Virus record (IMG/VR): IMGVR_UViG_3300032073_000024
Coordinates: 1 to 64,000 of that record
Length of the DNA: 64,000 nucleotides
Direction: 5' to 3' (one strand)
Source of the DNA: a virus
The translations under genes were made by a program, and so were the position numbers. The notes under the pieces are model-generated. The model ran no database searches. It worked only from the letters and a program-made list of their open reading frames with translations, and was not told where the DNA came from. This document shows positions 1 to 64,000 of the stretch, piece by piece. The number at the start of each line of letters is the position of its first letter. Positions within the stretch are counted from its first letter, which is position 1.

Positions 1-1698
1 GTTATTATTGTAGGGACGAAAATGGTCATAAACATCTACACTGTTTGAGGCAGTCTTTAACTTGACAGTACCGTTGTGGTACAAATCAACACTAGAATTA
101 GCATTACACCTAAGTAATTCGTTGGAGTCTGTTGCCTTTAAAATTAAATCATCACTGGCTTCAATAATTAAATCTCCAGTTCCAGTGTCAGTGATATAGC
201 TATTAGAACCATCATGGTAAATTTCTAAATCATTGCCAGAGCCTAACAGCAACTTGTCGTTGTCTTGTAAATCAATAGATGAATCACACGTCACAGTACC
301 AGTGAGAGTTACACCAGCTGCGTTATAACTAATCCGCTCTGTTCCACCATACTGGAAAATAGCTCTGCCAGATCCCGGTGGAATAATGTTAATGCGTCCA
401 TCTGCGTTGGTTCCCGTTGGTGTAATTGTTAACTGTGCCGCTGCATTAGTAGAGGTTAGTGATAAATGACCTTCGTTTTTCAGCGTCATTTTAACCGCTG
501 GCGAACCAGTGTTATCTGTTATGAAATGGAAATCGCCTTTGTTAGTAGCGTTAGTGTACTGGTAGGCTATTCTTCCATCAGCATTCCTAGCTCGGAAATC
601 TAAATTAGCATAAACATTGTCAGCCTCAGCGGAGTTGTAAATCATCAACCCCTTGCCAGCAGCACCGCCACTTAAACCGTCTTCTGTTACATTTGTATCT
701 GTCCGTGCGTAAACTACAGAAAGGGTTTTATTCGGTGCTGTGCTTCCTATGCCTACCGAATCACTTCCGATAGTCATCACCGCACTATTGTTGTCCCAGA
801 ATTGAGTTTTTAAATTAGATGCGTCAGCAACAATGCGTCCGACTATAGTATGATCTAGTCTTCTCCAAATTAAAGCTGATGAAGTTCCTGAGTTAGTTGG
901 AACGTCAATGTAGGTAGTGTTGTCAATGTAGACATTATTGTTAACTTTTAATGGTTTACTTAAAACAACTTGTCCAGCAGAACCATCGCATCTTAAATAT
1001 TCAGCAGGGGTGTGATGAGATGTAGCAGCATATAAAGCAATATCGTAACTCGTTGTCGCTCCACTACTGTTGTATCCCGCTCCAATAACTATATCATTAG
1101 CCCATGTGTAAAATCTGGTTGCTCCATCGTAAACGATTTTGGAGTTCCAGTTCATATCAGTGGAACCAATCTGAACCTGACCGTTTGATCTCCAGCTAAT
1201 CTGAGGAGTACCTCCTCCTGTTGCTACTGAGAAATCTGCTGTGCCGCCATTATTGTCTGCACCGTTGATTGTTGCTTTACCACTAAATCCAGCAGTGGTT
1301 CCAGACAGTGCGGCAAAGGTGCAGCTTCCTGCTACGGTTAGGTTGTTACCGATTGTTACTGTTCCAGTATTTCCGACAGAAAGACGCACTGCCCTTGACC
1401 CAGCACTGCCAGTTTCAATACTAGCGTTGTAGCCGCTTAATACTGTTCCGTTAGATGCGTGTTTATAAAGAAACGCTTCGCCTCCAGCGGTACTAGGAGT
1501 TGTGTTGGTGCTAAGAGCTAACGCACCCGTGATTGTGCCGCCAGCGAGAGGAAGATGATCGTTTAAATGCAGGACACCATTGCCAGCAGCATTGCCGACC
1601 CAGAGCTTTTTATCTGTGAGATTAACTGCTAACTCGCCAGCGTCTAAGCTACTAGGTGCGCCGCTGGTATTGCGCTTAATCTGAATTGTGTTAGCCAT
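1..1698 (-). CDS. Tail fibre, Mtd-type N-terminus (partial, runs off left edge)
   Basis: The reading frame starts with ATG at 1698 and stays open to base 1; I read the frame at the start and in the last 360 bases without meeting a stop. The product begins MANTIQIKRNTSGAPSSLDA, followed by GELAVNLTDKKLWVG, the pattern of the N-terminal beta-prism domain of major tropism determinant-like fibres. The rest is rich in Thr, Ser, Gly and Asn, as in trimeric fibre shafts. It starts 3 bp after the stop of the related fibre at 1702-2751, so the two form a tandem pair. If the genome is circular it may continue into the S74-terminated frame at the right edge, although the two edge frames do not join without extra bases. 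Confidence 0.85.
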   Translation of the reverse strand, partial: MANTIQIKRNTSGAPSSLDAGELAVNLTDKKLWVGNAAGNGVLHLNDHLPLAGGTITGALALSTNTTPSTAGGEAFLYKHASNGTVLSGYNASIETGSAGSRAVRLSVGNTGTVTIGNNLTVAGSCTFAALSGTTAGFSGKATINGADNNGGTADFSVATGGGTPQISWRSNGQVQIGSTDMNWNSKIVYDGATRFYTWANDIVIGAGYNSSGATTSYDIALYAATSHHTPAEYLRCDGSAGQVVLSKPLKVNNNVYIDNTTYIDVPTNSGTSSALIWRRLDHTIVGRIVADASNLKTQFWDNNSAVMTIGSDSVGIGSTAPNKTLSVVYARTDTNVTEDGLSGGAAGKGLMIYNSAEADNVYANLDFRARNADGRIAYQYTNATNKGDFHFITDNTGSPAVKMTLKNEGHLSLTSTNAAAQLTITPTGTNADGRINIIPPGSGRAIFQYGGTERISYNAAGVTLTGTVTCDSSIDLQDNDKLLLGSGNDLEIYHDGSNSYITDTGTGDLIIEASDDLILKATDSNELLRCNANSSVDLYHNGTVKLKTASNSVDVYDHFRPYNNN

Positions 1699-1701
1699 CT
1701 G

Positions 1702-2751
1702 TTACGAATATGTTCCACAATCTATTGTTAGGTTTGCTGGTTCTTTTGTTTTTACCCAGGTGCTTCCGTTTGATTCAAGAATTCCGTATGAATTTGTACC
1801 TGAAGAAGTATGCCCAAAACCAGCTATAGTGTTTAAGTCAGCATCATAAGCTTGAACATCTCCACCTATTGTTAAGCCAAGAGCAGTTCTAGCCCCGCTA
1901 ACTTGTGTAGCACCAGTACCACCTTTTGTTATTGGAAGGGTTCCGTTTATAGATGACGCACCTAAGTTGACACGCATCTGTGTATTGTGAATCTCTAAGC
2001 CACCGTTTGTGGTTAAAGCTGCATTTAAAGTATTACCACTCTTACTAATCCCATTTCCAGCAACTATCTGACCAGCCCCAGAAAATTGGGTAAACTGAAT
2101 AGCAGTGGTTCCAATTGTAATTACATTGTTGGTTGTTAAAACAAATCCATTATCAGCATTTACAGTACCCTCCTCAACAAACACAAAAGCATTTGCAGTT
2201 ACCTCATCGTTCTCATTAAAGTCAGTTGCCCTTGAAAAGTTATGTCCTGACGTAGTGTAAACATAAATACCATTCCCTGCTGATGCCGCATCATTAGAGG
2301 CTTGTGACTTAACTAAAACACGATCCCCTTCAGCTAGAGTTACACCATCAATTACATTTTGCCCTCCACTTGTTGACCCTCCATAACTAGCAGGGAACCC
2401 ACTAGGCATTGCTGCTGTTGTGGCAACTCGCACTGATTCTTTTATATCTAATCCTTGTGCATGAGAATCCACATATTGTTTATTGGCAGCGTCTAAAGTA
2501 TTTGTAGGAGCAGCAAGATTGGTAATTTTCTGGCTGTTCATAGACAAACTACCAGTAGGAGCAATTAGGTTATTAATTGCTCCACCAATAATGTGCATTG
2601 AACTAGCAGAGTAATTAGGCGCACCACCCTCGGTTCCAGCACCTATATACAAAGCTTTACTGCCTTCAGCATAAGCTATCTCACCTTGCCTTAAATTTGG
2701 GTTTGGCGCAGATGATCCAGTGCTACGCTTAATTTTAATTGTATTACTCAT
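1702..2751 (-). CDS. Tail fibre / receptor-binding protein, Mtd-type N-terminus
   Basis: A 349-residue protein starting MSNTIKIKRSTGSSAPNPNL, then RQGEIAYAEGSKALYIGAG, which matches the N-terminal domain of the next fibre gene and of Mtd-like phage fibres. The middle (about residues 85-230) reads like a shaft or baseplate-attachment region, with a KITNLAAPTNTLDAANKQYVD segment typical of phage tail-fibre repeats. The C-terminus is Gly/Thr/Asn rich, with ITKGGTGATQVSGARTALGL, another common fibre repeat. It overlaps the upstream 73-residue gene by one base (TAATG type) and is followed at 3 bp by the edge fibre. Adsorption function is inferred from these motifs. Confidence 0.85.
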   Translation of the reverse strand: MSNTIKIKRSTGSSAPNPNLRQGEIAYAEGSKALYIGAGTEGGAPNYSASSMHIIGGAINNLIAPTGSLSMNSQKITNLAAPTNTLDAANKQYVDSHAQGLDIKESVRVATTAAMPSGFPASYGGSTSGGQNVIDGVTLAEGDRVLVKSQASNDAASAGNGIYVYTTSGHNFSRATDFNENDEVTANAFVFVEEGTVNADNGFVLTTNNVITIGTTAIQFTQFSGAGQIVAGNGISKSGNTLNAALTTNGGLEIHNTQMRVNLGASSINGTLPITKGGTGATQVSGARTALGLTIGGDVQAYDADLNTIAGFGHTSSGTNSYGILESNGSTWVKTKEPANLTIDCGTYS

Positions 2752-2972
2752 TAGAAAAATCCTCCATCAGTTGTTTTATTAAATAGTTCTTGGGTGTTAA
2801 GGGTTCCAACAGCATCGCCTTCTATACCGAGAATGTTTTTTAATGCGTTTTTTGAAACCGAAGATACACTGTGGCGATCTATTCCAGACTGAATAACTTC
2901 AATGTGGCCCCTTTTTGATCCAGTCAAAGGGTTCTCTTTAAAGATCGCGTTATTGAATGCTTGAGTAGACAT
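2751..2972 (-). CDS. Small fibre-associated protein, unknown
   Basis: A 73-residue protein with no motif I recognise. It starts MSTQAFNNAIFKENPLTG and ends TTDGGFF. Its stop overlaps the start of the 349-residue fibre gene by one base, so translation is probably coupled. Position directly before two fibre genes suggests a virion attachment or chaperone role, but the sequence does not show it. Confidence 0.6.
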   Translation of the reverse strand: MSTQAFNNAIFKENPLTGSKRGHIEVIQSGIDRHSVSSVSKNALKNILGIEGDAVGTLNTQELFNKTTDGGFF

Positions 2973-3009
2973 CTCAAGAAGGACAATAACATTTTACTAT
3001 AGGTTTTGA

Positions 3010-3546
3010 CTACTGTTCTGGGTCTGGAACATTCACTTGAACATTGTTCTGAACAGGAACTACAACATGCTCAGGGCCAAAGCTTTGGAATTTTCTTTGA
3101 TCTCCGGTTTGCTCAATCATTTTCTGGTTAGCCATTTTGTATATCAATTCTGCATTCCTGCTAATCTGATTAGCTAACCCTGTTCCAGCCATTGCGGCTT
3201 TAATTTTAACCTCATCATCTTCAGAATCTTGAGCTACATCAAGGGCGACCTCCATTAACCTATCTAGCCTATCATCTGAAACTAAAACCCTACCAAGTGC
3301 AACTTTGATTGCGCCATGTTGCTCCGCAGCTATCCCGACATCGCGTAAAGCCTTAACTGTCTTATCCCCGATCCTTGAAAGGCCAAGTTCTTTAGCTGCA
3401 TCATCAACTTCTTTTGCAGTAAGCTTAGGTGAGTCAGCACTAGCTTTCCCTACCTCTGCTATACTGTCACAGGATAATGTTTCAGTTTCTTCGGATATGG
3501 TCTCCCCATCCGTACTCTCTGGCGATTGGGCCGATGTTATCTTCAT
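3010..3546 (-). CDS. Hypothetical protein, acidic N-terminus, helical core
   Basis: 178 residues. The first 40 are acidic and low-complexity (Glu, Ser, Thr). Residues about 45-145 are predicted helical, containing AKEVDDAAKELGLSRIGDKT and a DDRLDRLMEVALDVAQDSED segment. The tail is Val/Pro/Asn rich. I do not recognise the family; a small-terminase-like or DNA-binding role is possible from size and helical content but is not supported by a motif. The start lies inside the Cys-rich gene 3482-3706 in another frame, with weak AAGAGAAA spacing upstream. A near-copy of the 17-bp palindrome (3460-3476) lies inside its 5' end. Confidence 0.65.
   Translation of the reverse strand: MKITSAQSPESTDGETISEETETLSCDSIAEVGKASADSPKLTAKEVDDAAKELGLSRIGDKTVKALRDVGIAAEQHGAIKVALGRVLVSDDRLDRLMEVALDVAQDSEDDEVKIKAAMAGTGLANQISRNAELIYKMANQKMIEQTGDQRKFQSFGPEHVVVPVQNNVQVNVPDPEQ
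3460..3476. promoter_or_regulatory. Operator palindrome variant 1
   Basis: TATACTGTCACAGGATA, one mismatch, inside the 3010-3546 gene. Confidence 0.6.
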
Positions 3547-3706
3547 TTTCTCTTAACCAGCAATCTGCTGGGTACTTTGCTTTTAAAGGCATCCAACAAA
3601 GACACCCCATTGGGCTTTCACTTGCCGTCCCGCTCTCCGCGCTCCCACAAGTCTTTAAGACTGGATGGAATAATGGGCATCGGTGGCACTTCCTTAAACG
3701 AGCCAT
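3482..3706 (-). CDS. Small Cys-rich phage protein (CxxC...GCxC...CW)
   Basis: 74 residues starting MARLRKCHRCPLFHPVLKTC, followed by GCLCWMPLKAKYPADCWLRE. The KCxxCP...CG...GCxCxMPxKA...CW pattern is a recurrent zinc-binding-like motif in small proteins of tailed phages; function is unknown. The ATG at 3706 has an excellent ribosome binding site (GGAGGGGG, 6 bases before the ATG). The gene overlaps the C-terminus of the upstream gene by about 89 bp and the N-terminus of the downstream gene by about 65 bp, all in different frames. The longer frame reaching 3889 is not needed, because the good start is internal. Confidence 0.8.
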   Translation of the reverse strand: MARLRKCHRCPLFHPVLKTCGSAESGTASESPMGCLCWMPLKAKYPADCWLRENEDNIGPIAREYGWGDHIRRN

Positions 3707-4565
3707 ATAAAGCCCCCTCCTCCCTTTCTTCAATTTCTTCTTTACTAGTATCACCGACAACATATGTAGAGCCGACTTTAGGAGCCGTTGGACGCACTTT
3801 CCCTTTTGGGATGTGCGGCACAAGATAATCGCCGCTTGTGTTGCTGCCGTGACGAACAGCCGCAGCCGGAATAGTCGTTTGCGTAACATGATTAAGAAAA
3901 TACTTTAATATCCTTTTAGAGAACTTCCTGACAAGCTGAGTAAATCTGGTTGCATATTTGTACGCCCCTAATGATTTACGCTGATCTTTCTCATATGCTT
4001 TTACTAATTTTAACCATTGGTCGTTAGGTGCGAAAGCTATACACCATCCGTGGTGTTTATCTCCATCTTTCATTTCTATTAAGTCAGAATTAAATAGCTC
4101 CGAGTCCCAACCAACATTTATTAAAAATGGCTCAATTAAAGGATTAGGCGTTTTCTTTAAAGCAGAAGCAAGCCTAGGAAACTTAGCTAACATTATTTCC
4201 CTCCAATTAGCCCTATAAGGAACTGCATACAACTCACCAAATCCAAGCTTAATAGGTTTATGTGCGTCAAGAAGGTACGCAGGGGCTTCTTGTATCATTG
4301 CCGCCCAAACCGCTTGGAAAACACTAGCTTTACCTCCAACTCTCTGAACAACAAAATTTACAAAGTCTGTCGTTTTCTCCTTACTTTCTTTCCTTGTTTC
4401 TTTTTCCAGTTTACTAAGTGATCCCTTAGCCACTCCGCTTCCTTCTCTGCCTCCTCTTTTGTCGGATGAACCACCTTCAAGACAATCGGAAACTGCATTT
4501 TTATTAATCTTTGCCCTGCTGGAGTCAGTTCCTTCATTGCTGGATTCTTTGTCATTACCCACCAT
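3618..4565 (-). CDS. Hypothetical protein, start uncertain
   Basis: The maximal frame gives 315 residues, but the first 65 or so are low-complexity and coincide with the better-looking 81-residue gene at 4358-4603, so the true start is probably downstream. The first internal ATG is at 4298 (MIQEAPAYLLDAHKP); an AAGGAG motif lies near 4385 without a standard start codon in range. The conserved-looking core contains ELYAVPYRANWREIM and FLINVGWDSELF, then a basic helical stretch (FTQLVRKFSKRILKYFLNHV) and a Pro-rich tail. I do not recognise the family. It is in an operon with the fibre genes. Confidence 0.6.
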   Translation of the reverse strand: MVGNDKESSNEGTDSSRAKINKNAVSDCLEGGSSDKRGGREGSGVAKGSLSKLEKETRKESKEKTTDFVNFVVQRVGGKASVFQAVWAAMIQEAPAYLLDAHKPIKLGFGELYAVPYRANWREIMLAKFPRLASALKKTPNPLIEPFLINVGWDSELFNSDLIEMKDGDKHHGWCIAFAPNDQWLKLVKAYEKDQRKSLGAYKYATRFTQLVRKFSKRILKYFLNHVTQTTIPAAAVRHGSNTSGDYLVPHIPKGKVRPTAPKVGSTYVVGDTSKEEIEEREEGALYGSFKEVPPMPIIPSSLKDLWERGERDGK

Positions 4566-4603
4566 TTATCGTCTTTTTGTATTACAAATATTTCTTGCTG
4601 CAC
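4358..4603 (-). CDS. Small hypothetical protein
   Basis: 81 residues from a GTG start at 4603. The sequence FVIQKDDKWWVMTKNPAM and HPTKEEAEKEAEWLRDHLV looks like a folded small protein with a beta hairpin and an amphipathic helix, ending in a basic tail (KKKQGKKVRRKRQTL). It is the first gene of the minus-strand block that continues into the fibres. No clear ribosome binding site is visible before the GTG, so the start is uncertain. It overlaps the 5' part of the next frame by about 200 bp; of the two, this one looks more protein-like there. Function unknown. Confidence 0.55.
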   Translation of the reverse strand: MQQEIFVIQKDDKWWVMTKNPAMKELTPAGQRLIKMQFPIVLKVVHPTKEEAEKEAEWLRDHLVNWKKKQGKKVRRKRQTL

Positions 4604-4619
4604 ACTGTATGGATTAAGT

Positions 4620-5040
4620 ATGCTCTATCTGTTTGACAAGTGTCAACTAGTCTTGCTATTGTTCTGTCTACATATTTTCTGGCGCATGGAACCGACGCGC
4701 CAGCAAGTTGGAGGGGCTACCTGAATAAGGGGCTAAGTTGCAGAAAACTGTTAATACCAATAACTTGTCAAACTCCTCAACCGATGCTCCCTTATTAAGA
4801 AGGGAACCGCCAGTGGTCGCAAGACCAGAGTACCTTGTTTACGGATTTACAGACTGACCGGAATCCGCTAGTTCCAGCTACGCAAGGGTGTCGCCTTAAC
4901 GCTTACCGAAACTATGCCGGAAGCTGGCCTTACTCCTCCTTCAGGGGGAGTCTTGTGCCTTTCGCCCCTCCTCTAACCGGAAGCTTACTTCACATTAACT
5001 TTAATAAGCTTTACCTTAAAAATTAAACGCTTACTTCAGT
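4620..5040. ncRNA. Possible large structured RNA (gene-free hairpin cluster)
   Basis: About 420 bases between divergent gene blocks with no convincing gene. Visible stems in order: CTGGCGC/GCGCCAG (4679-4685 with 4697-4703), TCCCTT/AAGGGA (4788-4793 with 4800-4805), TGGTC-GCAA-GACCA (4814-4827, a GNRA tetraloop), GGATT/AATCC (from about 4842), and ACTCCTCC-TTCA-GGGGGAGT (4932-4951). Base composition is locally richer in G+C than the flanks. Strand cannot be decided; the GNRA loop is present when read on the plus strand. A covariance search against large phage RNAs such as GOLLD and ROOL would decide whether it belongs to a known class. Confidence 0.4.
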
Positions 5041-5054
5041 AATTCTTGGGTAGC

Positions 5055-5085
5055 TTTACACTAACTGTAATGAGTCTAATATAAT
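5055..5085 (+). promoter_or_regulatory. Sigma-70-like promoter before the SSB gene
   Basis: TTTACA (5055-5060) and a perfect TATAAT (5080-5085) are separated by 19 bases, slightly longer than ideal. It is the only good -10 box just before the plus-strand early region. Transcription from here would start near 5092, only about 8 bases before the longest SSB frame. Confidence 0.4.
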
Positions 5086-5099
5086 TTATATGTTGCAAT

Positions 5100-5807
5100 T
5101 TGTGGAACTATGTATTTAATTCTTGCAACGTGAGTCGCTATTTGATACGTTCTGGTGACGGACATGGTAGCATTTACAGATGTGAATCATGTCATGAAAC
5201 GTACTACTCACCGCTAGAAATATCTGTACCAATATGCATCAAATGTATTTTCATAATGAGGAACCGTGCAATCCTAATGGACAACTACGGGAAATCAAAC
5301 AGAGATGTTCTAGAGGAGAATACCTTGAAGACTCAATCTCAGGTTGCAGAAATTATGGGTATCTCCAGACAGAGGGTACAGCAAATAGAAATTTATGCTT
5401 TAAGTAAAGTTAGAGCATATATAGTAAAATCAGCAGAAACATATATACCATTACTTATGAATAGTTGTGCAATAGCAGGGACATTGGTACGTGACGCAGT
5501 CGTCCGTAAATCAGCAAAGACAGGCAGTGAATTTCTTACTGCTACAATAAAAACAGAAAAACCATCACCTAAAGGAGATGGTACAACTTTCTCTACATAC
5601 TGGGATGTGCTTAGTTTTGGAGAAAGGGCAGTTAATCTAGTTCTAAATCTTAAAGAAGGAACTCCAGTGTTTGCATCTGGAGAAGTAGAGTGTAGAACGT
5701 ATGAAGCTAAGGACGGTACTACAAAGGCTGGCCTAAAGCTTGTAGGTAATTTGGGACTTCTATCTGGAGTTTCAAAAGACGGGGGCGTTGAGGAACCCGT
5801 TTTTTAA
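5100..5807 (+). CDS. ssb: Single-stranded DNA-binding protein with N-terminal Zn-ribbon and sigma-4-like HTH extension
   Basis: One uninterrupted 235-residue frame. Residues about 120-225 are an SSB OB fold: MNSCAIAGTLVRDAVVRKSA, TATIKTEKP, TYWDVLSFGERAVNLVLNLK, GTPVFASGEVECRTYEAKDG, the usual SSB order. Before it are a CxxC...CxxC ribbon (about residues 28-49) and LKTQSQVAEIMGISRQRVQQ, a canonical sigma-70 region 4 type helix-turn-helix (about 76-95). No stop separates the parts. Possible starts are TTG 5100, GTG 5130, ATG 5257, or ATG 5457 for SSB alone; none has a good ribosome binding site. SSB coats ssDNA in replication and recombination. The extension could be a regulator fused to SSB, or read-through with internal re-initiation. 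Confidence 0.75.
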   Translation: MWNYVFNSCNVSRYLIRSGDGHGSIYRCESCHETYYSPLEISVPICIKCIFIMRNRAILMDNYGKSNRDVLEENTLKTQSQVAEIMGISRQRVQQIEIYALSKVRAYIVKSAETYIPLLMNSCAIAGTLVRDAVVRKSAKTGSEFLTATIKTEKPSPKGDGTTFSTYWDVLSFGERAVNLVLNLKEGTPVFASGEVECRTYEAKDGTTKAGLKLVGNLGLLSGVSKDGGVEEPVF

Positions 5808-5858
5808 TGCGGTTAGTTGTTATTAATGGTTGTACTTCTTTGGTTGAGGAGTATGGGG

Positions 5859-5890
5859 AGGGGAGGTAGAAATATCTCCCCTTTCTTTTT
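5859..5890 (+). terminator. Strong intrinsic terminator after ssb
   Basis: GGGGAGGTA-GAAA-TATCTCCCC (5860-5868 with 5873-5881, one G-U pair, GNRA-type loop) followed by TTTCTTTTT. It lies about 50 bp after the SSB stop and separates that gene from the next operon. Confidence 0.85.
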
Positions 5891-5896
5891 AGTAAG

Positions 5897-6058
5897 ATGT
5901 CTAAAGAATCAGAAATGAGTATAAAAGAAATTAGAATTTATATTGAATCTAATATAAAAAATACAAGTGATGTTACCGCTTCAAGAATATATGAAGTAAT
6001 GACAGGAAGTATTGCTATGAATAAAAACAAAAAAAACAATATTAGAGTAATAACATGA
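5897..6058 (+). CDS. Small hypothetical protein (53 aa)
   Basis: ATG at 5897, starting MSKESEMSIKEIRIYIESNI and ending RVIT. It reads as a short helical protein. The TGA stop overlaps the ATG of the next gene (ATGA at 6055-6058), the junction type used throughout this region, which supports it as a real gene. Function unknown. Confidence 0.55.
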   Translation: MSKESEMSIKEIRIYIESNIKNTSDVTASRIYEVMTGSIAMNKNKKNNIRVIT

Positions 6059-6282
6059 TAGATAATATACCTACAATAGGTTATTTCAACTTAGATGATA
6101 TGCCAAATAAAGATCCTAAACTAAACAAAGCAATAACTAAGCATCAGTTTAGATTGCTTGAATCAAAAATTGAATGCTTAACTAAAGCTATTGATAAACA
6201 TAAAAAAGATACTCCAGATGAAGATGTTAGAATATGTGACCAGAAGCTTTGGTCTGCTGGGGAAATGATAAACTACAGATGA
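6055..6282 (+). CDS. Small hypothetical helical protein (75 aa)
   Basis: Starts MIDNIPTIGYFNLDDMPNKD and contains a probable coiled helix (FRLLESKIECLTKAIDKHKK). ATGA junctions at both ends couple it to the 53-residue gene before and the DUF1599-like gene after. No recognised domain. Confidence 0.6.
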   Translation: MIDNIPTIGYFNLDDMPNKDPKLNKAITKHQFRLLESKIECLTKAIDKHKKDTPDEDVRICDQKLWSAGEMINYR

Positions 6283-6680
6283 GTTCATATATAGGAGTGC
6301 CTATTCCTGAAAGAGTTATGATATCTAACCAAGGAAATAATACAGATAAAGTAGCTGAAAATGCTTTTAAATTATTAGGGACTAAAGAACCTATGACTCT
6401 TGAAGCTTTAAGGGTAATGATGGAGTGTGCTGTTTTGTTTGATAAGAAGCAACATGACTATGGTTCTAGGAATATTGCAGGCTGGGACAATAAAAATCAG
6501 AACATGTTTGGCGTACTAGTGCGTCTTAATGATAAGATACAGAGGTTAGCCAACTTGCTTGAGAAAGAAAGGAATGGGGAAAACCCACAAGTTGAAAATG
6601 AAAAATTATCAGACACCGCACAAGACATATGCAATTACGGGGCAATTCTAGAATTATTAGTGACGAACCGCTGGAAGTAA
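6279..6680 (+). CDS. DUF1599 / Nmad1-like nucleotide-modification-associated protein
   Basis: 133 residues from ATG 6279, which forms an ATGA overlap with the previous stop; the frame is open upstream to 6249 but this start is better. The core reads CAVLFDKKQHDYGSRNIAGW, then VLVRLNDKIQRLANLL and LSDTAQDICNYGAILELLV. The KxxDYG...N...VR..DK..R..NL...ED...D..NY pattern matches the DUF1599 family, related to MazG-type all-alpha nucleotide pyrophosphatases and seen in phages. A role in deoxynucleotide metabolism or base modification is inferred from the family; catalytic activity is not certain. Confidence 0.7.
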   Translation: MSSYIGVPIPERVMISNQGNNTDKVAENAFKLLGTKEPMTLEALRVMMECAVLFDKKQHDYGSRNIAGWDNKNQNMFGVLVRLNDKIQRLANLLEKERNGENPQVENEKLSDTAQDICNYGAILELLVTNRWK

Positions 6681-6943
6681 AAGAAGTCACATTAGACATA
6701 ACAGATAAAGATTATCTTGATGATGCTATATCTGGAATCCAGCAAATAGTATCCGAAGAGTTAGTAGAGTTAGGATTAATAGAGATTGAAGTATCAGGTG
6801 AAAATATTGAGAATTTAACTGAAATGCTTTCTCCTTTTACATCTTTCCTTCTAGGTAGACTAGTAACTCTTATGGATTTAAAGAGAGAACTGTATTCTGA
6901 GGACAGAATGCTACCTTGGGTTAAGAAACCAAAGAACAATTAA
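6629..6943 (+). CDS. Hypothetical acidic protein (104 aa)
   Basis: The frame opens at ATG 6629, inside the end of the DUF1599-like gene (about 50 bp overlap). The plausible folded part starts near EVKEVTLDITDKDYLDDAIS and is acidic and helical, ending MLPWVKKPKNN. The start is uncertain. The next gene begins 2 bp after the stop. I do not recognise the family. Confidence 0.55.
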   Translation: MQLRGNSRIISDEPLEVKEVTLDITDKDYLDDAISGIQQIVSEELVELGLIEIEVSGENIENLTEMLSPFTSFLLGRLVTLMDLKRELYSEDRMLPWVKKPKNN

Positions 6944-6944
6944 A

Positions 6945-7352
6945 ATGATCGCGCCTAAAGAATTAAAAGTATTAGGTCTTAACTATAAAGTTCTTTATGC
7001 TTCACTAGAAGAAGTAGGCCAAGACAAGCTGGGTTGGTGTGACACTACCAGCCTTATGATTTATATCGTAGCTGATCAACCCAAATCAGCTTTAGCTAAC
7101 ACCTTTATTCATGAAGTTATCCATGCAATTAATTACAGCATGGGAATAAGCTCTGGAGATGAAGAGAATCTTACTAATAGATTAGCTAACGGCCTAACAG
7201 CTTTCTTTAAGGAAAACCCAGAGGCTCATAAATGGTGGACAAGCCTCCTTAAAGAGCCTACAAAAAGAAAAACTAACAGGAAGCCAGCCGTAAAGAAAAA
7301 GCTCGGCAGAAAGCCTCTGAAGAGTAAAAAGAAATCTAATGGAAAAGGATAA
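6945..7352 (+). CDS. HExxH metallopeptidase-like protein
   Basis: 135 residues. FIHEVIHAINYSMGI (about residues 54-68) carries the zinc-binding HExxH, followed by EENLTNRLANGLTAFF, where a Glu about 18 residues later could be the third ligand. The N-terminal half (LKVLGLNYKV, LGWCDTTSLMIYI) resembles small phage metallopeptidase-like proteins related to SprT/ImmA folds. The C-terminus from about residue 105 is a Lys/Arg-rich tail, suggesting nucleic acid binding. The next gene overlaps its end by 14 bp. The substrate is unknown. Confidence 0.7.
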   Translation: MIAPKELKVLGLNYKVLYASLEEVGQDKLGWCDTTSLMIYIVADQPKSALANTFIHEVIHAINYSMGISSGDEENLTNRLANGLTAFFKENPEAHKWWTSLLKEPTKRKTNRKPAVKKKLGRKPLKSKKKSNGKG

Positions 7353-7527
7353 ATCTCCTAGTGAATTATTAACTCCCGGCAGTATTGCTGCCGTTGGAAG
7401 AGGATGCACGTGTCCTGTCCCTGATAACCGCAATGGTAGAGGATGGGAGGGTGACGATGGTAAGGCAGTTTTCTATTTAGCAGACAATTGCCCTATGCAT
7501 AGGCCCAAAAATAAAGATAAGGATTAA
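7339..7527 (+). CDS. Small conserved phage Cys protein (GCTCPxxDN...CPxH)
   Basis: 62 residues with SIAAVGRGCTCPVPDNRNGR, then GWEGDDGKAVFYLADNCPMH. The GCTCP..DN..GRG......F.....CP.H arrangement recurs in small proteins of many tailed phages and probably binds a metal ion. Function unknown. Last gene of the operon; an intrinsic terminator follows at 7571-7606. Confidence 0.75.
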   Translation: MEKDKSPSELLTPGSIAAVGRGCTCPVPDNRNGRGWEGDDGKAVFYLADNCPMHRPKNKDKD

Positions 7528-7570
7528 ATGGGTGTCCCTAGTAGGGAGGATTAACTATCCAACACCCGTA

Positions 7571-7606
7571 CCCCCGCCCTATAAGTGTAGGTGTCGGGGG
7601 TTTTTT
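7571..7606 (+). terminator. Intrinsic terminator of the first early operon
   Basis: CCCCCG (7571-7576) pairs with CGGGGG (7595-7600) and is followed by TTTTTT. Just upstream GGGTGT (about 7530) and ACACCC (about 7562) could form an enclosing stem. It lies about 45 bp after the last gene. Confidence 0.7.
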
Positions 7607-7743
7607 GCATTAATGTTCCACTTACTCTTAATATTCTTAGCTTGATCTACGGCATTTTTTAAAATTCTCTCTGCCTGACTGTCTGGATGTGTCTGTTCTA
7701 CTTTCTTTAAAGCCAATACTAAGTTCATAAGCAAATCTTCCAT
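7579..7743 (-). CDS. Possible small minus-strand gene (54 aa)
   Basis: ATG at 7743 gives MEDLLMNLVLALKKVEQTHP, then DSQAERILKNAVDQAKNIKS, a plausible helical protein, stopping at 7579 inside the plus-strand terminator. It would be the only minus-strand gene in the early region. A perfect TATAAT lies about 10 bases before the ATG (minus strand, near 7754-7759), but no good -35 box or ribosome binding site is visible. Natural amino acid use argues for it; isolation argues against it. Confidence 0.4.
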   Translation of the reverse strand: MEDLLMNLVLALKKVEQTHPDSQAERILKNAVDQAKNIKSKWNINAKNPRHLHL

Positions 7744-7980
7744 AAGGGGAGGGCATTATACACACCATATGTTTCCCCGACCAAGAGTATTCAGATAAAG
7801 GTTTTTAGTAATTGGCTCAGAAAACCCGAAAACCCATATATATATAGCTGGTGGGCGGGGGCTGCCGCCCCCGGTGGTGGGGTGGGCTGGCTGGAATTGC
7901 CCAAACCGGCGCGAAGTAAGGCTAATTAGTAGAGTTTTAAGCGTGGAAACACGTTTACCCCTGTGTTTATTAGGTAAAAT

Positions 7981-7998
7981 GCATAATACTTATTATGC
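7981..7998. promoter_or_regulatory. 18-bp perfect palindrome, possible operator
   Basis: GCATAATA-CT-TATTATGC is an uninterrupted inverted repeat in non-coding DNA, unrelated in sequence to the 17-bp dispersed palindrome. A dimeric regulator could bind it; there is no direct evidence for which. Confidence 0.4.
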
Positions 7999-8105
7999 GT
8001 TGGGGCAAAATGTGGGACAATCTAAAGCAAACCGGGCAAAAAATTGCACGAAGTGGATAGATAGAACACACATAAGGGGACAAAAACCGTACCAAGTCTT
8101 TTACT

Positions 8106-8122
8106 TATACTGTAACAGTATA
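8106..8122. promoter_or_regulatory. Operator palindrome 2 (perfect)
   Basis: TATACTGTAACAGTATA in the non-coding block, 660 bp before copy 3. Confidence 0.85.
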
Positions 8123-8191
8123 CAAAAACCTTAATGAATCCTTAGTTTCTGGGGTTTTCACGTGGTGTCATGGGAATTACAGACTTGAACC

Positions 8192-8740
8192 TACCAGCAG
8201 AAACAAAGGACTGGTTCATCATTGCCCATCGTGGTCAGGCCCACGTTAAGAATCGCCGCCCTTCGGGGACTTGCTAGGATCTGGCAAGTGTTAAAAAATG
8301 AACTCGGCCCGCCGCCGGTAATGCCCTTCGGGGACTTGGAACTCTTTGGCCAAGTGCGGGACTATTTTACACCTTCGGGGAATCTTGGCGGATTTGGTAA
8401 TTTAGTAGGTGAGGGAACGACCTAGCAATCCCATCGCTCTACCAACTGAGTTGGCTGCGGTATGTCCCGCAGAAAAACCAACCAAATAGCAAATTGCTGC
8501 GCGGAAATGACCAGTAAAAACAATGGATCTAGCGTGAGTTTGAAGACCAGCAAATTGCAAACAGTACGGAAAAGGGCAGCCGATCAATGACAAAACATCC
8601 GGCCAAGGTTTAAAGAGATTAAACACTTACGACCTACCGATTGAGCCATCAAACAACCAGTAAAAACAAGGAAAGCTTTTGGCTAATCAATCAATAAAAT
8701 CCTAGAAACAGTAAAAGAATTGTGCCAGTAAAAACAAGGA
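8192..8740 (+). repeat. Dispersed direct repeat CCAGTAAAAACAAGGA, four copies
   Basis: Copies near 8192 (CCAGCAGAAACAAAGGACT, diverged), 8510 (CCAGTAAAAACAATGGA), 8657 (CCAGTAAAAACAAGGA) and 8724 (CCAGTAAAAACAAGGACT). Spacing is irregular (about 318, 147 and 67 bases). They resemble iterons in being short, directly repeated and close to the big palindrome at 8750. Confidence 0.55.
8259..8390 (+). repeat. Repeated two-hairpin module with UUCG loops
   Basis: CCC-TTCG-GGG (8259-8268) followed by ACTTG...CAAGT (8269-8289), then CCC-TTCG-GGG (8324-8333) followed by ACTTGG...CCAAGT (8334-8355), then a decayed third copy at 8372 (CCTTCGGGG). The repeat keeps both the stable tetraloop hairpin and the adjacent stem, which suggests structured RNA on the plus strand rather than protein coding. 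Confidence 0.45.
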
Positions 8741-8749
8741 CTCAATTCT

Positions 8750-8806
8750 TTATACTGTCTCTCTTAGCTTATACTGTCACAGTATAGGTTAAGAGAGATA
8801 GTATAA
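8750..8806. promoter_or_regulatory. 57-bp palindrome centred on an operator copy
   Basis: Centred on base 8778, the 28-base left arm (8750-8777) and right arm (8779-8806) match at 25 of 28 positions, and the three exceptions are G-U compatible in RNA, so a transcript could pair over the whole length. The outer ends repeat the operator half-site (TTATACTGT... and ...AGTATAA), so the element holds one full 17-bp site flanked by two inverted half-sites. It lies 53-109 bp before the ATG at 8859. Confidence 0.75.
8770..8786. promoter_or_regulatory. Operator palindrome 3 (perfect)
   Basis: TATACTGTCACAGTATA at the centre of the 57-bp palindrome before the 8859 gene. Confidence 0.9.
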
Positions 8807-8858
8807 GCGGTTTTATACTACTCAATTAACAATCAACCAAAAGAAAGAATTAATTATT

Positions 8859-9380
8859 ATGACAAAGATAACAAAAAAAGTACGTGAAGGATTATTAACA
8901 GCAATATTCACAGCAACTCAGGATGCATCATCAAAGCAAGATATATACAACAAAAGTGAACAGAAGTTCGGTGAAGTTGTATGGCAAGCAATGGTCAAAA
9001 TCATAGGGGCAAAAAACCTAACAACTGATATGTATGGCAAGGACAAAGAGAATAAGGAAAATATTGATGCGCTTGTCAAAGAGATCAAAGGTAAAGCTGT
9101 TGAGGGCGGGTTTAGTAATAGCCATGCTGGTAATACTATCAGCGCAGTTCTGAAGGAAAACGGTTTAGAGCGCAGGAAAGTTAAAAAAGATCCTGAAACT
9201 ACTGAAGAGGCTGAAGTAGTAGAGGAAAACGTAGCTGTTGAAGTCAAGAAGGACGCTGAAAACTGGGAAAAAGCATACGCTTACACCTTGAATCTATCTG
9301 GTCAAGATTTGACAGATGCTAAGGCAATGGCTTTGAAAGTTTATAGAGCATTTGAAGCAGCAATGAAGAAAGACGCTTAA
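8859..9380 (+). CDS. Hypothetical early protein, possible DNA-binding
   Basis: 173 residues: a basic N-terminus (MTKITKKVREGLLTAIFTAT), a helical region to about residue 105 with HAGNTISAVLKENGLERRKV, an acidic Glu/Val linker (about 112-130) and a C-terminal helical domain (AENWEKAYAYTLNLSGQDLT...). Two folded parts joined by an acidic linker are visible, but I do not recognise the family. It is a single-gene unit between the 57-bp palindrome upstream and a UUCG terminator downstream, so it is probably strongly regulated. Confidence 0.7.
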   Translation: MTKITKKVREGLLTAIFTATQDASSKQDIYNKSEQKFGEVVWQAMVKIIGAKNLTTDMYGKDKENKENIDALVKEIKGKAVEGGFSNSHAGNTISAVLKENGLERRKVKKDPETTEEAEVVEENVAVEVKKDAENWEKAYAYTLNLSGQDLTDAKAMALKVYRAFEAAMKKDA

Positions 9381-9387
9381 TATTAGT

Positions 9388-9410
9388 GAGACTCCTTCGG
9401 GAGTCTTTCT
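9388..9410 (+). terminator. UUCG-loop terminator after the 8859 gene
   Basis: AGACTCC-TTCG-GGAGTCT (9389-9406) followed by TTCTCC, 8 bases after the stop codon. The stem is strong but the T-tract is short, so efficiency is uncertain. An operator copy follows 9 bases later. Confidence 0.65.
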
Positions 9411-9414
9411 CCAC

Positions 9415-9431
9415 TATACTGTCACAGTATA
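9415..9431. promoter_or_regulatory. Operator palindrome 4 (perfect)
   Basis: TATACTGTCACAGTATA, directly after the UUCG terminator. Confidence 0.9.
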
Positions 9432-9657
9432 TCAAGGTAGCTCCTTGTTATTGGTCGCACCAAAATAAAAATACTGACAGTGTAGTGTAGAGAGACTTTA
9501 TAAGTTTCTTCACTGTACTTCTTATCAGGGATAGCTCTCTGTTATTGGTAGCACCAAACAAAATCAGTTGTGTGAGGCGGCGGTATTTCAATCAGTACTT
9601 TGTACGGTTAGTTAATACTTAATGAAGCATGACTATAGAAGTACAGTGAAGAGACAC
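9432..9657. promoter_or_regulatory. Gene-free region with paired direct and inverted repeats between two operators
   Basis: Holds an imperfect direct repeat (TAGCTCCTTGTTATTGGTCG... near 9438 and TAGCTCTCTGTTATTGGTAG... near 9532, both followed by CACCAAA) and an inverted repeat TCTTCACTGTACTTCT (9507-9522) with its complement AGAAGTACAGTGAAGA (9637-9652). It is bounded by operator copies at 9415 and 9658. No open frame of note. It could be a regulated leader, small RNA or origin component. Confidence 0.5.
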
Positions 9658-9674
9658 TATACTGTTACAGTATA
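9658..9674. promoter_or_regulatory. Operator palindrome 5 (perfect)
   Basis: TATACTGTTACAGTATA, 11 bases before the ATG at 9686; it would overlap the ribosome-loading region. Confidence 0.9.
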
Positions 9675-9685
9675 ACAACAATCTT

Positions 9686-10507
9686 ATGAAAAAAACAAAT
9701 GGATACGTAATCTATGAGAACCATAGACTAGTAGTAATAGCAACTGGCTTCACAAGGAAGTCAGCCAACAGGAAGACAGGCAACATGATTCAAATTTGGA
9801 TTCTTGTTAAGGCGCAGAATCCAGTCAAGGCAGTGTTGACTGGGTTAGATGAGATCATATGTGGCGACTGTCCTTTTAGGGGAGAAATCTGCTACGTAAA
9901 TGTAGGACAAGCACCACTTGCAATCCACAAGACATGGCTTAACGGTGGATACGGATACGCTGGAACTTTTGATAATAAAACTGGTGAATGGATACCAGAT
10001 AAGGCAATGCTTGCTAGGTTATTTAGTGGGGCAAGCACTAGGTTTGGTGCATATGGTGATCCAGTAAACATACCTTTACCAATAGTCAAAAGAATTGCAG
10101 ATCATTCTGCTAATTGGACTGGGTACACTCATCAATGGAGGGCAATTAATAATCAAGCCTACCGTGAATACTTCATGGCCTCAACAGATACTGAGGAACA
10201 AAAGATTACAGCGCATGAGATGAGCTGGCGTAGCTTTAGGGTTATTGATGATGGAGAAAATCCAAGTGATGGAGAGATTGTTTGCCCTAATTATACACAT
10301 GGTGTGCAGTGTGCAGATTGTGGTATGTGTAAAGGTAAAGGATCAAAGGCTAAATCAATTGTGATTACAGCACATGGTAGTAAGAAGAAAAAATTCTCAA
10401 AGGTCAGAGACTACGTGTCCAATCCTTTGGACAACATGAACCCAGCCCAGAAGATAATCGGAGAAAGACTTATGGAAAAACAAAACAACTATACTGTCAC
10501 AGTATAA
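9686..10507 (+). CDS. Conserved phage/plasmid Cys-rich protein (DUF7227-like)
   Basis: 273 residues. Recognisable blocks: KTGNMIQIWILVKAQNPVKA, GDCPFRGEICYVNVGQ (about 60-75), RFGAYGDPVNIPLPIVKRIA, WTGYTHQWRAINNQAYREYF, MASTDTEEQ, WRSFRVIDDGENP and CPNYTHGVQCADCGMCKGK (about 200-218). This order matches a family of unknown function common in phages and plasmids; the clustered Cys and His suggest a metal or Fe-S site. The last codons (YTVTV and the TAA stop) are supplied by an operator palindrome. An operator also lies 11 bases before the start. Confidence 0.8.
   Translation: MKKTNGYVIYENHRLVVIATGFTRKSANRKTGNMIQIWILVKAQNPVKAVLTGLDEIICGDCPFRGEICYVNVGQAPLAIHKTWLNGGYGYAGTFDNKTGEWIPDKAMLARLFSGASTRFGAYGDPVNIPLPIVKRIADHSANWTGYTHQWRAINNQAYREYFMASTDTEEQKITAHEMSWRSFRVIDDGENPSDGEIVCPNYTHGVQCADCGMCKGKGSKAKSIVITAHGSKKKKFSKVRDYVSNPLDNMNPAQKIIGERLMEKQNNYTVTV
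10490..10506. promoter_or_regulatory. Operator palindrome 6 (perfect)
   Basis: TATACTGTCACAGTATA; encodes the YTVTV end and most of the TAA stop of the 9686 gene and lies 10 bases before the ribbon-helix-helix gene. Confidence 0.9.
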
Positions 10508-10516
10508 CAAAGTAAA

Positions 10517-10699
10517 ATGAACCTAAAGAGAAAAAATAAAACAGTGGTTCTTAATGTTAATGAGCGTGATAAATTCTATATTAAAGTTAGAGCTGAACAT
10601 CTAGGCATAACTGTTAGTGAATATCTTCGCGGTTTAGTTAAGAAAGATATGAAAAAAATTCACTGGAGAGAGAACTATAAAATTAAAATAAATGAGTAA
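10517..10699 (+). CDS. Ribbon-helix-helix (Arc/MetJ-like) DNA-binding protein
   Basis: 60 residues. KTVVLNVNERDKFYIKVRAE (about residues 8-27) followed by HLGITVSEYLRGLVKKDMKK fits a ribbon-helix-helix fold: an alternating beta strand, helix 1, a short turn and helix 2. Such dimers bind short palindromes or repeats in the major groove, as Arc, Mnt and CopG do. The gene starts 10 bases after a perfect 17-bp palindrome, so autoregulation is possible, and it is a leading candidate to bind the dispersed operators. That link is inference from fold type and position. Confidence 0.65.
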   Translation: MNLKRKNKTVVLNVNERDKFYIKVRAEHLGITVSEYLRGLVKKDMKKIHWRENYKIKINE

Positions 10700-10889
10700 A
10701 AATAAACCAAGGGCGCATGTTCCTTTTAATACTGGAACACGTATGCATAAGCCAGCCAAGGGAGCTGGATCATATCAACGCAAGCAAGGACAAGTAATGT
10801 CCAAGCGTGAGCAGGAAGAAGCTGACTACCTACACGGGGTGAGCTTTGATCAAGACGGATGCGACAATCATATACCAAGCCATGAGTAA
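10692..10889 (+). CDS. Small basic protein (65 aa), unknown
   Basis: Starts MSKNKPRAHVPFNTGTRMHK, followed by PAKGAGSYQRKQGQVMSK. The KGxGSYxRKxG stretch is faintly like the ribosome-rescue factor ArfA, but the rest does not match and I do not assign it. It overlaps the ribbon-helix-helix gene by 8 bp and the next gene by 8 bp. Confidence 0.55.
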   Translation: MSKNKPRAHVPFNTGTRMHKPAKGAGSYQRKQGQVMSKREQEEADYLHGVSFDQDGCDNHIPSHE

Positions 10890-11265
10890 CGGTGCAACAG
10901 TAAGAAGAAAAGAGTTCCTTAACTACGTAAAAATGTGTGCTAAGGCAGAAAGAAACCATCGCGTAAATGATAAAGGGACTAGGATTCAATATGTATGCAG
11001 TGATTGTGGTTCCTCTTGCGTGGGTACAGTTGCACTCGCAACATGGTGTGAGGATAAGCAAGACTGGGAAGCAACTGAATTCTTTACACGGGATGATGAG
11101 AAAGATCCTAAAGCTCATTGCGGTGGATGCGGTGCAGACAATTCCAAAGGATCAAACATTCGCTTACTACCAGTGGAGATATACAAAGCTCTTAAACCTG
11201 AGAAAGACTACATGGAAGATGATGCCCAGACTCTAGCTATGGAAATGTTAAGAAAGGATTTATGA
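10882..11265 (+). CDS. Zinc-ribbon-like hypothetical protein (127 aa)
   Basis: Start chosen at ATG 10882 (MSNGATVRRKEFLNYVKMCA), which overlaps the previous stop; a longer frame from 10846 is less likely. Cys pairs YVCSDCGSSC (about 40-49) and HCGGCGAD (about 82-89) suggest a metal-binding ribbon. The C-terminus is helical. ATGA junction to the next gene at 11262. Function unknown. Confidence 0.65.
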   Translation: MSNGATVRRKEFLNYVKMCAKAERNHRVNDKGTRIQYVCSDCGSSCVGTVALATWCEDKQDWEATEFFTRDDEKDPKAHCGGCGADNSKGSNIRLLPVEIYKALKPEKDYMEDDAQTLAMEMLRKDL

Positions 11266-11453
11266 CAGTGACATATCACGTTACCGTGAAGAGTGGGGAT
11301 CACGTACAAACCCACAAGGTTGAAGGAGAAGGTGAAAGCTTGCTCCAATGTTATTCATCTGTGATCAATCAGATTGCAGAATCGTTCCCTTCAAGTGAAG
11401 GGCATCTCATTATCGGGGTAAAGTCCGATGGCGTAGGAGGCATTAGCCTCTAA
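11262..11453 (+). CDS. Small hypothetical protein (63 aa)
   Basis: MTVTYHVTVKSGDHVQTHKV, then a helix (LLQCYSSVINQIAESF) and a strand. It looks like a small alpha/beta protein. It is translationally coupled by ATGA to the previous gene and ends just before an operator-containing hairpin. Confidence 0.6.
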   Translation: MTVTYHVTVKSGDHVQTHKVEGEGESLLQCYSSVINQIAESFPSSEGHLIIGVKSDGVGGISL

Positions 11454-11460
11454 ATAAAAC

Positions 11461-11503
11461 AACTCTCACCGCTTGTACTGTCACAGTATAGGCGGTGGGA
11501 GAT
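11461..11503 (+). promoter_or_regulatory. Operator copy embedded in an extended hairpin
   Basis: The operator at 11474-11490 is flanked by CTCACCGC and GCGGTGGGAG, extending the palindrome to about 21 positions per arm, 17 Watson-Crick plus three G-U. As RNA this would be a stable intercistronic hairpin; there is no U-tract, so it is not a standard terminator. Confidence 0.6.
11474..11490. promoter_or_regulatory. Operator palindrome 7
   Basis: TGTACTGTCACAGTATA, one outer mismatch, inside the extended hairpin 11461-11503. Confidence 0.8.
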
Positions 11504-11525
11504 ACAAACAAAAAGGAAAACTAAT

Positions 11526-12062
11526 ATGAATAGTTATAGTGCAAGATACAGATACAAAAAGAGATCGGAGATAGACGCTAAGTGGGTACTAATTCCCGGC
11601 AATACATACTCAATCAAAGACAACTTGAAATCTTTAGGTTGTAAGTTTGGGGAAAGAGGTGGAGCTAAAGGTTGGTTCTCTGACCCTGACTCCAGTCATA
11701 TGGGTGAGATCAATGAGTTAGTAAAAGCATTACCGCCAGCACCTGACTACTCCAAGTGGGTAAACATAACAGGCAAGACGTTTCCATTTAAGGAAACTTT
11801 GAAGAGAGACTACAAGGCAAGGTGGAATGCTGACGCTAAGGCTTGGATGGTTGACCCGTCTAAAGCTAAGGATGCTCAGGACATGGTTGACTTTGCTACT
11901 GGTGTGGAGAAGACAGCCAACTCAGTTCCCGGTATACCATGTGAAGAGTGCGGAACAGAACCCGCATATCAAAAAGGAGGCAGGACATTATGTGATGATC
12001 ATATCATTCATGAACTTGAACTGTCTCAGATTGATAACGTCATGGAAGGAGAAACAGTATGA
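11526..12062 (+). CDS. Tandem DUF5710-like repeats plus C-terminal zinc knuckle
   Basis: 178 residues with two related segments: WVLIPGNTYSIKDNLKSLGC...GWFSDP (about 21-55) and WVNITGKTFPFKETLKRDYK-ARWNADAKAWMVDP (about 79-113). The pattern of a strand, K-x-L, a basic W/F motif and W-x-V/S-DP resembles the DUF5710-type module often attached to phage and plasmid DNA-processing proteins. The C-terminal CEECG...GGRTLCDDH (about 139-160) is a likely zinc site. Start follows AAAGGAAAAC with good spacing. DNA-related function is inferred. Confidence 0.6.
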   Translation: MNSYSARYRYKKRSEIDAKWVLIPGNTYSIKDNLKSLGCKFGERGGAKGWFSDPDSSHMGEINELVKALPPAPDYSKWVNITGKTFPFKETLKRDYKARWNADAKAWMVDPSKAKDAQDMVDFATGVEKTANSVPGIPCEECGTEPAYQKGGRTLCDDHIIHELELSQIDNVMEGETV

Positions 12063-12331
12063 GTGGAGAACTAAAAGAATACTGGGTGACGGTTCCTGAA
12101 GTATGGCAGCAACAGTATACAGTCATTGCGGGTAGCCCTAAAGAAGCATTGGCTGCTGTGATTGATGGAGACGGCTCTCCACATATGGAGGCTGAACACG
12201 TAAGAGGTATTGAACTTAATGCAAACAGCTTAGAAGGATTAGACACATGGTCTGTAAATGATATATCAGTCTCAGATGAAGAGAATGTAGGCTATATCTG
12301 TGGCGGAGAATGGAGGGAAGGACATGCCTAA
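12059..12331 (+). CDS. Hypothetical protein (90 aa)
   Basis: MSGELKEYWVTVPEVWQQQY, then TVIAGSPKEALAAVIDGDG, ending CGGEWREGHA. A strand-helix pattern with an AGSPKEALAAV segment is visible in several small phage proteins, but I cannot name the family. ATGA overlap with the previous gene, and the next gene starts inside its 3' end. Confidence 0.6.
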   Translation: MSGELKEYWVTVPEVWQQQYTVIAGSPKEALAAVIDGDGSPHMEAEHVRGIELNANSLEGLDTWSVNDISVSDEENVGYICGGEWREGHA

Positions 12332-12491
12332 AAGATACAAAGTGTGGACTCAATTAGAAGTCATTGATGAAGATGATTACCCAGAAACAATAGAGGATTC
12401 TTATGTGGGGGTAGCTGAGTTCAGCAGCCTTAAAGAAGCACAATCCTTACAAGTAACACTGCAAGATCAGTTCAGTGGATTAACTGATTAA
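12324..12491 (+). CDS. Small hypothetical protein (55 aa)
   Basis: Start chosen at ATG 12324 (MPKRYKVWTQLEVIDEDDYP) because GGAAGG lies at the right distance; the frame is open upstream to 12300. Contains VAEFSSLKEAQSLQVTLQDQ, a helix. It ends 6 bases before an operator. Confidence 0.55.
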   Translation: MPKRYKVWTQLEVIDEDDYPETIEDSYVGVAEFSSLKEAQSLQVTLQDQFSGLTD

Positions 12492-12497
12492 CTTTAC

Positions 12498-12514
12498 TAT
12501 ACTGTCACAGTATT
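12498..12514. promoter_or_regulatory. Operator palindrome 8
   Basis: TATACTGTCACAGTATT, one outer mismatch, between the 12324 gene and the MoxR promoter. Confidence 0.8.
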
Positions 12515-12544
12515 AACCAAATAAATTAACTTGTCTTAAAAGGG

Positions 12545-12573
12545 TTGACGTTATACCACGTATGGTGTAACTT
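12545..12573 (+). promoter_or_regulatory. Promoter with internal dyad before the MoxR cassette
   Basis: TTGACG (12545-12550), a 17-base spacer and TAACTT (12568-12573). The spacer region holds an imperfect dyad GTTAtACCA-N4-TGGTgTAAC (12550-12571), a sequence different from the dispersed operator. It lies 54-82 bp before the ATG at 12627 and just after an operator copy at 12498, so the cassette may have two layers of control. Confidence 0.45.
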
Positions 12574-12626
12574 GATTCCCTTTGACAACACTCAACCATT
12601 ATTAACAACATAAACAACTAACAAAA

Positions 12627-13772
12627 ATGAATGCAACTAAAGCGTACACCTCAACTCTAGAGGTAATTAAACTAGGTGTCATGATTTGTATAGACATGAC
12701 AAGAACACACATCCAATCCAAAGGTAAAGACGGGGCCGCTATGGTTCCTGTGATTTGGGGTGGCGTAGGGTTAGGCAAGTCACAGCTTGGCCAACAAATC
12801 ACAGCTCAATTAGGTTATGAGCTGGTTGACTTGAGAACATCAGACAAAGACCCAACTGATATTGGTGGGTTGCCTTGTCCCAACACTGACAAAGGTGAGT
12901 TAGTATATCTACAGTCAACATTAATGGAGCGCGTACTGAAACAGTATGATTCCAAAGGGAAGTACATACCTAAGAAACGTAAAGGTTGTATCTTTATGAT
13001 GGATGAAAAAGATCGGGCGACTATGGAGGTGCAGAATGTTACACTTCAGCTTGACTTAGATAGGACTATCAATGGCAGAGAATTAGATGATGATGTTTAT
13101 ATTATCGGTGCTGGCAATGCCGATTCAGATACTGGAACTACACCTCTGTCTTCCGCTGCTGCCACTAGGTTGATTCACTTCTACGTAGACTCAACATCTA
13201 ATGCCGCCGTTAAGGGATGGCAAAACTGGGCTACTGATCAAGGCTTGCCGTCTTGGTCTATAGCATTCGCTGATTACCGTAAGGAAATATTTTGCGGTGA
13301 AGAGGTAGAGTATTCCGAGGTAACTAAATGTACTCCTCGTACTTTTGTTTGGGCTATCAAGCTCATTGAAAGGTGTAATAAAATTGGAGGCTATGCCAAT
13401 AGACCAGAAGTTATCAAAGCTCTAGTCTATGGAGCTATAGGTTCAGTCGCAGGGCAAGAGGCATTAGCATTCCGCAAGCTGCAAGAGAATGTTCCAGATG
13501 TTAATTCAATCATCAAAGATCCAGATGGGGTTGACATACCAGAAGGTAGTGACTCGTTTGGAATTCTGTACATAGCTACCCAGCATCTAGTTGAGTATGC
13601 ATATGCAGATGGCACTGAAGATCGGGAAGCAACCCGTGCTTTTATTAAGTATGCTAACCGCTGGCCTGATGAACCAAAGGGAGCATTTATGAATGCCGCC
13701 TTACAACGTGGACTCACAGTCGCAGGACTTGATGAGTATAAGAAATGGGATGAGCATCGCAAGGCTGCTTAA
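12627..13772 (+). CDS. MoxR-type AAA+ ATPase
   Basis: 381 residues. Walker A GGVGLGKS (45-52), Walker B CIFMMDEKDR (121-130), sensor 1 GAGN (161-164) and an arginine in SAAATRLIHF near 181 are all in place for a MoxR/RavA-like AAA+ ATPase. DPTDIGGLPCP between Walker A and B is typical of this class. MoxR ATPases act as chaperones with vWA-domain partners, and such a partner is encoded two genes downstream. The gene starts its own unit after a promoter/dyad and an operator; its TAA stop touches another operator copy. The substrate and role in infection are unknown. Confidence 0.85.
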   Translation: MNATKAYTSTLEVIKLGVMICIDMTRTHIQSKGKDGAAMVPVIWGGVGLGKSQLGQQITAQLGYELVDLRTSDKDPTDIGGLPCPNTDKGELVYLQSTLMERVLKQYDSKGKYIPKKRKGCIFMMDEKDRATMEVQNVTLQLDLDRTINGRELDDDVYIIGAGNADSDTGTTPLSSAAATRLIHFYVDSTSNAAVKGWQNWATDQGLPSWSIAFADYRKEIFCGEEVEYSEVTKCTPRTFVWAIKLIERCNKIGGYANRPEVIKALVYGAIGSVAGQEALAFRKLQENVPDVNSIIKDPDGVDIPEGSDSFGILYIATQHLVEYAYADGTEDREATRAFIKYANRWPDEPKGAFMNAALQRGLTVAGLDEYKKWDEHRKAA

Positions 13773-13787
13773 TACTGTCACAGTATA
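13771..13787. promoter_or_regulatory. Operator palindrome 9
   Basis: AATACTGTCACAGTATA, overlapping the MoxR stop codon, before the helical cassette gene. Confidence 0.8.
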
Positions 13788-13821
13788 ATATAATTAATTA
13801 ACTAAATAACTAAACGCTACA

Positions 13822-14727
13822 ATGGAAGATAATAACCAAGCACTACAACGGCTTAATGAAAATTGTTTACTCATTAAGATAAGCACTGGCCTACCCGGTC
13901 AGACATATACATCCAAAGATGCATCGGCTGATGCGTCAATGGCAAACAACGCAAACGTGGATAGGCTCAAGACTCAGGTCTTGAAGTTTACTAATGCTGA
14001 TCTCAAGCCATGCCGTAAGGTAAGGGACGATGCCAAGCAGTTACTAGCTGCCGTGTCTATTCCTTGGGATTCAAATGGTAAACGTCTCATACAAGTTGAG
14101 ACATACCAGAACATAAAGCAAAGGCTCTCTGATTATAGGGCAGAGTTTTATGACAAGCGTGATGAGTTTGTAGATAAGTATCATAGCAAGGTTCAACGTG
14201 CAGCTAATGAGCTTCACTCTTTGTTTGATCCAGATAGGTTCCCTTCACCTCAAGGTGTTGGTAATGAGTTTCTGTTTGAGTTAGAGACGGAAGCTATTAC
14301 TGATCCATCTGACATCAGGATCAAAGGAAGTCTTGATCTTGCTGAAGAGATCAAGCTGGAAACTGAGCGCAAGTATAAGAGGAAGCTTGATGACTCAGTA
14401 AAGGAAGTTGTAGGAAGACTGACTGACCAGATCAAAACAAGTATGGAGTCTATTAAAAACTTCCATAAGAAATCACTGAAAGGAGAGAACACAAAGTTCT
14501 TTGCTTCTGCATTGACAGGGATCACTACACTTTGTGATGCACTGCCTTCTCTTAATATCACTGATGATGCTGATATAAAATTATTTGAGAAGCAGATCAA
14601 GGATAGCCTTTACAAGTTGAATGTTGATCAGGTTAAGGATTCTTGCACAGTCCGTGAAGAAGTTATGGAAGCGGGAGATTCTCTACTCTCTGCGCTTGAG
14701 AACTACAGTCCATCACAATTAAAATGA
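13822..14727 (+). CDS. Helical protein of the MoxR-vWA cassette (possibly DUF3150-like)
   Basis: 301 residues, almost entirely helical. LNENCLLIKISTGLPGQTYT at the N-terminus is followed by a region where KNLKF-like residues and long charged helices (for example LAEEIKLETERKYKRKLDDS, about 174-193) suggest a coiled coil. A DUF3150-like protein commonly sits between MoxR-type ATPase and vWA/metallopeptidase genes in phages, and length and position agree, but I identify it mainly by context. It overlaps the next gene by 4 bp (ATGA), so expression is coupled. An adaptor or substrate-binding role is inferred. Confidence 0.6.
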   Translation: MEDNNQALQRLNENCLLIKISTGLPGQTYTSKDASADASMANNANVDRLKTQVLKFTNADLKPCRKVRDDAKQLLAAVSIPWDSNGKRLIQVETYQNIKQRLSDYRAEFYDKRDEFVDKYHSKVQRAANELHSLFDPDRFPSPQGVGNEFLFELETEAITDPSDIRIKGSLDLAEEIKLETERKYKRKLDDSVKEVVGRLTDQIKTSMESIKNFHKKSLKGENTKFFASALTGITTLCDALPSLNITDDADIKLFEKQIKDSLYKLNVDQVKDSCTVREEVMEAGDSLLSALENYSPSQLK

Positions 14728-16208
14728 ACAATATAATTCCAATGAATAGTTTTAAGAATGGTCTGACCGCAAAGGAGAAGATCGTTAATGCACAGGATTA
14801 CTTATGGGATGAGCATCCTATAGGGATTCCTTTCCTTTCTAAGTGGAAGATCATTGAGGATGATAGCATTAGTACTGCTTGTACCAACGGTGCAACATTA
14901 CGGTACTCTCCTGATTGGATTGGTAAGCTACCATCTCAAGTTGTCAAAGGTATAATGTTGCATGAGGTAGCGCATGTTCTGTTTGCTCACCACTTGCGCC
15001 GAGGTGATCGTGATCCAAGGCTATGGAATATTGCGGCAGACTTAGCAATTAATTCTCACCTTGAGCCTTGGTATTCTAAATTAGGAATACTATCAGACCT
15101 CAAGAAAGATGGCGTTGCTTCTGGTGTGTTCCCTCTTGAAGGCAACTACGTGAAGATGCCTTCCGGTAAGAATGCTGAATGGTATTACCATGAGTTAATT
15201 AATCAGATTAATAACCAACCAGAAGAGGAAGAAGATGAAGAAGAGTTAGAGATAGAAGCCTATGACTTTGACGCACCTGAAGACCAAGGCCAGCAAGGTG
15301 AGCCTGAATCAAATACCCCAGCAGAAAGCTCTGACCTTGATGATGCTGATGTTAATCGTTGTTCAGCACAAGGGGATGAGGAAGGTGAGCAAGATTCTAA
15401 TCAGTCCAATGAAACTGAAGATAAGTTTCAAGAACTTGTGAAGCAGTTCCTTGGTGATGATTATGACAAGGAAGGTATGGGTGATATATCTGACGCACCA
15501 GAAACTGACGAGCAAGATATCAAAGAGATTGAAGAGGCTTGGAAGGATACACTTTCTGAAGCAGTAGTCTTACAGAAGAAACAAGGTGAGGGTTTTGGTG
15601 ATGGGCTTTCCATACTAGAGTGTATTAATAAACGCGCCAACAATGGATGGTCAATGCTTCGCCAGTGGATCACAAAGATGAGTGTTGGCGGGTACACATG
15701 GAAGCGGCCTTCACGTAGGCATGGTTATAGAAAGGATGTTATACTTCCAAGCAACCGAACTAAGAATAAAACTAATGGTGTTGTTATTGTTGATACATCT
15801 GGATCAATGGGAGACCTAGAGTGTGCGGAAGCTATCGTTCAGATTGATAAGATCATTCGTGAATACCGCAACGCTACAGTCACTCTTGTTCAATGTGATA
15901 CTAGGGTTATAGAAAGTGGTACTCGTACATTTACTAAAGCTGACTTCCCTTTAAGGATACCTAATGAATGGTACGGTAGAGGCGGAACAGATATGATACC
16001 ATCTATCAACTGGGTTAAAGAGCGTAGCTCTCAGTATGACTGGTGTTTAATTGTTTCAGATATGTACTGGGAGATTATGTATGACCCAGATCGTGTGCCA
16101 CATGCTGGTGTGCCAACTGTTTATGTTGGGATTAATACAAGTCCCGACATGGAGATTAAACCTAACGCACCACAAACACATTACATTGCAGTGGAGGTTG
16201 CTGCATAA
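14724..16208 (+). CDS. DUF2201-type metallopeptidase-like plus vWA-like protein
   Basis: 494 residues. The N-terminal domain has MLHEVAHVLFAHHLRRGDRD (HExxH at 80-84) and NIAADLAINSHLE, the pattern of the putative metallopeptidase domain found before vWA-like domains. A long acidic linker (about 168-265, many Glu, Asp, Gln) follows. The C-terminal vWA-like domain begins near 350 with VVIVDTSGSMGD, an intact DxSxS MIDAS motif. It pairs with the MoxR ATPase upstream through the helical middle gene; together they form a three-gene cassette with 4-bp coupling. Confidence 0.85.
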   Translation: MNNIIPMNSFKNGLTAKEKIVNAQDYLWDEHPIGIPFLSKWKIIEDDSISTACTNGATLRYSPDWIGKLPSQVVKGIMLHEVAHVLFAHHLRRGDRDPRLWNIAADLAINSHLEPWYSKLGILSDLKKDGVASGVFPLEGNYVKMPSGKNAEWYYHELINQINNQPEEEEDEEELEIEAYDFDAPEDQGQQGEPESNTPAESSDLDDADVNRCSAQGDEEGEQDSNQSNETEDKFQELVKQFLGDDYDKEGMGDISDAPETDEQDIKEIEEAWKDTLSEAVVLQKKQGEGFGDGLSILECINKRANNGWSMLRQWITKMSVGGYTWKRPSRRHGYRKDVILPSNRTKNKTNGVVIVDTSGSMGDLECAEAIVQIDKIIREYRNATVTLVQCDTRVIESGTRTFTKADFPLRIPNEWYGRGGTDMIPSINWVKERSSQYDWCLIVSDMYWEIMYDPDRVPHAGVPTVYVGINTSPDMEIKPNAPQTHYIAVEVAA

Positions 16209-16221
16209 ATAATTATGAGAC

Positions 16222-16307
16222 CAGTGGTAGGTACATACTGCTATTAAGAAGCAGACAGGTTGCCTTTGTTGCATGAGGGTTTGTTCCTGCATTGATCGCC
16301 GCCACTG
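16222..16307 (+). other. Possible small structured element
   Basis: In the 141-bp gap after the vWA gene, CAGTGG (16222-16227) can pair with CCACTG (16302-16307) and enclose a CTGCT-ATTAAGA-AGCAG hairpin (16238-16254). An operator follows at 16317. It may be a 3' UTR structure or small RNA; evidence is limited to pairing. Confidence 0.3.
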
Positions 16308-16316
16308 TTCTCTATT

Positions 16317-16333
16317 AATACTGTCACAGTATA
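16317..16333. promoter_or_regulatory. Operator palindrome 10
   Basis: AATACTGTCACAGTATA, 16 bases before the ATG at 16350. Confidence 0.8.
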
Positions 16334-16349
16334 ACAAAAAGGAATAAGA

Positions 16350-16808
16350 ATGGATCATATACAATACGTTAAAGAAGAAGTTTTAAAATACTATAGAAGT
16401 TTAGGTAAGTTGGAGATGCTTGAATCTTCAGTTAAGAGGTACAACAAAACCTCTTTTATTTGGAGGCTTAACAATAGACCAGAAGAAATTGCGGAGGCAG
16501 TAGCTTTTTTAATTGATGGTCAGTTTGGCTTCGGCCCAAGCCTTGTAATTAAAGAGATGATTGACGCTAACATTAGTACTGATAGAGATAAAGTAATTAC
16601 TTATCTTGTAGTCCATGCTGGTGCAATGAATTGGTTCTGCCCAAGAGGTAGAGCATATGCTGCATGGCGCAGCTTAGGTAAGAAAGAGCAAGGGCTTGTT
16701 GATGCCTTGGTAGAGAGTGAGGTAAACCGATACCGTAAAGAAGTAAGTGACGGTGACACTCAGAACTTCATGGCTATGAAGGCGGGGAGGGATGCTGTTA
16801 AGTTATGA
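16350..16808 (+). CDS. Hypothetical protein (152 aa)
   Basis: MDHIQYVKEEVLKYYRSLGK, then a helical body with RPEEIAEAVAFLIDGQFGFG and a segment AMNWFCPRGRAYAAWRSLGK. I do not recognise the family. First gene of the unit after the operator at 16317, with AAAGGAATAAG before the ATG. ATGA junction to the HNH gene. Confidence 0.7.
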   Translation: MDHIQYVKEEVLKYYRSLGKLEMLESSVKRYNKTSFIWRLNNRPEEIAEAVAFLIDGQFGFGPSLVIKEMIDANISTDRDKVITYLVVHAGAMNWFCPRGRAYAAWRSLGKKEQGLVDALVESEVNRYRKEVSDGDTQNFMAMKAGRDAVKL

Positions 16809-17968
16809 CTAAAGTTAAATGCGACTGGTGTGACAAAATGTTTGATCCCGCAAAGAGAAAGGACAGGATCGGCAGTCGCACCTTCAAGTACACAAAATAC
16901 TGCTCCAAGTCTTGTTGTTCAAAAAGAAACGACAGTATTAGAAATGAGAAATTAAAAGCGGAGACAAGAGAGAAAAGGCACGGCGTTAAAAAAACCTGTG
17001 ATGAGTGTGGCAAAGAGATGGATGCCTATAAGGCAGGCACGGGGGTAGCAAGGAGGTACTGTAGTGATGAATGTAAAAGGATAATAAAAAACAGGAACAC
17101 CTTAAAAAGCGAGGCGTACCAAGAACAGTTAAAGAGAAGTCAAGAAAAGTGCCGACTTGAAAGAGAGCAGCGTCCCAAAGGGAGGAACTGTGGGTACTGC
17201 GGGACTTGGTTTAATTACAAGACCGCTCAGTCAAAGCCTATAAAGTGGGGTGACGTACATAAAAGCGTAGAGTTTGTTTACACAAGACAGGAGTACTGTT
17301 GTAGGAAGTGTACGACAGAAGCGCACAAAGAAAGAACAGGAACTTTTCCAAACGGCAAGCCGGTCAAGGTTCCCGTTAGGGTTCAGTGTGCCGCCCCCGG
17401 TTGTGATAATATGTTCAGTACAACAAAAGGGGTACTTGAAAGAGCGCACAGGGCTAAGAAATATTGTTCCCATAATTGCGCTTGCACAACGTGGAGGCTC
17501 AACAATCTAGAACTGAGCCGCAAGATGGCCAGAGAATCAGCGCGTAGAAATAGGGAGGTAGGGAAGAGGTATCAACTTATGCTCAAAAAAACCAACCCGT
17601 CTTACGCAATGGCTTGCCGCTTGAGGGGGAGGTTAAGGGCTGCCTTAAAACAAGCTGGCCTTAACCCGAACAAGCCGCATAGGAAATCCACTGAAGAATT
17701 AGTGGGTTGTTCCTTTGGTGACTTGGTTACTCACATTGAATCAAAGTTCACAGTGGGCATGGATTGGGATGTGTTCCTTAATGCTGGCTTCAGCGGCATC
17801 CACATTGATCACATCATGCCGTGTGCTGCCTTTGATTTAACTAAGGAAGAGGAACAGCGTAAGTGTTTCCATTGGTCAAACCTTCAGCCCTTGTGGGCTG
17901 TAGATAACCTAAGTAAAGGGGCGCGGTATGAAGGTAGGGAAGCAGGCCATATACAAAATAGTTGCTGA
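16805..17968 (+). CDS. HNH endonuclease with multiple zinc fingers
   Basis: 387 residues. At least four Cys-rich zinc-finger-like modules: CDWCDKMF...YCSKSCC (6-37), CDECGKEM...YCSDEC (about 65-90), CGYCGTWF...YCCRKC (about 120-160) and CAAPGCDNMF...YCSHNC (about 196-226). The catalytic part near 330 is HIDHIMPCAAFDLT...EEEQRKCFHWSNLQPLWAVDNLSKG, the HNH/N form of phage free-standing homing endonucleases. It is linked to the previous gene by ATGA and overlaps the next by 41 bp, unusual for a recently inserted homing gene. It may be mobile or may have a recombination or packaging role. Confidence 0.8.
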   Translation: MTKVKCDWCDKMFDPAKRKDRIGSRTFKYTKYCSKSCCSKRNDSIRNEKLKAETREKRHGVKKTCDECGKEMDAYKAGTGVARRYCSDECKRIIKNRNTLKSEAYQEQLKRSQEKCRLEREQRPKGRNCGYCGTWFNYKTAQSKPIKWGDVHKSVEFVYTRQEYCCRKCTTEAHKERTGTFPNGKPVKVPVRVQCAAPGCDNMFSTTKGVLERAHRAKKYCSHNCACTTWRLNNLELSRKMARESARRNREVGKRYQLMLKKTNPSYAMACRLRGRLRAALKQAGLNPNKPHRKSTEELVGCSFGDLVTHIESKFTVGMDWDVFLNAGFSGIHIDHIMPCAAFDLTKEEEQRKCFHWSNLQPLWAVDNLSKGARYEGREAGHIQNSC

Positions 17969-18131
17969 GAGTTTAGCCGTGGAAACAAAAGACCGTTCAA
18001 GCCAAAAGATTCTTGCTGCTGTAGAAGCGGTATCAATTACTCTTATTGCTGACGGCCATAAAATAAATGGCAAACTTAACAGGAAGTCTGCTGTGAGGGC
18101 AGTTCAAAAAAGATTAGAGAGTTATGATTGA
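17928..18131 (+). CDS. Small hypothetical helical protein (67 aa)
   Basis: MKVGKQAIYKIVAESLAVET, followed by SSQKILAAVEAVSITLIADG and a basic end. AAAGGGG lies before the ATG. It overlaps the HNH gene by 41 bp and the next gene by 8 bp. It could be a small DNA-binding protein, but no motif is clear. Confidence 0.55.
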   Translation: MKVGKQAIYKIVAESLAVETKDRSSQKILAAVEAVSITLIADGHKINGKLNRKSAVRAVQKRLESYD

Positions 18132-18552
18132 TGATTTAAAAAGGTATACATATATCAAGCGCGTATACAGCGCACAAACAAACGGCCTGTTAACTGAACA
18201 GGAAAAGCGCGTACTTCTGAAGAGATGGGACGGCTTAACATTCAACCAAATAGCCAAGGATATTGGCTGTACTAAACAAAGAGTATCACAAATAAATGAA
18301 CGTGCTAAAAAAATTATGGAAAGCGGTAAGCGTCCAAAGAGGGGAAGGCCAAGACTAATGCCACAAGAATATGTAGTTAAATTAAACCGTAGGCAAAGAG
18401 ATGCCCTTGTAAGAAACCGTAGCTTGAAGGAGTTTATCATGACGGCTGAAGCTGATCAGCATCCTTACTGGACTCACTGCTTAGTGGATTTGCTTGAGCA
18501 AATAGCAGATCAGAATAATACTGTAACAGTACAAGAAGATGAATTGATATAA
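18124..18552 (+). CDS. Sigma-70 region 4-like transcription regulator
   Basis: 142 residues. LLTEQEKRVLLKRWDGLTFN, then QIAKDIGCTKQRVSQINERAKKIM (about 40-65) is a clear sigma region 4 helix-turn-helix of the kind that contacts -35 DNA. A basic linker (KRPKRGRPR) and a helical C-terminal part follow. It lacks sigma region 2, so it is more likely an activator, an anti-sigma-like adaptor or a late-gene regulator than a full sigma factor. An operator copy (18517-18533) lies inside its 3' end and encodes NNTVTV. Confidence 0.65.
   Translation: MIDDLKRYTYIKRVYSAQTNGLLTEQEKRVLLKRWDGLTFNQIAKDIGCTKQRVSQINERAKKIMESGKRPKRGRPRLMPQEYVVKLNRRQRDALVRNRSLKEFIMTAEADQHPYWTHCLVDLLEQIADQNNTVTVQEDELI
18517..18533. 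promoter_or_regulatory. Operator palindrome 11 (intragenic)
   Basis: AATACTGTAACAGTACA near the end of the sigma-4-like gene. Confidence 0.7.
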
Positions 18553-18833
18553 TGAAATCTCCTAAGCACACAACACATGTAAAAATAGATACTGTCTTTG
18601 AAGGCAGGAAGCAATCATCTGTTATGGATATAAAGGATATGGATTGTATTGCTGGCTGTGCTGGTAAGGTTTCTTACTTGCGCTTGATTGGGAAAAGAGA
18701 ACCAGATCAGAAGGTGGATTTATATATGCATGGTAATAAGTATAAGGTGCTAGGTGTGTTTAAGTTTGACGGTGAGTGGCCAATCAAAAAGGAAGAAACT
18801 GAAACCATAGTAATTAAAATAAAATATATATGA
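18552..18833 (+). CDS. Hypothetical protein (93 aa)
   Basis: MKSPKHTTHVKIDTVFEGRK, with a beta-rich pattern (KVSYLRLIGKREPD, YKVLGVFKFDGEWPIKKEE). Unknown family. Overlaps the previous stop by one base (TAATG) and the next start by ATGA. Confidence 0.6.
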   Translation: MKSPKHTTHVKIDTVFEGRKQSSVMDIKDMDCIAGCAGKVSYLRLIGKREPDQKVDLYMHGNKYKVLGVFKFDGEWPIKKEETETIVIKIKYI

Positions 18834-18973
18834 GCAACACAAATAAAGATAAAGAGGAAGACTGTTTGAAAGGCATGGTTAAAGCAGTTGATATTGGATT
18901 CAAAAAGTTCTTAAAAAAAAGAGGAATAGAAACCCCCAAAGGTTTTAACTATTCAAAGACCAAAGAAAAATGA
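18830..18973 (+). CDS. Small hypothetical protein (47 aa)
   Basis: MSNTNKDKEEDCLKGMVKAV, then DIGFKKFLKKRGIETPKGF. The ATGA junction with the preceding gene supports it. Function unknown. Confidence 0.5.
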   Translation: MSNTNKDKEEDCLKGMVKAVDIGFKKFLKKRGIETPKGFNYSKTKEK

Positions 18974-18985
18974 AAGTAATAACAA

Positions 18986-19249
18986 ATGAGTAAGTACATA
19001 ATAACATTAACAAACACAATAGACACGGACTACATGATTAGTGCTGGAAGTAAAAAGGAAGCTAAACAAAAGTTTGATTTAGTTAAACCTCATTTATCAA
19101 TAACGGGTGATGGCATTGCCTTCATAGACAAAGACTCTATTGATAAAGATCCAGCTATACATGATAAAGATGTTAAAGCTGACGGGGTAAGCAATTGGGA
19201 TTATGAGGTTGCTGATGTGACCTTAGTCTCAAATGTATTTGCAGATTGA
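18986..19249 (+). CDS. Hypothetical protein (87 aa)
   Basis: MSKYIITLTNTIDTDYMISA, then GSKKEAKQKFDLVKPHLS and an Asp/Lys-rich end. The strand-then-AGSKKEAKQKF layout resembles that of the 12059 gene product (VIAGSPKEALAAV), so the two may share a small fold. It is the last gene before a terminator. Confidence 0.6.
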   Translation: MSKYIITLTNTIDTDYMISAGSKKEAKQKFDLVKPHLSITGDGIAFIDKDSIDKDPAIHDKDVKADGVSNWDYEVADVTLVSNVFAD

Positions 19250-19257
19250 TCAGCAAG

Positions 19258-19286
19258 TTGACGAACTATGGAAGCGTGTATACACT
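19258..19286 (+). promoter_or_regulatory. Weak sigma-70-like promoter
   Basis: TTGACG (19258-19263), 17-base spacer, TACACT (19281-19286). It lies in the gap between two operons and could make a short RNA ending at the terminator at 19387. Confidence 0.3.
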
Positions 19287-19387
19287 AGCCTCGCTGCTAG
19301 TTTATGTAGCGTTTTCTAGTAGCCATAGCAAACTCCATAGCTATTGCTTACCAGTCACAGCTCCCTTACTGTGACTGGTTTTTTTTA
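19266..19387 (+). ncRNA. Possible small RNA or leader with competing stems
   Basis: Between the 18986 operon and the RlpA operon. ACTAGC-CTCGCT-GCTAGT (19284-19301) forms a hairpin. CTATGG (19266-19271) can pair with either of two CCATAG copies (19323-19328, 19335-19340), and ATAGC/GCTAT forms a further stem. The stretch ends in a strong terminator. Alternative pairing suggests an attenuator or small RNA; nothing confirms transcription. Confidence 0.3.
19350..19387 (+). terminator. Strong intrinsic terminator before the RlpA gene
   Basis: ACCAGTCACAG (19350-19360) and CTGTGACTGGT (19369-19379) form a perfect 11-bp stem with an 8-base loop, followed by eight T. The stem contains CTGTGAC, part of the dispersed operator core, but it is otherwise a separate element. 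Confidence 0.9.
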
Positions 19388-19390
19388 TAA

Positions 19391-19414
19391 CCAAAACCAA
19401 AACCAAAACCAAAA
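19391..19414 (+). repeat. CCAAAA tandem repeat, four copies
   Basis: Four perfect 6-bp CCAAAA units immediately after the terminator and 13 bases before the RlpA-like ATG. It occupies the ribosome-binding region and offers no purine-rich site, so slippage could alter spacing or expression of the next gene. Confidence 0.8.
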
Positions 19415-19426
19415 CAAAATAAACTT

Positions 19427-19813
19427 ATGAAAATAATAACTACTATAATACTAAGCGTCGCTATAGTTTACTATATTGTGGCACAACCTACATTCAAAAC
19501 AATAACTACAACTGCCTCTTGGTATGGCGGTAAAGCAGATGGACTTGTTGGAAAGTTAACTGCATCAGGTGAACCGCTAGATGACAAGGCTTTGACTTGT
19601 GCTATGTGGGGAGTTCCTTTTGGGACAAGAGTCCGTGTAACTTTAGGCAACCGATCTGTCATAGTTAGGGTCAATGATCGTGGGCCGAATCAGAAGCGTC
19701 ATCCCGACAGAAAGATAGACCTAACCAAGGCAGCGTTCAGTAAGCTTTCACATCCTGATGCAGGATTACTGAAGAACGTGAAACTAGAAATGATTTCTTA
19801 CCCAAGCAAGTAA
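19427..19813 (+). CDS. RlpA-like double-psi beta-barrel protein, exported (candidate endolysin)
   Basis: 128 residues. An N-terminal hydrophobic segment (IITTIILSVAIVYYIVA, residues 3-19) is a signal peptide or signal anchor. The rest is one RlpA domain: TASWYGGKADGLVGKLTASG, then CAMWGVPFGTRVRVT, RSVIVRVNDRGP and KIDLTKAAFSKL. RlpA proteins are lytic transglycosylases acting on peptidoglycan, and the NDRGP and IDL positions are kept. No other cell-wall hydrolase is obvious in the window, so this is the best endolysin candidate, although it lies in the early region away from the spanins. An alternative is host-wall remodelling early in infection. Confidence 0.8.
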   Translation: MKIITTIILSVAIVYYIVAQPTFKTITTTASWYGGKADGLVGKLTASGEPLDDKALTCAMWGVPFGTRVRVTLGNRSVIVRVNDRGPNQKRHPDRKIDLTKAAFSKLSHPDAGLLKNVKLEMISYPSK

Positions 19814-19814
19814 C

Positions 19815-20117
19815 ATGAAGATTATTATATTATTACTTAGCCTTAGTGTTTCACTTATTGCTGACCCAGTGATAAAGCTTTCACCTGATGAAGGTAAAGT
19901 GAAGTTAACAGTTAGTGATTTACCTCTTGGTAAAGCTGTATTGATATTAACAAGTGATGATCTTAATGAATGGATAGTCGCTGTACCTAAAGATGAACCC
20001 ACGAAACTGTGCTTACACTTTGTTCCTAAAGATAAGATAGATAAAGAAAGTGTTTATTGGTGGGTGTCTACTAATAAAAATAAATCATTCTTCAAAGTGT
20101 TAATCTTAAATTATTAA
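19815..20117 (+). CDS. Small exported protein of unknown function
   Basis: 100 residues starting MKIIILLLSLSVSLIADPVI, a clear signal peptide with probable cleavage near ADP. The mature part is beta-rich (KVKLTVSDLPLGKAVLILTS, HFVPKDKIDKESVYWWVS). It starts 2 bp after the RlpA-like gene, so the two exported products are probably made together and act in the periplasm. Confidence 0.65.
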   Translation: MKIIILLLSLSVSLIADPVIKLSPDEGKVKLTVSDLPLGKAVLILTSDDLNEWIVAVPKDEPTKLCLHFVPKDKIDKESVYWWVSTNKNKSFFKVLILNY

Positions 20118-20123
20118 AAAACA

Positions 20124-20411
20124 ATGGCTTGTAAAAAAAAATACATAAGGCAAAGAGACAGAAACAGTTACAATAAAACTAGAGCTATAACCCGCATGAA
20201 AAAAAATGCCACTAAAACAGTAAGCTCTTTAACTGAAAATACATTTGATATCAAAGTTGAAAGAGCTACCGTACCTAAGCTTGCTCTTCTTTACCTAGCT
20301 AAAGAAGCTTGTGAACAGGGAGTTATAGACAAGTTAATAAAGAAATATGAGGACAGTCTTAGCTTGAGACTCTTAGTTCCAAATGATATTTGTGTTAAAA
20401 AAATTAGATAA
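20124..20411 (+). CDS. Hypothetical basic protein (95 aa)
   Basis: MACKKKYIRQRDRNSYNKTR, a basic N-terminus, then helical VPKLALLYLAKEACEQGVID. Unknown family. It follows the exported protein by 6 bp and ends the operon before the promoter at 20434. Confidence 0.55.
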   Translation: MACKKKYIRQRDRNSYNKTRAITRMKKNATKTVSSLTENTFDIKVERATVPKLALLYLAKEACEQGVIDKLIKKYEDSLSLRLLVPNDICVKKIR

Positions 20412-20433
20412 ATGTTTTGTTTGTATTTATTTG

Positions 20434-20462
20434 TTGACAATATTTATCATATAAATCAGTAT
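20434..20462 (+). promoter_or_regulatory. Possible promoter of the recombination operon
   Basis: A perfect TTGACA (20434-20439) followed after 17 bases by the weak CAGTAT (20457-20462). The region is AT-rich, and an operator copy (20477-20493) lies between this promoter and the ATG at 20494, placed to block transcription. Confidence 0.35.
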
Positions 20463-20476
20463 TTTTTCGCAGCAGT

Positions 20477-20493
20477 TAAACTGTAACAGTACA
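20477..20493. promoter_or_regulatory. Operator palindrome 12
   Basis: TAAACTGTAACAGTACA, immediately adjacent to the ATG at 20494. Confidence 0.75.
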
Positions 20494-21114
20494 ATGAGAT
20501 ACGACCCAAGCAAGTATGAGGATGTAGCCACTAGGTTGCAGCGCATTTACGCATTAAACCCTAAGCTCCGAATCATCACAGAGATAGAGTGGCACGATGT
20601 TGAGTTCAACAAGGTGTGCTTTAAGGCATCACTACTAGAAGATGATACTGTAATAGCTACTGGATTTGCAATGGATTGGAAGAGTAAAGATAGAGGAGCG
20701 ACTACCACTAACTGGGTAGAAACTTCTGAGACAAGTGCTATTGGTAGGTGTATTGCAAACAGTAAGTATCAAGATAAAAATGCAGAGCGTCCTTCAAAGC
20801 AAGAGATGGAGATAGCTTCTGAAAGAAGCTCCGCTACTCCAGTTAAAGCTAAGGCCGCAACTAAAGTTAAGCCTACCCCGTCAACTATTATTGCAGAGAA
20901 GCAGCCTGTTCTTGAAGGTAAAGCGTTAAGGGATAAAACACTTAAAGAACTTGTTGGTGCAAAAGAAAAAGATGTAAATAATTTTTTGATTGGGAAGGCT
21001 CAGATCAAGAAGACAGAAACTTTTCTTGATGTAAGTGATGCTTATGCAAAGCAAATGATTGATCACCCTGCTAAGTTCTTAGCAATTGTTACTGCGACTT
21101 GTGCCAAATCCTAG
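20494..21114 (+). CDS. Phage ssDNA-annealing-associated protein (ETSAIGR family)
   Basis: 206 residues. The first 100 are conserved-looking: KYEDVATRLQRIYALNPKLR, IITEIEWHDVEFNKVCFKAS, VIATGFAMDW and WVETSETSAIGRCIANSKYQ. The ATG.A...VE.SETSAIGR motif is common in phage proteins next to single-strand annealing and exonuclease genes. A Pro/Lys/Ala-rich linker (about 110-140) leads to a C-terminal helical region. Here it sits directly before a PD-(D/E)XK nuclease, a typical exonuclease/annealer pair. The start codon follows the operator with no gap. Exact biochemical role is inferred. Confidence 0.6.
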   Translation: MRYDPSKYEDVATRLQRIYALNPKLRIITEIEWHDVEFNKVCFKASLLEDDTVIATGFAMDWKSKDRGATTTNWVETSETSAIGRCIANSKYQDKNAERPSKQEMEIASERSSATPVKAKAATKVKPTPSTIIAEKQPVLEGKALRDKTLKELVGAKEKDVNNFLIGKAQIKKTETFLDVSDAYAKQMIDHPAKFLAIVTATCAKS

Positions 21115-22219
21115 CACCATTGAACAAGCTAAAGTTGATGACGTAAGGCAAGGCTTGCCAAGTGCAAGTGGATTAAATCGCGTCATTGATTGCCCCGGTT
21201 CTTTAGAACTAGAATCAAAATCACCTACTCCACCTGATTCCCCTTGGGCTGCAAGAGGCACAAGAATACATGGGGTTATGGATGGCAGTGTTGACCGCTC
21301 TGAACTAAGCACTGAAGAACTAGATGTCGTGGCTGAACTTGAGGATTACGACAAGCTATTATTCCATGACTGTCATGATATTATAAGAGAAGAAAGATAT
21401 TGGTACTACAGTGGTAATAAAAAAATCTGGTCAGGAATGCTGGACATTGCTGCACGTTGTAACAAGACGGGTAACGGAATTGTTTGCAACTATAAGACTG
21501 GTCGCGGCCAAGACTCGGTAGCTAATAACTGGCAAGCCAAAGCTGAGTCAGTTTTGTGGTGGCAAAAATGGAGAGGTGAAGGGATGACTGAAGTTCGTTA
21601 CTGCTTTGCACAACCAGAGTCCATGTATGATCACGTGCTTTGCCATACGTTTGATGAGAAAGAATTAAAGAGAGCTGAGAAGGATATACGTGATGGAGTT
21701 TTACTAGCACTGTCAGGTAAAGGCTGGCTTGAGCCTAGTGAGAAAGCCTGCATATGGTGCAAAGCTAAGTCAATATGTAGTGCGTTGAAGTACAAGATAG
21801 AAGCTTACAAGGATATACCAACTGAAAACTTTAGCGACATGTCTGCTAAAGAGAGAGGCTATTACTTAGCAAAAGCGCGTGAAGCAAAAGATGCAGCGAC
21901 TAAAGTATATGAAGACTTAGCATCACAAGCAAAAGAGTTAGTATCAAATGATGAAGAAGCTATCAAAGGATGGTATATGTCAAGAGGTAGGGAGATTAAT
22001 TCCATAACATCTACTAAGCTGGCATTAGAGATGGCCACTGAACTAGGTATACCAGCAGATGAATTTTATTCTCGCGCATCTATATCAACAAGTGCGCTTG
22101 AGAAGTTAGCAGCCAAGCACTTGAAAGTTAAAGAACCTAAGCAGTGGGTTAAGGATAACTTTCATTCAGTTATTAATAGTGCTAATGCAAGATCATCATT
22201 AAAAGCTAGGCGTAAATGA
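21101..22219 (+). CDS. PD-(D/E)XK exonuclease (DUF2800/Cas4-like)
   Basis: About 372 residues from GTG 21101; a TTG at 21086 is also possible and neither has a clear ribosome binding site. GLPSASGLNRVIDCPGSLEL at the N-terminus is the DUF2800 signature (SAS...CPGS), followed by AARGTRIHGVMDG. The active-site region is WSGMLDIAAR...IVCNYKTGRG (about 115-145), giving the D...K of PD-(D/E)XK. Near 220, SEKACIWCKAKSICSAL holds Cys residues that may bind an Fe-S cluster with the N-terminal Cys. It probably resects DNA for the adjacent annealing protein. Overlaps the previous gene by about 14 bp and the next by 4 bp. Confidence 0.75.
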   Translation: MPNPSTIEQAKVDDVRQGLPSASGLNRVIDCPGSLELESKSPTPPDSPWAARGTRIHGVMDGSVDRSELSTEELDVVAELEDYDKLLFHDCHDIIREERYWYYSGNKKIWSGMLDIAARCNKTGNGIVCNYKTGRGQDSVANNWQAKAESVLWWQKWRGEGMTEVRYCFAQPESMYDHVLCHTFDEKELKRAEKDIRDGVLLALSGKGWLEPSEKACIWCKAKSICSALKYKIEAYKDIPTENFSDMSAKERGYYLAKAREAKDAATKVYEDLASQAKELVSNDEEAIKGWYMSRGREINSITSTKLALEMATELGIPADEFYSRASISTSALEKLAAKHLKVKEPKQWVKDNFHSVINSANARSSLKARRK

Positions 22220-22698
22220 ACGACCAAGATTGGGAGAAGTATAAGAAGCATGTTGCTGATAGTGTCCCAACAGTACAGCGCGTTGTTCAATACTTGTTAT
22301 CACGTGGGCATACCGTCCAAGTTCCCCCAACTCATATAGCAACTAACCAAAGAGATAGAATTAAGATGAAGGATGATGGAGACTTCTTCTTAATACAACG
22401 CTGTGAAGTTAAACAAACTAGGCACGTATTTGCTGGGCCAGAAGACTGGCCCTTCTCTGTGATTATTATATGTAATAAGAATAGCTTTGATAAGAGGCAC
22501 GGAAGTAAGCCAGCCTATTACATTATTCCTTCATCAGACTTTAAGTGCATGATAGTTATAGACGTTCAGAAAACAGAGAAGAGTTGGTGGGCAGAGGAAA
22601 AGAAAGATAACAGATATGAAGATGTTGTTGAGACCTTCTATGTTATAGATAAAAACAATCCACATATAAGTTGGGAGAAAATTTATGCCAATAAATAG
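22216..22698 (+). CDS. Possible nuclease-like protein (160 aa)
   Basis: MNDQDWEKYKKHVADSVPTV, then VQYLLSRGHTVQVPPTHIAT and DFFLIQRCEVKQTRHVF, FSVIIICNKNSFDK. The D...E-V-K spacing with following strands resembles a restriction-endonuclease-like fold, as in small phage nucleases. ATGA junction with the exonuclease. The assignment rests on the motif and neighbours only. Confidence 0.55.
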   Translation: MNDQDWEKYKKHVADSVPTVQRVVQYLLSRGHTVQVPPTHIATNQRDRIKMKDDGDFFLIQRCEVKQTRHVFAGPEDWPFSVIIICNKNSFDKRHGSKPAYYIIPSSDFKCMIVIDVQKTEKSWWAEEKKDNRYEDVVETFYVIDKNNPHISWEKIYANK

Positions 22699-23041
22699 TA
22701 GGCGCAAGGGAGCTGTAGCTGAACGCGCTTTTAGAGATGAGTTAAGAGAGGCTGGATATAAAGATGCCATACGTGGGTGTCAGCACTCAGCTATCGGGGC
22801 AGATGGAGGGGCAGCACCAGACGTAAGGTGTGACAGCTTGAACAAGTTTCACTTTGAGGTGAAGCATAGAGAGAAGGGCGCGACTCGTAATGGGTATGAA
22901 CAAGCCAAGCGTGATGCAAAGGAAGAACAGATACCAGTGTTTGCTTTCCGTAAGAATCATTCCCCTTGGTTAGTAGCAATGTCATTGGAGGATTTTTTTA
23001 AGTTAGTGCGTGAGTTACCAGAGGGGTTTCAAAAACTGTGA
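22685..23041 (+). CDS. Holliday-junction resolvase-like PDDEXK nuclease
   Basis: 118 residues. NSRRKGAVAERAFRDELREA, then GGAAPDVRCDSLNKFHFEVK and PVFAFRKNHSPWLVAM. The basic N-terminus, APDV Asp and FEVK core match the small phage/archaeal-type resolvase (Hjc-like) fold. It probably resolves recombination or replication intermediates before packaging. The TGA stop lies within an operator copy (23032-23048). Confidence 0.75.
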   Translation: MPINSRRKGAVAERAFRDELREAGYKDAIRGCQHSAIGADGGAAPDVRCDSLNKFHFEVKHREKGATRNGYEQAKRDAKEEQIPVFAFRKNHSPWLVAMSLEDFFKLVRELPEGFQKL

Positions 23042-23048
23042 CAGTATA
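23032..23048. promoter_or_regulatory. Operator palindrome 13
   Basis: AAAACTGTGACAGTATA, contains the TGA stop of the resolvase-like gene, 17 bases before dnaB. Confidence 0.75.
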
Positions 23049-23065
23049 AGCTATGGAGATTATTA

Positions 23066-24385
23066 ATGATTGATAATGAATTAAGAGTACCGCCTCATAA
23101 TGCGGATATGGAAGAGGGGCTTTTGGGTTGTCTTATTGAAGATCCAAAGGAAGCGTTGAGTGGTTTCATATCAGAACATCCTGCATCCCGTGGGTATTTT
23201 TATGACCTGAAAAACCAAACTGTTTATAATGCAATACTAAAGCTACAAGATGAACGTCAGAACATTGACTTACTGACGCTTATAAATGTTCTTAAAAAAG
23301 AAAACAAATTAGATGAGATCGGCGGCCCAGCATATGTGACTGGGTTGTCTGACAAGATGTCAGTCCCAAGCAACTGGCCGTACTATTCAAAAGAGTTAAG
23401 GGATTACTGGATTAAGCGTAAGCTTATTGAGTCAGGTCATCAAGCAGTCAAGGAAGGATACCAATCAGTGGACGCATCCAAGGCTTTAGATTGTGTGCAG
23501 CGTGACATCCTACAGATAGCACAAGATAACGCTGGATCAGGAGAGCGCAGTAATGCTGACATGGTAGGTGAATACATAGCAAAGATTGAGGCTGGACTTC
23601 TTGACCCTAGTTCATTGCGCGGAATATCATGCGGTTACTCAGACATAGATGAGAAGACAATGGGACTACAGCCAGCCAGTGTAACTATACTTGCAGCTAG
23701 GCCCAGTATGGGTAAGACATCTCTTGCTTTATGTATGGCAAGGAACATGACCGTAGACAACAAGGAACCAGTAGGCATATTTAGTTTAGAAATGTCTGCT
23801 GAATCCTTGATAGCAAGACTGATACACACTCAAGCAAAAGTAAGTCGTAATGATGTGGCTTCTAATATGGCAGCACTATCGCAGGCTTCTGTTGATATAG
23901 CTAATGCTCCATTACATATTGATGATCGTAGTGCTTTATCAGTCCAACAAATCTCTGCTGCTGCTAGAAGAATGAAACAACAGCATGGCATTAAGGCTTT
24001 GTTTGTTGATTACCTTCAGTTAATTAGATCAACACGTGATAAAGGTTCACGTAATGATGAGGTAGCAGAGATTAGTAATGGGTTAAAGTCTATAGCTAAA
24101 GAGCTTAGGATTCCTGTTGTTGTATTGTCTCAACTATCCCGCCAAGTTGATAAAGATTCTCGCGCACCAAAACTATCTGACCTACGTGACAGTGGGGCTA
24201 TTGAACAAGACGCTGACATTGTTCTTTTTATTTGGCGTGATCCTAATGTGCCTCCTATAGGGCCGGGGTTGCCAGTATTTGTTAGCATAGATAAAAACAG
24301 AGAAGGAGAAAGCGGAGTAAGAATACCGCTCGTCTTCTTTAAGAACTACACTAGATTTGAAAACGGAAGTTATATTAATGTCTGA
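23066..24385 (+). CDS. dnaB: Replicative DNA helicase DnaB
   Basis: 439 residues with the full DnaB plan. The N-terminal primase-binding domain starts PPHNADMEEGLLGCLIEDPK. The RecA-like ATPase has Walker A AARPSMGKTSLAL (about 211-223), Walker B KALFVDYLQLI (about 311-321), VVVLSQLSRQ and SDLRDSGAIEQDADIVLFIW. It unwinds DNA as a hexamer at the fork. With ssb it is the core of phage replication; no phage polymerase or primase is visible, so host enzymes probably complete the replisome. An operator precedes the gene by 17 bases. Confidence 0.95.
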   Translation: MIDNELRVPPHNADMEEGLLGCLIEDPKEALSGFISEHPASRGYFYDLKNQTVYNAILKLQDERQNIDLLTLINVLKKENKLDEIGGPAYVTGLSDKMSVPSNWPYYSKELRDYWIKRKLIESGHQAVKEGYQSVDASKALDCVQRDILQIAQDNAGSGERSNADMVGEYIAKIEAGLLDPSSLRGISCGYSDIDEKTMGLQPASVTILAARPSMGKTSLALCMARNMTVDNKEPVGIFSLEMSAESLIARLIHTQAKVSRNDVASNMAALSQASVDIANAPLHIDDRSALSVQQISAAARRMKQQHGIKALFVDYLQLIRSTRDKGSRNDEVAEISNGLKSIAKELRIPVVVLSQLSRQVDKDSRAPKLSDLRDSGAIEQDADIVLFIWRDPNVPPIGPGLPVFVSIDKNREGESGVRIPLVFFKNYTRFENGSYINV

Positions 24386-24611
24386 TGAAACATACCTTGT
24401 AGACACGGCCCAAGCTGCAAAGAAACTTGGGGTTAGCCGCACATATATTGCAGCATTAAAAAAAGCAGTAGGTTGCGGAGGCAGTCATAGATTTAAGCTT
24501 TCTTGGCTGACTGATTACCTAGATGAGAACCCTAACTTCAGGGTTAGGGGTAATAAGTCGCAAGGAGGTGAGAATGACTTTGCTGAACAAGATAAACAAG
24601 CTACCGCCTAA
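24378..24611 (+). CDS. Small HTH protein, excisionase-like
   Basis: 77 residues from ATG 24378 (MSDETYLVDTAQAAKKLGVS), overlapping the DnaB stop. AAKKLGVSRTYIAALKKAVG is a helix-turn-helix, followed by RFKLSWLTDYLDENP, an arrangement like the MerR/excisionase-type HTH in phage Xis proteins. Located two genes before the integrase, it could be the excisionase or a regulator. Confidence 0.6.
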   Translation: MSDETYLVDTAQAAKKLGVSRTYIAALKKAVGCGGSHRFKLSWLTDYLDENPNFRVRGNKSQGGENDFAEQDKQATA

Positions 24612-24888
24612 CCTTGTCCGAGTCTTAGCTCGCAAAGGAAGGGACGCTATGACTAATAAAGAGATTTCAGATACGTCTGGCATACCAGTTAAACGGGTAG
24701 GTCAGATTAGTCGTATGAAATCATGGGACTCTATACAAGTATCTGAAGCTGCTGCCTTTGCTGACGCATGTGGTGTAGACTTAGTTAACCAATCTAAAAC
24801 AAGAAAGTATTTAATGCGTGGGCCAGCAATGGCTCACGTTAAGAGGGCTAATAATAAAGATTATTTATTGTCCCTCTTTAAACTGTAA
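24574..24888 (+). CDS. HTH protein next to the integrase, possible repressor
   Basis: 104 residues. ATG 24574 is chosen because AAGGAGGTG lies at ideal distance; the frame is open upstream to 24523. MTNKEISDTSGIPVKRVGQI is a helix-turn-helix (about residues 43-62), followed by SVSEAAAF-like helices. It is one of the best candidates for a lysogeny regulator because it sits just before the integrase. The TAA stop lies inside an operator copy (24879-24895). Confidence 0.65.
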   Translation: MTLLNKINKLPPNLVRVLARKGRDAMTNKEISDTSGIPVKRVGQISRMKSWDSIQVSEAAAFADACGVDLVNQSKTRKYLMRGPAMAHVKRANNKDYLLSLFKL

Positions 24889-24895
24889 CAGTATA
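24879..24895. promoter_or_regulatory. Operator palindrome 14
   Basis: TAAACTGTAACAGTATA, contains the TAA stop of the HTH gene, 4 bases before the integrase ATG. Confidence 0.8.
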
Positions 24896-24899
24896 ACAA

Positions 24900-25784
24900 A
24901 TGAAGAAAACAAAAACGCTACCACAAATGATCAGAGAGTATATCAACTGGAAAAGGTTGGGTGCTGCTGATAACACAATTAATGTCTATCAAAATTACTT
25001 AGACAAATTTTCCAACCATTGCTTCACAACAAAGCAGAACCCGTTGGATCATAACACGCTCCACTCTTTTCTTGTTTCTTGTAAAAGGAATACTAATAAA
25101 TCAAACGGAGAACTAGTTAAAGGAAGTACGCTTAATGCAATACTCACATGCTTGAAGTCTTTCTTTAAATACTTTCAAGAAAGCGGTCAAACAAATCTTA
25201 ATCCTGCATCAATGATACCTAGGTTTAAAGAGGAAGCCACAACTGTTGTTGGTTTCTCTCCTGATGAAGCAAAAGAATTACTTAAATCTAGTTATGATTC
25301 TCCTTACTCAGACTACTGGACTCCAATGATTATGCTTGGATGGTATTATGGAATGAGACTTGGAGATACAGCTTGCTTTAAAAGATCGTTCGTTAATGAA
25401 AAGAAAAAGCAGATAACCTTTATACCTATGAAGAGAAAGCGTAGAGAAATTATACTACCTTTAGTTAATGATGTAGGTTTAGCTTTGTCAAAGACTCCAG
25501 TTGAAAATGATATATACTATTTCCCACTAGCGCGTGATAGATATTACTTTCGCGGCACTCTAGATAAACAGTTCAAAGCTATAGTTAATCAAGCCAGCCT
25601 TGATAACTCTCTTACATTCCATTGCCTCCGTCACGGAGCGGCAACTCGTATGCTGAAGAATGGTGTAAGAACTACAACTATTACTGAAATTATAGGTTGG
25701 GATTCTCCAGCAATGTTGCAGCGTTATATAGATAGAGATGAAAAAGATATTGCTACTGCACTTGAAGGTAGTATTACTGTTTAA
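24900..25784 (+). CDS. int: Tyrosine recombinase / phage integrase
   Basis: 294 residues. N-terminal SAM-like core-binding domain (about 1-100, TLPQMIREYINWKRLGAADN). Catalytic domain: Arg in YYGMRLGD (about 152), Lys region KKKQITFIPMKRKRR, HCLRHGAATRML (His-x-x-Arg, about 241-244), GWDS (about 267) and the nucleophile Tyr in LQRYIDRDE (about 274). It catalyses site-specific integration and excision, so the phage is probably temperate. It starts 4 bases after an operator and converges on the giant gene with a 4-bp overlap of stops. No attachment site could be recognised. Confidence 0.9.
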   Translation: MKKTKTLPQMIREYINWKRLGAADNTINVYQNYLDKFSNHCFTTKQNPLDHNTLHSFLVSCKRNTNKSNGELVKGSTLNAILTCLKSFFKYFQESGQTNLNPASMIPRFKEEATTVVGFSPDEAKELLKSSYDSPYSDYWTPMIMLGWYYGMRLGDTACFKRSFVNEKKKQITFIPMKRKRREIILPLVNDVGLALSKTPVENDIYYFPLARDRYYFRGTLDKQFKAIVNQASLDNSLTFHCLRHGAATRMLKNGVRTTTITEIIGWDSPAMLQRYIDRDEKDIATALEGSITV

Positions 25785-28700
25785 ATATCAGGAGCCGGGG
25801 ATAATCCTTTAACCCTAACCTTCCTGTTCGGACTCATTTTTTTATCAGGTAGTAGAGTTCTCCTAGTAAAAGGCTCTTCTCCCTTATCCCAAATTCCATT
25901 AGGGCTGATACCAGATTCTATATAAAAATCATTAAACCTATCAAGTGTATCCATGATTTCTTTAAATTCTCCAGACCATTTACTCTCATCTTTATTCCAA
26001 CCATCTATCATGAAAGTTACAAAGTTTTTCCTTTGAAAGTCTTCCACGAACTCACTCCTTGTTGGGATAGTTCCCGCTTCAAGTTTATAATGAAGAGGAG
26101 TTTTTGCTCTAAGATGTTGGTTTAGTTTTCTTTGAGCGTCAACACGACCCAGCACTTCTTCATTTTTAGCAGCATCTGCTAAAAGTTCATTCATCATTAA
26201 CACTCTCAGTTCTTCTGCTCGTGCAAGGTCTCCCCTACCTATTGCTGACTGAAACGCTCTAACGTGTTCAGATATAGGTTTAATGTTAGAGATACTTGCT
26301 GCTAATGTTTGCCCTCTAAATACTTTAATATCATCTGGATCGTAATAACGGTTTATCGCGTTCATTACATTGCCGAATTTTTTCCATCCTTTTCCGTAAT
26401 CTGTTAGAGAATCAACTATATTCATAGCCAGAGGAACCATGCCTTTAGCTAATGATCTCATGCCATATGTTGGATCTTTAGTTACGGCAGTTTCTGCTAA
26501 GTATTTAGTTAGCACACTAGCTTTAGAGTAAAGCAAACTGCCGGGATGCATCATGCCTCTTGATGGGTCTCCACCAACTACAGCTTCAATCCAAGCCCCA
26601 GCCATTGGAACTGAACTAGTACCTAATCCAATTGCTGATCGTATAAAATCTTTTGCTTCTTTCTTGTCTGTTGGTAGTGACTTTTTGTTATCAGTCCCCA
26701 TAAGTCCATAAATCCAATTTAATATTGTTATTGCAAGAGTGCCTGCTCCATAGGCTGATGCCATAAATCCAAGCAACCATATAATTCCAGCAACAGACTG
26801 AACACTAGAGTCTTTTAAGTCTCTCTTCCTGCTTCTACCTAGCATAACATTCCCAAAATTCTGGATTGCGTTTGTACCCCAACCCAACAACGCCATTAAA
26901 GCATTAGCTGTTTGAGTTAACCTTGCCCACGCTGGTCGGTTACTAGGAGTTGCCGAGTTAGACTGAGTAACCCATCCTTCAGCAACATTGTTTCTTTGAA
27001 AGTCAGTAAGGAACTGTGCATCTTCTTCTCCACGCGCTCTTGCTTGGAGGTACGCCTTTGCTTCTTTCTGGAAATTAGTAACCCCGCCTTTTGCTAACAT
27101 GTTCAAAGTGTTATTAAAGGAAGCTTTATTAGCTCTAAATATATACAAGTACCTCCCAAGTAATTCCTCCTCTGATATGTCTTCGTTAAGATCATCTTCG
27201 TAATATTCTCTAGAATCATAAACCTTATCCAGTTGCCTTTGAAGATCGTTTACATGCTGTACTCCTAAATTCCATAGTTGAATGTTGCCGCTTATATCAC
27301 CAATCCTTGGAAAGATTGGCCTACCTATTAAAGATAGACCTGACTCAGCAAGACCCATCCCAGCGTTTAAACTTCTAACGGCTGCCTGAATAACTTCATT
27401 CTCTGTTTTATAAGAATTAATCCCGCTCCCTCCTGAAACTAAGTCCCCTAAGAAAGCTTCATTAGTTTCAATAGGGGTTATGGGCATATCAAGCCCACGT
27501 TCTGCAAGCATACGGTGTTCATGTATACGCATAGGCATATGCTGAAAAACCTCCTCAACCGCTGGAGCAAGGAACCCACCAATAGGGGCTATAACCCTAT
27601 GAACTCCTCTAGCTTTAATGAATCCATCTAATATAGCAGGGAATGATTTAAATATAAGGTCTGGTTTATCCCAGCTAAATTTAGGTTTAAAAATCCTCTT
27701 TCCTTTTACACTCTTTGTTAACTGAGTATCAACACCTACTGTGAATTTAACAGCAGAAGCTAAAGTAGATGCACCTAGTTTCCCTATGGATATAGGCCAC
27801 CTCATAAGTAATCCTTTAAGGAAAGCAGAAAACCCAGACTGACCTTGTGCCGCTGCTAGGTTAAACCCTCCAATCACACTAGCATCAGTACTGTTCTTAA
27901 CTACTGTATTAATAGCCATCAATGTTGATCCAACAACTGAGCTTTGCATTCTCTTATACCAAGCATTGTTTATCTCCAGCTTAGACCCTGCGCTTTTTGT
28001 TGAGTAAGCCTCTGAATATTGTTCTGATACTTCAAGAAGCTTTCTTCTCCAAAAATTTATCTCATCCATTGTGCCAATAAAGTTAGCGCCTTCACTAGCG
28101 TTCAACTTAAACTCTTTTTTAAGTTGCTTCTCAAGTTTATGTGACCCTCTTACATAACCTTCATTTATTAATTGTTGCCTTCTTTTCTTTACGCTTAAAT
28201 CCATTGCATCAAGATCGCGTTGTATCGCCTTGATTGAAATAATTACATTCTCAAGGGGCTTCGCGCTTCCCATTAAGGCAAACCTTTTAAGGTCTGATTG
28301 ATCTTTAAACCCATACTGATAAAAGTAATAAGGAGCATTTGCTTTCTTTCTAGCTTTAACAAACGGGCCTTCAGCTTTTAAGTCTATGTACTTGGTAGTT
28401 TGTTTTTGGGTTTCAGATGGGAGCCTTTCCCCGACAAGGGTGTTAAGTATATCCTTATACTCTGACAGTATAAGCTTCTTAATTGATGGGATATCCTTGC
28501 TGCTTCGCTTGGATAGTAAATCTAATACACTTTCTACACTGACTTTTTCTAGGCTTCCATCAGCAATTGAAGCCGCAGCTATTGCGTAGTACTGTTCCAG
28601 CTCACTGGGTTGAGTGATGAACTCAGGGTTCCTGTCTATAATAAAAGATAGTAATGCCTCTGGATGGCCTGCGAATATAGCATCAAAATCTATTGCTCCA

Positions 28701-31700
28701 AGTTCTGCTCCCTCGTTTAAATTAACCCTATCTTTGTAAAGCTCTAGAAAAGTTTTGGATTCATTACTGTATACGCGAGGCAAGAAAGTCTTCCCTCTTT
28801 TTAAAGGAAGCCTAACAATAGGAGCGCGTCCTTTTTCAGCGTCAATAATATACGTAGGAGATACAGACTTGTCTAAGTCTGCAATGCTTTGATTTAATTT
28901 GTAGGCTATGTCGGTTATCTTCCCTTCAAAATCCAGCAAAGCTATATCTTCCTTAGTAATTTCTTGGCCAGATACAAGCCTGTCACCAATATCTAAATTC
29001 CTTCCTCCCTCTTGATGTGATGCTCTGAGTTCGTTACCTACAGTTGTTTCCCATTCTTTAAACGTATCCTCTCTAGCCACCCCTGTGAAACTTGCATCTA
29101 ATCCGTGGCTTAAAGCAGCGGCTTTCATTTTATTCTTCCAAGCATCTCCGTATTCGTTTGCCCACGCCCCCATTCTTTGGAAGTATAAGTTGTGTCTTCT
29201 TACTAATTGCTTTGTAACTTCTACACTTCTGCCGGGAATATTATTCAATGTCTGATCTAGCACAGACAGTGAAAGCTTACTTGCAATAGCCCTGACGTTT
29301 TGTCTTGGGTGCATGACAAGTTCCGACATGTAGATGTTTTCTAGCATGGAATGCCAACCGCTATAGTACTCAAAGTAAGGATTACTTGGGCCATTCTCTG
29401 AAAGCCAGTGAGTAATTGCGTCATAAGCTTCACGCATCTTAGCAAGATGCTCATCTCCAGTGTCATCAGATAGTATTCTAACAGTAATAACTTTAGATTT
29501 TTTACCGAAGATTTCCGGCACAGGTATTACTAAAGTATTATTCTCTAGTTGAGTCTCTGCTCCGCGCTGGTCTGGCAGGACTGCCTCTATAAATACTGGA
29601 TCATCATTCTCATCTTTAGTCCTAAAAACTGGAGTCTCTATTGAATTAGTATCTTTGTTTAATCTAGCTAAGTAATCTTTAATCTCTTTATCATTTAAAA
29701 ATTTACCAGCAACTTGCCTTGCTTCATGTAACACTTGAAGCTCTTTAAATAAGCCATCAAGTTCCTTGTAGCTTTTTTGGAATAACAACCTTTGTCTTTC
29801 AGATTTCTTTGAATGGTCTACTACCTTTCTTGTTGCTTTAGCAATAGCTTCGGCTCGCACTTTAGGGTCTTTATGCTGCAACCCCTTCAATAAATCTTTC
29901 GCAAACTTCTGAACACCAGCTCCTTCAAGTTCCCCGTCCTCTTCAAAGACTAAAGCAAGTGCATTCTCTTGAAGGGATTTTCTAGTAGCCAATAACCCAG
30001 CAGCAAGTTGCCAACGCTTGTACCCTTTTGTTCCTTTAGCTGGTAGCATTGGAGTGTTAGGAGCTATCGCCCTCTTCACTGCATAAGCTTCAAGTATTTG
30101 ATCCGCTAATGCCGCAACATCACTTGCTGTAGCATTAGGATTAATCGTTAGCATTTCACTAAACAGATTAGACTTGGCAAGTACTCTTGCTATGGATGCT
30201 GCTTTGCCTTTTATATTAGCTGCGTCTACTTGGTTCTCTCTTAAAGTTTGTTCGTCTCCTGCTATCTCAAGGAGAATCCCTGATGCTCTCAAGTCAAGTC
30301 CTTCAGCAGCTAAAGCATTAACAGCAAACCTAAGTTCAGCAGCTATTTCAGTTTCAACTTCTCTTGATCTCTCTGCTTTATTAAATCTTTCATGGGCATT
30401 GTTGAGTAATGACTGAACCTTATCAGAATTAAGTACTTTAACTTGTTCTTGGTAGTTGGTTTCTATCCAGCGCATCTTTGATTGAAATTTCTTAAACAAC
30501 TGAAGGCTTACTAGTGCTAATGAATTAGCAAGCTCCTCCCTGCCTTCCTCCATGAACTTGTCATACTGTTCTTTATACTCTTTAGGGAGTACTGATTCAG
30601 CAGATATCTTTCCGATGTCGTCTGAAAAATTACGCAGCAACATTTTATACCCATCCTTGGATATATCTTTAGGCATGTGTTTCCTGAGAACCTTATCAAT
30701 AACAGAAACAGAAACAGCAGCTTGCCCCATAAGAATATCACTTGCCTCTTTGTTTCCAGAAACACTTAACACATTTAATGCTGACTCTAGTTTCTCTGCG
30801 CTCTCTAAAGGATTTATGCTTCCTGCATTTATTGCACTTCTGGTAAGAAGTCCTCCCGGCTTTGCTGCCCTATTAAAGTCTAACCCTTTACCAGTCTTCA
30901 GCATCTTCTCTACTTCACTGAAGAACTTGCGCTTCTCTCTTCGTGCAGCTACTGAGTCAACCCGAATTAAACTATTATCTAGTAATCCACTTACAATATC
31001 TAGCGCAGTTTCTAGACCTCTCTTAAAAATTCCTTCAGTGGATTGCTTGACTAAGTTACGGGCATAGAACTCATCAGGGTTAATGACATCATAAAGCAAA
31101 TCATCAATCTCATTTAATGCATCTTCTTGCTCTTGTGAAAGTGATGCTGAGATTTTACTTTGCGGATCAGGAGAAAATTCTCTAGCTGTTATTGCTGACT
31201 TAACTTGGTTGTTCTCAAATACAGCTATATTATTTCTACCAAACTCTTGTATGTTGTACCCATCAAACCCTGCATATTTTATGAACCTTGTGTAAAGTTC
31301 TATTGCTCCCCAATAATTTTTTTCAATATCAGGAAGGATAGCACTAACTAAATCTGCATCACTTTGAAAACTAAATCTTTTATCTGGGTCTGCTAATTCT
31401 AACCCAAGGCCAGCTTCTAGAAGTGCTTCTTTTTCTATTATCTGTTTTACCTGACCAACAGTTTCTACTCCAAACGCAACACTGAGATTATTAATAGCTT
31501 CATTTATCCGTGCTGATTCTTCTGCATAGGTATCTAGTTCTACTTGTATTGACTCTGGGCTATAGCCAAAGTCTTCAAGTTCTTGTATGTCTGGTTGCTT
31601 TTGATAGTTTAAAACATCCCGAAGTTTAGCTCCATCACTCCATCCTTTATCTGAATCAATTTCCCCTAGTAAGTATTTAGCCTCTGAAACAGCACGTTTA

Positions 31701-34700
31701 AGTGCAACTCCAAGTTGCTGTCTGTGATCTGGGTTTGATCCGTCAAATAAATTCTCTACCCTAATAAACGCAGGGTATATATTCATATTTGAAGAAAAGC
31801 TTTTGAGTTTAGCTTGGGCATTATCTCCGCCTAACATTAATGCTCGTTGTAGTACTTGATATGGAGAGTCTTCGTCAGTACTAGGCTCTGGGTTGCCAAG
31901 AAGCAACTGACCAAACACAGGATCAGGAGAAAAGAAATGCCCTATCCTCCTATTGTTATCTATCCTAACAGGCTCACTTAATCCTCCCTGTCTAGCTTCG
32001 TACCCTGCTAATTCATTAAACTGTTCAATGCTTCCATCAAAAGTAGTGGCATGAAAAAATATTAAAGGCTGACCACTTTCTGTAGTAAGGGAAGAATTGC
32101 CAAACCAATTTAAAAATTCTGGTGTATCAACTTGCGGCTTATCAATAAGGACGAGAGATTTGTCGTAATCTTTGATTGATGTACCACTACCAAATGATCC
32201 CCTCTCAAATGCGGCAACCGACCCTGCTATACTGTCATAGTATAAGGAACGATCATTAGGAATCTCACTAAGAGTAATCCCGTTTTTTGATGCTGCATTA
32301 GTTTTTATTCTTGCGTAATCAGCGGAGCTTAATTCCCCTGCATTCTTCTTAGCTTCAGCTACTACATCCAGTGCTGTTTGCAGTATTACTTTTCTCTTAC
32401 CTTCAGCTTTCTCTAGAAGCTTTTTAATTTTTTCTTCCCGATCCTCAAACGCTTTAAGCTGAAGTTTTTTAGCCTGCTTTCGGTATCTCTCAGGTAAAAG
32501 CTTTGCAGTAAAATGAGCTATCTCTTCAGCAACAACCTCTGGGTTTGCGCTGTTAGCAATTTTTGCAATATTAGTTAAAGCGTTGAATGTCCCATCAAAT
32601 GAAATCGTTTCATTACCATCTAAGTCTACGTTGCCTGTGATCTCTAGAGTAAGTAAAGCTAGTGTCTTCTCGTCTAGAACCTCAAGGAACTTATTGAACA
32701 CTCTCTTCTGATCTTCAGTAAGGCCATTGTCACCCCTATTGACTAGCTCTTTAATTTGCTTGGCTCCTTTAGCCTTCGGCATAACAGGGATACTGGATAC
32801 TAATGGATTACTTCTATGGTTTCTTATACTGCCAGCAAGTGCCGTCTTAATTGAAAATAAATTCTGATAAAAAACCTCTGGGTTTGCACTGAACCTCCTT
32901 GCAAATTTCATAGCCTTTTCCTGATCGGCTCTGGTCATTGTCTCTGGATTTACATTCAGGTTATCAAGTTGATTTATTGCAGCTATAGCTCTATTTCTTA
33001 CTATCTCATTTGAGCTTTGAGTAAGTTCTTCAAGCTGGTCAGCCTGTTCTTTAATGTATGCGTCAGCTTCCTTGTCTTCAAGTGTTTGTGTGCGTTGCCC
33101 TGCTTGATTAGCCGCTACAATATCTTCTTGTTGTTGAGCTTGTTCTTCTCTGTCTTTTTCTTGCTGGACTTGGGCGGGGTCAACTTCAAAATCTTCTGGA
33201 GCAAACTCTTCTAAAGCCTCTTCTCTTGTTTGCTCGGTTGTTGGCCTAAGCCTACCAGTGCCTAATGCCTGCCTGCCTTCATCAAAAGCAATTACACCTG
33301 CTCTATCTGCGTCATACTTTTCTCCAGCAGCCTGAAGTAATTTAAGAACAGCTACAGTTCTTATTGGTTTTGATGCATTGTTTTTACTTTTTAATGAGGC
33401 TGCCTCTTGTATAACTCCTGTTTCAATAGTTTCAGATTCACCTATTGCTCTCTTGTATAACTCCACATTAGATAAATTAGATAATGCTTTTAAGAAATGT
33501 TTACCTAGCTTAACCGGATCAATTACAGTAGCAGCTTTCACTAGTGAGCCATCCGGGTTTGTCACTTTAGCTGTATTAATAACTGCTCTTATCTGAGTTA
33601 AAGTAACTTGCCCTTCTTTTACTAGTGGTTTTAAAATTGATTGAACGCTTTTGTTTTTAATATTCTCCACAACCTTAACGGCAATCTCTTGTTGCGGAGC
33701 GGAATCTGATTTTGCTTTTTCTGTACGTGATTCAGTAGTTGGCTTTGTAATTTTCCATACGTTACCTTCTTCTTTATTCTGGTCGTTGGAAATAAATTCT
33801 TTAGTTGTTATGCGCTTGGGTATCCTTGCCCCAACTACTCTATCTTTAGAGTCATAAATAGTTTCTATTGCGCTTTGATCTACTATAGTAAACTCTTCAT
33901 TGAACTTAGGCTTACCAGCTTTTGATGTACCCAAGTAATACCCTACCCCCCAGCTTTTTGTGTTCTTATTATATTTAAGTACAGCTTCTTGTGGGTTCTC
34001 TTGCTTTAATGTGTACCCTAGCTTTATTTCTATTGGGCTGTCTTTTACTTGTTCGTCATTAACCCAGTTAAACTTATTACCAACTTTCTTTTTAACTGTA
34101 TTTGCTATTACATAATCAGTCTCTGTTTGTGTGGTAAGCTCTTCTGTAACAGGCTCTTCTTTTACCTGATCTGCAAGTTCAGGTGCGACTACTTCCTCGG
34201 CAACAGTGTCTTCTTTTAGTTCTCTCTCTTTAGATTTCTGTTCATTTTCTAATCTTATGTCTGCTCTACCTCTTGCAACACTTAGATTAAACTCTTGTGC
34301 TGTTAGACCTGATGCCTCTAATGCTGAAGTAGGAACAAGCCTATCTTGAAGTTCATTTAACTCTTCAGCTATATATTGTTCACGCTTTCTATCTAAGTTA
34401 GCTTGCTCAAGAATACTGTCACGTTGTTCTGGTGTTATCCCTTCAGCTTGCTTTGCTTCTCTTTGCTTCTGGTATTCCGCATATGCTTCATCTTTAGCAT
34501 CTAACTCTTTTTCATTTAAATCTTCATCATATACTACTGGTACATCTTCATCTGTTTCTACAGCTTCAGCTTCAGCTAAAACAGTTTCATTATTCTCAAT
34601 TATTTTTTGGAAAAGTTCTTCCGCTACCTCTTCAACTTGTTCTTCTGTAGGCTCTTCCCCTGTTATTTCTTTTAAGTTTTTCCTCGCTAGACCCCTGAAG

Positions 34701-36208
34701 CCTTCTTTGACTTCCTTTTTATCTTTTTTTAATTTCCTGTTACTTCTCCATATCTGAACTTTTGTGTCTGCATATTTCGGGAGGCTACCTATTCCAGTGA
34801 AAGTGCCACCCATTAACCCACCTAAAAGAAAAGACTTAATGCCTTCATCAACTACTTGTTTCCAAGTTTTGTCTGGGTTGTACGTCATGTACTGTATCAA
34901 GCTTTGAGCTAATGAATCAGAAAGTTCTTCCACCCCTTCAAATCCTGATTGCTTGAATGTGCTTTTTAATACATTGCTGACACTGCTCAAGCCTGTTGGA
35001 GTTTTTAATAAACTCTCCAATCCTGTTGCGCCAAAGACTGCAACAAGAGAAGCAGTTGCAGCACCAGATAATGCTGCTGGTAGTAATGCTTCCCCTGCTG
35101 AATTACTATAAGCAATATCTAGTATCTGATCTTCAGATAAATCAGGATTTACCTCTGTTAATGAATCAACTTTTTCTGAAGCATAAGTGTCAAGCGCATC
35201 TGAATATGTCCCAGCACCAGACCGTGTCCCATGAATTCCTGCCATTAAGCCTAAGCCGATTTTTCTTCTTAGGTTTTGACTGGCACGGTTAGCCAATCTA
35301 GTAACCGCTTTCTCACTTACTTCTCTTCCTAGTCTTGAGGCTCCATACTTTACAGCTTGTTTACCAATCTGACCAACTGCTAATCCAGTCCCCATAGTTC
35401 CAAGCATGATTGGAATTTCTTGAGCAATGGTTGTTCCTATTTCACCTCCAAGCCTAGCGGCTTCTGGGTCTGGAAAGTCTTCATAGCGGTCAGTAATTTT
35501 TTCTTTTACTATTCTCTCCGCTTCCTTTCTTTCTTTTACTGATTCAAGAAACTCATCTTCTAGTAAAGGTATAGCCTCATCTAGAGGGACTCCTGATGGA
35601 ATATTTGGGTTGAAATAAGAAAAGGGAGGTAGGGAAGAGGTTGGTAAGTTTATTGTTTCGTCCAGTAACATCCATTCTGGTAAGTTTTGGTCAGCCCATT
35701 CAACGGCTGCAAGGCCAAGACCCTTACCCCCTTGAACTACATTAGCTTTTATCTTATTGAAGGTAGCTCCTAAGCCCTCAAGCTTAGACTCGCCCTCTTC
35801 ATCTACTCCACTACTAAAATCAAAAGGAAGTTTTCTATAAAGACTTTCAGTTAAAGGCTCTTTCTCTTTCAGCCAAACACCTCTTTCCCCTAGCTCATTA
35901 ACCTCACTAAAGTCTTCTCCTGTTTCTGGATCAATGAAAGAACTTGGATCTGTGTTCCAAGTATTAACTAAATCTCTACCTTCCCAGAAAAAATCAGTCC
36001 CTGCTCCCCCGTATCCAGCAACATCTCCATGCGCTCCTCCTAAGAAAGAGCTTAACCCAAAATAACCATCATCTTGAGAGTCTTCTCCTTGCCGTATGTT
36101 ATACATATCAACAAGAAGGTCTCGTCGTTTATCTTTGTCGGGATTTAATGGGTCGTTTTCTTCATAAAGACTGTCCCAGTAATCATCATCTAATCCAAAA
36201 TAACCCAT
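25781..36208 (-). CDS. Giant polyvalent internal virion protein (3475 aa) with ADP-ribosyltransferase-like domain
   Basis: A single 10.4-kb frame, about 16% of the window. Hydrophobic, Gly/Ala-rich segments lie at about 260-480 (TTIAQEIPIMLGTMGTGLAV; LLPAALSGAATASLVAVFGA). Residues about 500-1200 are charged coiled-coil-like. Near 1230 VVAEEIAHFTAKLLPERYR resembles a zincin helix but lacks the first His. About 1385-1675 is an ART-like polyvalent module: FFHATTFDGSIEQF, IGHFFSPDP, NIYPAFIRVENLFDG, YAGFDGYNIQEFG, AVFENNQVKSA. The C-terminal part has membrane-like helices near 3125-3160. It probably travels in the capsid and is ejected into the host. Three operator-like palindromes or variants lie nearby or inside. 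Confidence 0.85.
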   Translation of the reverse strand: MGYFGLDDDYWDSLYEENDPLNPDKDKRRDLLVDMYNIRQGEDSQDDGYFGLSSFLGGAHGDVAGYGGAGTDFFWEGRDLVNTWNTDPSSFIDPETGEDFSEVNELGERGVWLKEKEPLTESLYRKLPFDFSSGVDEEGESKLEGLGATFNKIKANVVQGGKGLGLAAVEWADQNLPEWMLLDETINLPTSSLPPFSYFNPNIPSGVPLDEAIPLLEDEFLESVKERKEAERIVKEKITDRYEDFPDPEAARLGGEIGTTIAQEIPIMLGTMGTGLAVGQIGKQAVKYGASRLGREVSEKAVTRLANRASQNLRRKIGLGLMAGIHGTRSGAGTYSDALDTYASEKVDSLTEVNPDLSEDQILDIAYSNSAGEALLPAALSGAATASLVAVFGATGLESLLKTPTGLSSVSNVLKSTFKQSGFEGVEELSDSLAQSLIQYMTYNPDKTWKQVVDEGIKSFLLGGLMGGTFTGIGSLPKYADTKVQIWRSNRKLKKDKKEVKEGFRGLARKNLKEITGEEPTEEQVEEVAEELFQKIIENNETVLAEAEAVETDEDVPVVYDEDLNEKELDAKDEAYAEYQKQREAKQAEGITPEQRDSILEQANLDRKREQYIAEELNELQDRLVPTSALEASGLTAQEFNLSVARGRADIRLENEQKSKERELKEDTVAEEVVAPELADQVKEEPVTEELTTQTETDYVIANTVKKKVGNKFNWVNDEQVKDSPIEIKLGYTLKQENPQEAVLKYNKNTKSWGVGYYLGTSKAGKPKFNEEFTIVDQSAIETIYDSKDRVVGARIPKRITTKEFISNDQNKEEGNVWKITKPTTESRTEKAKSDSAPQQEIAVKVVENIKNKSVQSILKPLVKEGQVTLTQIRAVINTAKVTNPDGSLVKAATVIDPVKLGKHFLKALSNLSNVELYKRAIGESETIETGVIQEAASLKSKNNASKPIRTVAVLKLLQAAGEKYDADRAGVIAFDEGRQALGTGRLRPTTEQTREEALEEFAPEDFEVDPAQVQQEKDREEQAQQQEDIVAANQAGQRTQTLEDKEADAYIKEQADQLEELTQSSNEIVRNRAIAAINQLDNLNVNPETMTRADQEKAMKFARRFSANPEVFYQNLFSIKTALAGSIRNHRSNPLVSSIPVMPKAKGAKQIKELVNRGDNGLTEDQKRVFNKFLEVLDEKTLALLTLEITGNVDLDGNETISFDGTFNALTNIAKIANSANPEVVAEEIAHFTAKLLPERYRKQAKKLQLKAFEDREEKIKKLLEKAEGKRKVILQTALDVVAEAKKNAGELSSADYARIKTNAASKNGITLSEIPNDRSLYYDSIAGSVAAFERGSFGSGTSIKDYDKSLVLIDKPQVDTPEFLNWFGNSSLTTESGQPLIFFHATTFDGSIEQFNELAGYEARQGGLSEPVRIDNNRRIGHFFSPDPVFGQLLLGNPEPSTDEDSPYQVLQRALMLGGDNAQAKLKSFSSNMNIYPAFIRVENLFDGSNPDHRQQLGVALKRAVSEAKYLLGEIDSDKGWSDGAKLRDVLNYQKQPDIQELEDFGYSPESIQVELDTYAEESARINEAINNLSVAFGVETVGQVKQIIEKEALLEAGLGLELADPDKRFSFQSDADLVSAILPDIEKNYWGAIELYTRFIKYAGFDGYNIQEFGRNNIAVFENNQVKSAITAREFSPDPQSKISASLSQEQEDALNEIDDLLYDVINPDEFYARNLVKQSTEGIFKRGLETALDIVSGLLDNSLIRVDSVAARREKRKFFSEVEKMLKTGKGLDFNRAAKPGGLLTRSAINAGSINPLESAEKLESALNVLSVSGNKEASDILMGQAAVSVSVIDKVLRKHMPKDISKDGYKMLLRNFSDDIGKISAESVLPKEYKEQYDKFMEEGREELANSLALVSLQLFKKFQSKMRWIETNYQEQVKVLNSDKVQSLLNNAHERFNKAERSREVETEIAAELRFAVNALAAEGLDLRASGILLEIAGDEQTLRENQVDAANIKGKAASIARVLAKSNLFSEMLTINPNATASDVAALADQILEAYAVKRAIAPNTPMLPAKGTKGYKRWQLAAGLLATRKSLQENALALVFEEDGELEGAGVQKFAKDLLKGLQHKDPKVRAEAIAKATRKVVDHSKKSERQRLLFQKSYKELDGLFKELQVLHEARQVAGKFLNDKEIKDYLARLNKDTNSIETPVFRTKDENDDPVFIEAVLPDQRGAETQLENNTLVIPVPEIFGKKSKVITVRILSDDTGDEHLAKMREAYDAITHWLSENGPSNPYFEYYSGWHSMLENIYMSELVMHPRQNVRAIASKLSLSVLDQTLNNIPGRSVEVTKQLVRRHNLYFQRMGAWANEYGDAWKNKMKAAALSHGLDASFTGVAREDTFKEWETTVGNELRASHQEGGRNLDIGDRLVSGQEITKEDIALLDFEGKITDIAYKLNQSIADLDKSVSPTYIIDAEKGRAPIVRLPLKRGKTFLPRVYSNESKTFLELYKDRVNLNEGAELGAIDFDAIFAGHPEALLSFIIDRNPEFITQPSELEQYYAIAAASIADGSLEKVSVESVLDLLSKRSSKDIPSIKKLILSEYKDILNTLVGERLPSETQKQTTKYIDLKAEGPFVKARKKANAPYYFYQYGFKDQSDLKRFALMGSAKPLENVIISIKAIQRDLDAMDLSVKKRRQQLINEGYVRGSHKLEKQLKKEFKLNASEGANFIGTMDEINFWRRKLLEVSEQYSEAYSTKSAGSKLEINNAWYKRMQSSVVGSTLMAINTVVKNSTDASVIGGFNLAAAQGQSGFSAFLKGLLMRWPISIGKLGASTLASAVKFTVGVDTQLTKSVKGKRIFKPKFSWDKPDLIFKSFPAILDGFIKARGVHRVIAPIGGFLAPAVEEVFQHMPMRIHEHRMLAERGLDMPITPIETNEAFLGDLVSGGSGINSYKTENEVIQAAVRSLNAGMGLAESGLSLIGRPIFPRIGDISGNIQLWNLGVQHVNDLQRQLDKVYDSREYYEDDLNEDISEEELLGRYLYIFRANKASFNNTLNMLAKGGVTNFQKEAKAYLQARARGEEDAQFLTDFQRNNVAEGWVTQSNSATPSNRPAWARLTQTANALMALLGWGTNAIQNFGNVMLGRSRKRDLKDSSVQSVAGIIWLLGFMASAYGAGTLAITILNWIYGLMGTDNKKSLPTDKKEAKDFIRSAIGLGTSSVPMAGAWIEAVVGGDPSRGMMHPGSLLYSKASVLTKYLAETAVTKDPTYGMRSLAKGMVPLAMNIVDSLTDYGKGWKKFGNVMNAINRYYDPDDIKVFRGQTLAASISNIKPISEHVRAFQSAIGRGDLARAEELRVLMMNELLADAAKNEEVLGRVDAQRKLNQHLRAKTPLHYKLEAGTIPTRSEFVEDFQRKNFVTFMIDGWNKDESKWSGEFKEIMDTLDRFNDFYIESGISPNGIWDKGEEPFTRRTLLPDKKMSPNRKVRVKGLSPAPDI
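28456..28472. promoter_or_regulatory. Operator palindrome variant 15 (intragenic)
   Basis: TATACTCTGACAGTATA, one core mismatch, inside the giant gene. Confidence 0.5.
32228..32244. promoter_or_regulatory. Operator palindrome variant 16 (intragenic)
   Basis: TATACTGTCATAGTATA, one core mismatch, inside the giant gene. Confidence 0.55.
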
Positions 36209-36230
36209 ATTATATTATGTTAAATTTTAA

Positions 36231-37973
36231 CTATTGCTTATAACTACTTCTATTAACAATATTAGTCGCTTGAGTTAGTAAGTATCTCAACTGACTAGGG
36301 TTTGATGCAGCCATTTTAGTTATTTCAACAAATGCTTGATCGCTAGTTATGCCGGGGTTTTCTTGCATAAAAAGCTCAATGGCTTTGGCTGAAACTTCAG
36401 CTTGATAGTCTTCTTCAGTTAATGGATTTCTATTAGAAATCCTGCTTTCTATTTCTAATCTTTTAGCTTCAAGATTTGGATCATCTATCACTTGTTCACC
36501 GTCTGACTGATTGGCTACATTTTTAGGGGTTCCCTCATAAGACGCATCAGGATCAGTGTTATTAGGAAAAGGGATACCTTTAGCCTCAAAGAAGAAGTCA
36601 GAATCAAACGGATTCCATTCTGGTCTTTGGATAGCAGATTCATTTCGTCGGGTTGGGTTCTCATTAAAGAATCTTTCAGCACCAGTTGAGTATGGATTAG
36701 CTTTTACGTATTCAAGTGTTTGTTGCGTGTCTGCAAAATCTCTTCGCGCTTGTGCTTCATTTTGTTCAGGACTTCTTCTTGCTCTGAAAGCTGCGTCCCT
36801 TTTAATCTGTTCTGCTAATCTTTCTTCTTTTGCTTCTTTTGCTTCTTTTCTAGCTTCGGACTGAAGCATCCTTGCTGCTTGTATCTGTTCCGGTGTTGCT
36901 TGGTTACTAGCATCTACAAATTCCTCAGACGAATCTTCATCACTTGAGTCTGAAAACAAAGTATCACCCCATCTTGGTTTATTTTTCTCACTGAATAAAT
37001 TTTGAATACTCCCAACTTTTAAATTGTAAATACCAGCATTTTCATTGATCTCAGGACTTTCAGCAACAATAACATCGTTATCCACCAACTCATCCCGAAG
37101 CTTTAATGCAGTTTGCATTATAGTCTTTTGCTTTGCTGAATTCGCTGTGTTATTATTTATATCTATTTGGTGTAGCTTTAACCTTCTTATACCTTCTATA
37201 GCTTTTGCGTTGTTTGTATCTGCAAATTTATCGTGGAACTTAGCTAAACCTTTTAAAGCGTTTGCGTCCACTTTATTAAGGTCTTCTTCTTTTAATCCGA
37301 AATTCTTCCAAGTTTCTTGGTCTCCGAATTGAACAGCTTTACTTACTCTTGATAGCGTTGTCCCACTTCTTGAAAATTCGCGAGCTTCTTGAGATTCTTT
37401 ACGTTTTCTTGCGGCATCTTGCATAGCTAAAGCAAAAGCATTTCTTTCATTAGCTGACCCTTTGTACTGTGAAAGATAACGACTAGAATTAAACGGGTCT
37501 AAGACTCCAGCTTTATAAACTGAAGCGTTACTTGCATCTGCCAACCGCCTGTCTTCTGCTCTTTTTTCTTTAGCAAGGCTAGATTGTAATGCTCTTTCTC
37601 TTGCCACCACAAGCTGTTGATTTTTTTGCCGCTGCCTTTGCTCTGCCATTAAAGATAAAGCCAGCTTTTGGTTTTGTGCTTGTTGTTTCTTAGCTTCTTG
37701 AGCCTGAATTAAAGCCATCTTTCTCTCTGTGTCTGGGTCTGCTCCCGTCCCAGCCATTGCATTAGCAAAGCTTGAGTACTGCATATCTGGGTTAGCATTC
37801 TCAAACCATATTGTTTCATTAGAAACATCTGGGGAATAAAAATCAGGATCAAGCATTTGCTGTCCCATTCCAACTGGATCAACGTCTCTGCCTGTCCCTA
37901 TGCCTCCACCGTAGTTTTGCATGTAAGGTAAAGCGTTCCTTGTTTTTCTGGCTATGTCGTAAAATGTAGGCAT
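36231..37973 (-). CDS. Internal virion protein, coiled-coil (580 aa)
   Basis: Starts MPTFYDIARKTRNALPYMQN. Residues about 80-240 are strongly coiled-coil (IQAQEAKKQQAQNQKLALSL, ERALQSSLAKEKRAEDRRLA), and again about 360-420. There is no enzyme motif. Position before the giant protein and after the next internal protein matches the ejection-protein block of podoviruses. The start lies 4 bases downstream of an operator on this strand (37978-37994), so a promoter or repressor site here is plausible. Confidence 0.65.
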   Translation of the reverse strand: MPTFYDIARKTRNALPYMQNYGGGIGTGRDVDPVGMGQQMLDPDFYSPDVSNETIWFENANPDMQYSSFANAMAGTGADPDTERKMALIQAQEAKKQQAQNQKLALSLMAEQRQRQKNQQLVVARERALQSSLAKEKRAEDRRLADASNASVYKAGVLDPFNSSRYLSQYKGSANERNAFALAMQDAARKRKESQEAREFSRSGTTLSRVSKAVQFGDQETWKNFGLKEEDLNKVDANALKGLAKFHDKFADTNNAKAIEGIRRLKLHQIDINNNTANSAKQKTIMQTALKLRDELVDNDVIVAESPEINENAGIYNLKVGSIQNLFSEKNKPRWGDTLFSDSSDEDSSEEFVDASNQATPEQIQAARMLQSEARKEAKEAKEERLAEQIKRDAAFRARRSPEQNEAQARRDFADTQQTLEYVKANPYSTGAERFFNENPTRRNESAIQRPEWNPFDSDFFFEAKGIPFPNNTDPDASYEGTPKNVANQSDGEQVIDDPNLEAKRLEIESRISNRNPLTEEDYQAEVSAKAIELFMQENPGITSDQAFVEITKMAASNPSQLRYLLTQATNIVNRSSYKQ

Positions 37974-37977
37974 GATT

Positions 37978-37994
37978 AATACTGTGACAGTATA
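37978..37994. promoter_or_regulatory. Operator palindrome 17
   Basis: AATACTGTGACAGTATA between the 314- and 580-residue internal protein genes, just before the start at 37973 on the minus strand. Confidence 0.8.
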
Positions 37995-37997
37995 AGT

Positions 37998-38942
37998 TTA
38001 AACTCTTTCTAAAACTCTTGGGTAATTATTGTAAAGTGGTGCTGAATACTGGTATCCATACAACCCATTAAGAGGGTTGACTCCGTACCCCATGAATGGT
38101 TGCTTAGGGAACCTTGCATATGGCTCTACTTGATTCATGTCGTAATTAACAAAGCTATTGTCTTGAGGGATTGGGGCCATGCCTTGAGCTTCAAGTGCTG
38201 CTTGGTACTCACGCGCTTGAGTGTACTCTGGGGTTTCAGCTAGGTGGTAAATTTGGTTTGCCCTGTCAATTTGCCCAAGCTGACCTAGCCTATTAAGCTG
38301 TTGGTTCTGTAGTTGGTTCCTTGCTTGAAGCGGCATTAGCTCCCTAGACGCTAGAGAATCCATAATGTTCTGGCGGCGACCAATGTTAGACATCTGAAGT
38401 CTATTTAAATAATCATAGTCAGCCCTGCTTTGGTCTGCTAATTGATTAGCAATCCCTGTTTCAATTTGCTGGCTACGGTCTGCTGCCATCCGATCCAATC
38501 TAGATCCCGCGCCTCCACGGCTCCTGAATCCTGCAAGCTTTAAATCTTTTCTTAGGTTCTGCCTAGCTAAATCCCCTGCTTGACGTAAAGCGTCAGCCCT
38601 ATTTGTCCTTAGAGAATCCAGCTTACTTTCCATACCACCGCCATATATGTTAGATAAATAGCCAGCTTCCTGATCAGCGTATTGCTTTACACCTCCTTGG
38701 TTTAATGAGCTTTCATATCGGTCTAAAGCAGTGTTCTCTTTGTTCTGTTGAGCTTCTGTGCCTCCGATTATATCCTTAATCATATTCGCAAGGTCTTGGC
38801 TTCTTGGTGTAGCTACAGTTTCATATGGGGTCTTAGGCTGTTCTTGTTGCCCGAAAGGCATGGCAAGGGGCATACCCATCATCCCTTGTCTCTTGGGTTT
38901 ATTTTCGTCAGTCTGAAGCCTATTAAGATAATTAACAGCCAT
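37998..38942 (-). CDS. Internal virion / ejection protein, helical (314 aa)
   Basis: Start chosen at ATG 38942 (MAVNYLNRLQTDENKPKRQG); the frame is open nine residues further to 38969. Rich in Gln, Arg, Asn and Leu with amphipathic helices (DRMAADRSQQIETGIANQLA, LQARNQLQNQQLNRLGQLGQ), as in small internal core proteins. The C-terminus is Tyr/Pro/Asn rich. It belongs with the 580- and 3475-residue genes as a three-protein internal set. Confidence 0.65.
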   Translation of the reverse strand: MAVNYLNRLQTDENKPKRQGMMGMPLAMPFGQQEQPKTPYETVATPRSQDLANMIKDIIGGTEAQQNKENTALDRYESSLNQGGVKQYADQEAGYLSNIYGGGMESKLDSLRTNRADALRQAGDLARQNLRKDLKLAGFRSRGGAGSRLDRMAADRSQQIETGIANQLADQSRADYDYLNRLQMSNIGRRQNIMDSLASRELMPLQARNQLQNQQLNRLGQLGQIDRANQIYHLAETPEYTQAREYQAALEAQGMAPIPQDNSFVNYDMNQVEPYARFPKQPFMGYGVNPLNGLYGYQYSAPLYNNYPRVLERV

Positions 38943-38976
38943 GCGGTGAATAATACCACATAGCAGCATTTTCTGG

Positions 38977-39702
38977 CTAACTAACTAAAGTATTTTGAAG
39001 CTCAGTTTGCCATTCATCTAAAGACTTATCCCATTCAGACATGTCTTTATCTACTGATCTATGGAATTTATCTTTAATCTTGTCGCTCCATTTAGGAAAC
39101 TCTGGAATATCTATAGGAGTAGTAGACTTACTAGGCTCTATAGGCTCTACCCCACCTGACGTTAAAGTAGATCCTGACTCAGACCCTCCGCTCTCTGGGC
39201 CTTCGCCTTTAAAGATCATGTTAATATCCCTCCTGAAAACTGGAGTGCCATTATCCAAGTTACCAACCTGACCCGTAACTAAATCAACAACATCTGGAGC
39301 TGATTCAATATCCAAATACAATACCCACCCGTATTTGATTTCGTCTTCTGGGTAGACAAGGTACGATTCAGGATCGTCTTTATGTTTATTCCACCAAAAG
39401 TTTGTTATACCTCCTTTACCGAAAGGTTGATTCCCAAACTCACCCACCCCGCCATGCGGCCTTCTTAAAGAAAATAATAACTCACAGAAAACCATCCATA
39501 TTTGAGAGTAGTTAGGAGATCTTGAAGAAAAGAAAGGTTCGTCTATTGAGTACCTGTCTGTAAATTCCTGAGAACCTAACCCGAATAAATAAGACCATTC
39601 TCTTAAATTGTTAGCTTCTTCTGATGCTGACCCTGCAACAAGATCAAGTTCAGATATAGGGGCTTCCCCCATATACCAAAGCACTTGTCCTTCTGACGGC
39701 AT
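38977..39702 (-). CDS. Structural protein paralogue A (241 aa)
   Basis: No enzyme motif. The C-terminal 60 residues (IDIPEFPKWSDKIKDKFHRS...SLDEWQTELQNTLVS) match the end of the 39704 gene product (LPPFPKVPANVKSKFPELKN...SVEEWLQYVQNQLS), so the two share a C-terminal domain. It follows that gene by one base. A tail or head-completion role is inferred from position between the nozzle-like and internal proteins. Confidence 0.6.
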   Translation of the reverse strand: MPSEGQVLWYMGEAPISELDLVAGSASEEANNLREWSYLFGLGSQEFTDRYSIDEPFFSSRSPNYSQIWMVFCELLFSLRRPHGGVGEFGNQPFGKGGITNFWWNKHKDDPESYLVYPEDEIKYGWVLYLDIESAPDVVDLVTGQVGNLDNGTPVFRRDINMIFKGEGPESGGSESGSTLTSGGVEPIEPSKSTTPIDIPEFPKWSDKIKDKFHRSVDKDMSEWDKSLDEWQTELQNTLVS

Positions 39703-39703
39703 A

Positions 39704-40168
39704 TTAGCTTAATTGGTTTTGCACATATTGGAGCCATTCCTCAACAGAACTCTCCCATGTTTCCCATTCATTCTTTAACTCAGGGAATTTTGATTTCACG
39801 TTTGCTGGTACTTTAGGAAATGGAGGTAAAGGAACTTTAAGTTTACTTTTATCTGCACTAAGCCTAGCAAATGGGCCGCTCCCTCTGTTTACTCCGCCTC
39901 CACCTCCGCTACCAAAAGAAGAAAGTTTATCTTCAGATATTGTTACATACTGACGGTTATCTCCTACTTTCTCATAAAGCATACTTAAATTAGTATCAAA
40001 GAAAAAATCCCTGTCCCCTACTGATAAAGCAGGATAATCATAAAAAGGGTTTAATATCCACATCAACTCTTTCACCTCGTTAATCTCTAAGGTTCTAGTC
40101 TTAGCTTGAGATAAAAGAAGATTAGCTCTTCTTGTTTCTTCTTCGCTACGCTTTTTTGGTTGTGGCAT
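39704..40168 (-). CDS. Structural protein paralogue B (154 aa)
   Basis: Starts MPQPKKRSEEETRRANLLLS. It contains a Gly-rich turn (FGSGGGGGVNRGSG) and ends with the FPK...W..WE.SVEEW....QN.LS motif shared with the 241-residue neighbour. Overlaps the upstream nozzle-like gene by 23 bp. Function unknown, probably virion. Confidence 0.6.
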   Translation of the reverse strand: MPQPKKRSEEETRRANLLLSQAKTRTLEINEVKELMWILNPFYDYPALSVGDRDFFFDTNLSMLYEKVGDNRQYVTISEDKLSSFGSGGGGGVNRGSGPFARLSADKSKLKVPLPPFPKVPANVKSKFPELKNEWETWESSVEEWLQYVQNQLS

Positions 40169-42179
40169 AAAGTCTTATTGCAGTGGCATCAAAAGCACCA
40201 GCCGTTCCGCTTACAGATATTTCATAGTACAAGTTTCTTCCTTGCTCATACACTGGCCAAGAAAGTTCCTCTGAAGCTCTTGTGTTGTTTTCAGTATGTG
40301 CATTTCTGTTGAAGTTGGTAAGACATTTAACATCCTTGGTTCCTGCCTTACTCCAAACTAATCCACACCCAACTTTATTAGGGTCAACTGATTGAGCAGA
40401 GTTACCTACTCTTAAACTTATCTGACCGCCGACTTGATCATGATCAAACTCCAGAGTAACAACCCTAAGAAGCTTATTCCTAGTGGGATCGTTAAGCCTT
40501 AATGCTGGACTAGTTAGTATTGAGTTAAAGTCTTCATCTGTATATGTAGCGCAGGCAGTGTAGGGATGGGAACTAGTACACCTTTCTCTTTTAAAGTGAT
40601 TGCCATCCTCCTTTAAGCAATTGTCCTTAGACCATGCCATTACAAACCTAATATCTTCAGGGCAAGCTTCGTCACATAAATCTGCAAACGTGCCTGTCCC
40701 AAGCTTAGTATACAAAGTGTCAGCAGTAGCGGTTGCAGTCCAATCTTCAGTAGCAAGGTTATCATCTGGGAACGCTGAATCAGAATATGTTTTAGTGGAA
40801 GTCGTAAGAAGATTATTAATGTTAGGAGCGCATCTGGTTGTGGAAAAATTTTCAGAACCAGAACAAACTGAAGACCCTTCAGCAGAGTCCCTATACTGAT
40901 GTATACCGTGAGTCGCCCCTCCTTCAGCACACACACAATTTGCAATAGCCCATTCAGCTATGCTTGTATAAGTCTGGTTTGTGAAATTAGTAAAAGCAGT
41001 AAAGCCTGCGTCCATGTAAGAAACATGTTTATACTTAGTGTTAATGATTAAAGTCTTATCATTCTTTGTGGCCCCTTTACTTGGCCAACTAATCCATATC
41101 TCATCTGTCTTTGCATTAAAAGCAGCTATAGGCAGTTCACATTTAGATGAATTAATATCATTGAAAATTACACTGGAAGCAAGATGTAACCAGCTCTCTC
41201 TAGCTGGCATTCCTTTGTATATACTGTAATAGTATATGCCATCCCGCCCTAAGTAAAAGTGTTCATTCCCTGCTGCAATTATTGTATTAGGGTAATTAGG
41301 AATTAAACTTCCACTATCATCATCTGAATACCTCTTCCTGAAAGTAAGAACATCAGTCCCGGTTCCTCCAGCAATTTCAAATTGCCATATACCTTTAGTA
41401 GTGTAAACAAGGAGAACATTAGCTAATGGTTCCATTCCTATAATATCTTCCCCTTGACCAAGGTCTTGGTATCCAGCTAATGAGTCGCTTATATTAGGGG
41501 TAATATCAAAAGGTTTCTTAAAGTCACTCCATATTAATCTATCAGGAACCCATTCGTTACCTTCATTAACATTAGCGTAAAACATAAGCCCCCTCCATTC
41601 CGTGATATGCTTAACTCTGTTAAGCCCTATACCTTTAAAGCTTTCTATTTCTTTAAGAGAGTTAACCTTATCAACAAGATTACCTGAGTTATTCCTTTCA
41701 GATTCTTTAGGTTGGTCTAATTTATAATAAACAGGCTTGGCGTTCTCGTTAACAAGAATAACAAACTCTCCTAGCTGTGCTGCTTTCCAAGCTCCAGTTG
41801 TTGCAAGCCCTTCACCAATAAGCTTCCAATTGTTTGTTTTAGTATTAAGCCCGTAAAGCCTGCTCTTAGTTCCAGCAAGCAGCTTAGTTACTCCGTTAGA
41901 TATCTCTGCTTCAAATAAAAAGTTTATATCTTCTACTGCCGCTCCTGATGAAGTGTTCTCTAGTTGATTGTGTAAATCAGTGTTATTATAAGTAGTCCCT
42001 TCCTTGTAAAGAAGACGACGAAATCCGTTTGCTCTGCTTAAAGCCCCAGACGAATTAACCCTGAAGTTCTGAACCCATCTATGTCCTCCTGCTAGTACAG
42101 CATCTGGAGATGATGACGGGTCTAGTGGCCCAGTAAGTGGGCGAAGCTCATATAGTTTTGCATCTGGTGGAGTTCTCAT
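40146..42179 (-). CDS. Tail nozzle / tubular-protein-like structural protein (677 aa)
   Basis: Begins MRTPPDAKLYELRPLTGPLD and has repeated strand motifs of a propeller-like fold (NFRVNSSGALSRANGFRRLL, LAGTKSRLYGLNTKTNNWKL, FVILVNENAKPVYYKL, GIWQFEIAGGTGTDVLTFRK, HFYLGRDGIYYYSIYKG), which resemble tail tubular protein B / nozzle proteins of podoviruses. The Cys-rich stretch near 415-545 is unusual. Order next to tail and internal proteins fits. An operator variant lies inside (41220-41236). The assignment is by pattern, not by a diagnostic motif. Confidence 0.6.
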   Translation of the reverse strand: MRTPPDAKLYELRPLTGPLDPSSSPDAVLAGGHRWVQNFRVNSSGALSRANGFRRLLYKEGTTYNNTDLHNQLENTSSGAAVEDINFLFEAEISNGVTKLLAGTKSRLYGLNTKTNNWKLIGEGLATTGAWKAAQLGEFVILVNENAKPVYYKLDQPKESERNNSGNLVDKVNSLKEIESFKGIGLNRVKHITEWRGLMFYANVNEGNEWVPDRLIWSDFKKPFDITPNISDSLAGYQDLGQGEDIIGMEPLANVLLVYTTKGIWQFEIAGGTGTDVLTFRKRYSDDDSGSLIPNYPNTIIAAGNEHFYLGRDGIYYYSIYKGMPARESWLHLASSVIFNDINSSKCELPIAAFNAKTDEIWISWPSKGATKNDKTLIINTKYKHVSYMDAGFTAFTNFTNQTYTSIAEWAIANCVCAEGGATHGIHQYRDSAEGSSVCSGSENFSTTRCAPNINNLLTTSTKTYSDSAFPDDNLATEDWTATATADTLYTKLGTGTFADLCDEACPEDIRFVMAWSKDNCLKEDGNHFKRERCTSSHPYTACATYTDEDFNSILTSPALRLNDPTRNKLLRVVTLEFDHDQVGGQISLRVGNSAQSVDPNKVGCGLVWSKAGTKDVKCLTNFNRNAHTENNTRASEELSWPVYEQGRNLYYEISVSGTAGAFDATAIRLYATTKKA
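41220..41236. promoter_or_regulatory. Operator palindrome variant 18 (intragenic)
   Basis: TATACTGTAATAGTATA, one core mismatch, inside the nozzle-like gene. Confidence 0.55.
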
Positions 42180-44206
42180 GCTACATCATAATCTTGAGTT
42201 GCGTAAGTAATGAAAGCGCAGCCTCCTAAAGCTTTACCTCCTCTTGCGTATATTCCCCATTTATCATCAGCTTCACCATATGAGGCGTAACCTCCACTAC
42301 CGGGAGCATTAAAATCAAAAGCATTAGCAATACTATCCCAATTTCCTGCCCAAGCGGCTCTTGCTTGAGTTGGGCCTTTTGGCTCTAAACTATCCCAAGC
42401 ATTTCCTCCTACTCCCGGCGTACCAGCACCCATGCCGCTACTAGAACCAACCCCATCTGTTCCATCTGCACCGCCATAAAATAATACTCCTCCAACATTG
42501 CCACCAAAAGATTGAGAATGAAGCACAGCTACTCCACTTGCATTTGAGGTTCCATATCTACTTAAAGAATAGCCAGTAGCAGCGGTAGCACTGAATGTGT
42601 TATTAGATGATTTCCAGTATAATTGCTTAGACCCTTCACCTTTATTGCTTTTGGTTCCTGATGCTGAAGCTCCATCAGCATAGCCTCCTCCTTCTCCATT
42701 AGAAACCCAAGCAATTGGATGCCACCCATCATTGTTAGGCCCACCACTTGTGCCTTTCCTGACCTCTAATTGAGTTCTGTAAGGGCCAGTATTGGTAGTA
42801 ATCCCATCTTGATTCCCCGGTCTTGGTTCGCCAGCAGTAGGTGGAGTAGTAGCGTCTTCTCTTCCTGACCCTCCGCTGATATAAGTAAATAGACTGCCTT
42901 GGTAAGAAGGCCAATAATTAGAATCAGGAAGATTTCGGAGTCCTGTTGTCGGGCCGTTGTCTAAATTATTTACATCAAGTGTTCTAACTCTAACCGAGGT
43001 AACATCCGTTAACTCAAACACAGCTTGTAGTATTCCTCCTGCGCCACCTCCACCACCACAAACTCTTGTTTGTTGTTCGTCTGAAACTGAGTGAATAAGA
43101 CCAAAAGTTTTAGTACTAGTATTAGGTATATTAGTGGTAGTACTAGCGGTTGGAGCATCCATCCCACTTAAAGGCTCGCAAATAAATTTGTTATTCTGAG
43201 TAAGAACTTCTTTGACGAGATATTTTTTCGCTGGAGAATCCCAACCAGAAGTATTCTGACCTTCCAATATTAACTCTTCTCCTTGCTGGAAGTTATGGTT
43301 CTGACCGCCTGCATTACTTAATGTAAACAAAATAGGCTGACCGTCTGTATATGCTGTCTCTGAACCACTTGAATTAACGCTTCCTATATTTGTAATATGA
43401 AACTTATTCCAAGTTGGAAGTGTATAGTCTCCGCCGCCTCCGCCGCCGCCGCCACCACCACGAAGCACAACACGCATCCTAGTTTTATTTGTCATTCCAC
43501 TAGGTGATTCTTCTTGGCCTGAGTATAAAAGTTTTGATGAGCCTATAGGGGCGTAGTTAGTAACACTTCTACTGAACCCTATCACTGGCCCAGCGTAATC
43601 GCTCTTTGACCCATCAGCGTTCTTAGCTACAACCCAATAATAATAAGCTTGCTGACCATTAACTGCATTAGAATTTGGGTCATCTTTTCTTGTAGTTGGA
43701 TTATATAATGGGCCTCCATTCACATCTACGTATAGTATTGTTCCGTCTCTGCGTAAGCAAAGTTTAGATCGGGGAGCATTCATGTTACCAAAATTAGCCA
43801 TCAAAGATTTACGGATTCTTTTAGTTGTGGTTGCGGTTATACTATTAGTTGTTCCGCGATAAATGTCATATCTAGTTGCGCCATTAACCTTACTAAACAC
43901 AATTGGTATTCCTCCATTATGCCTAACAGCGGCTCCGGCTTTTATGAAAGGAGTTTCAAGGTTGCCGCCGGGGTTGGAATCAGTGATTGGGGTTTCTTCC
44001 CCTGACTCTACATCGTCACATTGTATAGCGCAGAAATCTGTTTTAAATTCTTCTGAAAAAGTTCCGTCTTCGTTGTATATATAACTGAACCAGTCGTACA
44101 CACGACGAGGAAAATCCACTATTACTTTCTTTAGTCTCGCGCAAGCACTACTGTCTGTTGCTGGTAAAGTAGCTTTAATGTCGCTTGGTTTAATTGGTGA
44201 TGCCAT
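42176..44206 (-). CDS. Glycine-rich tail protein (676 aa)
   Basis: The N-terminal 60 residues (MASPIKPSDIKATLPATDSS, then WFSYIYNEDGTFSEEFKT) match the start of the 44208 gene product, probably a shared virion-docking domain. A fibronectin/Ig-like segment follows (about 85-200, FSKVNGATRYDIYRGTTNS). A run of about ten glycines near 255 precedes a Gly/Ser/Asn-rich shaft with many CGGGGGAGG-like turns, typical of glycine-rich tail or adhesin domains. It probably forms a tail appendage. ATGA-type overlap with the nozzle-like gene. Confidence 0.65.
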   Translation of the reverse strand: MASPIKPSDIKATLPATDSSACARLKKVIVDFPRRVYDWFSYIYNEDGTFSEEFKTDFCAIQCDDVESGEETPITDSNPGGNLETPFIKAGAAVRHNGGIPIVFSKVNGATRYDIYRGTTNSITATTTKRIRKSLMANFGNMNAPRSKLCLRRDGTILYVDVNGGPLYNPTTRKDDPNSNAVNGQQAYYYWVVAKNADGSKSDYAGPVIGFSRSVTNYAPIGSSKLLYSGQEESPSGMTNKTRMRVVLRGGGGGGGGGGDYTLPTWNKFHITNIGSVNSSGSETAYTDGQPILFTLSNAGGQNHNFQQGEELILEGQNTSGWDSPAKKYLVKEVLTQNNKFICEPLSGMDAPTASTTTNIPNTSTKTFGLIHSVSDEQQTRVCGGGGGAGGILQAVFELTDVTSVRVRTLDVNNLDNGPTTGLRNLPDSNYWPSYQGSLFTYISGGSGREDATTPPTAGEPRPGNQDGITTNTGPYRTQLEVRKGTSGGPNNDGWHPIAWVSNGEGGGYADGASASGTKSNKGEGSKQLYWKSSNNTFSATAATGYSLSRYGTSNASGVAVLHSQSFGGNVGGVLFYGGADGTDGVGSSSGMGAGTPGVGGNAWDSLEPKGPTQARAAWAGNWDSIANAFDFNAPGSGGYASYGEADDKWGIYARGGKALGGCAFITYATQDYDVA

Positions 44207-44207
44207 T

Positions 44208-45416
44208 TTATTGTCCTAAATTAAAATTTTTAAAAGTTATATCTAAATCATTAACAGTGGAGTGAGGGTAAATTTGACCTATTGTATGTGTACTCCCATC
44301 CCATGTAAAAGCAGGAGCTAAATGTTCAGCCCTTGTTCCTGCATTCGGAGGAACAAAACATGATTCCTCATTCTGCCACCTTTCATCATATACTAAATAG
44401 TCAACTGGAATTCCATTTTCAACTCCTACCGGAGCTGGCTTATCACTAGCTATATAAACATTGTTGTACCCTAAAACAACCATTCGTATTCCATAAACCT
44501 TAAACAAGTAAGGTTTATCTCCTTTAGATCTCCAGCGCATTTGCGGTTGGCCTTCTCTGAATTCTTGAGGAACTGTATCATCAATATGTATTTTAAAGCT
44601 CTTGTAGGCTGAACCTTCTACTGAAGTAGTATCACTTTCCCATTGGGGAATAAAAAGACTAACACAAAAATTACCACCGTTCCCTATGTTAAAAGGAATT
44701 TTAGCATTTCCGCTTCCACCGCTATTAGGATTTTTTTGGAAGTATCCAGCAACAGTTCCTTCTGGGCTTATCCCTCCGCTGCCGAAATCTAAATCAGAAC
44801 AATGTCCATATATAATAACTTCAACTCTAGGCCATATACCAACTTGCTCAGTATATATTTGTTCTTGGCCAGACGGCAGGCCAAAGCCATCAGATGGCGA
44901 GCCTTTCGTTCCACCAGAGTTTGTTCGGAAATTGTATATAGCCGCAGCAGCACTCCAGTTATCATTTGATGACAAGTCTATACCACCATTGATTCCAATA
45001 AACTTATTATTATTTAAGTCACATCCTAAATCAACCTTGGTTGCTTGGTAGAACTTAAAATCTTCATAGCCTTCTATTTTTTTGCAACAATCACTAGCGT
45101 CTGGCGTAGAAGGGTTTGGATCAGCTTTAGGAATTACTGGGCCGGGCAGAGTCTCTTCTTCAGACTCATTATCTTCCTGATCTTCTTCTTCATTGTTTTC
45201 ACTATCAGGCTTAACTATATTCTTTTCTAAACATCCAGAAGCGCACATTTCTGTTTTAATGTTACGGCCAAACGTCCCGTCTGCTTTAAACTCAGACCTA
45301 AACCATCTCCAAAAAAGAATAGCAAATTGCACATACTTAACTAAGCCTTGCGCTAACGTGTCTGTCTCTTCTGGCAGATACCTCTCAAAATCTTTTGGTC
45401 TTATATTACTAGGCAT
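44208..45416 (-). CDS. Tail-associated protein sharing the 42176 N-terminal domain (402 aa)
   Basis: MPSNIRPKDFERYLPEETDT, then WFRSEFKADGTFGRNIKTEM aligns with the first 60 residues of the neighbouring 676-residue tail protein. An acidic linker (about 75-95, NNEEEDQEDNESEEE) separates it from a distal beta-rich domain that looks carbohydrate-binding-like (GSGGISPEGTVAGYFQKNPN, FKFYQATKVDLGCD), but no family is assigned. It begins just after an operator copy at 45420. Confidence 0.6.
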   Translation of the reverse strand: MPSNIRPKDFERYLPEETDTLAQGLVKYVQFAILFWRWFRSEFKADGTFGRNIKTEMCASGCLEKNIVKPDSENNEEEDQEDNESEEETLPGPVIPKADPNPSTPDASDCCKKIEGYEDFKFYQATKVDLGCDLNNNKFIGINGGIDLSSNDNWSAAAAIYNFRTNSGGTKGSPSDGFGLPSGQEQIYTEQVGIWPRVEVIIYGHCSDLDFGSGGISPEGTVAGYFQKNPNSGGSGNAKIPFNIGNGGNFCVSLFIPQWESDTTSVEGSAYKSFKIHIDDTVPQEFREGQPQMRWRSKGDKPYLFKVYGIRMVVLGYNNVYIASDKPAPVGVENGIPVDYLVYDERWQNEESCFVPPNAGTRAEHLAPAFTWDGSTHTIGQIYPHSTVNDLDITFKNFNLGQ

Positions 45417-45418
45417 TG

Positions 45419-46381
45419 TTATACTGTCACAGGATAAGGTTCTCCTAGCCCTAGCATTCTAGATTTAGGTAGGAATGTATCACATATAAAACCCATAAGA
45501 ATCTTATGAGTTTCTTTTGTTGATCTATTAAGGCATTCATAAAAAGCCCTAACTAAATTATAAGATATATATTGTTGAGCTTCCTTTGGCTTTAAGTGGG
45601 CGTGAAAGCTAACCATCTTTTTTCTATTTAAATAAATATCATCTCCAGCAGATATTCCAAGTTCAGTTAGGAGTTGATCTTTATTGCTGTCCACATTAGA
45701 GAAAGATGATTTCCATAATCCATAGTTATGAGCTTCACTGAATAAAGAGGTGTCATATTTTTTATACACCCTGCCTAAACATTCCTGCTCTAAAAAATTG
45801 GAGTCGTTCCTAAATGCATTTGCCCAGAACTCAGGGAACTCTGGATCACTGGAGTAAACATATCCTGCATTATAAATACCATATGCTTGGCAGGCTTCTT
45901 CAGTGATTTCATGTGGACTTAAAGAAACTGGATGCTTGAAATTACAAGTAACTGGATTAACCATGATGATATCAGCATCTAAAAACAAAGTGTTACCACT
46001 TCCTTTTATTGCTTTGGACATGATGTCCATCTTTAAACTTCCTTCAGCAGGGTTCCATAAGTCCCCCCAACTTGCACAGTCAGGCCATATGTCTCCCAAG
46101 TTTTCTGGAAACTCTTTACGTCTTTCATTGAGAAGTCCGTCTGGAATTTTAGTTACATCTACATTAGATGGAATATCTTCACCTAAACATTCTTCCCCTA
46201 GATCATCAGTTAATAAGTAAATTTTTTTATCAGAATGAATGCGTATACTATTCATAAGTAACGCAGCTTCATACCCATGAATGCCAGTAGCTACTGTGCA
46301 GTAAGACTCAAGATTAGATGGGCCTTCATCAGATTGTCTAGGAAGGCTTTTAAAATGATCCGCTTGAGTATTAAGTTCCAT
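45419..46381 (-). CDS. GT8-like glycosyltransferase
   Basis: 320 residues. YCTVATGIHGYEAALLMNSI and KKIYLLTDD give the nucleotide-sugar-binding start, and GNTLFLDADIIMVNPVTCNF (about 130-150) carries the DxD metal/UDP-sugar motif. YGIYNAGYVYS and the C-terminal MVSFHAHLKPKEAQQY region fit the rest of a GT-A fold. In a virion gene block it may glycosylate capsid or tail proteins, or modify the host surface. Its last residues PVTV and the TAA stop are encoded by an operator copy (45420-45436). Confidence 0.7.
   Translation of the reverse strand: MELNTQADHFKSLPRQSDEGPSNLESYCTVATGIHGYEAALLMNSIRIHSDKKIYLLTDDLGEECLGEDIPSNVDVTKIPDGLLNERRKEFPENLGDIWPDCASWGDLWNPAEGSLKMDIMSKAIKGSGNTLFLDADIIMVNPVTCNFKHPVSLSPHEITEEACQAYGIYNAGYVYSSDPEFPEFWANAFRNDSNFLEQECLGRVYKKYDTSLFSEAHNYGLWKSSFSNVDSNKDQLLTELGISAGDDIYLNRKKMVSFHAHLKPKEAQQYISYNLVRAFYECLNRSTKETHKILMGFICDTFLPKSRMLGLGEPYPVTV
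45420..45436. promoter_or_regulatory. Operator palindrome variant 19
   Basis: TATACTGTCACAGGATA at the end of the glycosyltransferase gene, 3 bases before the 45416 start on the minus strand. Confidence 0.65.
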
Positions 46382-48870
46382 TAGGTGGGAGTTATCTCTG
46401 ATTCAAAGTTATCTGTAAAGACGGTTTCAGTTGTTGTCCAAGTGTCTCCTGAGCTTGTTCCTTTTTGTAAAGTAACTTCGGCAATCACAACACCATATGG
46501 TAAAGGAGCTAAAAACTCATCTGCCCCGCTTGTTAAATATCTTGAATCTTCATTCCTGTCACCAGCTACAACAATCCCTTCGTCTGCTATGAACCCGCTG
46601 AAGTCAGATATTTTTAGTGGGTCTTCTGATGTCCCTTTGATATTAACACATCCTTTATCCTTAAATATTCTCTCCCTTTCCGTCTTAGGGATTTCGTAAC
46701 CAGAAAAGGTTGGGTCTTTTAAAACTTTTTGGAAAGAGTAAGGGTATTGTTCTATTCTGATCTTGCCTTCTTCTCCAGTTACTTTAGATGGTAATGGAAT
46801 AACTAAATCATAAATTCCTTTTTCTGGGTCAATTTCCTGCGTGAATTCATATAGCACACCGTCAATCCTTCTGGTTACAAGTATTGGTATGTTGTTAATA
46901 ATTCCCCCATCAACAATCCCATCTGCATCAGGATATGTAGCCCTTACATCATTTTCTAATTCTCCCACCTGAGTCCCACCAATACTCACCCTAATAGAAC
47001 TTCCTAGTTTAACCCCATTTCTTCCATGCTGATTTGTAAAAGCTGCTTTATTCTTAATCTTGTTACCTCCAACTTTTAGAACTAACCTATACTTTTCCCC
47101 TGCGTTAAATTTAAATTCAGTTTGAGTTTCTATGCCTCCAAAGTTGTGGTCTATAGGTGCTGTAATTACTTGGCACTTCTTATTTTCGTAATCGTCATGA
47201 TAGTAACTTTTTAGCTCCCACTGATCTCCGTCTTGTGTTTGGTTTTCTTCTGAAAGTAATGAGTACCCAGTGTTACCTATTAAACTTACATACATTCCTG
47301 CATTAGGATGCGTTGTGTTGAATAAATCTTTACCCATAAGATCAACACTGTTCTTACATACATTCCAGTTTGTTAAAGTTGTACTGATGCCAAATTGGTC
47401 ACGTAATTGAGGCGTGTCTCCTTTACCTAACCCAGTCGTTGGGATGTAAAAACAAGCCCTGTTATTTCCTGTGCTGCCCCCAGTATTGTCTTTACATATT
47501 GTTTGAAGAATACCACTAAACAAACCCTTCAAAGCATCGTGATTTGTTGGGAAGAAAGTTAATGAAGTCGCACTAGAAGTATCGTTTTGATAACAATTTG
47601 CAATTAGTTTTAAATAGTTTTCTACTGTGACAGTAGCCCCGCTAGGGGAACCTCCAGAACAACGCTTAATAGATTTTGTTGAGTCTAACATAAACCCAAC
47701 CACAGCAATCATTGCATCATGCCCTAAAGTTTTAAGGCCAGACCCTGCCATTTTATCTCCTCTTATTTCCGCAGCAATACTGATAGGATCAGGAGCGCAA
47801 ACATTTTCGTAACCGTCAGTAAGTAGGATAATAAGCTTTCTTGGCCAAGCAGAATTTCCAGAAAGAGCTACACCAGTTGGATTTTCAAGATGGGCAGCTT
47901 TATTTGTAGCTGTTGTTCTTGCTCCTTCTGATTGGATTATATCATAACGTTCGTTTGACCCTTTAAGTAAATCGTAAGCCATCTCCAAACCACCACCTAT
48001 ACTTGTCCAACATCCTCCACCTTCAGGGCCAGTTCCTCCATCACAATCTTTTGAAACAACAAAGCCGGGGTCATCAACTAAAGATAAAGCGGCAGTTTTA
48101 GTGTCAACAAAATCACTAACAAGAGTGACTCTGCTTTCAGGTTCGCCATCTCCTCCATCTCCTGCATAGCTTACAAAAGCCATCCGGTCTATTTCTTTAC
48201 CTACAGTAGAATTAACAGAGCTGCCTCCAGATGTGACTATCTTGTCGTCTTCACTATCCCAAAGCTTTGAGTTTTTAATAAGTTGCCTGCAAGCTTCACG
48301 GGCTGCTGACATTCTAGTTTCATTTCCTGAGAAAGCTGAATCTATTTTCAGCATTGAAGCACTCCTATCTAAAACAACAACAATGTCAATTGCACTACCT
48401 TGACAGTTTTGCTTAATTGATACAGTAGAGTTTGCACTTAGCTGGTGTGTATATTTTTTAGTTTCACCATTAATAATAATTGAAGGAGTATAAGTGGCAG
48501 TGACTTTTACTTGCGTATCAAGATCAGTCTCTCCTGCTTTAAACTCTCCATTCCCTTTGCTTTCTAAAATAACAGACTTAGCTGAAGACCAAGCTGCATC
48601 TTCTGTTACTTTAATGGCTTTAATGGTTCCATCTGTGTATTTTAATTTCAGATAGGCATTAAAATTAGCGGTTCCTGATGAACCAATATTTACTCCATTT
48701 GGGTCTCTAACTTCAAGCCCATCAATAACTGGAGCATTCGTGCAAAAGTTTTCACCCATGATGGCTGCATACAATGGATCAGATAAGCAACGTGCATCTT
48801 CGGTGTCTTCAATAACCACCGGAACTTTTTCCCCAATGCAGGGAACTTTATTTATATTATCAAACTTCAT
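46381..48870 (-). CDS. Virion-associated von Willebrand factor A protein (829 aa)
   Basis: An N-terminal Ig-like part (about 40-150) is followed by a vWA domain at about 160-460: IDIVVVLDRSASMLK carries the intact DxSxS MIDAS motif (about 168-172), and RKLIILLTDGYENVC holds the second metal residue (about 351). The C-terminal half is beta-rich (RLVLKVGGNKIKNKAAFTNQ, IRVSIGGTQVGELENDVRA). Such vWA domains bind protein ligands through a metal ion. Located between the phosphoesterase-fused structural gene and the glycosyltransferase, it is probably a decoration or adhesion protein. A diverged operator lies inside (47621-47637). Confidence 0.75.
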   Translation of the reverse strand: MKFDNINKVPCIGEKVPVVIEDTEDARCLSDPLYAAIMGENFCTNAPVIDGLEVRDPNGVNIGSSGTANFNAYLKLKYTDGTIKAIKVTEDAAWSSAKSVILESKGNGEFKAGETDLDTQVKVTATYTPSIIINGETKKYTHQLSANSTVSIKQNCQGSAIDIVVVLDRSASMLKIDSAFSGNETRMSAAREACRQLIKNSKLWDSEDDKIVTSGGSSVNSTVGKEIDRMAFVSYAGDGGDGEPESRVTLVSDFVDTKTAALSLVDDPGFVVSKDCDGGTGPEGGGCWTSIGGGLEMAYDLLKGSNERYDIIQSEGARTTATNKAAHLENPTGVALSGNSAWPRKLIILLTDGYENVCAPDPISIAAEIRGDKMAGSGLKTLGHDAMIAVVGFMLDSTKSIKRCSGGSPSGATVTVENYLKLIANCYQNDTSSATSLTFFPTNHDALKGLFSGILQTICKDNTGGSTGNNRACFYIPTTGLGKGDTPQLRDQFGISTTLTNWNVCKNSVDLMGKDLFNTTHPNAGMYVSLIGNTGYSLLSEENQTQDGDQWELKSYYHDDYENKKCQVITAPIDHNFGGIETQTEFKFNAGEKYRLVLKVGGNKIKNKAAFTNQHGRNGVKLGSSIRVSIGGTQVGELENDVRATYPDADGIVDGGIINNIPILVTRRIDGVLYEFTQEIDPEKGIYDLVIPLPSKVTGEEGKIRIEQYPYSFQKVLKDPTFSGYEIPKTERERIFKDKGCVNIKGTSEDPLKISDFSGFIADEGIVVAGDRNEDSRYLTSGADEFLAPLPYGVVIAEVTLQKGTSSGDTWTTTETVFTDNFESEITPT
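47621..47637. promoter_or_regulatory. Operator palindrome 20 (intragenic)
   Basis: TCTACTGTGACAGTAGC keeps the core but not the outer bases; inside the vWA virion gene. Confidence 0.45.
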
Positions 48871-50720
48871 TAGTTAGTTACTGTTCTTTTGGTGGATGTA
48901 TCAGACAAAGCTTTAGTTAAAGTGTAAGTATCTATTGTGGTTCCTGCCTTATCAATAAACTCAAACTTCAAAGTAGTTCCATCTACGGTTCCTTTAATAG
49001 CCCCATTCCCATTTGCTGCGCTGTGAAATTTCTCTGAAGTATAACCATTTGGTAATGTAGCACCGCTTCCACGGAGAGGCGCACCGCCTGCCCCATTGAC
49101 TAGGTATCTGAAATCGTTTGCGTCTTTAATTCTTTCATAGTTATGAGCATGACCAGAGATAACAACATCAGCACCCATTGCAGGAAAATCCCAACGCATA
49201 TCTGTATCACCGGGGCCATGCCCTCCACTAGCAGTCTCAGATGAGTAAGGTGAATTATGAAAGTAAACCACTTTCCAATGTGATGAGCTATTACCAAGCT
49301 TTGACTCCAGCCACTCATGCTGCCCTCCAGTAATCCCAAGACCAAGCTTTGCGTTGTAAACACTGTTATCAGTTCTCTTGTTAGAGAACAGGCAGAAGAA
49401 ATGGATCGGGCCTTTAACAAAATCGTAATACTCTTCATTGTTAGGAAGAGTGAAATAGTTTTTATAGTGAGCTAGTCCTGCATCTGTTGTGCCATAAGCT
49501 TCAATAATATCATGGTTTCCTATTGAGGGGAAAAACCTATTACCAGTTGTTGCATTAGATGTACTTGTGTAACCATGCAACCCAGACTGACCATATGGGA
49601 ATATGAAATCTGAGTACCACTGACCTACGTTAGTATCTAAATCTGTAATAGTAGTTTGGTCTCCACCAGTAGCTCCATAACTATTATCTCCTGTTGTTAT
49701 AATAAACTCTGGAGACCAACCCTTAACTAAGTCTGCAACTGCACTAGCATTAGTTCCATCATAAGCAGTTCCAGAGCCTCCAGTTGATGCGCCATAATCC
49801 CCAATAACACCAAAAGTAAAACTAACATCTACAGCAGCGTCAGCAGCTAATGTAGTAGTTGCAGCTTCTGTTGTAGCAGTAGTTGTGGTAGTAACATTTA
49901 ATGCTTCATTGAATCTTTGGTTTCTTCTTTGAGCTAATATGTCATAAGCCTCTGGGCAGAAGAACGTCTTTTTGACTTCTGTTTGCTTTTTACATTCATG
50001 AATCAAATCACCCATTGCAGTATCAAAGTCCATGCTCATATACTTGTAACGCTCATAGTCGTTATCAAAGTCACGGGCATACTCCCTTTGAACATATAAC
50101 TTAACAGCCCTTTTAAAATCAATGTCTTCAATAACTGCATCGTCCAATGAATACCTAGTCTTCACACCGTCCCACTCAACAACAATAACCTCATCAGAAT
50201 TAATCCAAGGAGATATGTAGATACGGTTTCTGTCTATAGCCCATTGACCAATCACCGCTCTTCCGTGCTTGTTAGTAGTTAAGGTTTTTGTTGTGCCGCT
50301 ACGTGTAACTCTAAAATCAGAATCTTCTTCTGGGTATTTGAATCCCATAGGAAGAGGATTTTTGTCTAAGTTTCTAGGAGGGTAAACCATAGATAAAAGC
50401 TTGAGGTTGTTACACTCAAGCTGATCAAGGCTTACTTGTGTGAATAAGGCTGGGTAAACTTCGTCCCCCTCCTTATCAAGCACAGTATATACTTTGTTAA
50501 TACGGCCCTTGGGCGCATCAATAACAGTCTTCCCTCCTTGAAAATAGGTGGAACACTGCGGGTATCTATTAATATTTCTAGACTGAAGGCATGGAACATA
50601 CCGCTGGAGGTGAGTTACTGCCGCCTCAAAACTTTTATGTATGGGCGCAACAAGGTTTTCTGGAACCCCTTCAGGCCAGATGTCGCTTCGCAACTCTGTT
50701 ACCAGTTCGGTAAATCTCAT
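48870..50720 (-). CDS. Structural (head-tail adaptor-like) protein fused to a metallophosphoesterase
   Basis: 616 residues in two parts. Residues 1-280 (MRFTELVTELRSDIWPEGVP...HLQRYVPCLQSRNIN) resemble a head-tail connector/adaptor protein. A Thr/Ala linker (about 283-300) leads to a calcineurin-like, purple-acid-phosphatase-type domain with all five blocks: VIGDYG (about 308), GDNSYG (about 345), GNHD (about 403), HNSPYS (about 487) and GHAHNYER (about 524). The domain hydrolyses phosphate mono- or diesters in its family. A virion-borne phosphatase could release phosphate from host surface polymers or scavenge phosphate; this is inference. Confidence 0.75.
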   Translation of the reverse strand: MRFTELVTELRSDIWPEGVPENLVAPIHKSFEAAVTHLQRYVPCLQSRNINRYPQCSTYFQGGKTVIDAPKGRINKVYTVLDKEGDEVYPALFTQVSLDQLECNNLKLLSMVYPPRNLDKNPLPMGFKYPEEDSDFRVTRSGTTKTLTTNKHGRAVIGQWAIDRNRIYISPWINSDEVIVVEWDGVKTRYSLDDAVIEDIDFKRAVKLYVQREYARDFDNDYERYKYMSMDFDTAMGDLIHECKKQTEVKKTFFCPEAYDILAQRRNQRFNEALNVTTTTTATTEAATTTLAADAAVDVSFTFGVIGDYGASTGGSGTAYDGTNASAVADLVKGWSPEFIITTGDNSYGATGGDQTTITDLDTNVGQWYSDFIFPYGQSGLHGYTSTSNATTGNRFFPSIGNHDIIEAYGTTDAGLAHYKNYFTLPNNEEYYDFVKGPIHFFCLFSNKRTDNSVYNAKLGLGITGGQHEWLESKLGNSSSHWKVVYFHNSPYSSETASGGHGPGDTDMRWDFPAMGADVVISGHAHNYERIKDANDFRYLVNGAGGAPLRGSGATLPNGYTSEKFHSAANGNGAIKGTVDGTTLKFEFIDKAGTTIDTYTLTKALSDTSTKRTVTN

Positions 50721-50722
50721 GT

Positions 50723-51163
50723 TTAATCTTCAGTTTTTGTAGCAGCTTTACGCTTTCCTACTTTTGGTTTGGAATCTTCTGGGAGGGTTTTTTCTTTTGC
50801 TTGTCCTTCAACTGCGGCAGCAGCAGGCTCTTTAGCCCCCACAGCATTTTTTGCCACGGTCTTGGATCGTCGTAATCCGTCTGCTTTGATTTCTTCTCTC
50901 CATAGCGGCTCGGATGGACTGGATTGATTCTTTTTTTTTAAACGCTCATACTCTTCTTTAGTTCCTTTAGATACCCCATACATTCCATCTAAAGGCTCAA
51001 CCAGTTTATTCATATCGTCATCAACTATTGCGTAGCCGATTGGAACACCTTCCGGTCTGCCTAAATCCTCAGTGGGAAGAAGTATCTTTTCAGGACTCTT
51101 GGCAAGATTGATCTTATTCATAGGGGACTCTTGCCTCCAATAATGCTTTTTTGGACTAGCCAT
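50723..51163 (-). CDS. Hypothetical basic protein (146 aa)
   Basis: MASPKKHYWRQESPMNKINL, then a folded-looking region (LPTEDLGRPEGVPIGYAIVD, LDGMYGVSKGTKEEYERLKK) and a Lys/Ala-rich tail (KPKVGKRKAATKTED). It follows the capsid gene after a terminator and precedes the adaptor gene, a usual place for a head-completion protein. Function not shown. Confidence 0.55.
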   Translation of the reverse strand: MASPKKHYWRQESPMNKINLAKSPEKILLPTEDLGRPEGVPIGYAIVDDDMNKLVEPLDGMYGVSKGTKEEYERLKKKNQSSPSEPLWREEIKADGLRRSKTVAKNAVGAKEPAAAAVEGQAKEKTLPEDSKPKVGKRKAATKTED

Positions 51164-51180
51164 ACATGAAGACTATATAG

Positions 51181-51210
51181 AAAAGAGGGCGGTCTTGACA
51201 ACCGCCCCCT
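51181..51210 (-). terminator. Intrinsic terminator after the major capsid gene
   Basis: On the minus strand GGGCGGT-TGTCAAG-ACCGCCC (51207-51201 with 51193-51187) is followed by TCTTTTCTATAT. It lies about 25 bp after the capsid stop, so capsid mRNA may be made in excess over the downstream genes. Confidence 0.8.
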
Positions 51211-51234
51211 TGCAAACTTGTTATTTAAAACTTA

Positions 51235-53157
51235 TTAGGTCTGTTCTATTTCAGAACCGTCAAAGTTCTCAATGATGAGGTTGTCCGTAGGACACTCAAC
51301 AATTGCTGTCCAAGTGGTGGAGTTCAGCGTTGTCTCCTTAGTCGGGTTGTTCATCACGCAAGCGTATGTTGAGTCAGACTTAGCAAGATCAGCCAAATCA
51401 CCAGTCTTATGAACCACACGATTGGATGCAATGATGCCGGGGTAGATACCGCCACCTAAATCCAGAACCATAAGGAACCTTCCATGTGATCCAGCAGTTG
51501 CATGACCAGCAGCATTAGCGTCACCAGCAGCAGCAGCCGTTACCATGTCATCCATGAACTCGTTAGTGATCACGTTCAGTGTCACCCCGGCTGGGTAATG
51601 CAACTTGTAAGACTGTGCATAGAAACCCAAGTTAGAGATGTTCTTATTGGTAATGTCATAATTGACATTCAACGTAGAATCACTCTCAGTCTTGTAGTAT
51701 TTCATCATCACATTGAAGATGTTCTTTGCAGTCTTAGAGTCTGTGAACACATCAATAGAATCAGCAGGCTTGCCTTGATCCTTGCGTGAACGAACTAGCT
51801 TAAAGATGTCCTCCTCAAGGAACTCATCTAGTTTTAATTTTGCCCCCAACTTATCAGTAACACGACCAGTGTCAGCTAACTGACGGTAAACACCAATAGC
51901 ATTTGCCCGGTAGCCGATTGCAGAACCCTCAATATCAGTACCCCAATCACTATCTGTTGATGCGTTACTAACTGAATTGATTACATCTAATTCCTTGTAT
52001 GTCGCAAGCGACTGTTTAGGCCCAATTGGCTGACCCCAGAAGAATGAGTTAACCCATTCTTTTTGGTGCGTTAATCCTAATTGAGCGTTTCGCTCTGCAA
52101 GAGGCACATCTCCAAACTTATTAAAGTAAGCATTTGTCCTCATCATGCGCTCTAGCCATTCTTTGTAGAATTCTGAAACGCAAAGCGAAGTCCGAGATGT
52201 TTGATACCAAAACGGAACGTGCTTCAAAGTATTAAGAGCAGGACGCTGTTCGCACCATGTCTCAAAATCATTGATGTTATTTGTGCCTATCACACAAACA
52301 CCGCCACCGCCAGTGTTATAAGCACCAACAGCAGAACCTATTTTGTTGTTACCAAAAACAAAATCTGAGGAAGCAACATCTGCATTGTTACCCCAGCCGC
52401 TTTGGAATTTAACACCTACGTCAACAAAGGTAGCTCCTTGAACAACACTTACAATCTTGAAGGCAAACCTATAGCCTGCACCCGTGTCGGATTTTTTAGT
52501 AAACCAATTCAGAGTTGCGCCCGTAGTGAAATACTCTTTCGCATTAGGCTGGTTTCCAAAATCATCAGTAGGCTGATTAACTCTCAATACCCATTGGCCT
52601 CCAGCAGCAGACACTGAAGCTGCAAGTGGGGGGTCGTGGGTTACAGAGGCTGTGGATGTGTTAAGGCTAGATGATGTTGCGCTTGTTTCATAATCATAAG
52701 CATGATCAAACAGTTTATCAACAATCCAGTAATTGTCCTTAATTACATCTTTCTGTGCTGCCAAAATGAAAGGCTCAATCTCACTATTGCCGCCAGCAAT
52801 GCTGCGCTTTGTGAGGGTACTTCCCATAGATTTAGCACTAGACATTAGCCAGTCATACATACCGTACTGACGGCCACCGCAAGCTTTAAGCTCCATCTGA
52901 GTTACTAGAAGGCTTTCCATATCACGGTAGCGAGAAAAGCCAGTTCCCATCTCGTTGTTAGACGAATCAGTGGCGGCAAATATTGCATCTAAATCCCCTG
53001 ACTCTGCTAACCCTACATCAGCCCGTGTCATTGTTCCACAAGAGCTGTAGCTATTCCATATAGCTGTATTCGCTACACCCGCAGAAGTGAACTGCGTGTC
53101 CCGAAATGTGCTACTTCCACCACCGCCTGTGGGCGGTACATTTGTTCCAGTTGGCAT
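51235..53157 (-). CDS. Major capsid protein (640 aa)
   Basis: 640 residues, no signal peptide or repeats, between a scaffold gene and a terminator, in the standard portal-scaffold-capsid order. Segments such as YRDMESLLVTQMELKACGGR, YGMYDWLMSSAKSM and FYKEWLERMMRTNAYFNKFG are consistent with the long helices of a large HK97-fold subunit, with an added Gly/Asn-rich insertion near 280-310. The gene ends with an efficient terminator, as expected for the most abundant protein. Identity rests on synteny and size, not a diagnostic motif. Confidence 0.75.
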   Translation of the reverse strand: MPTGTNVPPTGGGGSSTFRDTQFTSAGVANTAIWNSYSSCGTMTRADVGLAESGDLDAIFAATDSSNNEMGTGFSRYRDMESLLVTQMELKACGGRQYGMYDWLMSSAKSMGSTLTKRSIAGGNSEIEPFILAAQKDVIKDNYWIVDKLFDHAYDYETSATSSSLNTSTASVTHDPPLAASVSAAGGQWVLRVNQPTDDFGNQPNAKEYFTTGATLNWFTKKSDTGAGYRFAFKIVSVVQGATFVDVGVKFQSGWGNNADVASSDFVFGNNKIGSAVGAYNTGGGGVCVIGTNNINDFETWCEQRPALNTLKHVPFWYQTSRTSLCVSEFYKEWLERMMRTNAYFNKFGDVPLAERNAQLGLTHQKEWVNSFFWGQPIGPKQSLATYKELDVINSVSNASTDSDWGTDIEGSAIGYRANAIGVYRQLADTGRVTDKLGAKLKLDEFLEEDIFKLVRSRKDQGKPADSIDVFTDSKTAKNIFNVMMKYYKTESDSTLNVNYDITNKNISNLGFYAQSYKLHYPAGVTLNVITNEFMDDMVTAAAAGDANAAGHATAGSHGRFLMVLDLGGGIYPGIIASNRVVHKTGDLADLAKSDSTYACVMNNPTKETTLNSTTWTAIVECPTDNLIIENFDGSEIEQT

Positions 53158-53207
53158 AATTATCCTTTTTCTTTAAACAGAAACTTCTGTTTGATGGAGA
53201 GAGTATA

Positions 53208-54770
53208 TCATCCCCATAGACGTTTACTCATATTTTTCCCATCACCTAAATCTACAGTTGCGGCAGGGTTGCCCCCTGTGGCAGTTACTGCTTCACCCGC
53301 AGTTGATGGAGGGTTAGTTTTAACCCGTTTTTGTTGGGCGGGTTTAGGTTGCTCATTTTTCTTCGGGGAACTTTTTTGCCCAGACTTATGCTGAACGTAC
53401 TTGTCAAAAACTTCACGCTGCTTATCAATGCGGTTTTTAGCGTCCTGACCGACATCTGATATATACATTGCTTTAATGTGTTCCGGTTGTATACGCCAGT
53501 AACTTAATCGCTGCGTCTCGTTCATTGATTGCCATTGTTGTGTTGTAGCAAACCTTTTGCCTTGATGCATTTGATCATTTAAAGGAAGGTTAGAAATATC
53601 CTTCTCCTTCTGTATAGCAAAGTCTATCAGCTTCTTATGGGTTTCATTGTTTATATTTAATCTAAACTTTTTGGAAGGATGAGTCAGCTTCTCAAGCTCA
53701 TACAAAGCTTTCTCATTACTAGATAAAACTTCATTAAGCACATCGTGAGCCACAGGGTCAGAGTCTTTGAGGGCATCACCGCCCCCATCTTGAACTACCT
53801 TCAAGTAGTTTTCGTCTGCCATCTTAACTATTTCGGCAACACTGGAATTAGATGCAGCTTGAAGCTCCTCCTTCATATTGCCTTCATCAACAGAAGAGCG
53901 AAGCTCTTCAATTTGGTCACGATAAGAACGCTCCTGTTCTTGTATTAAACTGCGAGCCTTAACAGTAATCCTTGCATCAGTGAAATCATTAATGTCGTAA
54001 GACGGCTGATTTCCTGAAATGAAATCCTCATGCTCTATGTCATCAAGAGAAAATTTTCCAGACGGATTATCTTTTAACCATTCTGTCTTATACTGTGACA
54101 GTTTAGTGAGGTAATCTAAATGCTTATTTCGTATACCTTTATACTTAGAGTCTTTCTCCATTTCAGAGAAAACTTCTAAGTCTTTTTTATTTTTAAGTTC
54201 AATCTCATTAACTGCTTTTTTCTCAACAATAGGCTCTTGAGGTGAAGTAGAACTCTGTGCAACTGACTCTGCCGTTGTTCTAATGATATCTTTTATATCT
54301 TCAGCGTCTATTCCCTCTTTCTTTTTACGTTTACGTTTAGCTTTTACTGGCTCCTCTTCAGCCCTTAGCTCTTCTTGTTGCTCTACCTCTGGCTCTTCTT
54401 GTTGCTCTACCTCTGGCTCTTCTTTAACTTCTGCTTTTACTTCTTTAGCTTTAGGCTTATTAAACCCTAGGCGATCCATGAAACTATCCACCGCATCTGA
54501 AACCTCTTCAGTTTTCTGGCCTTCTGCTGGCTCATTAATTTCTGGTGCTTTTTCTTGTGGGGGTTCTGGGGTAGCGGCTGGTGTTTCTTCTTGGCTTTGA
54601 GGTGGAGACAGTACATCCATAGCCCGTAAAACCCCTGATTCTTTAGGCTTAGGATTGTTTATATCTTCATTGCCTTGCAGTCCTTCAGCTTCAGCGGCTT
54701 TAAGGACTTTCATTGAAGGCAAGACTGTTTCCGCCATATGTCGTTCTACTCTTTCGGCTATTTCACTCAT
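53208..54770 (-). CDS. Scaffold / internal capsid assembly protein (520 aa)
   Basis: Highly charged, with an acidic N-terminal half containing direct repeats (EEPEVEQQEEPEVEQQEE near 115-135) and a helical C-terminal half that ends basic (KRVKTNPPSTAGEA...). Low-complexity acidic scaffolds just before the capsid gene are standard. It lies after the portal and the small 54775 gene. An operator copy (54089-54105) lies inside. Confidence 0.7.
   Translation of the reverse strand: MSEIAERVERHMAETVLPSMKVLKAAEAEGLQGNEDINNPKPKESGVLRAMDVLSPPQSQEETPAATPEPPQEKAPEINEPAEGQKTEEVSDAVDSFMDRLGFNKPKAKEVKAEVKEEPEVEQQEEPEVEQQEELRAEEEPVKAKRKRKKKEGIDAEDIKDIIRTTAESVAQSSTSPQEPIVEKKAVNEIELKNKKDLEVFSEMEKDSKYKGIRNKHLDYLTKLSQYKTEWLKDNPSGKFSLDDIEHEDFISGNQPSYDINDFTDARITVKARSLIQEQERSYRDQIEELRSSVDEGNMKEELQAASNSSVAEIVKMADENYLKVVQDGGGDALKDSDPVAHDVLNEVLSSNEKALYELEKLTHPSKKFRLNINNETHKKLIDFAIQKEKDISNLPLNDQMHQGKRFATTQQWQSMNETQRLSYWRIQPEHIKAMYISDVGQDAKNRIDKQREVFDKYVQHKSGQKSSPKKNEQPKPAQQKRVKTNPPSTAGEAVTATGGNPAATVDLGDGKNMSKRLWG
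54089..54105. promoter_or_regulatory. Operator palindrome 21 (intragenic)
   Basis: TATACTGTGACAGTTTA, one outer mismatch, inside the scaffold gene. Confidence 0.6.
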
Positions 54771-54774
54771 AAGA

Positions 54775-55029
54775 TTATTGTTCTATAGAAATTTTAGTTA
54801 TAGGTAGCTCCATTTGACCCGAAGCAATTGTGGTTAATATAGTCAAAAAGTTCACCAATTGACTAGCTTTATCCGCTTCTGCCTTGGCATCTGCTTCTTT
54901 GCGGGGGTCTGCAATTGATTCAATTAACAGCCTAGAAGCTGCTTCTTGGTGGGAAGCAATCAATCCTTTTATATGTTTTTTTAACTTAGCGCACTGGCCC
55001 TGTTGGAGCCAATGTTGGATCTCCAGCAT
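54775..55029 (-). CDS. Small hypothetical protein after portal (84 aa)
   Basis: Start chosen at ATG 55029 (MLEIQHWLQQGQCAKLKKHI); the frame is open to 55116 but that part lies deep in the portal gene. Almost entirely helical, with DPRKEADAKAEADKASQLV. It overlaps the portal 3' end by 44 bp and ends 4 bases before the scaffold. Small helical genes here often encode head-assembly helpers; no specific family. Confidence 0.55.
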   Translation of the reverse strand: MLEIQHWLQQGQCAKLKKHIKGLIASHQEAASRLLIESIADPRKEADAKAEADKASQLVNFLTILTTIASGQMELPITKISIEQ

Positions 55030-57289
55030 CTGCTGGGATTCCAGTGGGGATTGGGTTATCTGTATCATACTGTTGAGGGCTTGGCGGCTGTGGCCCACCC
55101 TGAATAGCATTAACAATTTGTTGTATCATAGTGCTATTTTGCTGTGTGCTTTCAGCTAAAGGCTTTAAAGCCTCGCCTACCTCATTTATTATTGAGTTCC
55201 TAATCTCTTCAGCTACTGCCGCCATCTGATCTCCTTGGCCTGCTTGGCCTTGAGGCTGATCTTCTGGACTTAGTTTCTGAAGTTTGAAATCTTTCGGAAG
55301 CCCTAGTTGTTCACCAATTTGATTTATAACATCAAGCACTTGATCAATACCAACTGTCTGCCTGATCTCTGGATCACTAGCCACCATTTGGTAAAGCTGA
55401 GTTAAGGCAGCAGCCATAGCATTATCAGATATACGATCTGTTGAATCACGGTAACTACCAATAACATCAAGACTGAGGGCGGTCTTTTGCCCACGAACCC
55501 CAACTAGGCCAGACCTATCTGCGTCTTGCTCTTCAAGAGTAAACCCAAGATCATTGATCTGTTCTGGCGTGTAACCAGAATTAATTTGTGCATAAACTTC
55601 TTCTTCACCATACGCCATTAACCCGCGATAAACTTGCTCTTTCCAAGCAAGCATTGCGTCATCTACAGCCGATGCGGTAAAAGCTAAACGGGTTGTTGTA
55701 GTTCCTGCAATCGTCCGAACTTCTTCAGCAGTCTGTTCATGACTAGCTACTTGTGCAATTTCTTGTGCAGAGATAACCAGTAAACGCTCCAGCATGTCTA
55801 TAACCTGACGCATTGCCCCAACTATCCCATTAGTGTCTAATGCATTAAACCTTACAGAAGTGAAAGCTTCTCTTACATCACTCTGGGCAAACTTGTTTTG
55901 TCTAGAGGAGAACGGCATAAAGTTTAAACTACGGAACAACTTCTCTCCCCAGTTCTGTAGCTTGTCTATCATATCCTTTGGCACTTGATCAGTATCAACA
56001 AAGGTCATGTTTGCTAAATTCTGCTTAACACTTAAAAGATATTGGCTAAGTAAGTTACCTACTTGATCTTGAAATGGAATTATCTCAAGACTTAATGACG
56101 AGTTAATACTCTTCCCTTCGTGAGGGTCGTAAGCGTAGTAAATAACCGGGCAATAGGGGATAGGAGCAGCATACAAAATAGTGTCGTCGTTAGCCAAACA
56201 AAAACGAAACCACACAGGATGGTCATAATCGCCAAGGCCATGATCGCTTGGAATAATTTTTTCATAATACTCTGTAACTAATACCGCCTTATCATCATCA
56301 GTTGAATTATATACAGTATCAATGCTTGATTCTCTGTCAGTAATTCCAAAAGAAGCCCTGCTCTTAGGAAACTCCATAGTACAAGGAGATACCAGTTCTA
56401 AATAAGTTCTAGCTCTACCAAGAAGATCACTTGTTTTTCCGTAAGTTATTTTATCTGTATTCCAGAACTTACTGTTTGATCGGATGTCTCGGTAACGCAT
56501 GATTCTCCAGTAGCCAGCAAACATGCAACCGGAGTCTGAGTTAAATGTTGTAGGTCTATGAGCTTGATCAAGGAATACTCTACTAGGATGAGGTAGATTA
56601 TATCTTATTCCTTCTTTAGAGTATTTTTCTTCCTCTTCTCCTGTTTCATCTAATCCAATCTGCTTTTCTGAATGCCACTCTTCCTGTGGAAACTGAGCGG
56701 CCCACCCGTAATGAAGCATATGGAATATAGACTGTTTCAATAATTCACTGTACCCATATTGGTTTGATATCACTTGAACCCTGTCAGTTATTATCTCTGA
56801 CCGAAGCTTATTAGTCGTAGTGTTTTTACCCATTTCATACTTAAACAACGGGTACTGACGGCGATCATTATAAATTCTAGCCCAACGGATTGTCACATAA
56901 GAACGAACTAATGGGACAAATATATTAAAGAACATTGGGAGGTTTAGTTTCTGCTTCTGGCCTTTAGTATCCTTAACATCTTCAAGCATACCAGTAAGAC
57001 CCCAGTCTCTTGCTGCATTAAGAACAGATTCATCACTTAGATCCTGATCTGAAATTGAATGAGCAAGAGTGTGACTAACTTGTTTTAATGGAGCGTCCCA
57101 TGCAATATCAAGCGCATGATAAATTTTATGATTTTTAATACAATGGTTTAGGCCGTCATCAATTCTGTGCTTTATCCTATCTAAAAGAAATGCGCCTTTA
57201 TCTGATATCTCTGAATCATCCCCAGCAAAAACTTTTTTAGCAGTTTCAGCATTTACACCTCTTTTATTTAGTACGTTTAAATCTATCAT
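54986..57289 (-). CDS. Portal protein (767 aa)
   Basis: The length of 767 residues and position after the terminase-adjacent genes fit a podovirus portal. The N-terminal half has the mixed alpha/beta portal pattern (LPMFFNIFVPLVRSYVTIRW, ARIYNDRRQYPLFKYEMGKN, SIFHMLHYGWAAQFPQEEWH), and the centre has PLGYDPHEG-like and SLEIIPFQDQVGNLLSQYLL segments. The C-terminal 130 residues are Gln/Pro-rich and end in PTLAPTGPVR, typical of the portal barrel extension. It forms the dodecameric DNA channel at one vertex and docks the terminase. Confidence 0.8.
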   Translation of the reverse strand: MIDLNVLNKRGVNAETAKKVFAGDDSEISDKGAFLLDRIKHRIDDGLNHCIKNHKIYHALDIAWDAPLKQVSHTLAHSISDQDLSDESVLNAARDWGLTGMLEDVKDTKGQKQKLNLPMFFNIFVPLVRSYVTIRWARIYNDRRQYPLFKYEMGKNTTTNKLRSEIITDRVQVISNQYGYSELLKQSIFHMLHYGWAAQFPQEEWHSEKQIGLDETGEEEEKYSKEGIRYNLPHPSRVFLDQAHRPTTFNSDSGCMFAGYWRIMRYRDIRSNSKFWNTDKITYGKTSDLLGRARTYLELVSPCTMEFPKSRASFGITDRESSIDTVYNSTDDDKAVLVTEYYEKIIPSDHGLGDYDHPVWFRFCLANDDTILYAAPIPYCPVIYYAYDPHEGKSINSSLSLEIIPFQDQVGNLLSQYLLSVKQNLANMTFVDTDQVPKDMIDKLQNWGEKLFRSLNFMPFSSRQNKFAQSDVREAFTSVRFNALDTNGIVGAMRQVIDMLERLLVISAQEIAQVASHEQTAEEVRTIAGTTTTRLAFTASAVDDAMLAWKEQVYRGLMAYGEEEVYAQINSGYTPEQINDLGFTLEEQDADRSGLVGVRGQKTALSLDVIGSYRDSTDRISDNAMAAALTQLYQMVASDPEIRQTVGIDQVLDVINQIGEQLGLPKDFKLQKLSPEDQPQGQAGQGDQMAAVAEEIRNSIINEVGEALKPLAESTQQNSTMIQQIVNAIQGGPQPPSPQQYDTDNPIPTGIPADAGDPTLAPTGPVR

Positions 57290-57552
57290 TAGATTATCTT
57301 AGGTGACTTTCTAGCCACCATGTTTTTGTGAAACTGATCCATTATCTGTTTCCTTTTTTTACCGCTCACCGGCCTCCAAAGCTTAACATATCCTACCATT
57401 CCGGCCACCTTTACATTGCCTTCAAAATACAAAACACTCCTATACCCTCGGCCAGTCTTTGGCTTTAAGTCGTGGAGCTTTATATCTGCATCTATGGTTC
57501 CGTCTTCTTTATAATTTACCAAGACGTTCCACTTCTTAGGCTTCTTTGGCAT
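57289..57552 (-). CDS. Small basic hypothetical protein (87 aa)
   Basis: MPKKPKKWNVLVNYKEDGTI, beta-rich with YRSVLYFEGNVKVAGMVGYV, and a basic end. Overlaps the portal start by one base and the upstream gene by 17 bp. No family recognised. Confidence 0.6.
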   Translation of the reverse strand: MPKKPKKWNVLVNYKEDGTIDADIKLHDLKPKTGRGYRSVLYFEGNVKVAGMVGYVKLWRPVSGKKRKQIMDQFHKNMVARKSPKII

Positions 57553-57787
57553 CCTCTTTCATTATAATAGCAACAGCTTTAGGAGCTTCTTCCTCGTCGT
57601 ACTCTTCATCGTAATCATCATCTCCGTATTTCTCAACAGATTCTGGATCTACATCAGCTACTAATTGTTCAGCGTTTTCGTTAACAGTAACATCAAGTGT
57701 TATTGTGTGAGTTTCTCCCGGCTGGCAGTCAGCGAAAGCTTCCTGCATAGCCGGATCAGTTAAGTCTATTGTTAGTTCATTTGCCAT
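57536..57787 (-). CDS. Small acidic hypothetical protein (83 aa)
   Basis: MANELTIDLTDPAMQEAFAD, then a Val/Asn strand region and a very acidic stretch (YGDDDYDEEYDEEEAPK). First gene of the minus virion block, starting 31 bp from the divergent terminase gene. Unknown function; acidic small proteins here may act in head assembly. Confidence 0.6.
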   Translation of the reverse strand: MANELTIDLTDPAMQEAFADCQPGETHTITLDVTVNENAEQLVADVDPESVEKYGDDDYDEEYDEEEAPKAVAIIMKEDAKEA

Positions 57788-57818
57788 AAAGCCCGTAAAT
57801 CGTTAAGGTATCACAGAT

Positions 57819-59291
57819 ATGCCGCTTGATGCTAGTGGATGCTGGTATCCATCAATCAGCCCAAAGCAGCTTGAGATATTCAACTGCACAAAAAGATACC
57901 TATTAGTTAGTGGGCCAAGATACTCTTCTAAAACAATTGGCGTACTCCACCGATTAGTAAGACATTGCTGGGAAACCAAAGGTGGGCGAGTTGGTATATT
58001 CTGTAAAACCATACGTAACGCAAAGTCTGGTGTTTGGTCTGATTTGATAGACCTTATACTGCCTGAATGGGAGGCAAACTTACAAGGATTCAAGATCACT
58101 GTTCCTCCAAAAGTTGATGGAGTCACTAAGATGCATTACTTGCGCGTATCTAATATGCACGGGAATGAAACAGAAATACAACTACATTCTTTAGATGTTG
58201 ATCACGACATTGAAGAGAAGATTAAAGGAACTAGGTTTTCTCTTATATTCTTTTCAGAGCTTTCAAACTTTAAAGACATGTGCGTGTTTACAATATCTAA
58301 AGGCCAGCTCCGCTTACCGGGGCTTGCCTACATGTCTCACCAATGGATAGGGGATACGAACCCAGCAGAAGAGGGAACAAACTCATGGATATATAAGCTT
58401 TGGTATGAAGAACCAAACAAAGAAGACCATCCAGATCCTGAGTATGCAGAGCAATTCTCTATAATAGAATCCATGATTGACGATAATCCGTACTTATCTG
58501 AATACGACAAGAAAGATTTGATTGCCACATTCCGTGGAGATCCTGAGATGTATGATAGATATGTTCTTGGGAAGTGGACAGCCTCTTCAACAAACGCACA
58601 TTTCGGGAAAGTATTCAGAGTGGATACCCATGTAGTTGGTAACACAGACAGCCCTATTCAAGATGAATGGGAAGTAATCCTGCCTACAGAAAACTGCACT
58701 GAGCTTATAGGGGGTTGGGATTTAGGAGACAGGAACCATGCGTTTCATATTCTAGAAAAAGTAGACACACTCCAAGGAATTAGATGGACTGTGTTAGATG
58801 AGCTTATTGTCTTACATCAAGATGTTTCTTTAGAGGACTTTACTGGGGAAGCTATGGAAAGAATTGAAAAACTAGAAGAGCATATAGGTAATAAAGTTAG
58901 ATGGACTCACTGGTCTGACACATCATCAATGGTTAGGTACAGAGCAAGCGCAAATTCTTACGATCATAGAGTAGTTGCGGCTGCAAGCGGTGGGAGAATA
59001 AATCTAATTGGCGCACCTAAGTTTGCAGGATCAGTTAGGCAGAGAGTAAAACTACTTAAAGACTTACTAATGCAAAACAGATTGCACATATCAGCAAACT
59101 GCCACGGAACAATTGATATGTTCAGGTACTTAAAGAGAGGTAGTAGTGTTGGAAGATACGTTTCTAACGACAACAACAAGCACAGTTTTGACTCACTAAG
59201 CTATGCTTTAATTGGCGAAATGTCTGCCGACCTTGAAATTTCCAGCGATCCGACCACCGGAAAAATCGGCTTAACTTCCGTCCCACTTTAA
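57819..59291 (+). CDS. terL: Terminase large subunit
   Basis: 490 residues. The ATPase has a Walker A variant SGPRYSSKT (31-39) and Walker B SLIFFSE (141-147), followed by a coupling motif region (KGQLRLPGLAYMSHQWIGDT). The nuclease domain starts with GGWDLGDRNHAFHI (Asp near 300), and later acidic residues include the DSLSYALIGE end (about 465). It pumps and cuts DNA at the portal. It is the only plus-strand gene among the structural genes, with convergent and divergent neighbours; no promoter is visible in the 31-bp gap, so it must be transcribed from within the antisense of the neighbouring genes. Confidence 0.9.
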   Translation: MPLDASGCWYPSISPKQLEIFNCTKRYLLVSGPRYSSKTIGVLHRLVRHCWETKGGRVGIFCKTIRNAKSGVWSDLIDLILPEWEANLQGFKITVPPKVDGVTKMHYLRVSNMHGNETEIQLHSLDVDHDIEEKIKGTRFSLIFFSELSNFKDMCVFTISKGQLRLPGLAYMSHQWIGDTNPAEEGTNSWIYKLWYEEPNKEDHPDPEYAEQFSIIESMIDDNPYLSEYDKKDLIATFRGDPEMYDRYVLGKWTASSTNAHFGKVFRVDTHVVGNTDSPIQDEWEVILPTENCTELIGGWDLGDRNHAFHILEKVDTLQGIRWTVLDELIVLHQDVSLEDFTGEAMERIEKLEEHIGNKVRWTHWSDTSSMVRYRASANSYDHRVVAAASGGRINLIGAPKFAGSVRQRVKLLKDLLMQNRLHISANCHGTIDMFRYLKRGSSVGRYVSNDNNKHSFDSLSYALIGEMSADLEISSDPTTGKIGLTSVPL

Positions 59292-59302
59292 TGCGAGGAG
59301 AC

Positions 59303-59449
59303 TTAAACGGATTTCTTCTTGCCACTTTTTTTCTTCTTAGAGAACCCAGACTTCATGTTAGAATAGGAACTCTTTGAGATTGTGGAATCTTTTTTAGAAC
59401 GACTTGTACCAGCCTTCTTCCTCTTGTTTATATTATCATATAAGCTCAT
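59303..59449 (-). CDS. Conserved small phage protein (MSLYDNI..., 48 aa)
   Basis: MSLYDNINKRKKAGTSRSKK, then STISKSSYSNMKSGFSKKKK. The MSLYDNI.KRK start is a familiar pattern of short basic proteins in tailed-phage terminase regions. Overlaps the previous gene by TAATG and converges on the terminase with an 11-bp gap. Function unknown. Confidence 0.65.
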   Translation of the reverse strand: MSLYDNINKRKKAGTSRSKKDSTISKSSYSNMKSGFSKKKKSGKKKSV

Positions 59450-59739
59450 TACCATTTAACTTTATGCGACCAATATCTAGCACTTAATTTTGAAGGGCTG
59501 CTATCTTGCGCGTTATGCCTAGCATAATACGATTTTTTCCTAGCTTTATCTTTAGCAGATGTAGGGTTTTTACCCGCACCGCTTACCCCTTGCTGCCCAA
59601 ACCTTACAAGTTTAACTTCGTCACCATCTTTAGCTACAACTACGTGAGACTTACTTGGGTGGTTCGGTGTTCTTTTTGGTTTGTTGTACCCGCTTACTCC
59701 TGCCTTTTCTAGGCGAGGATCTTTTTTCTTTGCTGCCAT
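59449..59739 (-). CDS. Conserved phage protein ending YWSHKVKW
   Basis: 96 residues. DPRLEKAGVSGYNKPKRTPN, then HPSKSHVVVAKDGDEVKLVR, FGQQGVSGAGK and KKSYYARHNA...LSARYWSHKVKW. This succession is shared by small proteins in many tailed phages, often near terminase or lysis genes; the function is unknown. It overlaps the i-spanin-like gene by 89 bp and the next gene by one base. Confidence 0.8.
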   Translation of the reverse strand: MAAKKKDPRLEKAGVSGYNKPKRTPNHPSKSHVVVAKDGDEVKLVRFGQQGVSGAGKNPTSAKDKARKKSYYARHNAQDSSPSKLSARYWSHKVKW

Positions 59740-60085
59740 CTTTAGTTTTGTTCTTTGTTGTTTTCTTTTTAGCTAACTTTATTTTTTTTCTAGTTGATAC
59801 TCTAGGCTTGCTAATCTTTTGAGTACTGCCCTTGTCCACTCTGGGGCCGCTTTTGCAGCATCTGGAAACTGAGGGTGTTCCACCATCTCTTCCACATTGT
59901 TCAGCTTCGTCGTCGCACACCCCTGAATCAGTAAACTTATCAACAGCATCATTGATAAAATCAAGTTTCTCTTCATATCTATTCTGAGCTTTTCTTTCTT
60001 TTCGGAATTCATCTATCTTCAAAAAAAACCGCCCCAATATAGGGACGGCCTTGATTAAAGAGGCTATCAGTTTAAGGATGCCCAT
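59651..60085 (-). CDS. Inner-membrane spanin-like protein (i-spanin candidate)
   Basis: 144 residues. The N-terminus MGILKLIASLIKAVPILGRF is hydrophobic and followed by a charged helix (DEFRKERKAQNRYEEKLDFI), as in an inner-membrane-anchored coiled-coil spanin; the hydrophobic stretch is short and contains Lys, so anchoring is uncertain. The C-terminal half is very basic. A lipoprotein gene (59779-60012) lies entirely inside it in another frame, the classic nested spanin arrangement. The basic tail overlaps the 96-residue gene. Role: disruption of the outer membrane at lysis. Confidence 0.55.
   Translation of the reverse strand: MGILKLIASLIKAVPILGRFFLKIDEFRKERKAQNRYEEKLDFINDAVDKFTDSGVCDDEAEQCGRDGGTPSVSRCCKSGPRVDKGSTQKISKPRVSTRKKIKLAKKKTTKNKTKDGSKEKRSSPRKGRSKRVQQTKKNTEPPK
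59779..60012 (-). CDS. Outer-membrane lipoprotein spanin (o-spanin), nested
   Basis: 77 residues in the maximal frame; the likely start is ATG 59976 (MKRNLILSMMLLISLLIQGC). The signal peptide ends in a lipobox LIQGC, giving a lipoprotein attached to the inner leaflet of the outer membrane. The mature part contains HPQFPDAAKAAPEWTRAVLK and RLASLEYQLEKK, a short coiled helix. It is fully embedded in the i-spanin-like gene, like Rz1 in Rz. Confirms a Gram-negative host if correct. Confidence 0.75.
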   Translation of the reverse strand: MNSEKKEKLRIDMKRNLILSMMLLISLLIQGCATTKLNNVEEMVEHPQFPDAAKAAPEWTRAVLKRLASLEYQLEKK

Positions 60086-60102
60086 TGTACTGTCACAGTA
60101 TT
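60086..60102. promoter_or_regulatory. Operator palindrome 22
   Basis: TGTACTGTCACAGTATT, directly before the i-spanin ATG (60085) and touching the holin-like stop. Confidence 0.75.
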
Positions 60103-60280
60103 AAGCGTCCCCGTTAGCTGCCTTCTCTGCTTTCTTTACGCCGTGGCGCAAGAACAAGGCTAGTAAGCTTGTTATAACTACATTAGCGGCAGCACCTAGC
60201 TCTAGATCACCAGTAAAATAACCAGCGACCCCAGCAATTGCTCCCGTAATGGCAGTCCAAAATGTTTTTGACCGGATCAT
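60101..60280 (-). CDS. Small two-segment membrane protein, holin-like (59 aa)
   Basis: MIRSKTFWTAITGAIAGVAG, then YFTGDLELGAAANVVITSLL, ALFLRHGVKKAEKAANGDA. Two hydrophobic segments (about 8-22 and 32-44) with a charged tail are typical of class II holins. ATGA overlap with the exported 115-residue gene upstream; the spanin gene follows after an operator. Too short for simple detection but well supported by its position. Confidence 0.65.
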   Translation of the reverse strand: MIRSKTFWTAITGAIAGVAGYFTGDLELGAAANVVITSLLALFLRHGVKKAEKAANGDA

Positions 60281-60624
60281 TTCTTCTTACGATTTTTTGG
60301 TTTCGGTTTATTAACTTCAACTGCTCCCAACTTAACAACAGTAGACCCTACCTTGTTGGTAATGGTTAATGTTGGGAAAGGAACGTCAATAGCTAGGTAA
60401 GGAACTTTAAAGAAAAGTCCTTCAGGTGAAACTTTAGCATCTGGAACAGTTCCAGCTTTTGCACCTAAGCAAAGAGAAGGGATTGGCCAGCTAAGTTTTT
60501 GCCCGAATAGTTTAACATTTGGCGTTGGCTTTAAGCCTGCTCCAAATAAACTACTTGCGTTGGCGTTAGACGTTAGTACGAATAATGCCCCGATTAGTAA
60601 CACACAACTTAATGTTGTTTTCAT
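60277..60624 (-). CDS. Small exported protein (115 aa)
   Basis: Signal peptide MKTTLSCVLLIGALFVLTSN followed by ANA, a clear cleavage site near residue 23. The mature part is beta-rich and Pro/Val-rich (KLFGQKLSWPIPSLCLGAKA, FPTLTITNKVGSTVVKLGAV) with a basic tail. ATGA junctions at both ends place it in the lysis operon. Possibly a periplasmic lysis helper; no family recognised. Confidence 0.65.
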   Translation of the reverse strand: MKTTLSCVLLIGALFVLTSNANASSLFGAGLKPTPNVKLFGQKLSWPIPSLCLGAKAGTVPDAKVSPEGLFFKVPYLAIDVPFPTLTITNKVGSTVVKLGAVEVNKPKPKNRKKK

Positions 60625-60776
60625 TTTGATTTCAGTAGGTTTAATATCTTGAGAATAATATAGACGAGAGTGGCAGTACTAATAGCTACTTTTAATAGAA
60701 TATCTATTTGAAGCATCCAGTTCCCTATTCCAAGCCCCGCAGATGCGAAGACCTTTATGTCGTCTATTGCTCTCAT
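60621..60776 (-). CDS. Small membrane protein, holin-like (51 aa)
   Basis: MRAIDDIKVFASAGLGIGNW, then MLQIDILLKVAISTATLVYI, ILKILNLLKSK. One clear membrane helix (about 27-45), with a weak hydrophobic part before it and Lys at the end, like small phage holins. The stop overlaps the next ATG (ATGA). An ATG at 60780 in another frame is not used. Together with the 59-residue gene it may be a holin/antiholin pair. Confidence 0.6.
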   Translation of the reverse strand: MRAIDDIKVFASAGLGIGNWMLQIDILLKVAISTATLVYIILKILNLLKSK

Positions 60777-60779
60777 CCA

Positions 60780-60977
60780 TTACCCTTCAGACTCCTCTGC
60801 ATCTGGCATTTGAATCTCCGGTGCAGGGGCTTCTGAAAGCCCTAGCTTAGAGGCAACTATTTGAGCTGCCTGCTTAACTTGATCGTGATCTGCGGCAGTA
60901 AGCCTTGCTTGTGACGCAGCGTTAAACAGAATCTGCACAGCAGTCTGTACCTGTTGGTCTTGACTATCTTCAGCCAT
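60780..60977 (-). CDS. Small hypothetical acidic protein (65 aa)
   Basis: Start chosen at ATG 60977 (MAEDSQDQQVQTAVQILFNA). A longer frame from TTG 61103 adds a very basic segment that looks like a shadow. Helical, with ARLTAADHDQVKQAAQIVAS, ending PDAEESEG. The stop overlaps the start region of the 51-residue holin-like gene. Function unknown. Confidence 0.6.
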   Translation of the reverse strand: MAEDSQDQQVQTAVQILFNAASQARLTAADHDQVKQAAQIVASKLGLSEAPAPEIQMPDAEESEG

Positions 60978-61133
60978 AAGAGAACGTACTCTAGCAGAAA
61001 AGGGCTGTTTATAGCAACCCTTCCGCTGTCTCTTTTTCTTGGGTTTTGGCTTACGCTTCTTCCAAGACAAAGCTAATCCTCTTTTTTGCAATCGCCCTGA
61101 CAAGTATCGTCAAAGCAATGCGGGTTCTCACAC

Positions 61134-61559
61134 TTACTCTTCACCTTCAGTGTCTTCCCCATCTTCATCAACTTCATCCACATCAACAACTGGGTCAGGG
61201 CTGGGTATTGGCTCAGGCTCAGGCTCAGGTGCTGGTTCCACAGTAGTATCAACCGTTATTTCTGGAGACTCAAAGTCCTCCACGTTTTTAGGTTGAGCTT
61301 TCTGAGCTTCAATCTGGGAATCCAGAGAAGCAATCCACTTGTTGTCAGCAGCGAACTGTGACACTAGAGCGTTTGCTTGTTCCTTAAACTCATTGAGCAT
61401 AGGCATACTATCCATTGGATATTGGTATACCCCGTCAATGTACGAACTGTTCCCGTCGGGGTCTGTTGCTGTTAGTCCTATGACCACCTCGCATACGCAG
61501 TTGGGATCATCCGATTTGTGGCGCGGCTCTAGCCTTACGCACTTGTATGTATTAGACAT
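61134..61559 (-). CDS. Hypothetical protein with acidic Pro-rich tail (141 aa)
   Basis: Folded-looking first 85 residues with Cys (CVRLEPRHKSDDPNCVCEVV, IDGVYQYPMDSMPMLNEFKE) and an acidic, Pro/Glu/Asp-rich tail (PAPEPEPEPIPSPDPVVDVD). Position after the 33-residue basic gene, TAATG overlap. Unknown, possibly virion. Confidence 0.65.
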   Translation of the reverse strand: MSNTYKCVRLEPRHKSDDPNCVCEVVIGLTATDPDGNSSYIDGVYQYPMDSMPMLNEFKEQANALVSQFAADNKWIASLDSQIEAQKAQPKNVEDFESPEITVDTTVEPAPEPEPEPIPSPDPVVDVDEVDEDGEDTEGEE

Positions 61560-61660
61560 TAGTATTTACCTTTCTTAGACTTTCTTCCTTTAGGTTTTGC
61601 ACTTCCTTTTTTCGGTGGTTTCCCCATTTTACTTCCGTATGAACCCTTTGCGTGTGGCAT
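61559..61660 (-). CDS. Very small basic conserved phage protein (33 aa)
   Basis: MPHAKGSYGSKMGKPPKKGS, then AKPKGRKSKKGKY. Short Lys/Gly/Ser-rich proteins with an M(P/A)HAKGSYG start are found in tailed phages. The ATG is preceded by GAAAGGAAATAGAAAT, and its TAA overlaps the next ATG (TAATG). Function unknown. Confidence 0.65.
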   Translation of the reverse strand: MPHAKGSYGSKMGKPPKKGSAKPKGRKSKKGKY

Positions 61661-61677
61661 ATTTCTATTTCCTTTCT

Positions 61678-62301
61678 TTATTTTGCTTGTGTGTCAACTG
61701 GTTCCAACGTGGATGCCAGCATCTGTGTAAATCTTGCTAATCCCTCGGCTGGTGGATTCTGCGTTGCTTCAACGTCTATTGAATAACGTGCAGAGAAGTC
61801 TGTTTCCCTAGTATTCTCACTCTTAGTTGTTACGCTTCCAGTGTGTGAGTTGGAATGACTACCTCCAGCTTCAAATCCTACTCCCCAGAAGTGGCCACTA
61901 ACAGAAGCGTGTCCTTCGGTCTTGGATTCATCTGTCTGTGTATTCTCTGATGACTCAGTGTTGGATGAATGGCTCTTAACCTCCATATCAAAATGTACCT
62001 TCACATCTGAGATAGATAAGTTAGGTATCGTTACCATCGTTAGTAACGGCATCTTCACCATTTGTTTTAATGGTTTAGTCTGTCCTTTAATAAGCCGCTC
62101 AACTTCTACGTCAACGGTTCGTGTTCTGGTTTTCTTTGGATCATCTGGATCAGGCTCAAACCCGATCTGAGAAACAAAGTCCAATGTTACGCCAGCTAAT
62201 TTTTTCTGGCCTTTGGCCGCTGAAACTAGAGGGTCTACTATGAGTTCCGAGATCGGGAGACCTTGGAAATCCTTCAATTGTGCATCATCTGCTCCTGCCA
62301 T
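61678..62301 (-). CDS. DUF2589-like protein (207 aa)
   Basis: LKDFQGLPISELIVDPLVSA, then AAKGQKKLAGVTLDFVSQIG, VDVEVERLI, PLLTMVTIPNLSISDVKVHF and DMEVKSHSS. The F.GLPI..LI..PL.A...Q...A..T.DF...G and PLL..V.IPNL.I..V.V.F.MEV order is the DUF2589 signature. The Ser/Thr/His-rich middle (about 110-165) is a flexible insertion. The gene pairs with 62306-62695 in one operon. Cellular role is not known to me; a self-assembling or membrane-associated beta protein is conceivable. Confidence 0.75.
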   Translation of the reverse strand: MAGADDAQLKDFQGLPISELIVDPLVSAAKGQKKLAGVTLDFVSQIGFEPDPDDPKKTRTRTVDVEVERLIKGQTKPLKQMVKMPLLTMVTIPNLSISDVKVHFDMEVKSHSSNTESSENTQTDESKTEGHASVSGHFWGVGFEAGGSHSNSHTGSVTTKSENTRETDFSARYSIDVEATQNPPAEGLARFTQMLASTLEPVDTQAK

Positions 62302-62305
62302 AATA

Positions 62306-62695
62306 TTATATTGTAGGTATTAATTTAACTAGGTTATCTCCAACTCTTGCCATGCCTTCAGCCTGACTTGTGCTGGAAAATTTTATCTTTACGTTAGCCA
62401 TTTTAGATTTTCTTAGTTTACCTAAACAACCAATGGCCTTCTCTCCGTCATGGTCAAGGTTTACCTCTAGGTCTACCTCGCATGAATCTATTTTTAAAGT
62501 GTTGTGAGGGACTAATGTAAACAATGGAACCTCAACCTCCTTATTATTCAGTGTCATCTTCACGGTCTTTGCCGTTCCATCTTTATTGAAGTATCCGTCT
62601 CTAACATTGTTAGACAAGTTTTCTTCAACTGCTTTCTGTGCGTGTACTACCGCCGAATATATACCGTCAAATATGTTTTGTAGTTCTGATGCCAT
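62306..62695 (-). CDS. DUF2589-related partner protein (129 aa)
   Basis: MASELQNIFDGIYSAVVHAQ, then TAKTVKMTLNNKEVEVPLFT, LVPHNTLKIDSCEVDLEVN and KSKMANVKIKFSSTSQAEGM. The VPLFTLVPHNTLKID...VDLEV block parallels the PLLTMVTIPNLSISD...VHFDMEV block of the neighbour, so the two appear to be distant paralogues that probably act together. Start is 6 bp before the next gene in the operon. Confidence 0.7.
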   Translation of the reverse strand: MASELQNIFDGIYSAVVHAQKAVEENLSNNVRDGYFNKDGTAKTVKMTLNNKEVEVPLFTLVPHNTLKIDSCEVDLEVNLDHDGEKAIGCLGKLRKSKMANVKIKFSSTSQAEGMARVGDNLVKLIPTI

Positions 62696-62696
62696 T

Positions 62697-62822
62697 TTAA
62701 AAAATGTTTATCTCACTGAGGTTTCTGCACCCAGATCCACACAAAATACATATTACTGCTAGTAATGTCACTACACACCACCTCTTTAAATCATCCTTAT
62801 ACTGTGACAGTATACGCTTCAT
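62697..62822 (-). CDS. Tiny lipoprotein or membrane protein (41 aa)
   Basis: MKRILSQYKDDLKRWCVVTL, then LAVICILCGSGCRNLSEINI and F. A hydrophobic stretch (about 16-28) ends in CGSGC, a lipobox-like site, so it may be a small lipoprotein. Its ATG overlaps the stop of the pilin-like gene (ATGA), which supports it. The operator at 62798-62814 lies inside its first codons. Confidence 0.5.
   Translation of the reverse strand: MKRILSQYKDDLKRWCVVTLLAVICILCGSGCRNLSEINIF
62798..62814. promoter_or_regulatory. Operator palindrome 23 (perfect)
   Basis: TATACTGTGACAGTATA inside the first codons of the 41-residue lipoprotein-like gene, after the pilin-like gene. Confidence 0.85.
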
Positions 62823-63043
62823 GGTTCTGTTGCGTGACAATCGTAACACCGATCAACCACTGTTATTGTTTTATAGTAATCATCTAACTCAAGCATTGTC
62901 TTGAACTCATGTTGGTAATGGTGACACACAGCTATGTCTGACGATCTCTTAGCCTTACTGATTGCTCCCACATACATAGAGTACAAGATACCTAACATGA
63001 CTATTACTATTAGTAGCTCAAGTATTGTGTGGGAGTTTTCCAT
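62819..63043 (-). CDS. Pilin-like membrane protein with a CXXCH motif (74 aa)
   Basis: MENSHTILELLIVIVMLGIL, followed by YSMYVGAISKAKRSSDIAVC. Residues 6-25 closely resemble the N-terminal helix of type IV pilins and pseudopilins (compare FTLIELLIVIAIIGIL), with the Glu at the +5 position, but the leader lacks the usual Gly before the cleavage point. The end, VVDRCYDCHATEP, holds CYDCH, the c-type heme attachment pattern CXXCH. Other Cys/His (CHHYQHEF) are present. Overlaps the fibre by TAATG and the next gene by ATGA. Heme binding and pilin mimicry are inferences. Confidence 0.6.
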   Translation of the reverse strand: MENSHTILELLIVIVMLGILYSMYVGAISKAKRSSDIAVCHHYQHEFKTMLELDDYYKTITVVDRCYDCHATEP

Positions 63044-64000
63044 TACTTATTCTCTAGCTCCTCTATTCTCTTCAATGCCTCCTGCAACGCTGCCCAAAGT
63101 ATTGGAATCATGTCCGTTTGATTAACGCTCTGATATTTCTTCCCGTCCTTCTCGTTAATTACTAAATTGTTTTTGTTAATCTTCTCGCTGACTTCATGTG
63201 CTAGGAATCCGATTCTATCCTGTGTCTGAACTTCTTTAGCTTCACACTTGTCGTTCCATTTATAGCTATAGACGGGAACATCTTTGACCAATGATGCAGC
63301 TTCAGAAGTATCCCACAGTGCAGTGTCATCTTTAAGTCTGTAGTCTGACCAAGTGGTGTGTCCGTATGACGCAATATAGCCAGCAACTTTTAGTCCGTAA
63401 CTTGAGTCAACAGTAGTGGCTATTGCCATTCTAGAAGAAACATAAGCTTCACCATTAACATGAAGAGGGTAACTCGGACTTGTTGAAAGTATTCCCAAAT
63501 AACCAGAACTACTTAGATACATTTTAGCAGAGTCAGCAATGTACCATTTGTGGTATCCTGAACTTCCAGTCTTTAAATGGTATAGCTCGTTACCAGCACT
63601 AGCATTTCTGATTTTAAAAATACCTCCGTCAGATTTTAGGTGTATTGTATTTCCGCCAGACCCTGTTGCATTTAATGCAAGTGTCGCTACAGCATCTTCA
63701 AAACAAACTGCGTTACCAACCACATGAAATAAATAACCCGGACTTGCCGTACCAATTCCTACGCATCGTTGTGAAGGGCCACTGCCATCCTTTGAAAAAA
63801 TGTTACTATTTTCTAAAGCTCCTGTGCCATTCCAACGAGGAATGTATTGATCAGTTCCCGATCCCGTAACTCCTCCTCCTCCTCCTCCCCCGCTATCTGA
63901 ACTATTCCAAAGAACAGTTCCTCCAGAATTTTTTAACGCAATTGAATTAGTTCCAACTTCTAAATATTGGTTACTGCCTCCGCTGAATGTGATTCTTGAA
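63043..64000 (-). CDS. Tail fibre/spike with C-terminal peptidase S74 chaperone domain (partial, runs off right edge)
   Basis: The frame is open to base 64000. It contains a run of glycines (near 63873-63890), then fibre repeats (VGIGTASPGYLFHVVGNAVC; LGILSTSPSYPLHVNGEAYV). The C-terminal about 110 residues are an S74 intramolecular chaperone: THTTWSDYRLKDD-type start with the Ser-Asp cleavage pair, then DVPVYSYKWNDK, DRIGFLAHEVSEKI, KKYQSVNQTDMIPILWAALQ and EALKRIEELENK. The domain assists trimerisation, then cleaves itself off. The N-terminus lies outside the window and may be the 1-1698 frame if the genome is circular. Confidence 0.9.
   Translation of the reverse strand, partial: SRITFSGGSNQYLEVGTNSIALKNSGGTVLWNSSDSGGGGGGGVTGSGTDQYIPRWNGTGALENSNIFSKDGSGPSQRCVGIGTASPGYLFHVVGNAVCFEDAVATLALNATGSGGNTIHLKSDGGIFKIRNASAGNELYHLKTGSSGYHKWYIADSAKMYLSSSGYLGILSTSPSYPLHVNGEAYVSSRMAIATTVDSSYGLKVAGYIASYGHTTWSDYRLKDDTALWDTSEAASLVKDVPVYSYKWNDKCEAKEVQTQDRIGFLAHEVSEKINKNNLVINEKDGKKYQSVNQTDMIPILWAALQEALKRIEELENK

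Follow-up and report, generated by a model that had tools for sequence, protein, structure and literature searches.

A probable head-tail adaptor fused to a purple-acid-phosphatase-like domain in uncultured phages

Can a phage carry a phosphatase as part of the connector that joins its head to its tail? This question is raised by a single long gene in a 64,000-nucleotide stretch of virus DNA (IMG/VR record IMGVR_UViG_3300032073_000024), hereafter called the window. An earlier note on this DNA had described the gene product as a structural domain of ~280 residues, joined by a Thr/Ala linker to a phosphoesterase resembling purple acid phosphatases (PAPs), and had proposed that an active phosphatase is thereby placed on the virion. 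The features relevant to this proposal are collected in Table 1.

Table 1. Features of the fusion gene and its surroundings (window coordinates)
Feature	Position	Strand	Basis
Big_2-like region and VWA domain (MIDAS-type DRSAS), likely functional partner	46381..48870	-	Family profile matches L073 ORF
Adaptor-PAP fusion gene, 616 aa (adaptor assignment probable)	48870..50720	-	ORF call, Pfam
PAP-like domain, aa 300-616	48873..49823	-	Pfam, PDB sequence and profile searches, Foldseek
PAP block V, GHAH (H524, H526)	49143..49154	-	Ligand table
PAP block IV, YFHN (H488)	49254..49265	-	Ligand table
PAP block III, GNHD (N402, H403)	49509..49520	-	Ligand table
PAP block II, GDNSY (D345, Y348)	49677..49691	-	Ligand table
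PAP block I, GDYG (D308)	49791..49802	-	Ligand table
Thr/Ala-rich linker, aa 273-299	49824..49904	-	Composition; no in-frame start codon 241-344
N-terminal domain, aa 1-272, probable portal-tail adaptor	49905..50720	-	AlphaFold, Foldseek PDB, BFVD, SU10 gp11 synteny
Conserved 146-aa ORF flanked by the fusion gene and the probable major capsid gene	50723..51163	-	Conservation in relatives
Probable major capsid protein, 640 aa	51235..53157	-	Position and conservation; no family match
Probable scaffold, 520 aa	53208..54770	-	Position only
Probable portal, 767 aa	54986..57289	-	Position; very weak match to annotated putative portal
Terminase large subunit	57819..59291	+	phrog_2 E 1.7e-26; PF04466 E 9.7e-8

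The earlier note had named a gene model comprising two proteins as grounds for abandoning its proposal, and this model is ruled out at the DNA level. The fusion ORF begins with an ATG and continues uninterrupted for 616 codons, and its stop codon shares one base with the ATG of the next ORF (TAATG). No in-frame ATG, GTG or TTG is present among codons 241 through 344, and therefore a second protein would have no internal start, which leaves proteolysis as a possible way for the two halves to be separated. The predicted linker is likewise evident, as 18 of the 28 residues beginning at position 273 are Thr or Ala. A dN/dS value of ~0.05 is obtained for both halves when the window is compared with its relative L001. 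This value for the PAP half, together with the existence of full-length homologues, argues that the fusion gene is not a product of chance. Because dN/dS is saturated for distant pairs, purifying selection is established for close pairs only, and a rate test for the L005-L004 pair gives an outcome that varies with the outgroup.

The C-terminal half resembles PAPs in both sequence and fold. Pfam Metallophos matches residues 302-528 (E 9.4e-11), and in the PDB the fusion protein is closest in sequence to the PAP/TRAP enzymes of rat and pig (E 3e-7). Comparison of a family profile with the PDB retrieves 17 sequences at E<=0.01 (best 5.4e-15), which are PAP/TRAP proteins except for GAP50 and a diphosphonucleotide phosphatase. 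Similarly, Foldseek ranks pig PAP at the top of the PDB matches to the full model (1.3e-12), and 17 of the top 18 structures are PAPs, the remaining one being GAP50. All seven metal ligands are present in the window protein (D308, D345, Y348, N402, H488, H524 and H526), including the Tyr of block II, and H403 corresponds to the catalytic-type His. Thus, the description of a phosphoesterase in which every metal-ligand block is visible proved correct.

The N-terminal domain is harder to place. Its AlphaFold model, which is of low confidence (pLDDT 53), has terminal helices that flank a beta-rich middle. When this model is compared with the PDB by using Foldseek, chains from phage portal-tail, neck, tail or connector complexes account for 19 of the top 20 matches, although not every chain is identified in the titles of the entries. 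The sources include phages A4, B2, GP4, KHP30, SU10, Carin 1, P1 and phicrAss001, as well as HRP29, T7, Moo19, P-SCSP1u and PhiM1. T7 tail adaptor protein gp11 is the title of the entry at rank 14, and a profilin occupies rank 20. The best of these matches has an E value of 7.7e-3 (prob 0.99), and none reaches 0.001. BFVD matches of the N-terminal half include tail tubular proteins and head-to-tail adaptor proteins. Searches of Pfam and PHROGs with the domain return chance-level scores and no family, and profiles built from 9 and 11 relatives have no credible match among PDB sequences. Alignment by hhalign of this domain from 11 relatives with T7 gp11, SU10 gp11 and the separate adaptor of L073 (see below) also yields nothing (prob under 1%), and the adaptor assignment is therefore one of fold and synteny. 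Because there is no sequence match to an adaptor family, we class the domain as adaptor-like and place it outside PF24175.

Synteny provides the second line of evidence. Genes in the window are arranged in the order probable portal, scaffold, major capsid protein, 146-aa ORF and fusion gene, whereas in phage SU10 the order is portal, small ORF, scaffold, major capsid protein, small ORF and adaptor gp11. The fusion gene thus occupies the position of SU10 gp11 within the head-tail module, with the window portal, scaffold and major capsid genes themselves assigned by position. Fold and gene position together indicate that the N-terminal domain is probably of the portal-tail (head-tail) adaptor type. 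The structural domain proposed in the earlier note is therefore upheld by predicted fold and by gene position, and a match in sequence is absent.

Several other genes in the window may also be mentioned. A phage integrase family gene is located at 24900-25784 (+) (E 2.3e-19), and so this phage may be temperate. A giant ORF of 3475 aa at 25781-36208 (-) has no family match above the cut-off, and consecutive genes at 12627-16208 (+) encode AAA ATPase-like, DUF3150 and DUF2201 (putative metallopeptidase and VWA-like) proteins. Within the tail gene cluster, a 320-aa protein encoded at 45419-46381 (-) carries a glycosyltransferase-like LFLDADI motif and has no Pfam match; the more distant relatives L077 and L082 carry GT4-type glycosyltransferases near the equivalent position.

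Relatives of the fusion gene were gathered from IMG/VR and represent about a dozen distinct examples, with copies in L015 and L006 running off contig ends. The N-terminal domain runs into PAP in L001-L005, L014, L016-L018, L053-L056, L071, L077, L082 and L117. The sole exception among the full-length copies of this domain examined is L101, wherein DUF5977 repeats occupy the place of PAP (L101:5098-7272) although a related downstream gene is kept. L077 shares about 33-36% identity with the window in both halves, and its record carries a terminase that is 42% identical to that of the window. Searches of phage records with the whole fusion protein, the major capsid protein, the L073 and L101 adaptors or the L073 fusion yield no match, and searches with PAP halves yield partial matches only (about 25-32% identity).

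Bacterial PAPs were also found, the closest of which are 37-40% identical to the phage PAP in the best segments and derive from Hymenobacter, Ca. Aquidulcis, Ignavibacteria, Sumerlaeia and Phycisphaerae; a shorter PAP fragment from Zixibacteriota is matched as well. The Hymenobacter protein carries a T9SS sorting domain and is therefore probably secreted. A bacterial PAP relative, L049:2262-3029, has several conserved positions altered (D to N, H to R and H to D). A tree of PAP sequences has a long branch and weak support, and neither separates one acquisition from several (L077 versus the others) nor dates the acquisition.

We tabulated eight active-site positions (the seven ligands and the catalytic-type His) for 13 sequences. 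The seven ligands are intact in the window, L003, L001, L004, L018, L014, L016, L071 and L077, as well as, beyond these 13, in L002 and L017, and they look complete when read directly from the sequences of L082 and L117. In contrast, Gly or Ala stands in place of the Tyr in two lineages, L053/L054 and L055/L056 (tabulated for L053, L055 and L056, with L054 matching L053). L005 carries N, D, M, D, R, H, Q and H at the eight positions, and thus has lost four of seven ligands and the catalytic-type His, yet its reading frame is still open. These losses in L005 and in the two Tyr-lacking lineages imply that activity is not required in every lineage. They also favor an alternative wherein the PAP fold on the adaptor is employed chiefly for binding or structure rather than for catalysis, and its surviving metal sites are leftovers or bind ligands, in the manner of GAP50 of Plasmodium. 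The exchange of PAP for DUF5977 repeats in L101 is in keeping with such a role, as is the appearance among the fold matches of GAP50 itself (3tgh), a PAP-like membrane anchor (PMC8949495) that sets a precedent for structural use of this fold. However, GAP50 is a eukaryotic membrane protein, unlike the phage fusion, and acid phosphatase activity has also been reported for it (as cited in PMC8949495). Moreover, most lineages keep all seven ligands, even those that have diverged farthest (L077, L082 and L117, at ~1/3 identity), which argues against a mainly non-catalytic function. We consider that alternative unlikely, albeit one to be taken seriously.

Two other explanations appear to us less credible. 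The N-terminal domain might be some other virion protein rather than a portal adaptor, and its fold matches might be an artefact of a poor model, as would be consistent with the low pLDDT and with the missing sequence link to adaptor families. Chance matches would be expected to be mixed, whereas the structures retrieved come almost entirely from connector-region complexes of many phages, and the gene sits where the SU10 adaptor gene does. A non-adaptor identity is therefore improbable. The earlier note also suggested that the enzyme could mobilize phosphate in poor environments. Under such a nutrient role, phosphate would be released to the infected cell or its surroundings. Marine phages are known to carry genes for phosphate acquisition, and a related bacterial PAP looks secreted, both of which lend some weight to this role. 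However, PAP is joined to what is probably a structural protein, of which each particle would carry few copies, and the record of the window holds this single copy. We judge a nutrient function to be very improbable, and among the roles put forward it ranks last in plausibility for a PAP that would be fixed to the particle; action at the host surface, in concert with the VWA protein, fits better.

Evidence for such a partner comes from the gene immediately downstream. The VWA match is weak in the window copy and clear in the copies of L018, L014 and L082. In a second phage group (L073-L076), PAP, Big_2 and VWA domains reside within one ORF. The L073 ORF is 774 aa long (Pfam PAP 1.3e-14, Big_2 1.5e-9 and VWA 1.1e-15), and L073 also encodes a separate 232-aa SU10_adaptor protein (9.7e-10). 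Its PAP portion aligns with the fusion family by hhalign (E 2.8e-54), and its full PAP-Big_2-VWA ORF is matched by the family profile of the window neighbor. Because the genes adjoin in one group and are merged into one polypeptide in another, this arrangement suggests that the PAP and VWA products work together.

On balance, we favor the interpretation that the gene encodes the head-tail adaptor of a phage whose tail is probably short, and that this adaptor displays a surface phosphoesterase. The earlier note's interpretation stands in its probable adaptor-type domain, ligand-complete PAP and single gene, and the presence of the enzyme in mature virions, its outward exposure, its catalysis and its substrate are matters of inference. 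Because adaptor and PAP form one chain, the virion would probably display phosphatase copies around its neck. Specifically, the N-terminal domain would form a ring beneath the portal, perhaps of 12 copies by analogy with SU10, whose adaptor gp11 is a dodecamer located between portal and nozzle (PMC9509320). The C-terminal embracing loop of the SU10 adaptor is wedged into the portal (PMC9509320), and so a C-terminal PAP would need another route out if the same arrangement held here. One further helix and the linker would have to lead PAP outward, and at the neck the flexible linker would then display the PAP-like phosphoesterase with its predicted binuclear metal centre. There, the likeliest targets of the enzyme during adsorption would be host-surface polymers or molecules that bear phosphate, and it would work together with the Big_2-like/VWA protein encoded alongside as a single unit.

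A broader proposal, which we offer tentatively and consider rather doubtful, is that the adaptor in this uncultured phage clade carries a slot for swappable modules, filled in most cases by a neck phosphatase ring that joins with VWA to modify host-surface phosphate at entry. Tail fibres and spikes account for most of the virion enzymes known to clear a path to the host. An enzyme that is borne on the adaptor, exchangeable (as in L101) and linked to VWA would add a phosphoesterase to the entry enzymes of virions, and would point to phosphate-bearing surface polymers as a target for entry. Furthermore, nature provides a series of active sites from intact to eroded, which makes the importance of catalysis directly testable.

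PAP-like or metallophosphatase genes have been noted in other phages. Phage Rowlf carries one of unknown function (PMC12352085), and that of phage P1312 is predicted to encode a secreted protein (PMC4569894); the available text of these reports describes no adaptor fusion. A literature search that paired head-to-tail adaptors with phosphatases, with most subscription journals outside its scope, yielded no paper. The PAP half shares its fold and seven metal ligands with mammalian PAP (TRAP, 1ute/1qhw) and plant PAPs, and the family profile matches the mammalian enzyme across most of the domain (E about 5e-15). It differs from these enzymes in its low identity (~18% in Foldseek alignments), in its attachment to a probable adaptor, and in the extra segment that most phage family members carry after block I. 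The adaptors T7 gp11, SU10 gp11 and KP32 TTPA (SU10_adaptor, PF24175) have helices around an inserted beta-rich region, as predicted for the N-terminal domain, and their genes follow the major capsid gene as the fusion gene does. Unlike the fusion protein, they are about 190-250 aa long and lack a phosphoesterase. A further point of comparison is KP32 tail tubular protein A, an adaptor-type protein reported to have a dual, enzymatic function (PMC5440376). Its reported activity is on polysaccharide and lies within the adaptor itself, whereas the fusion protein has a PAP domain appended.
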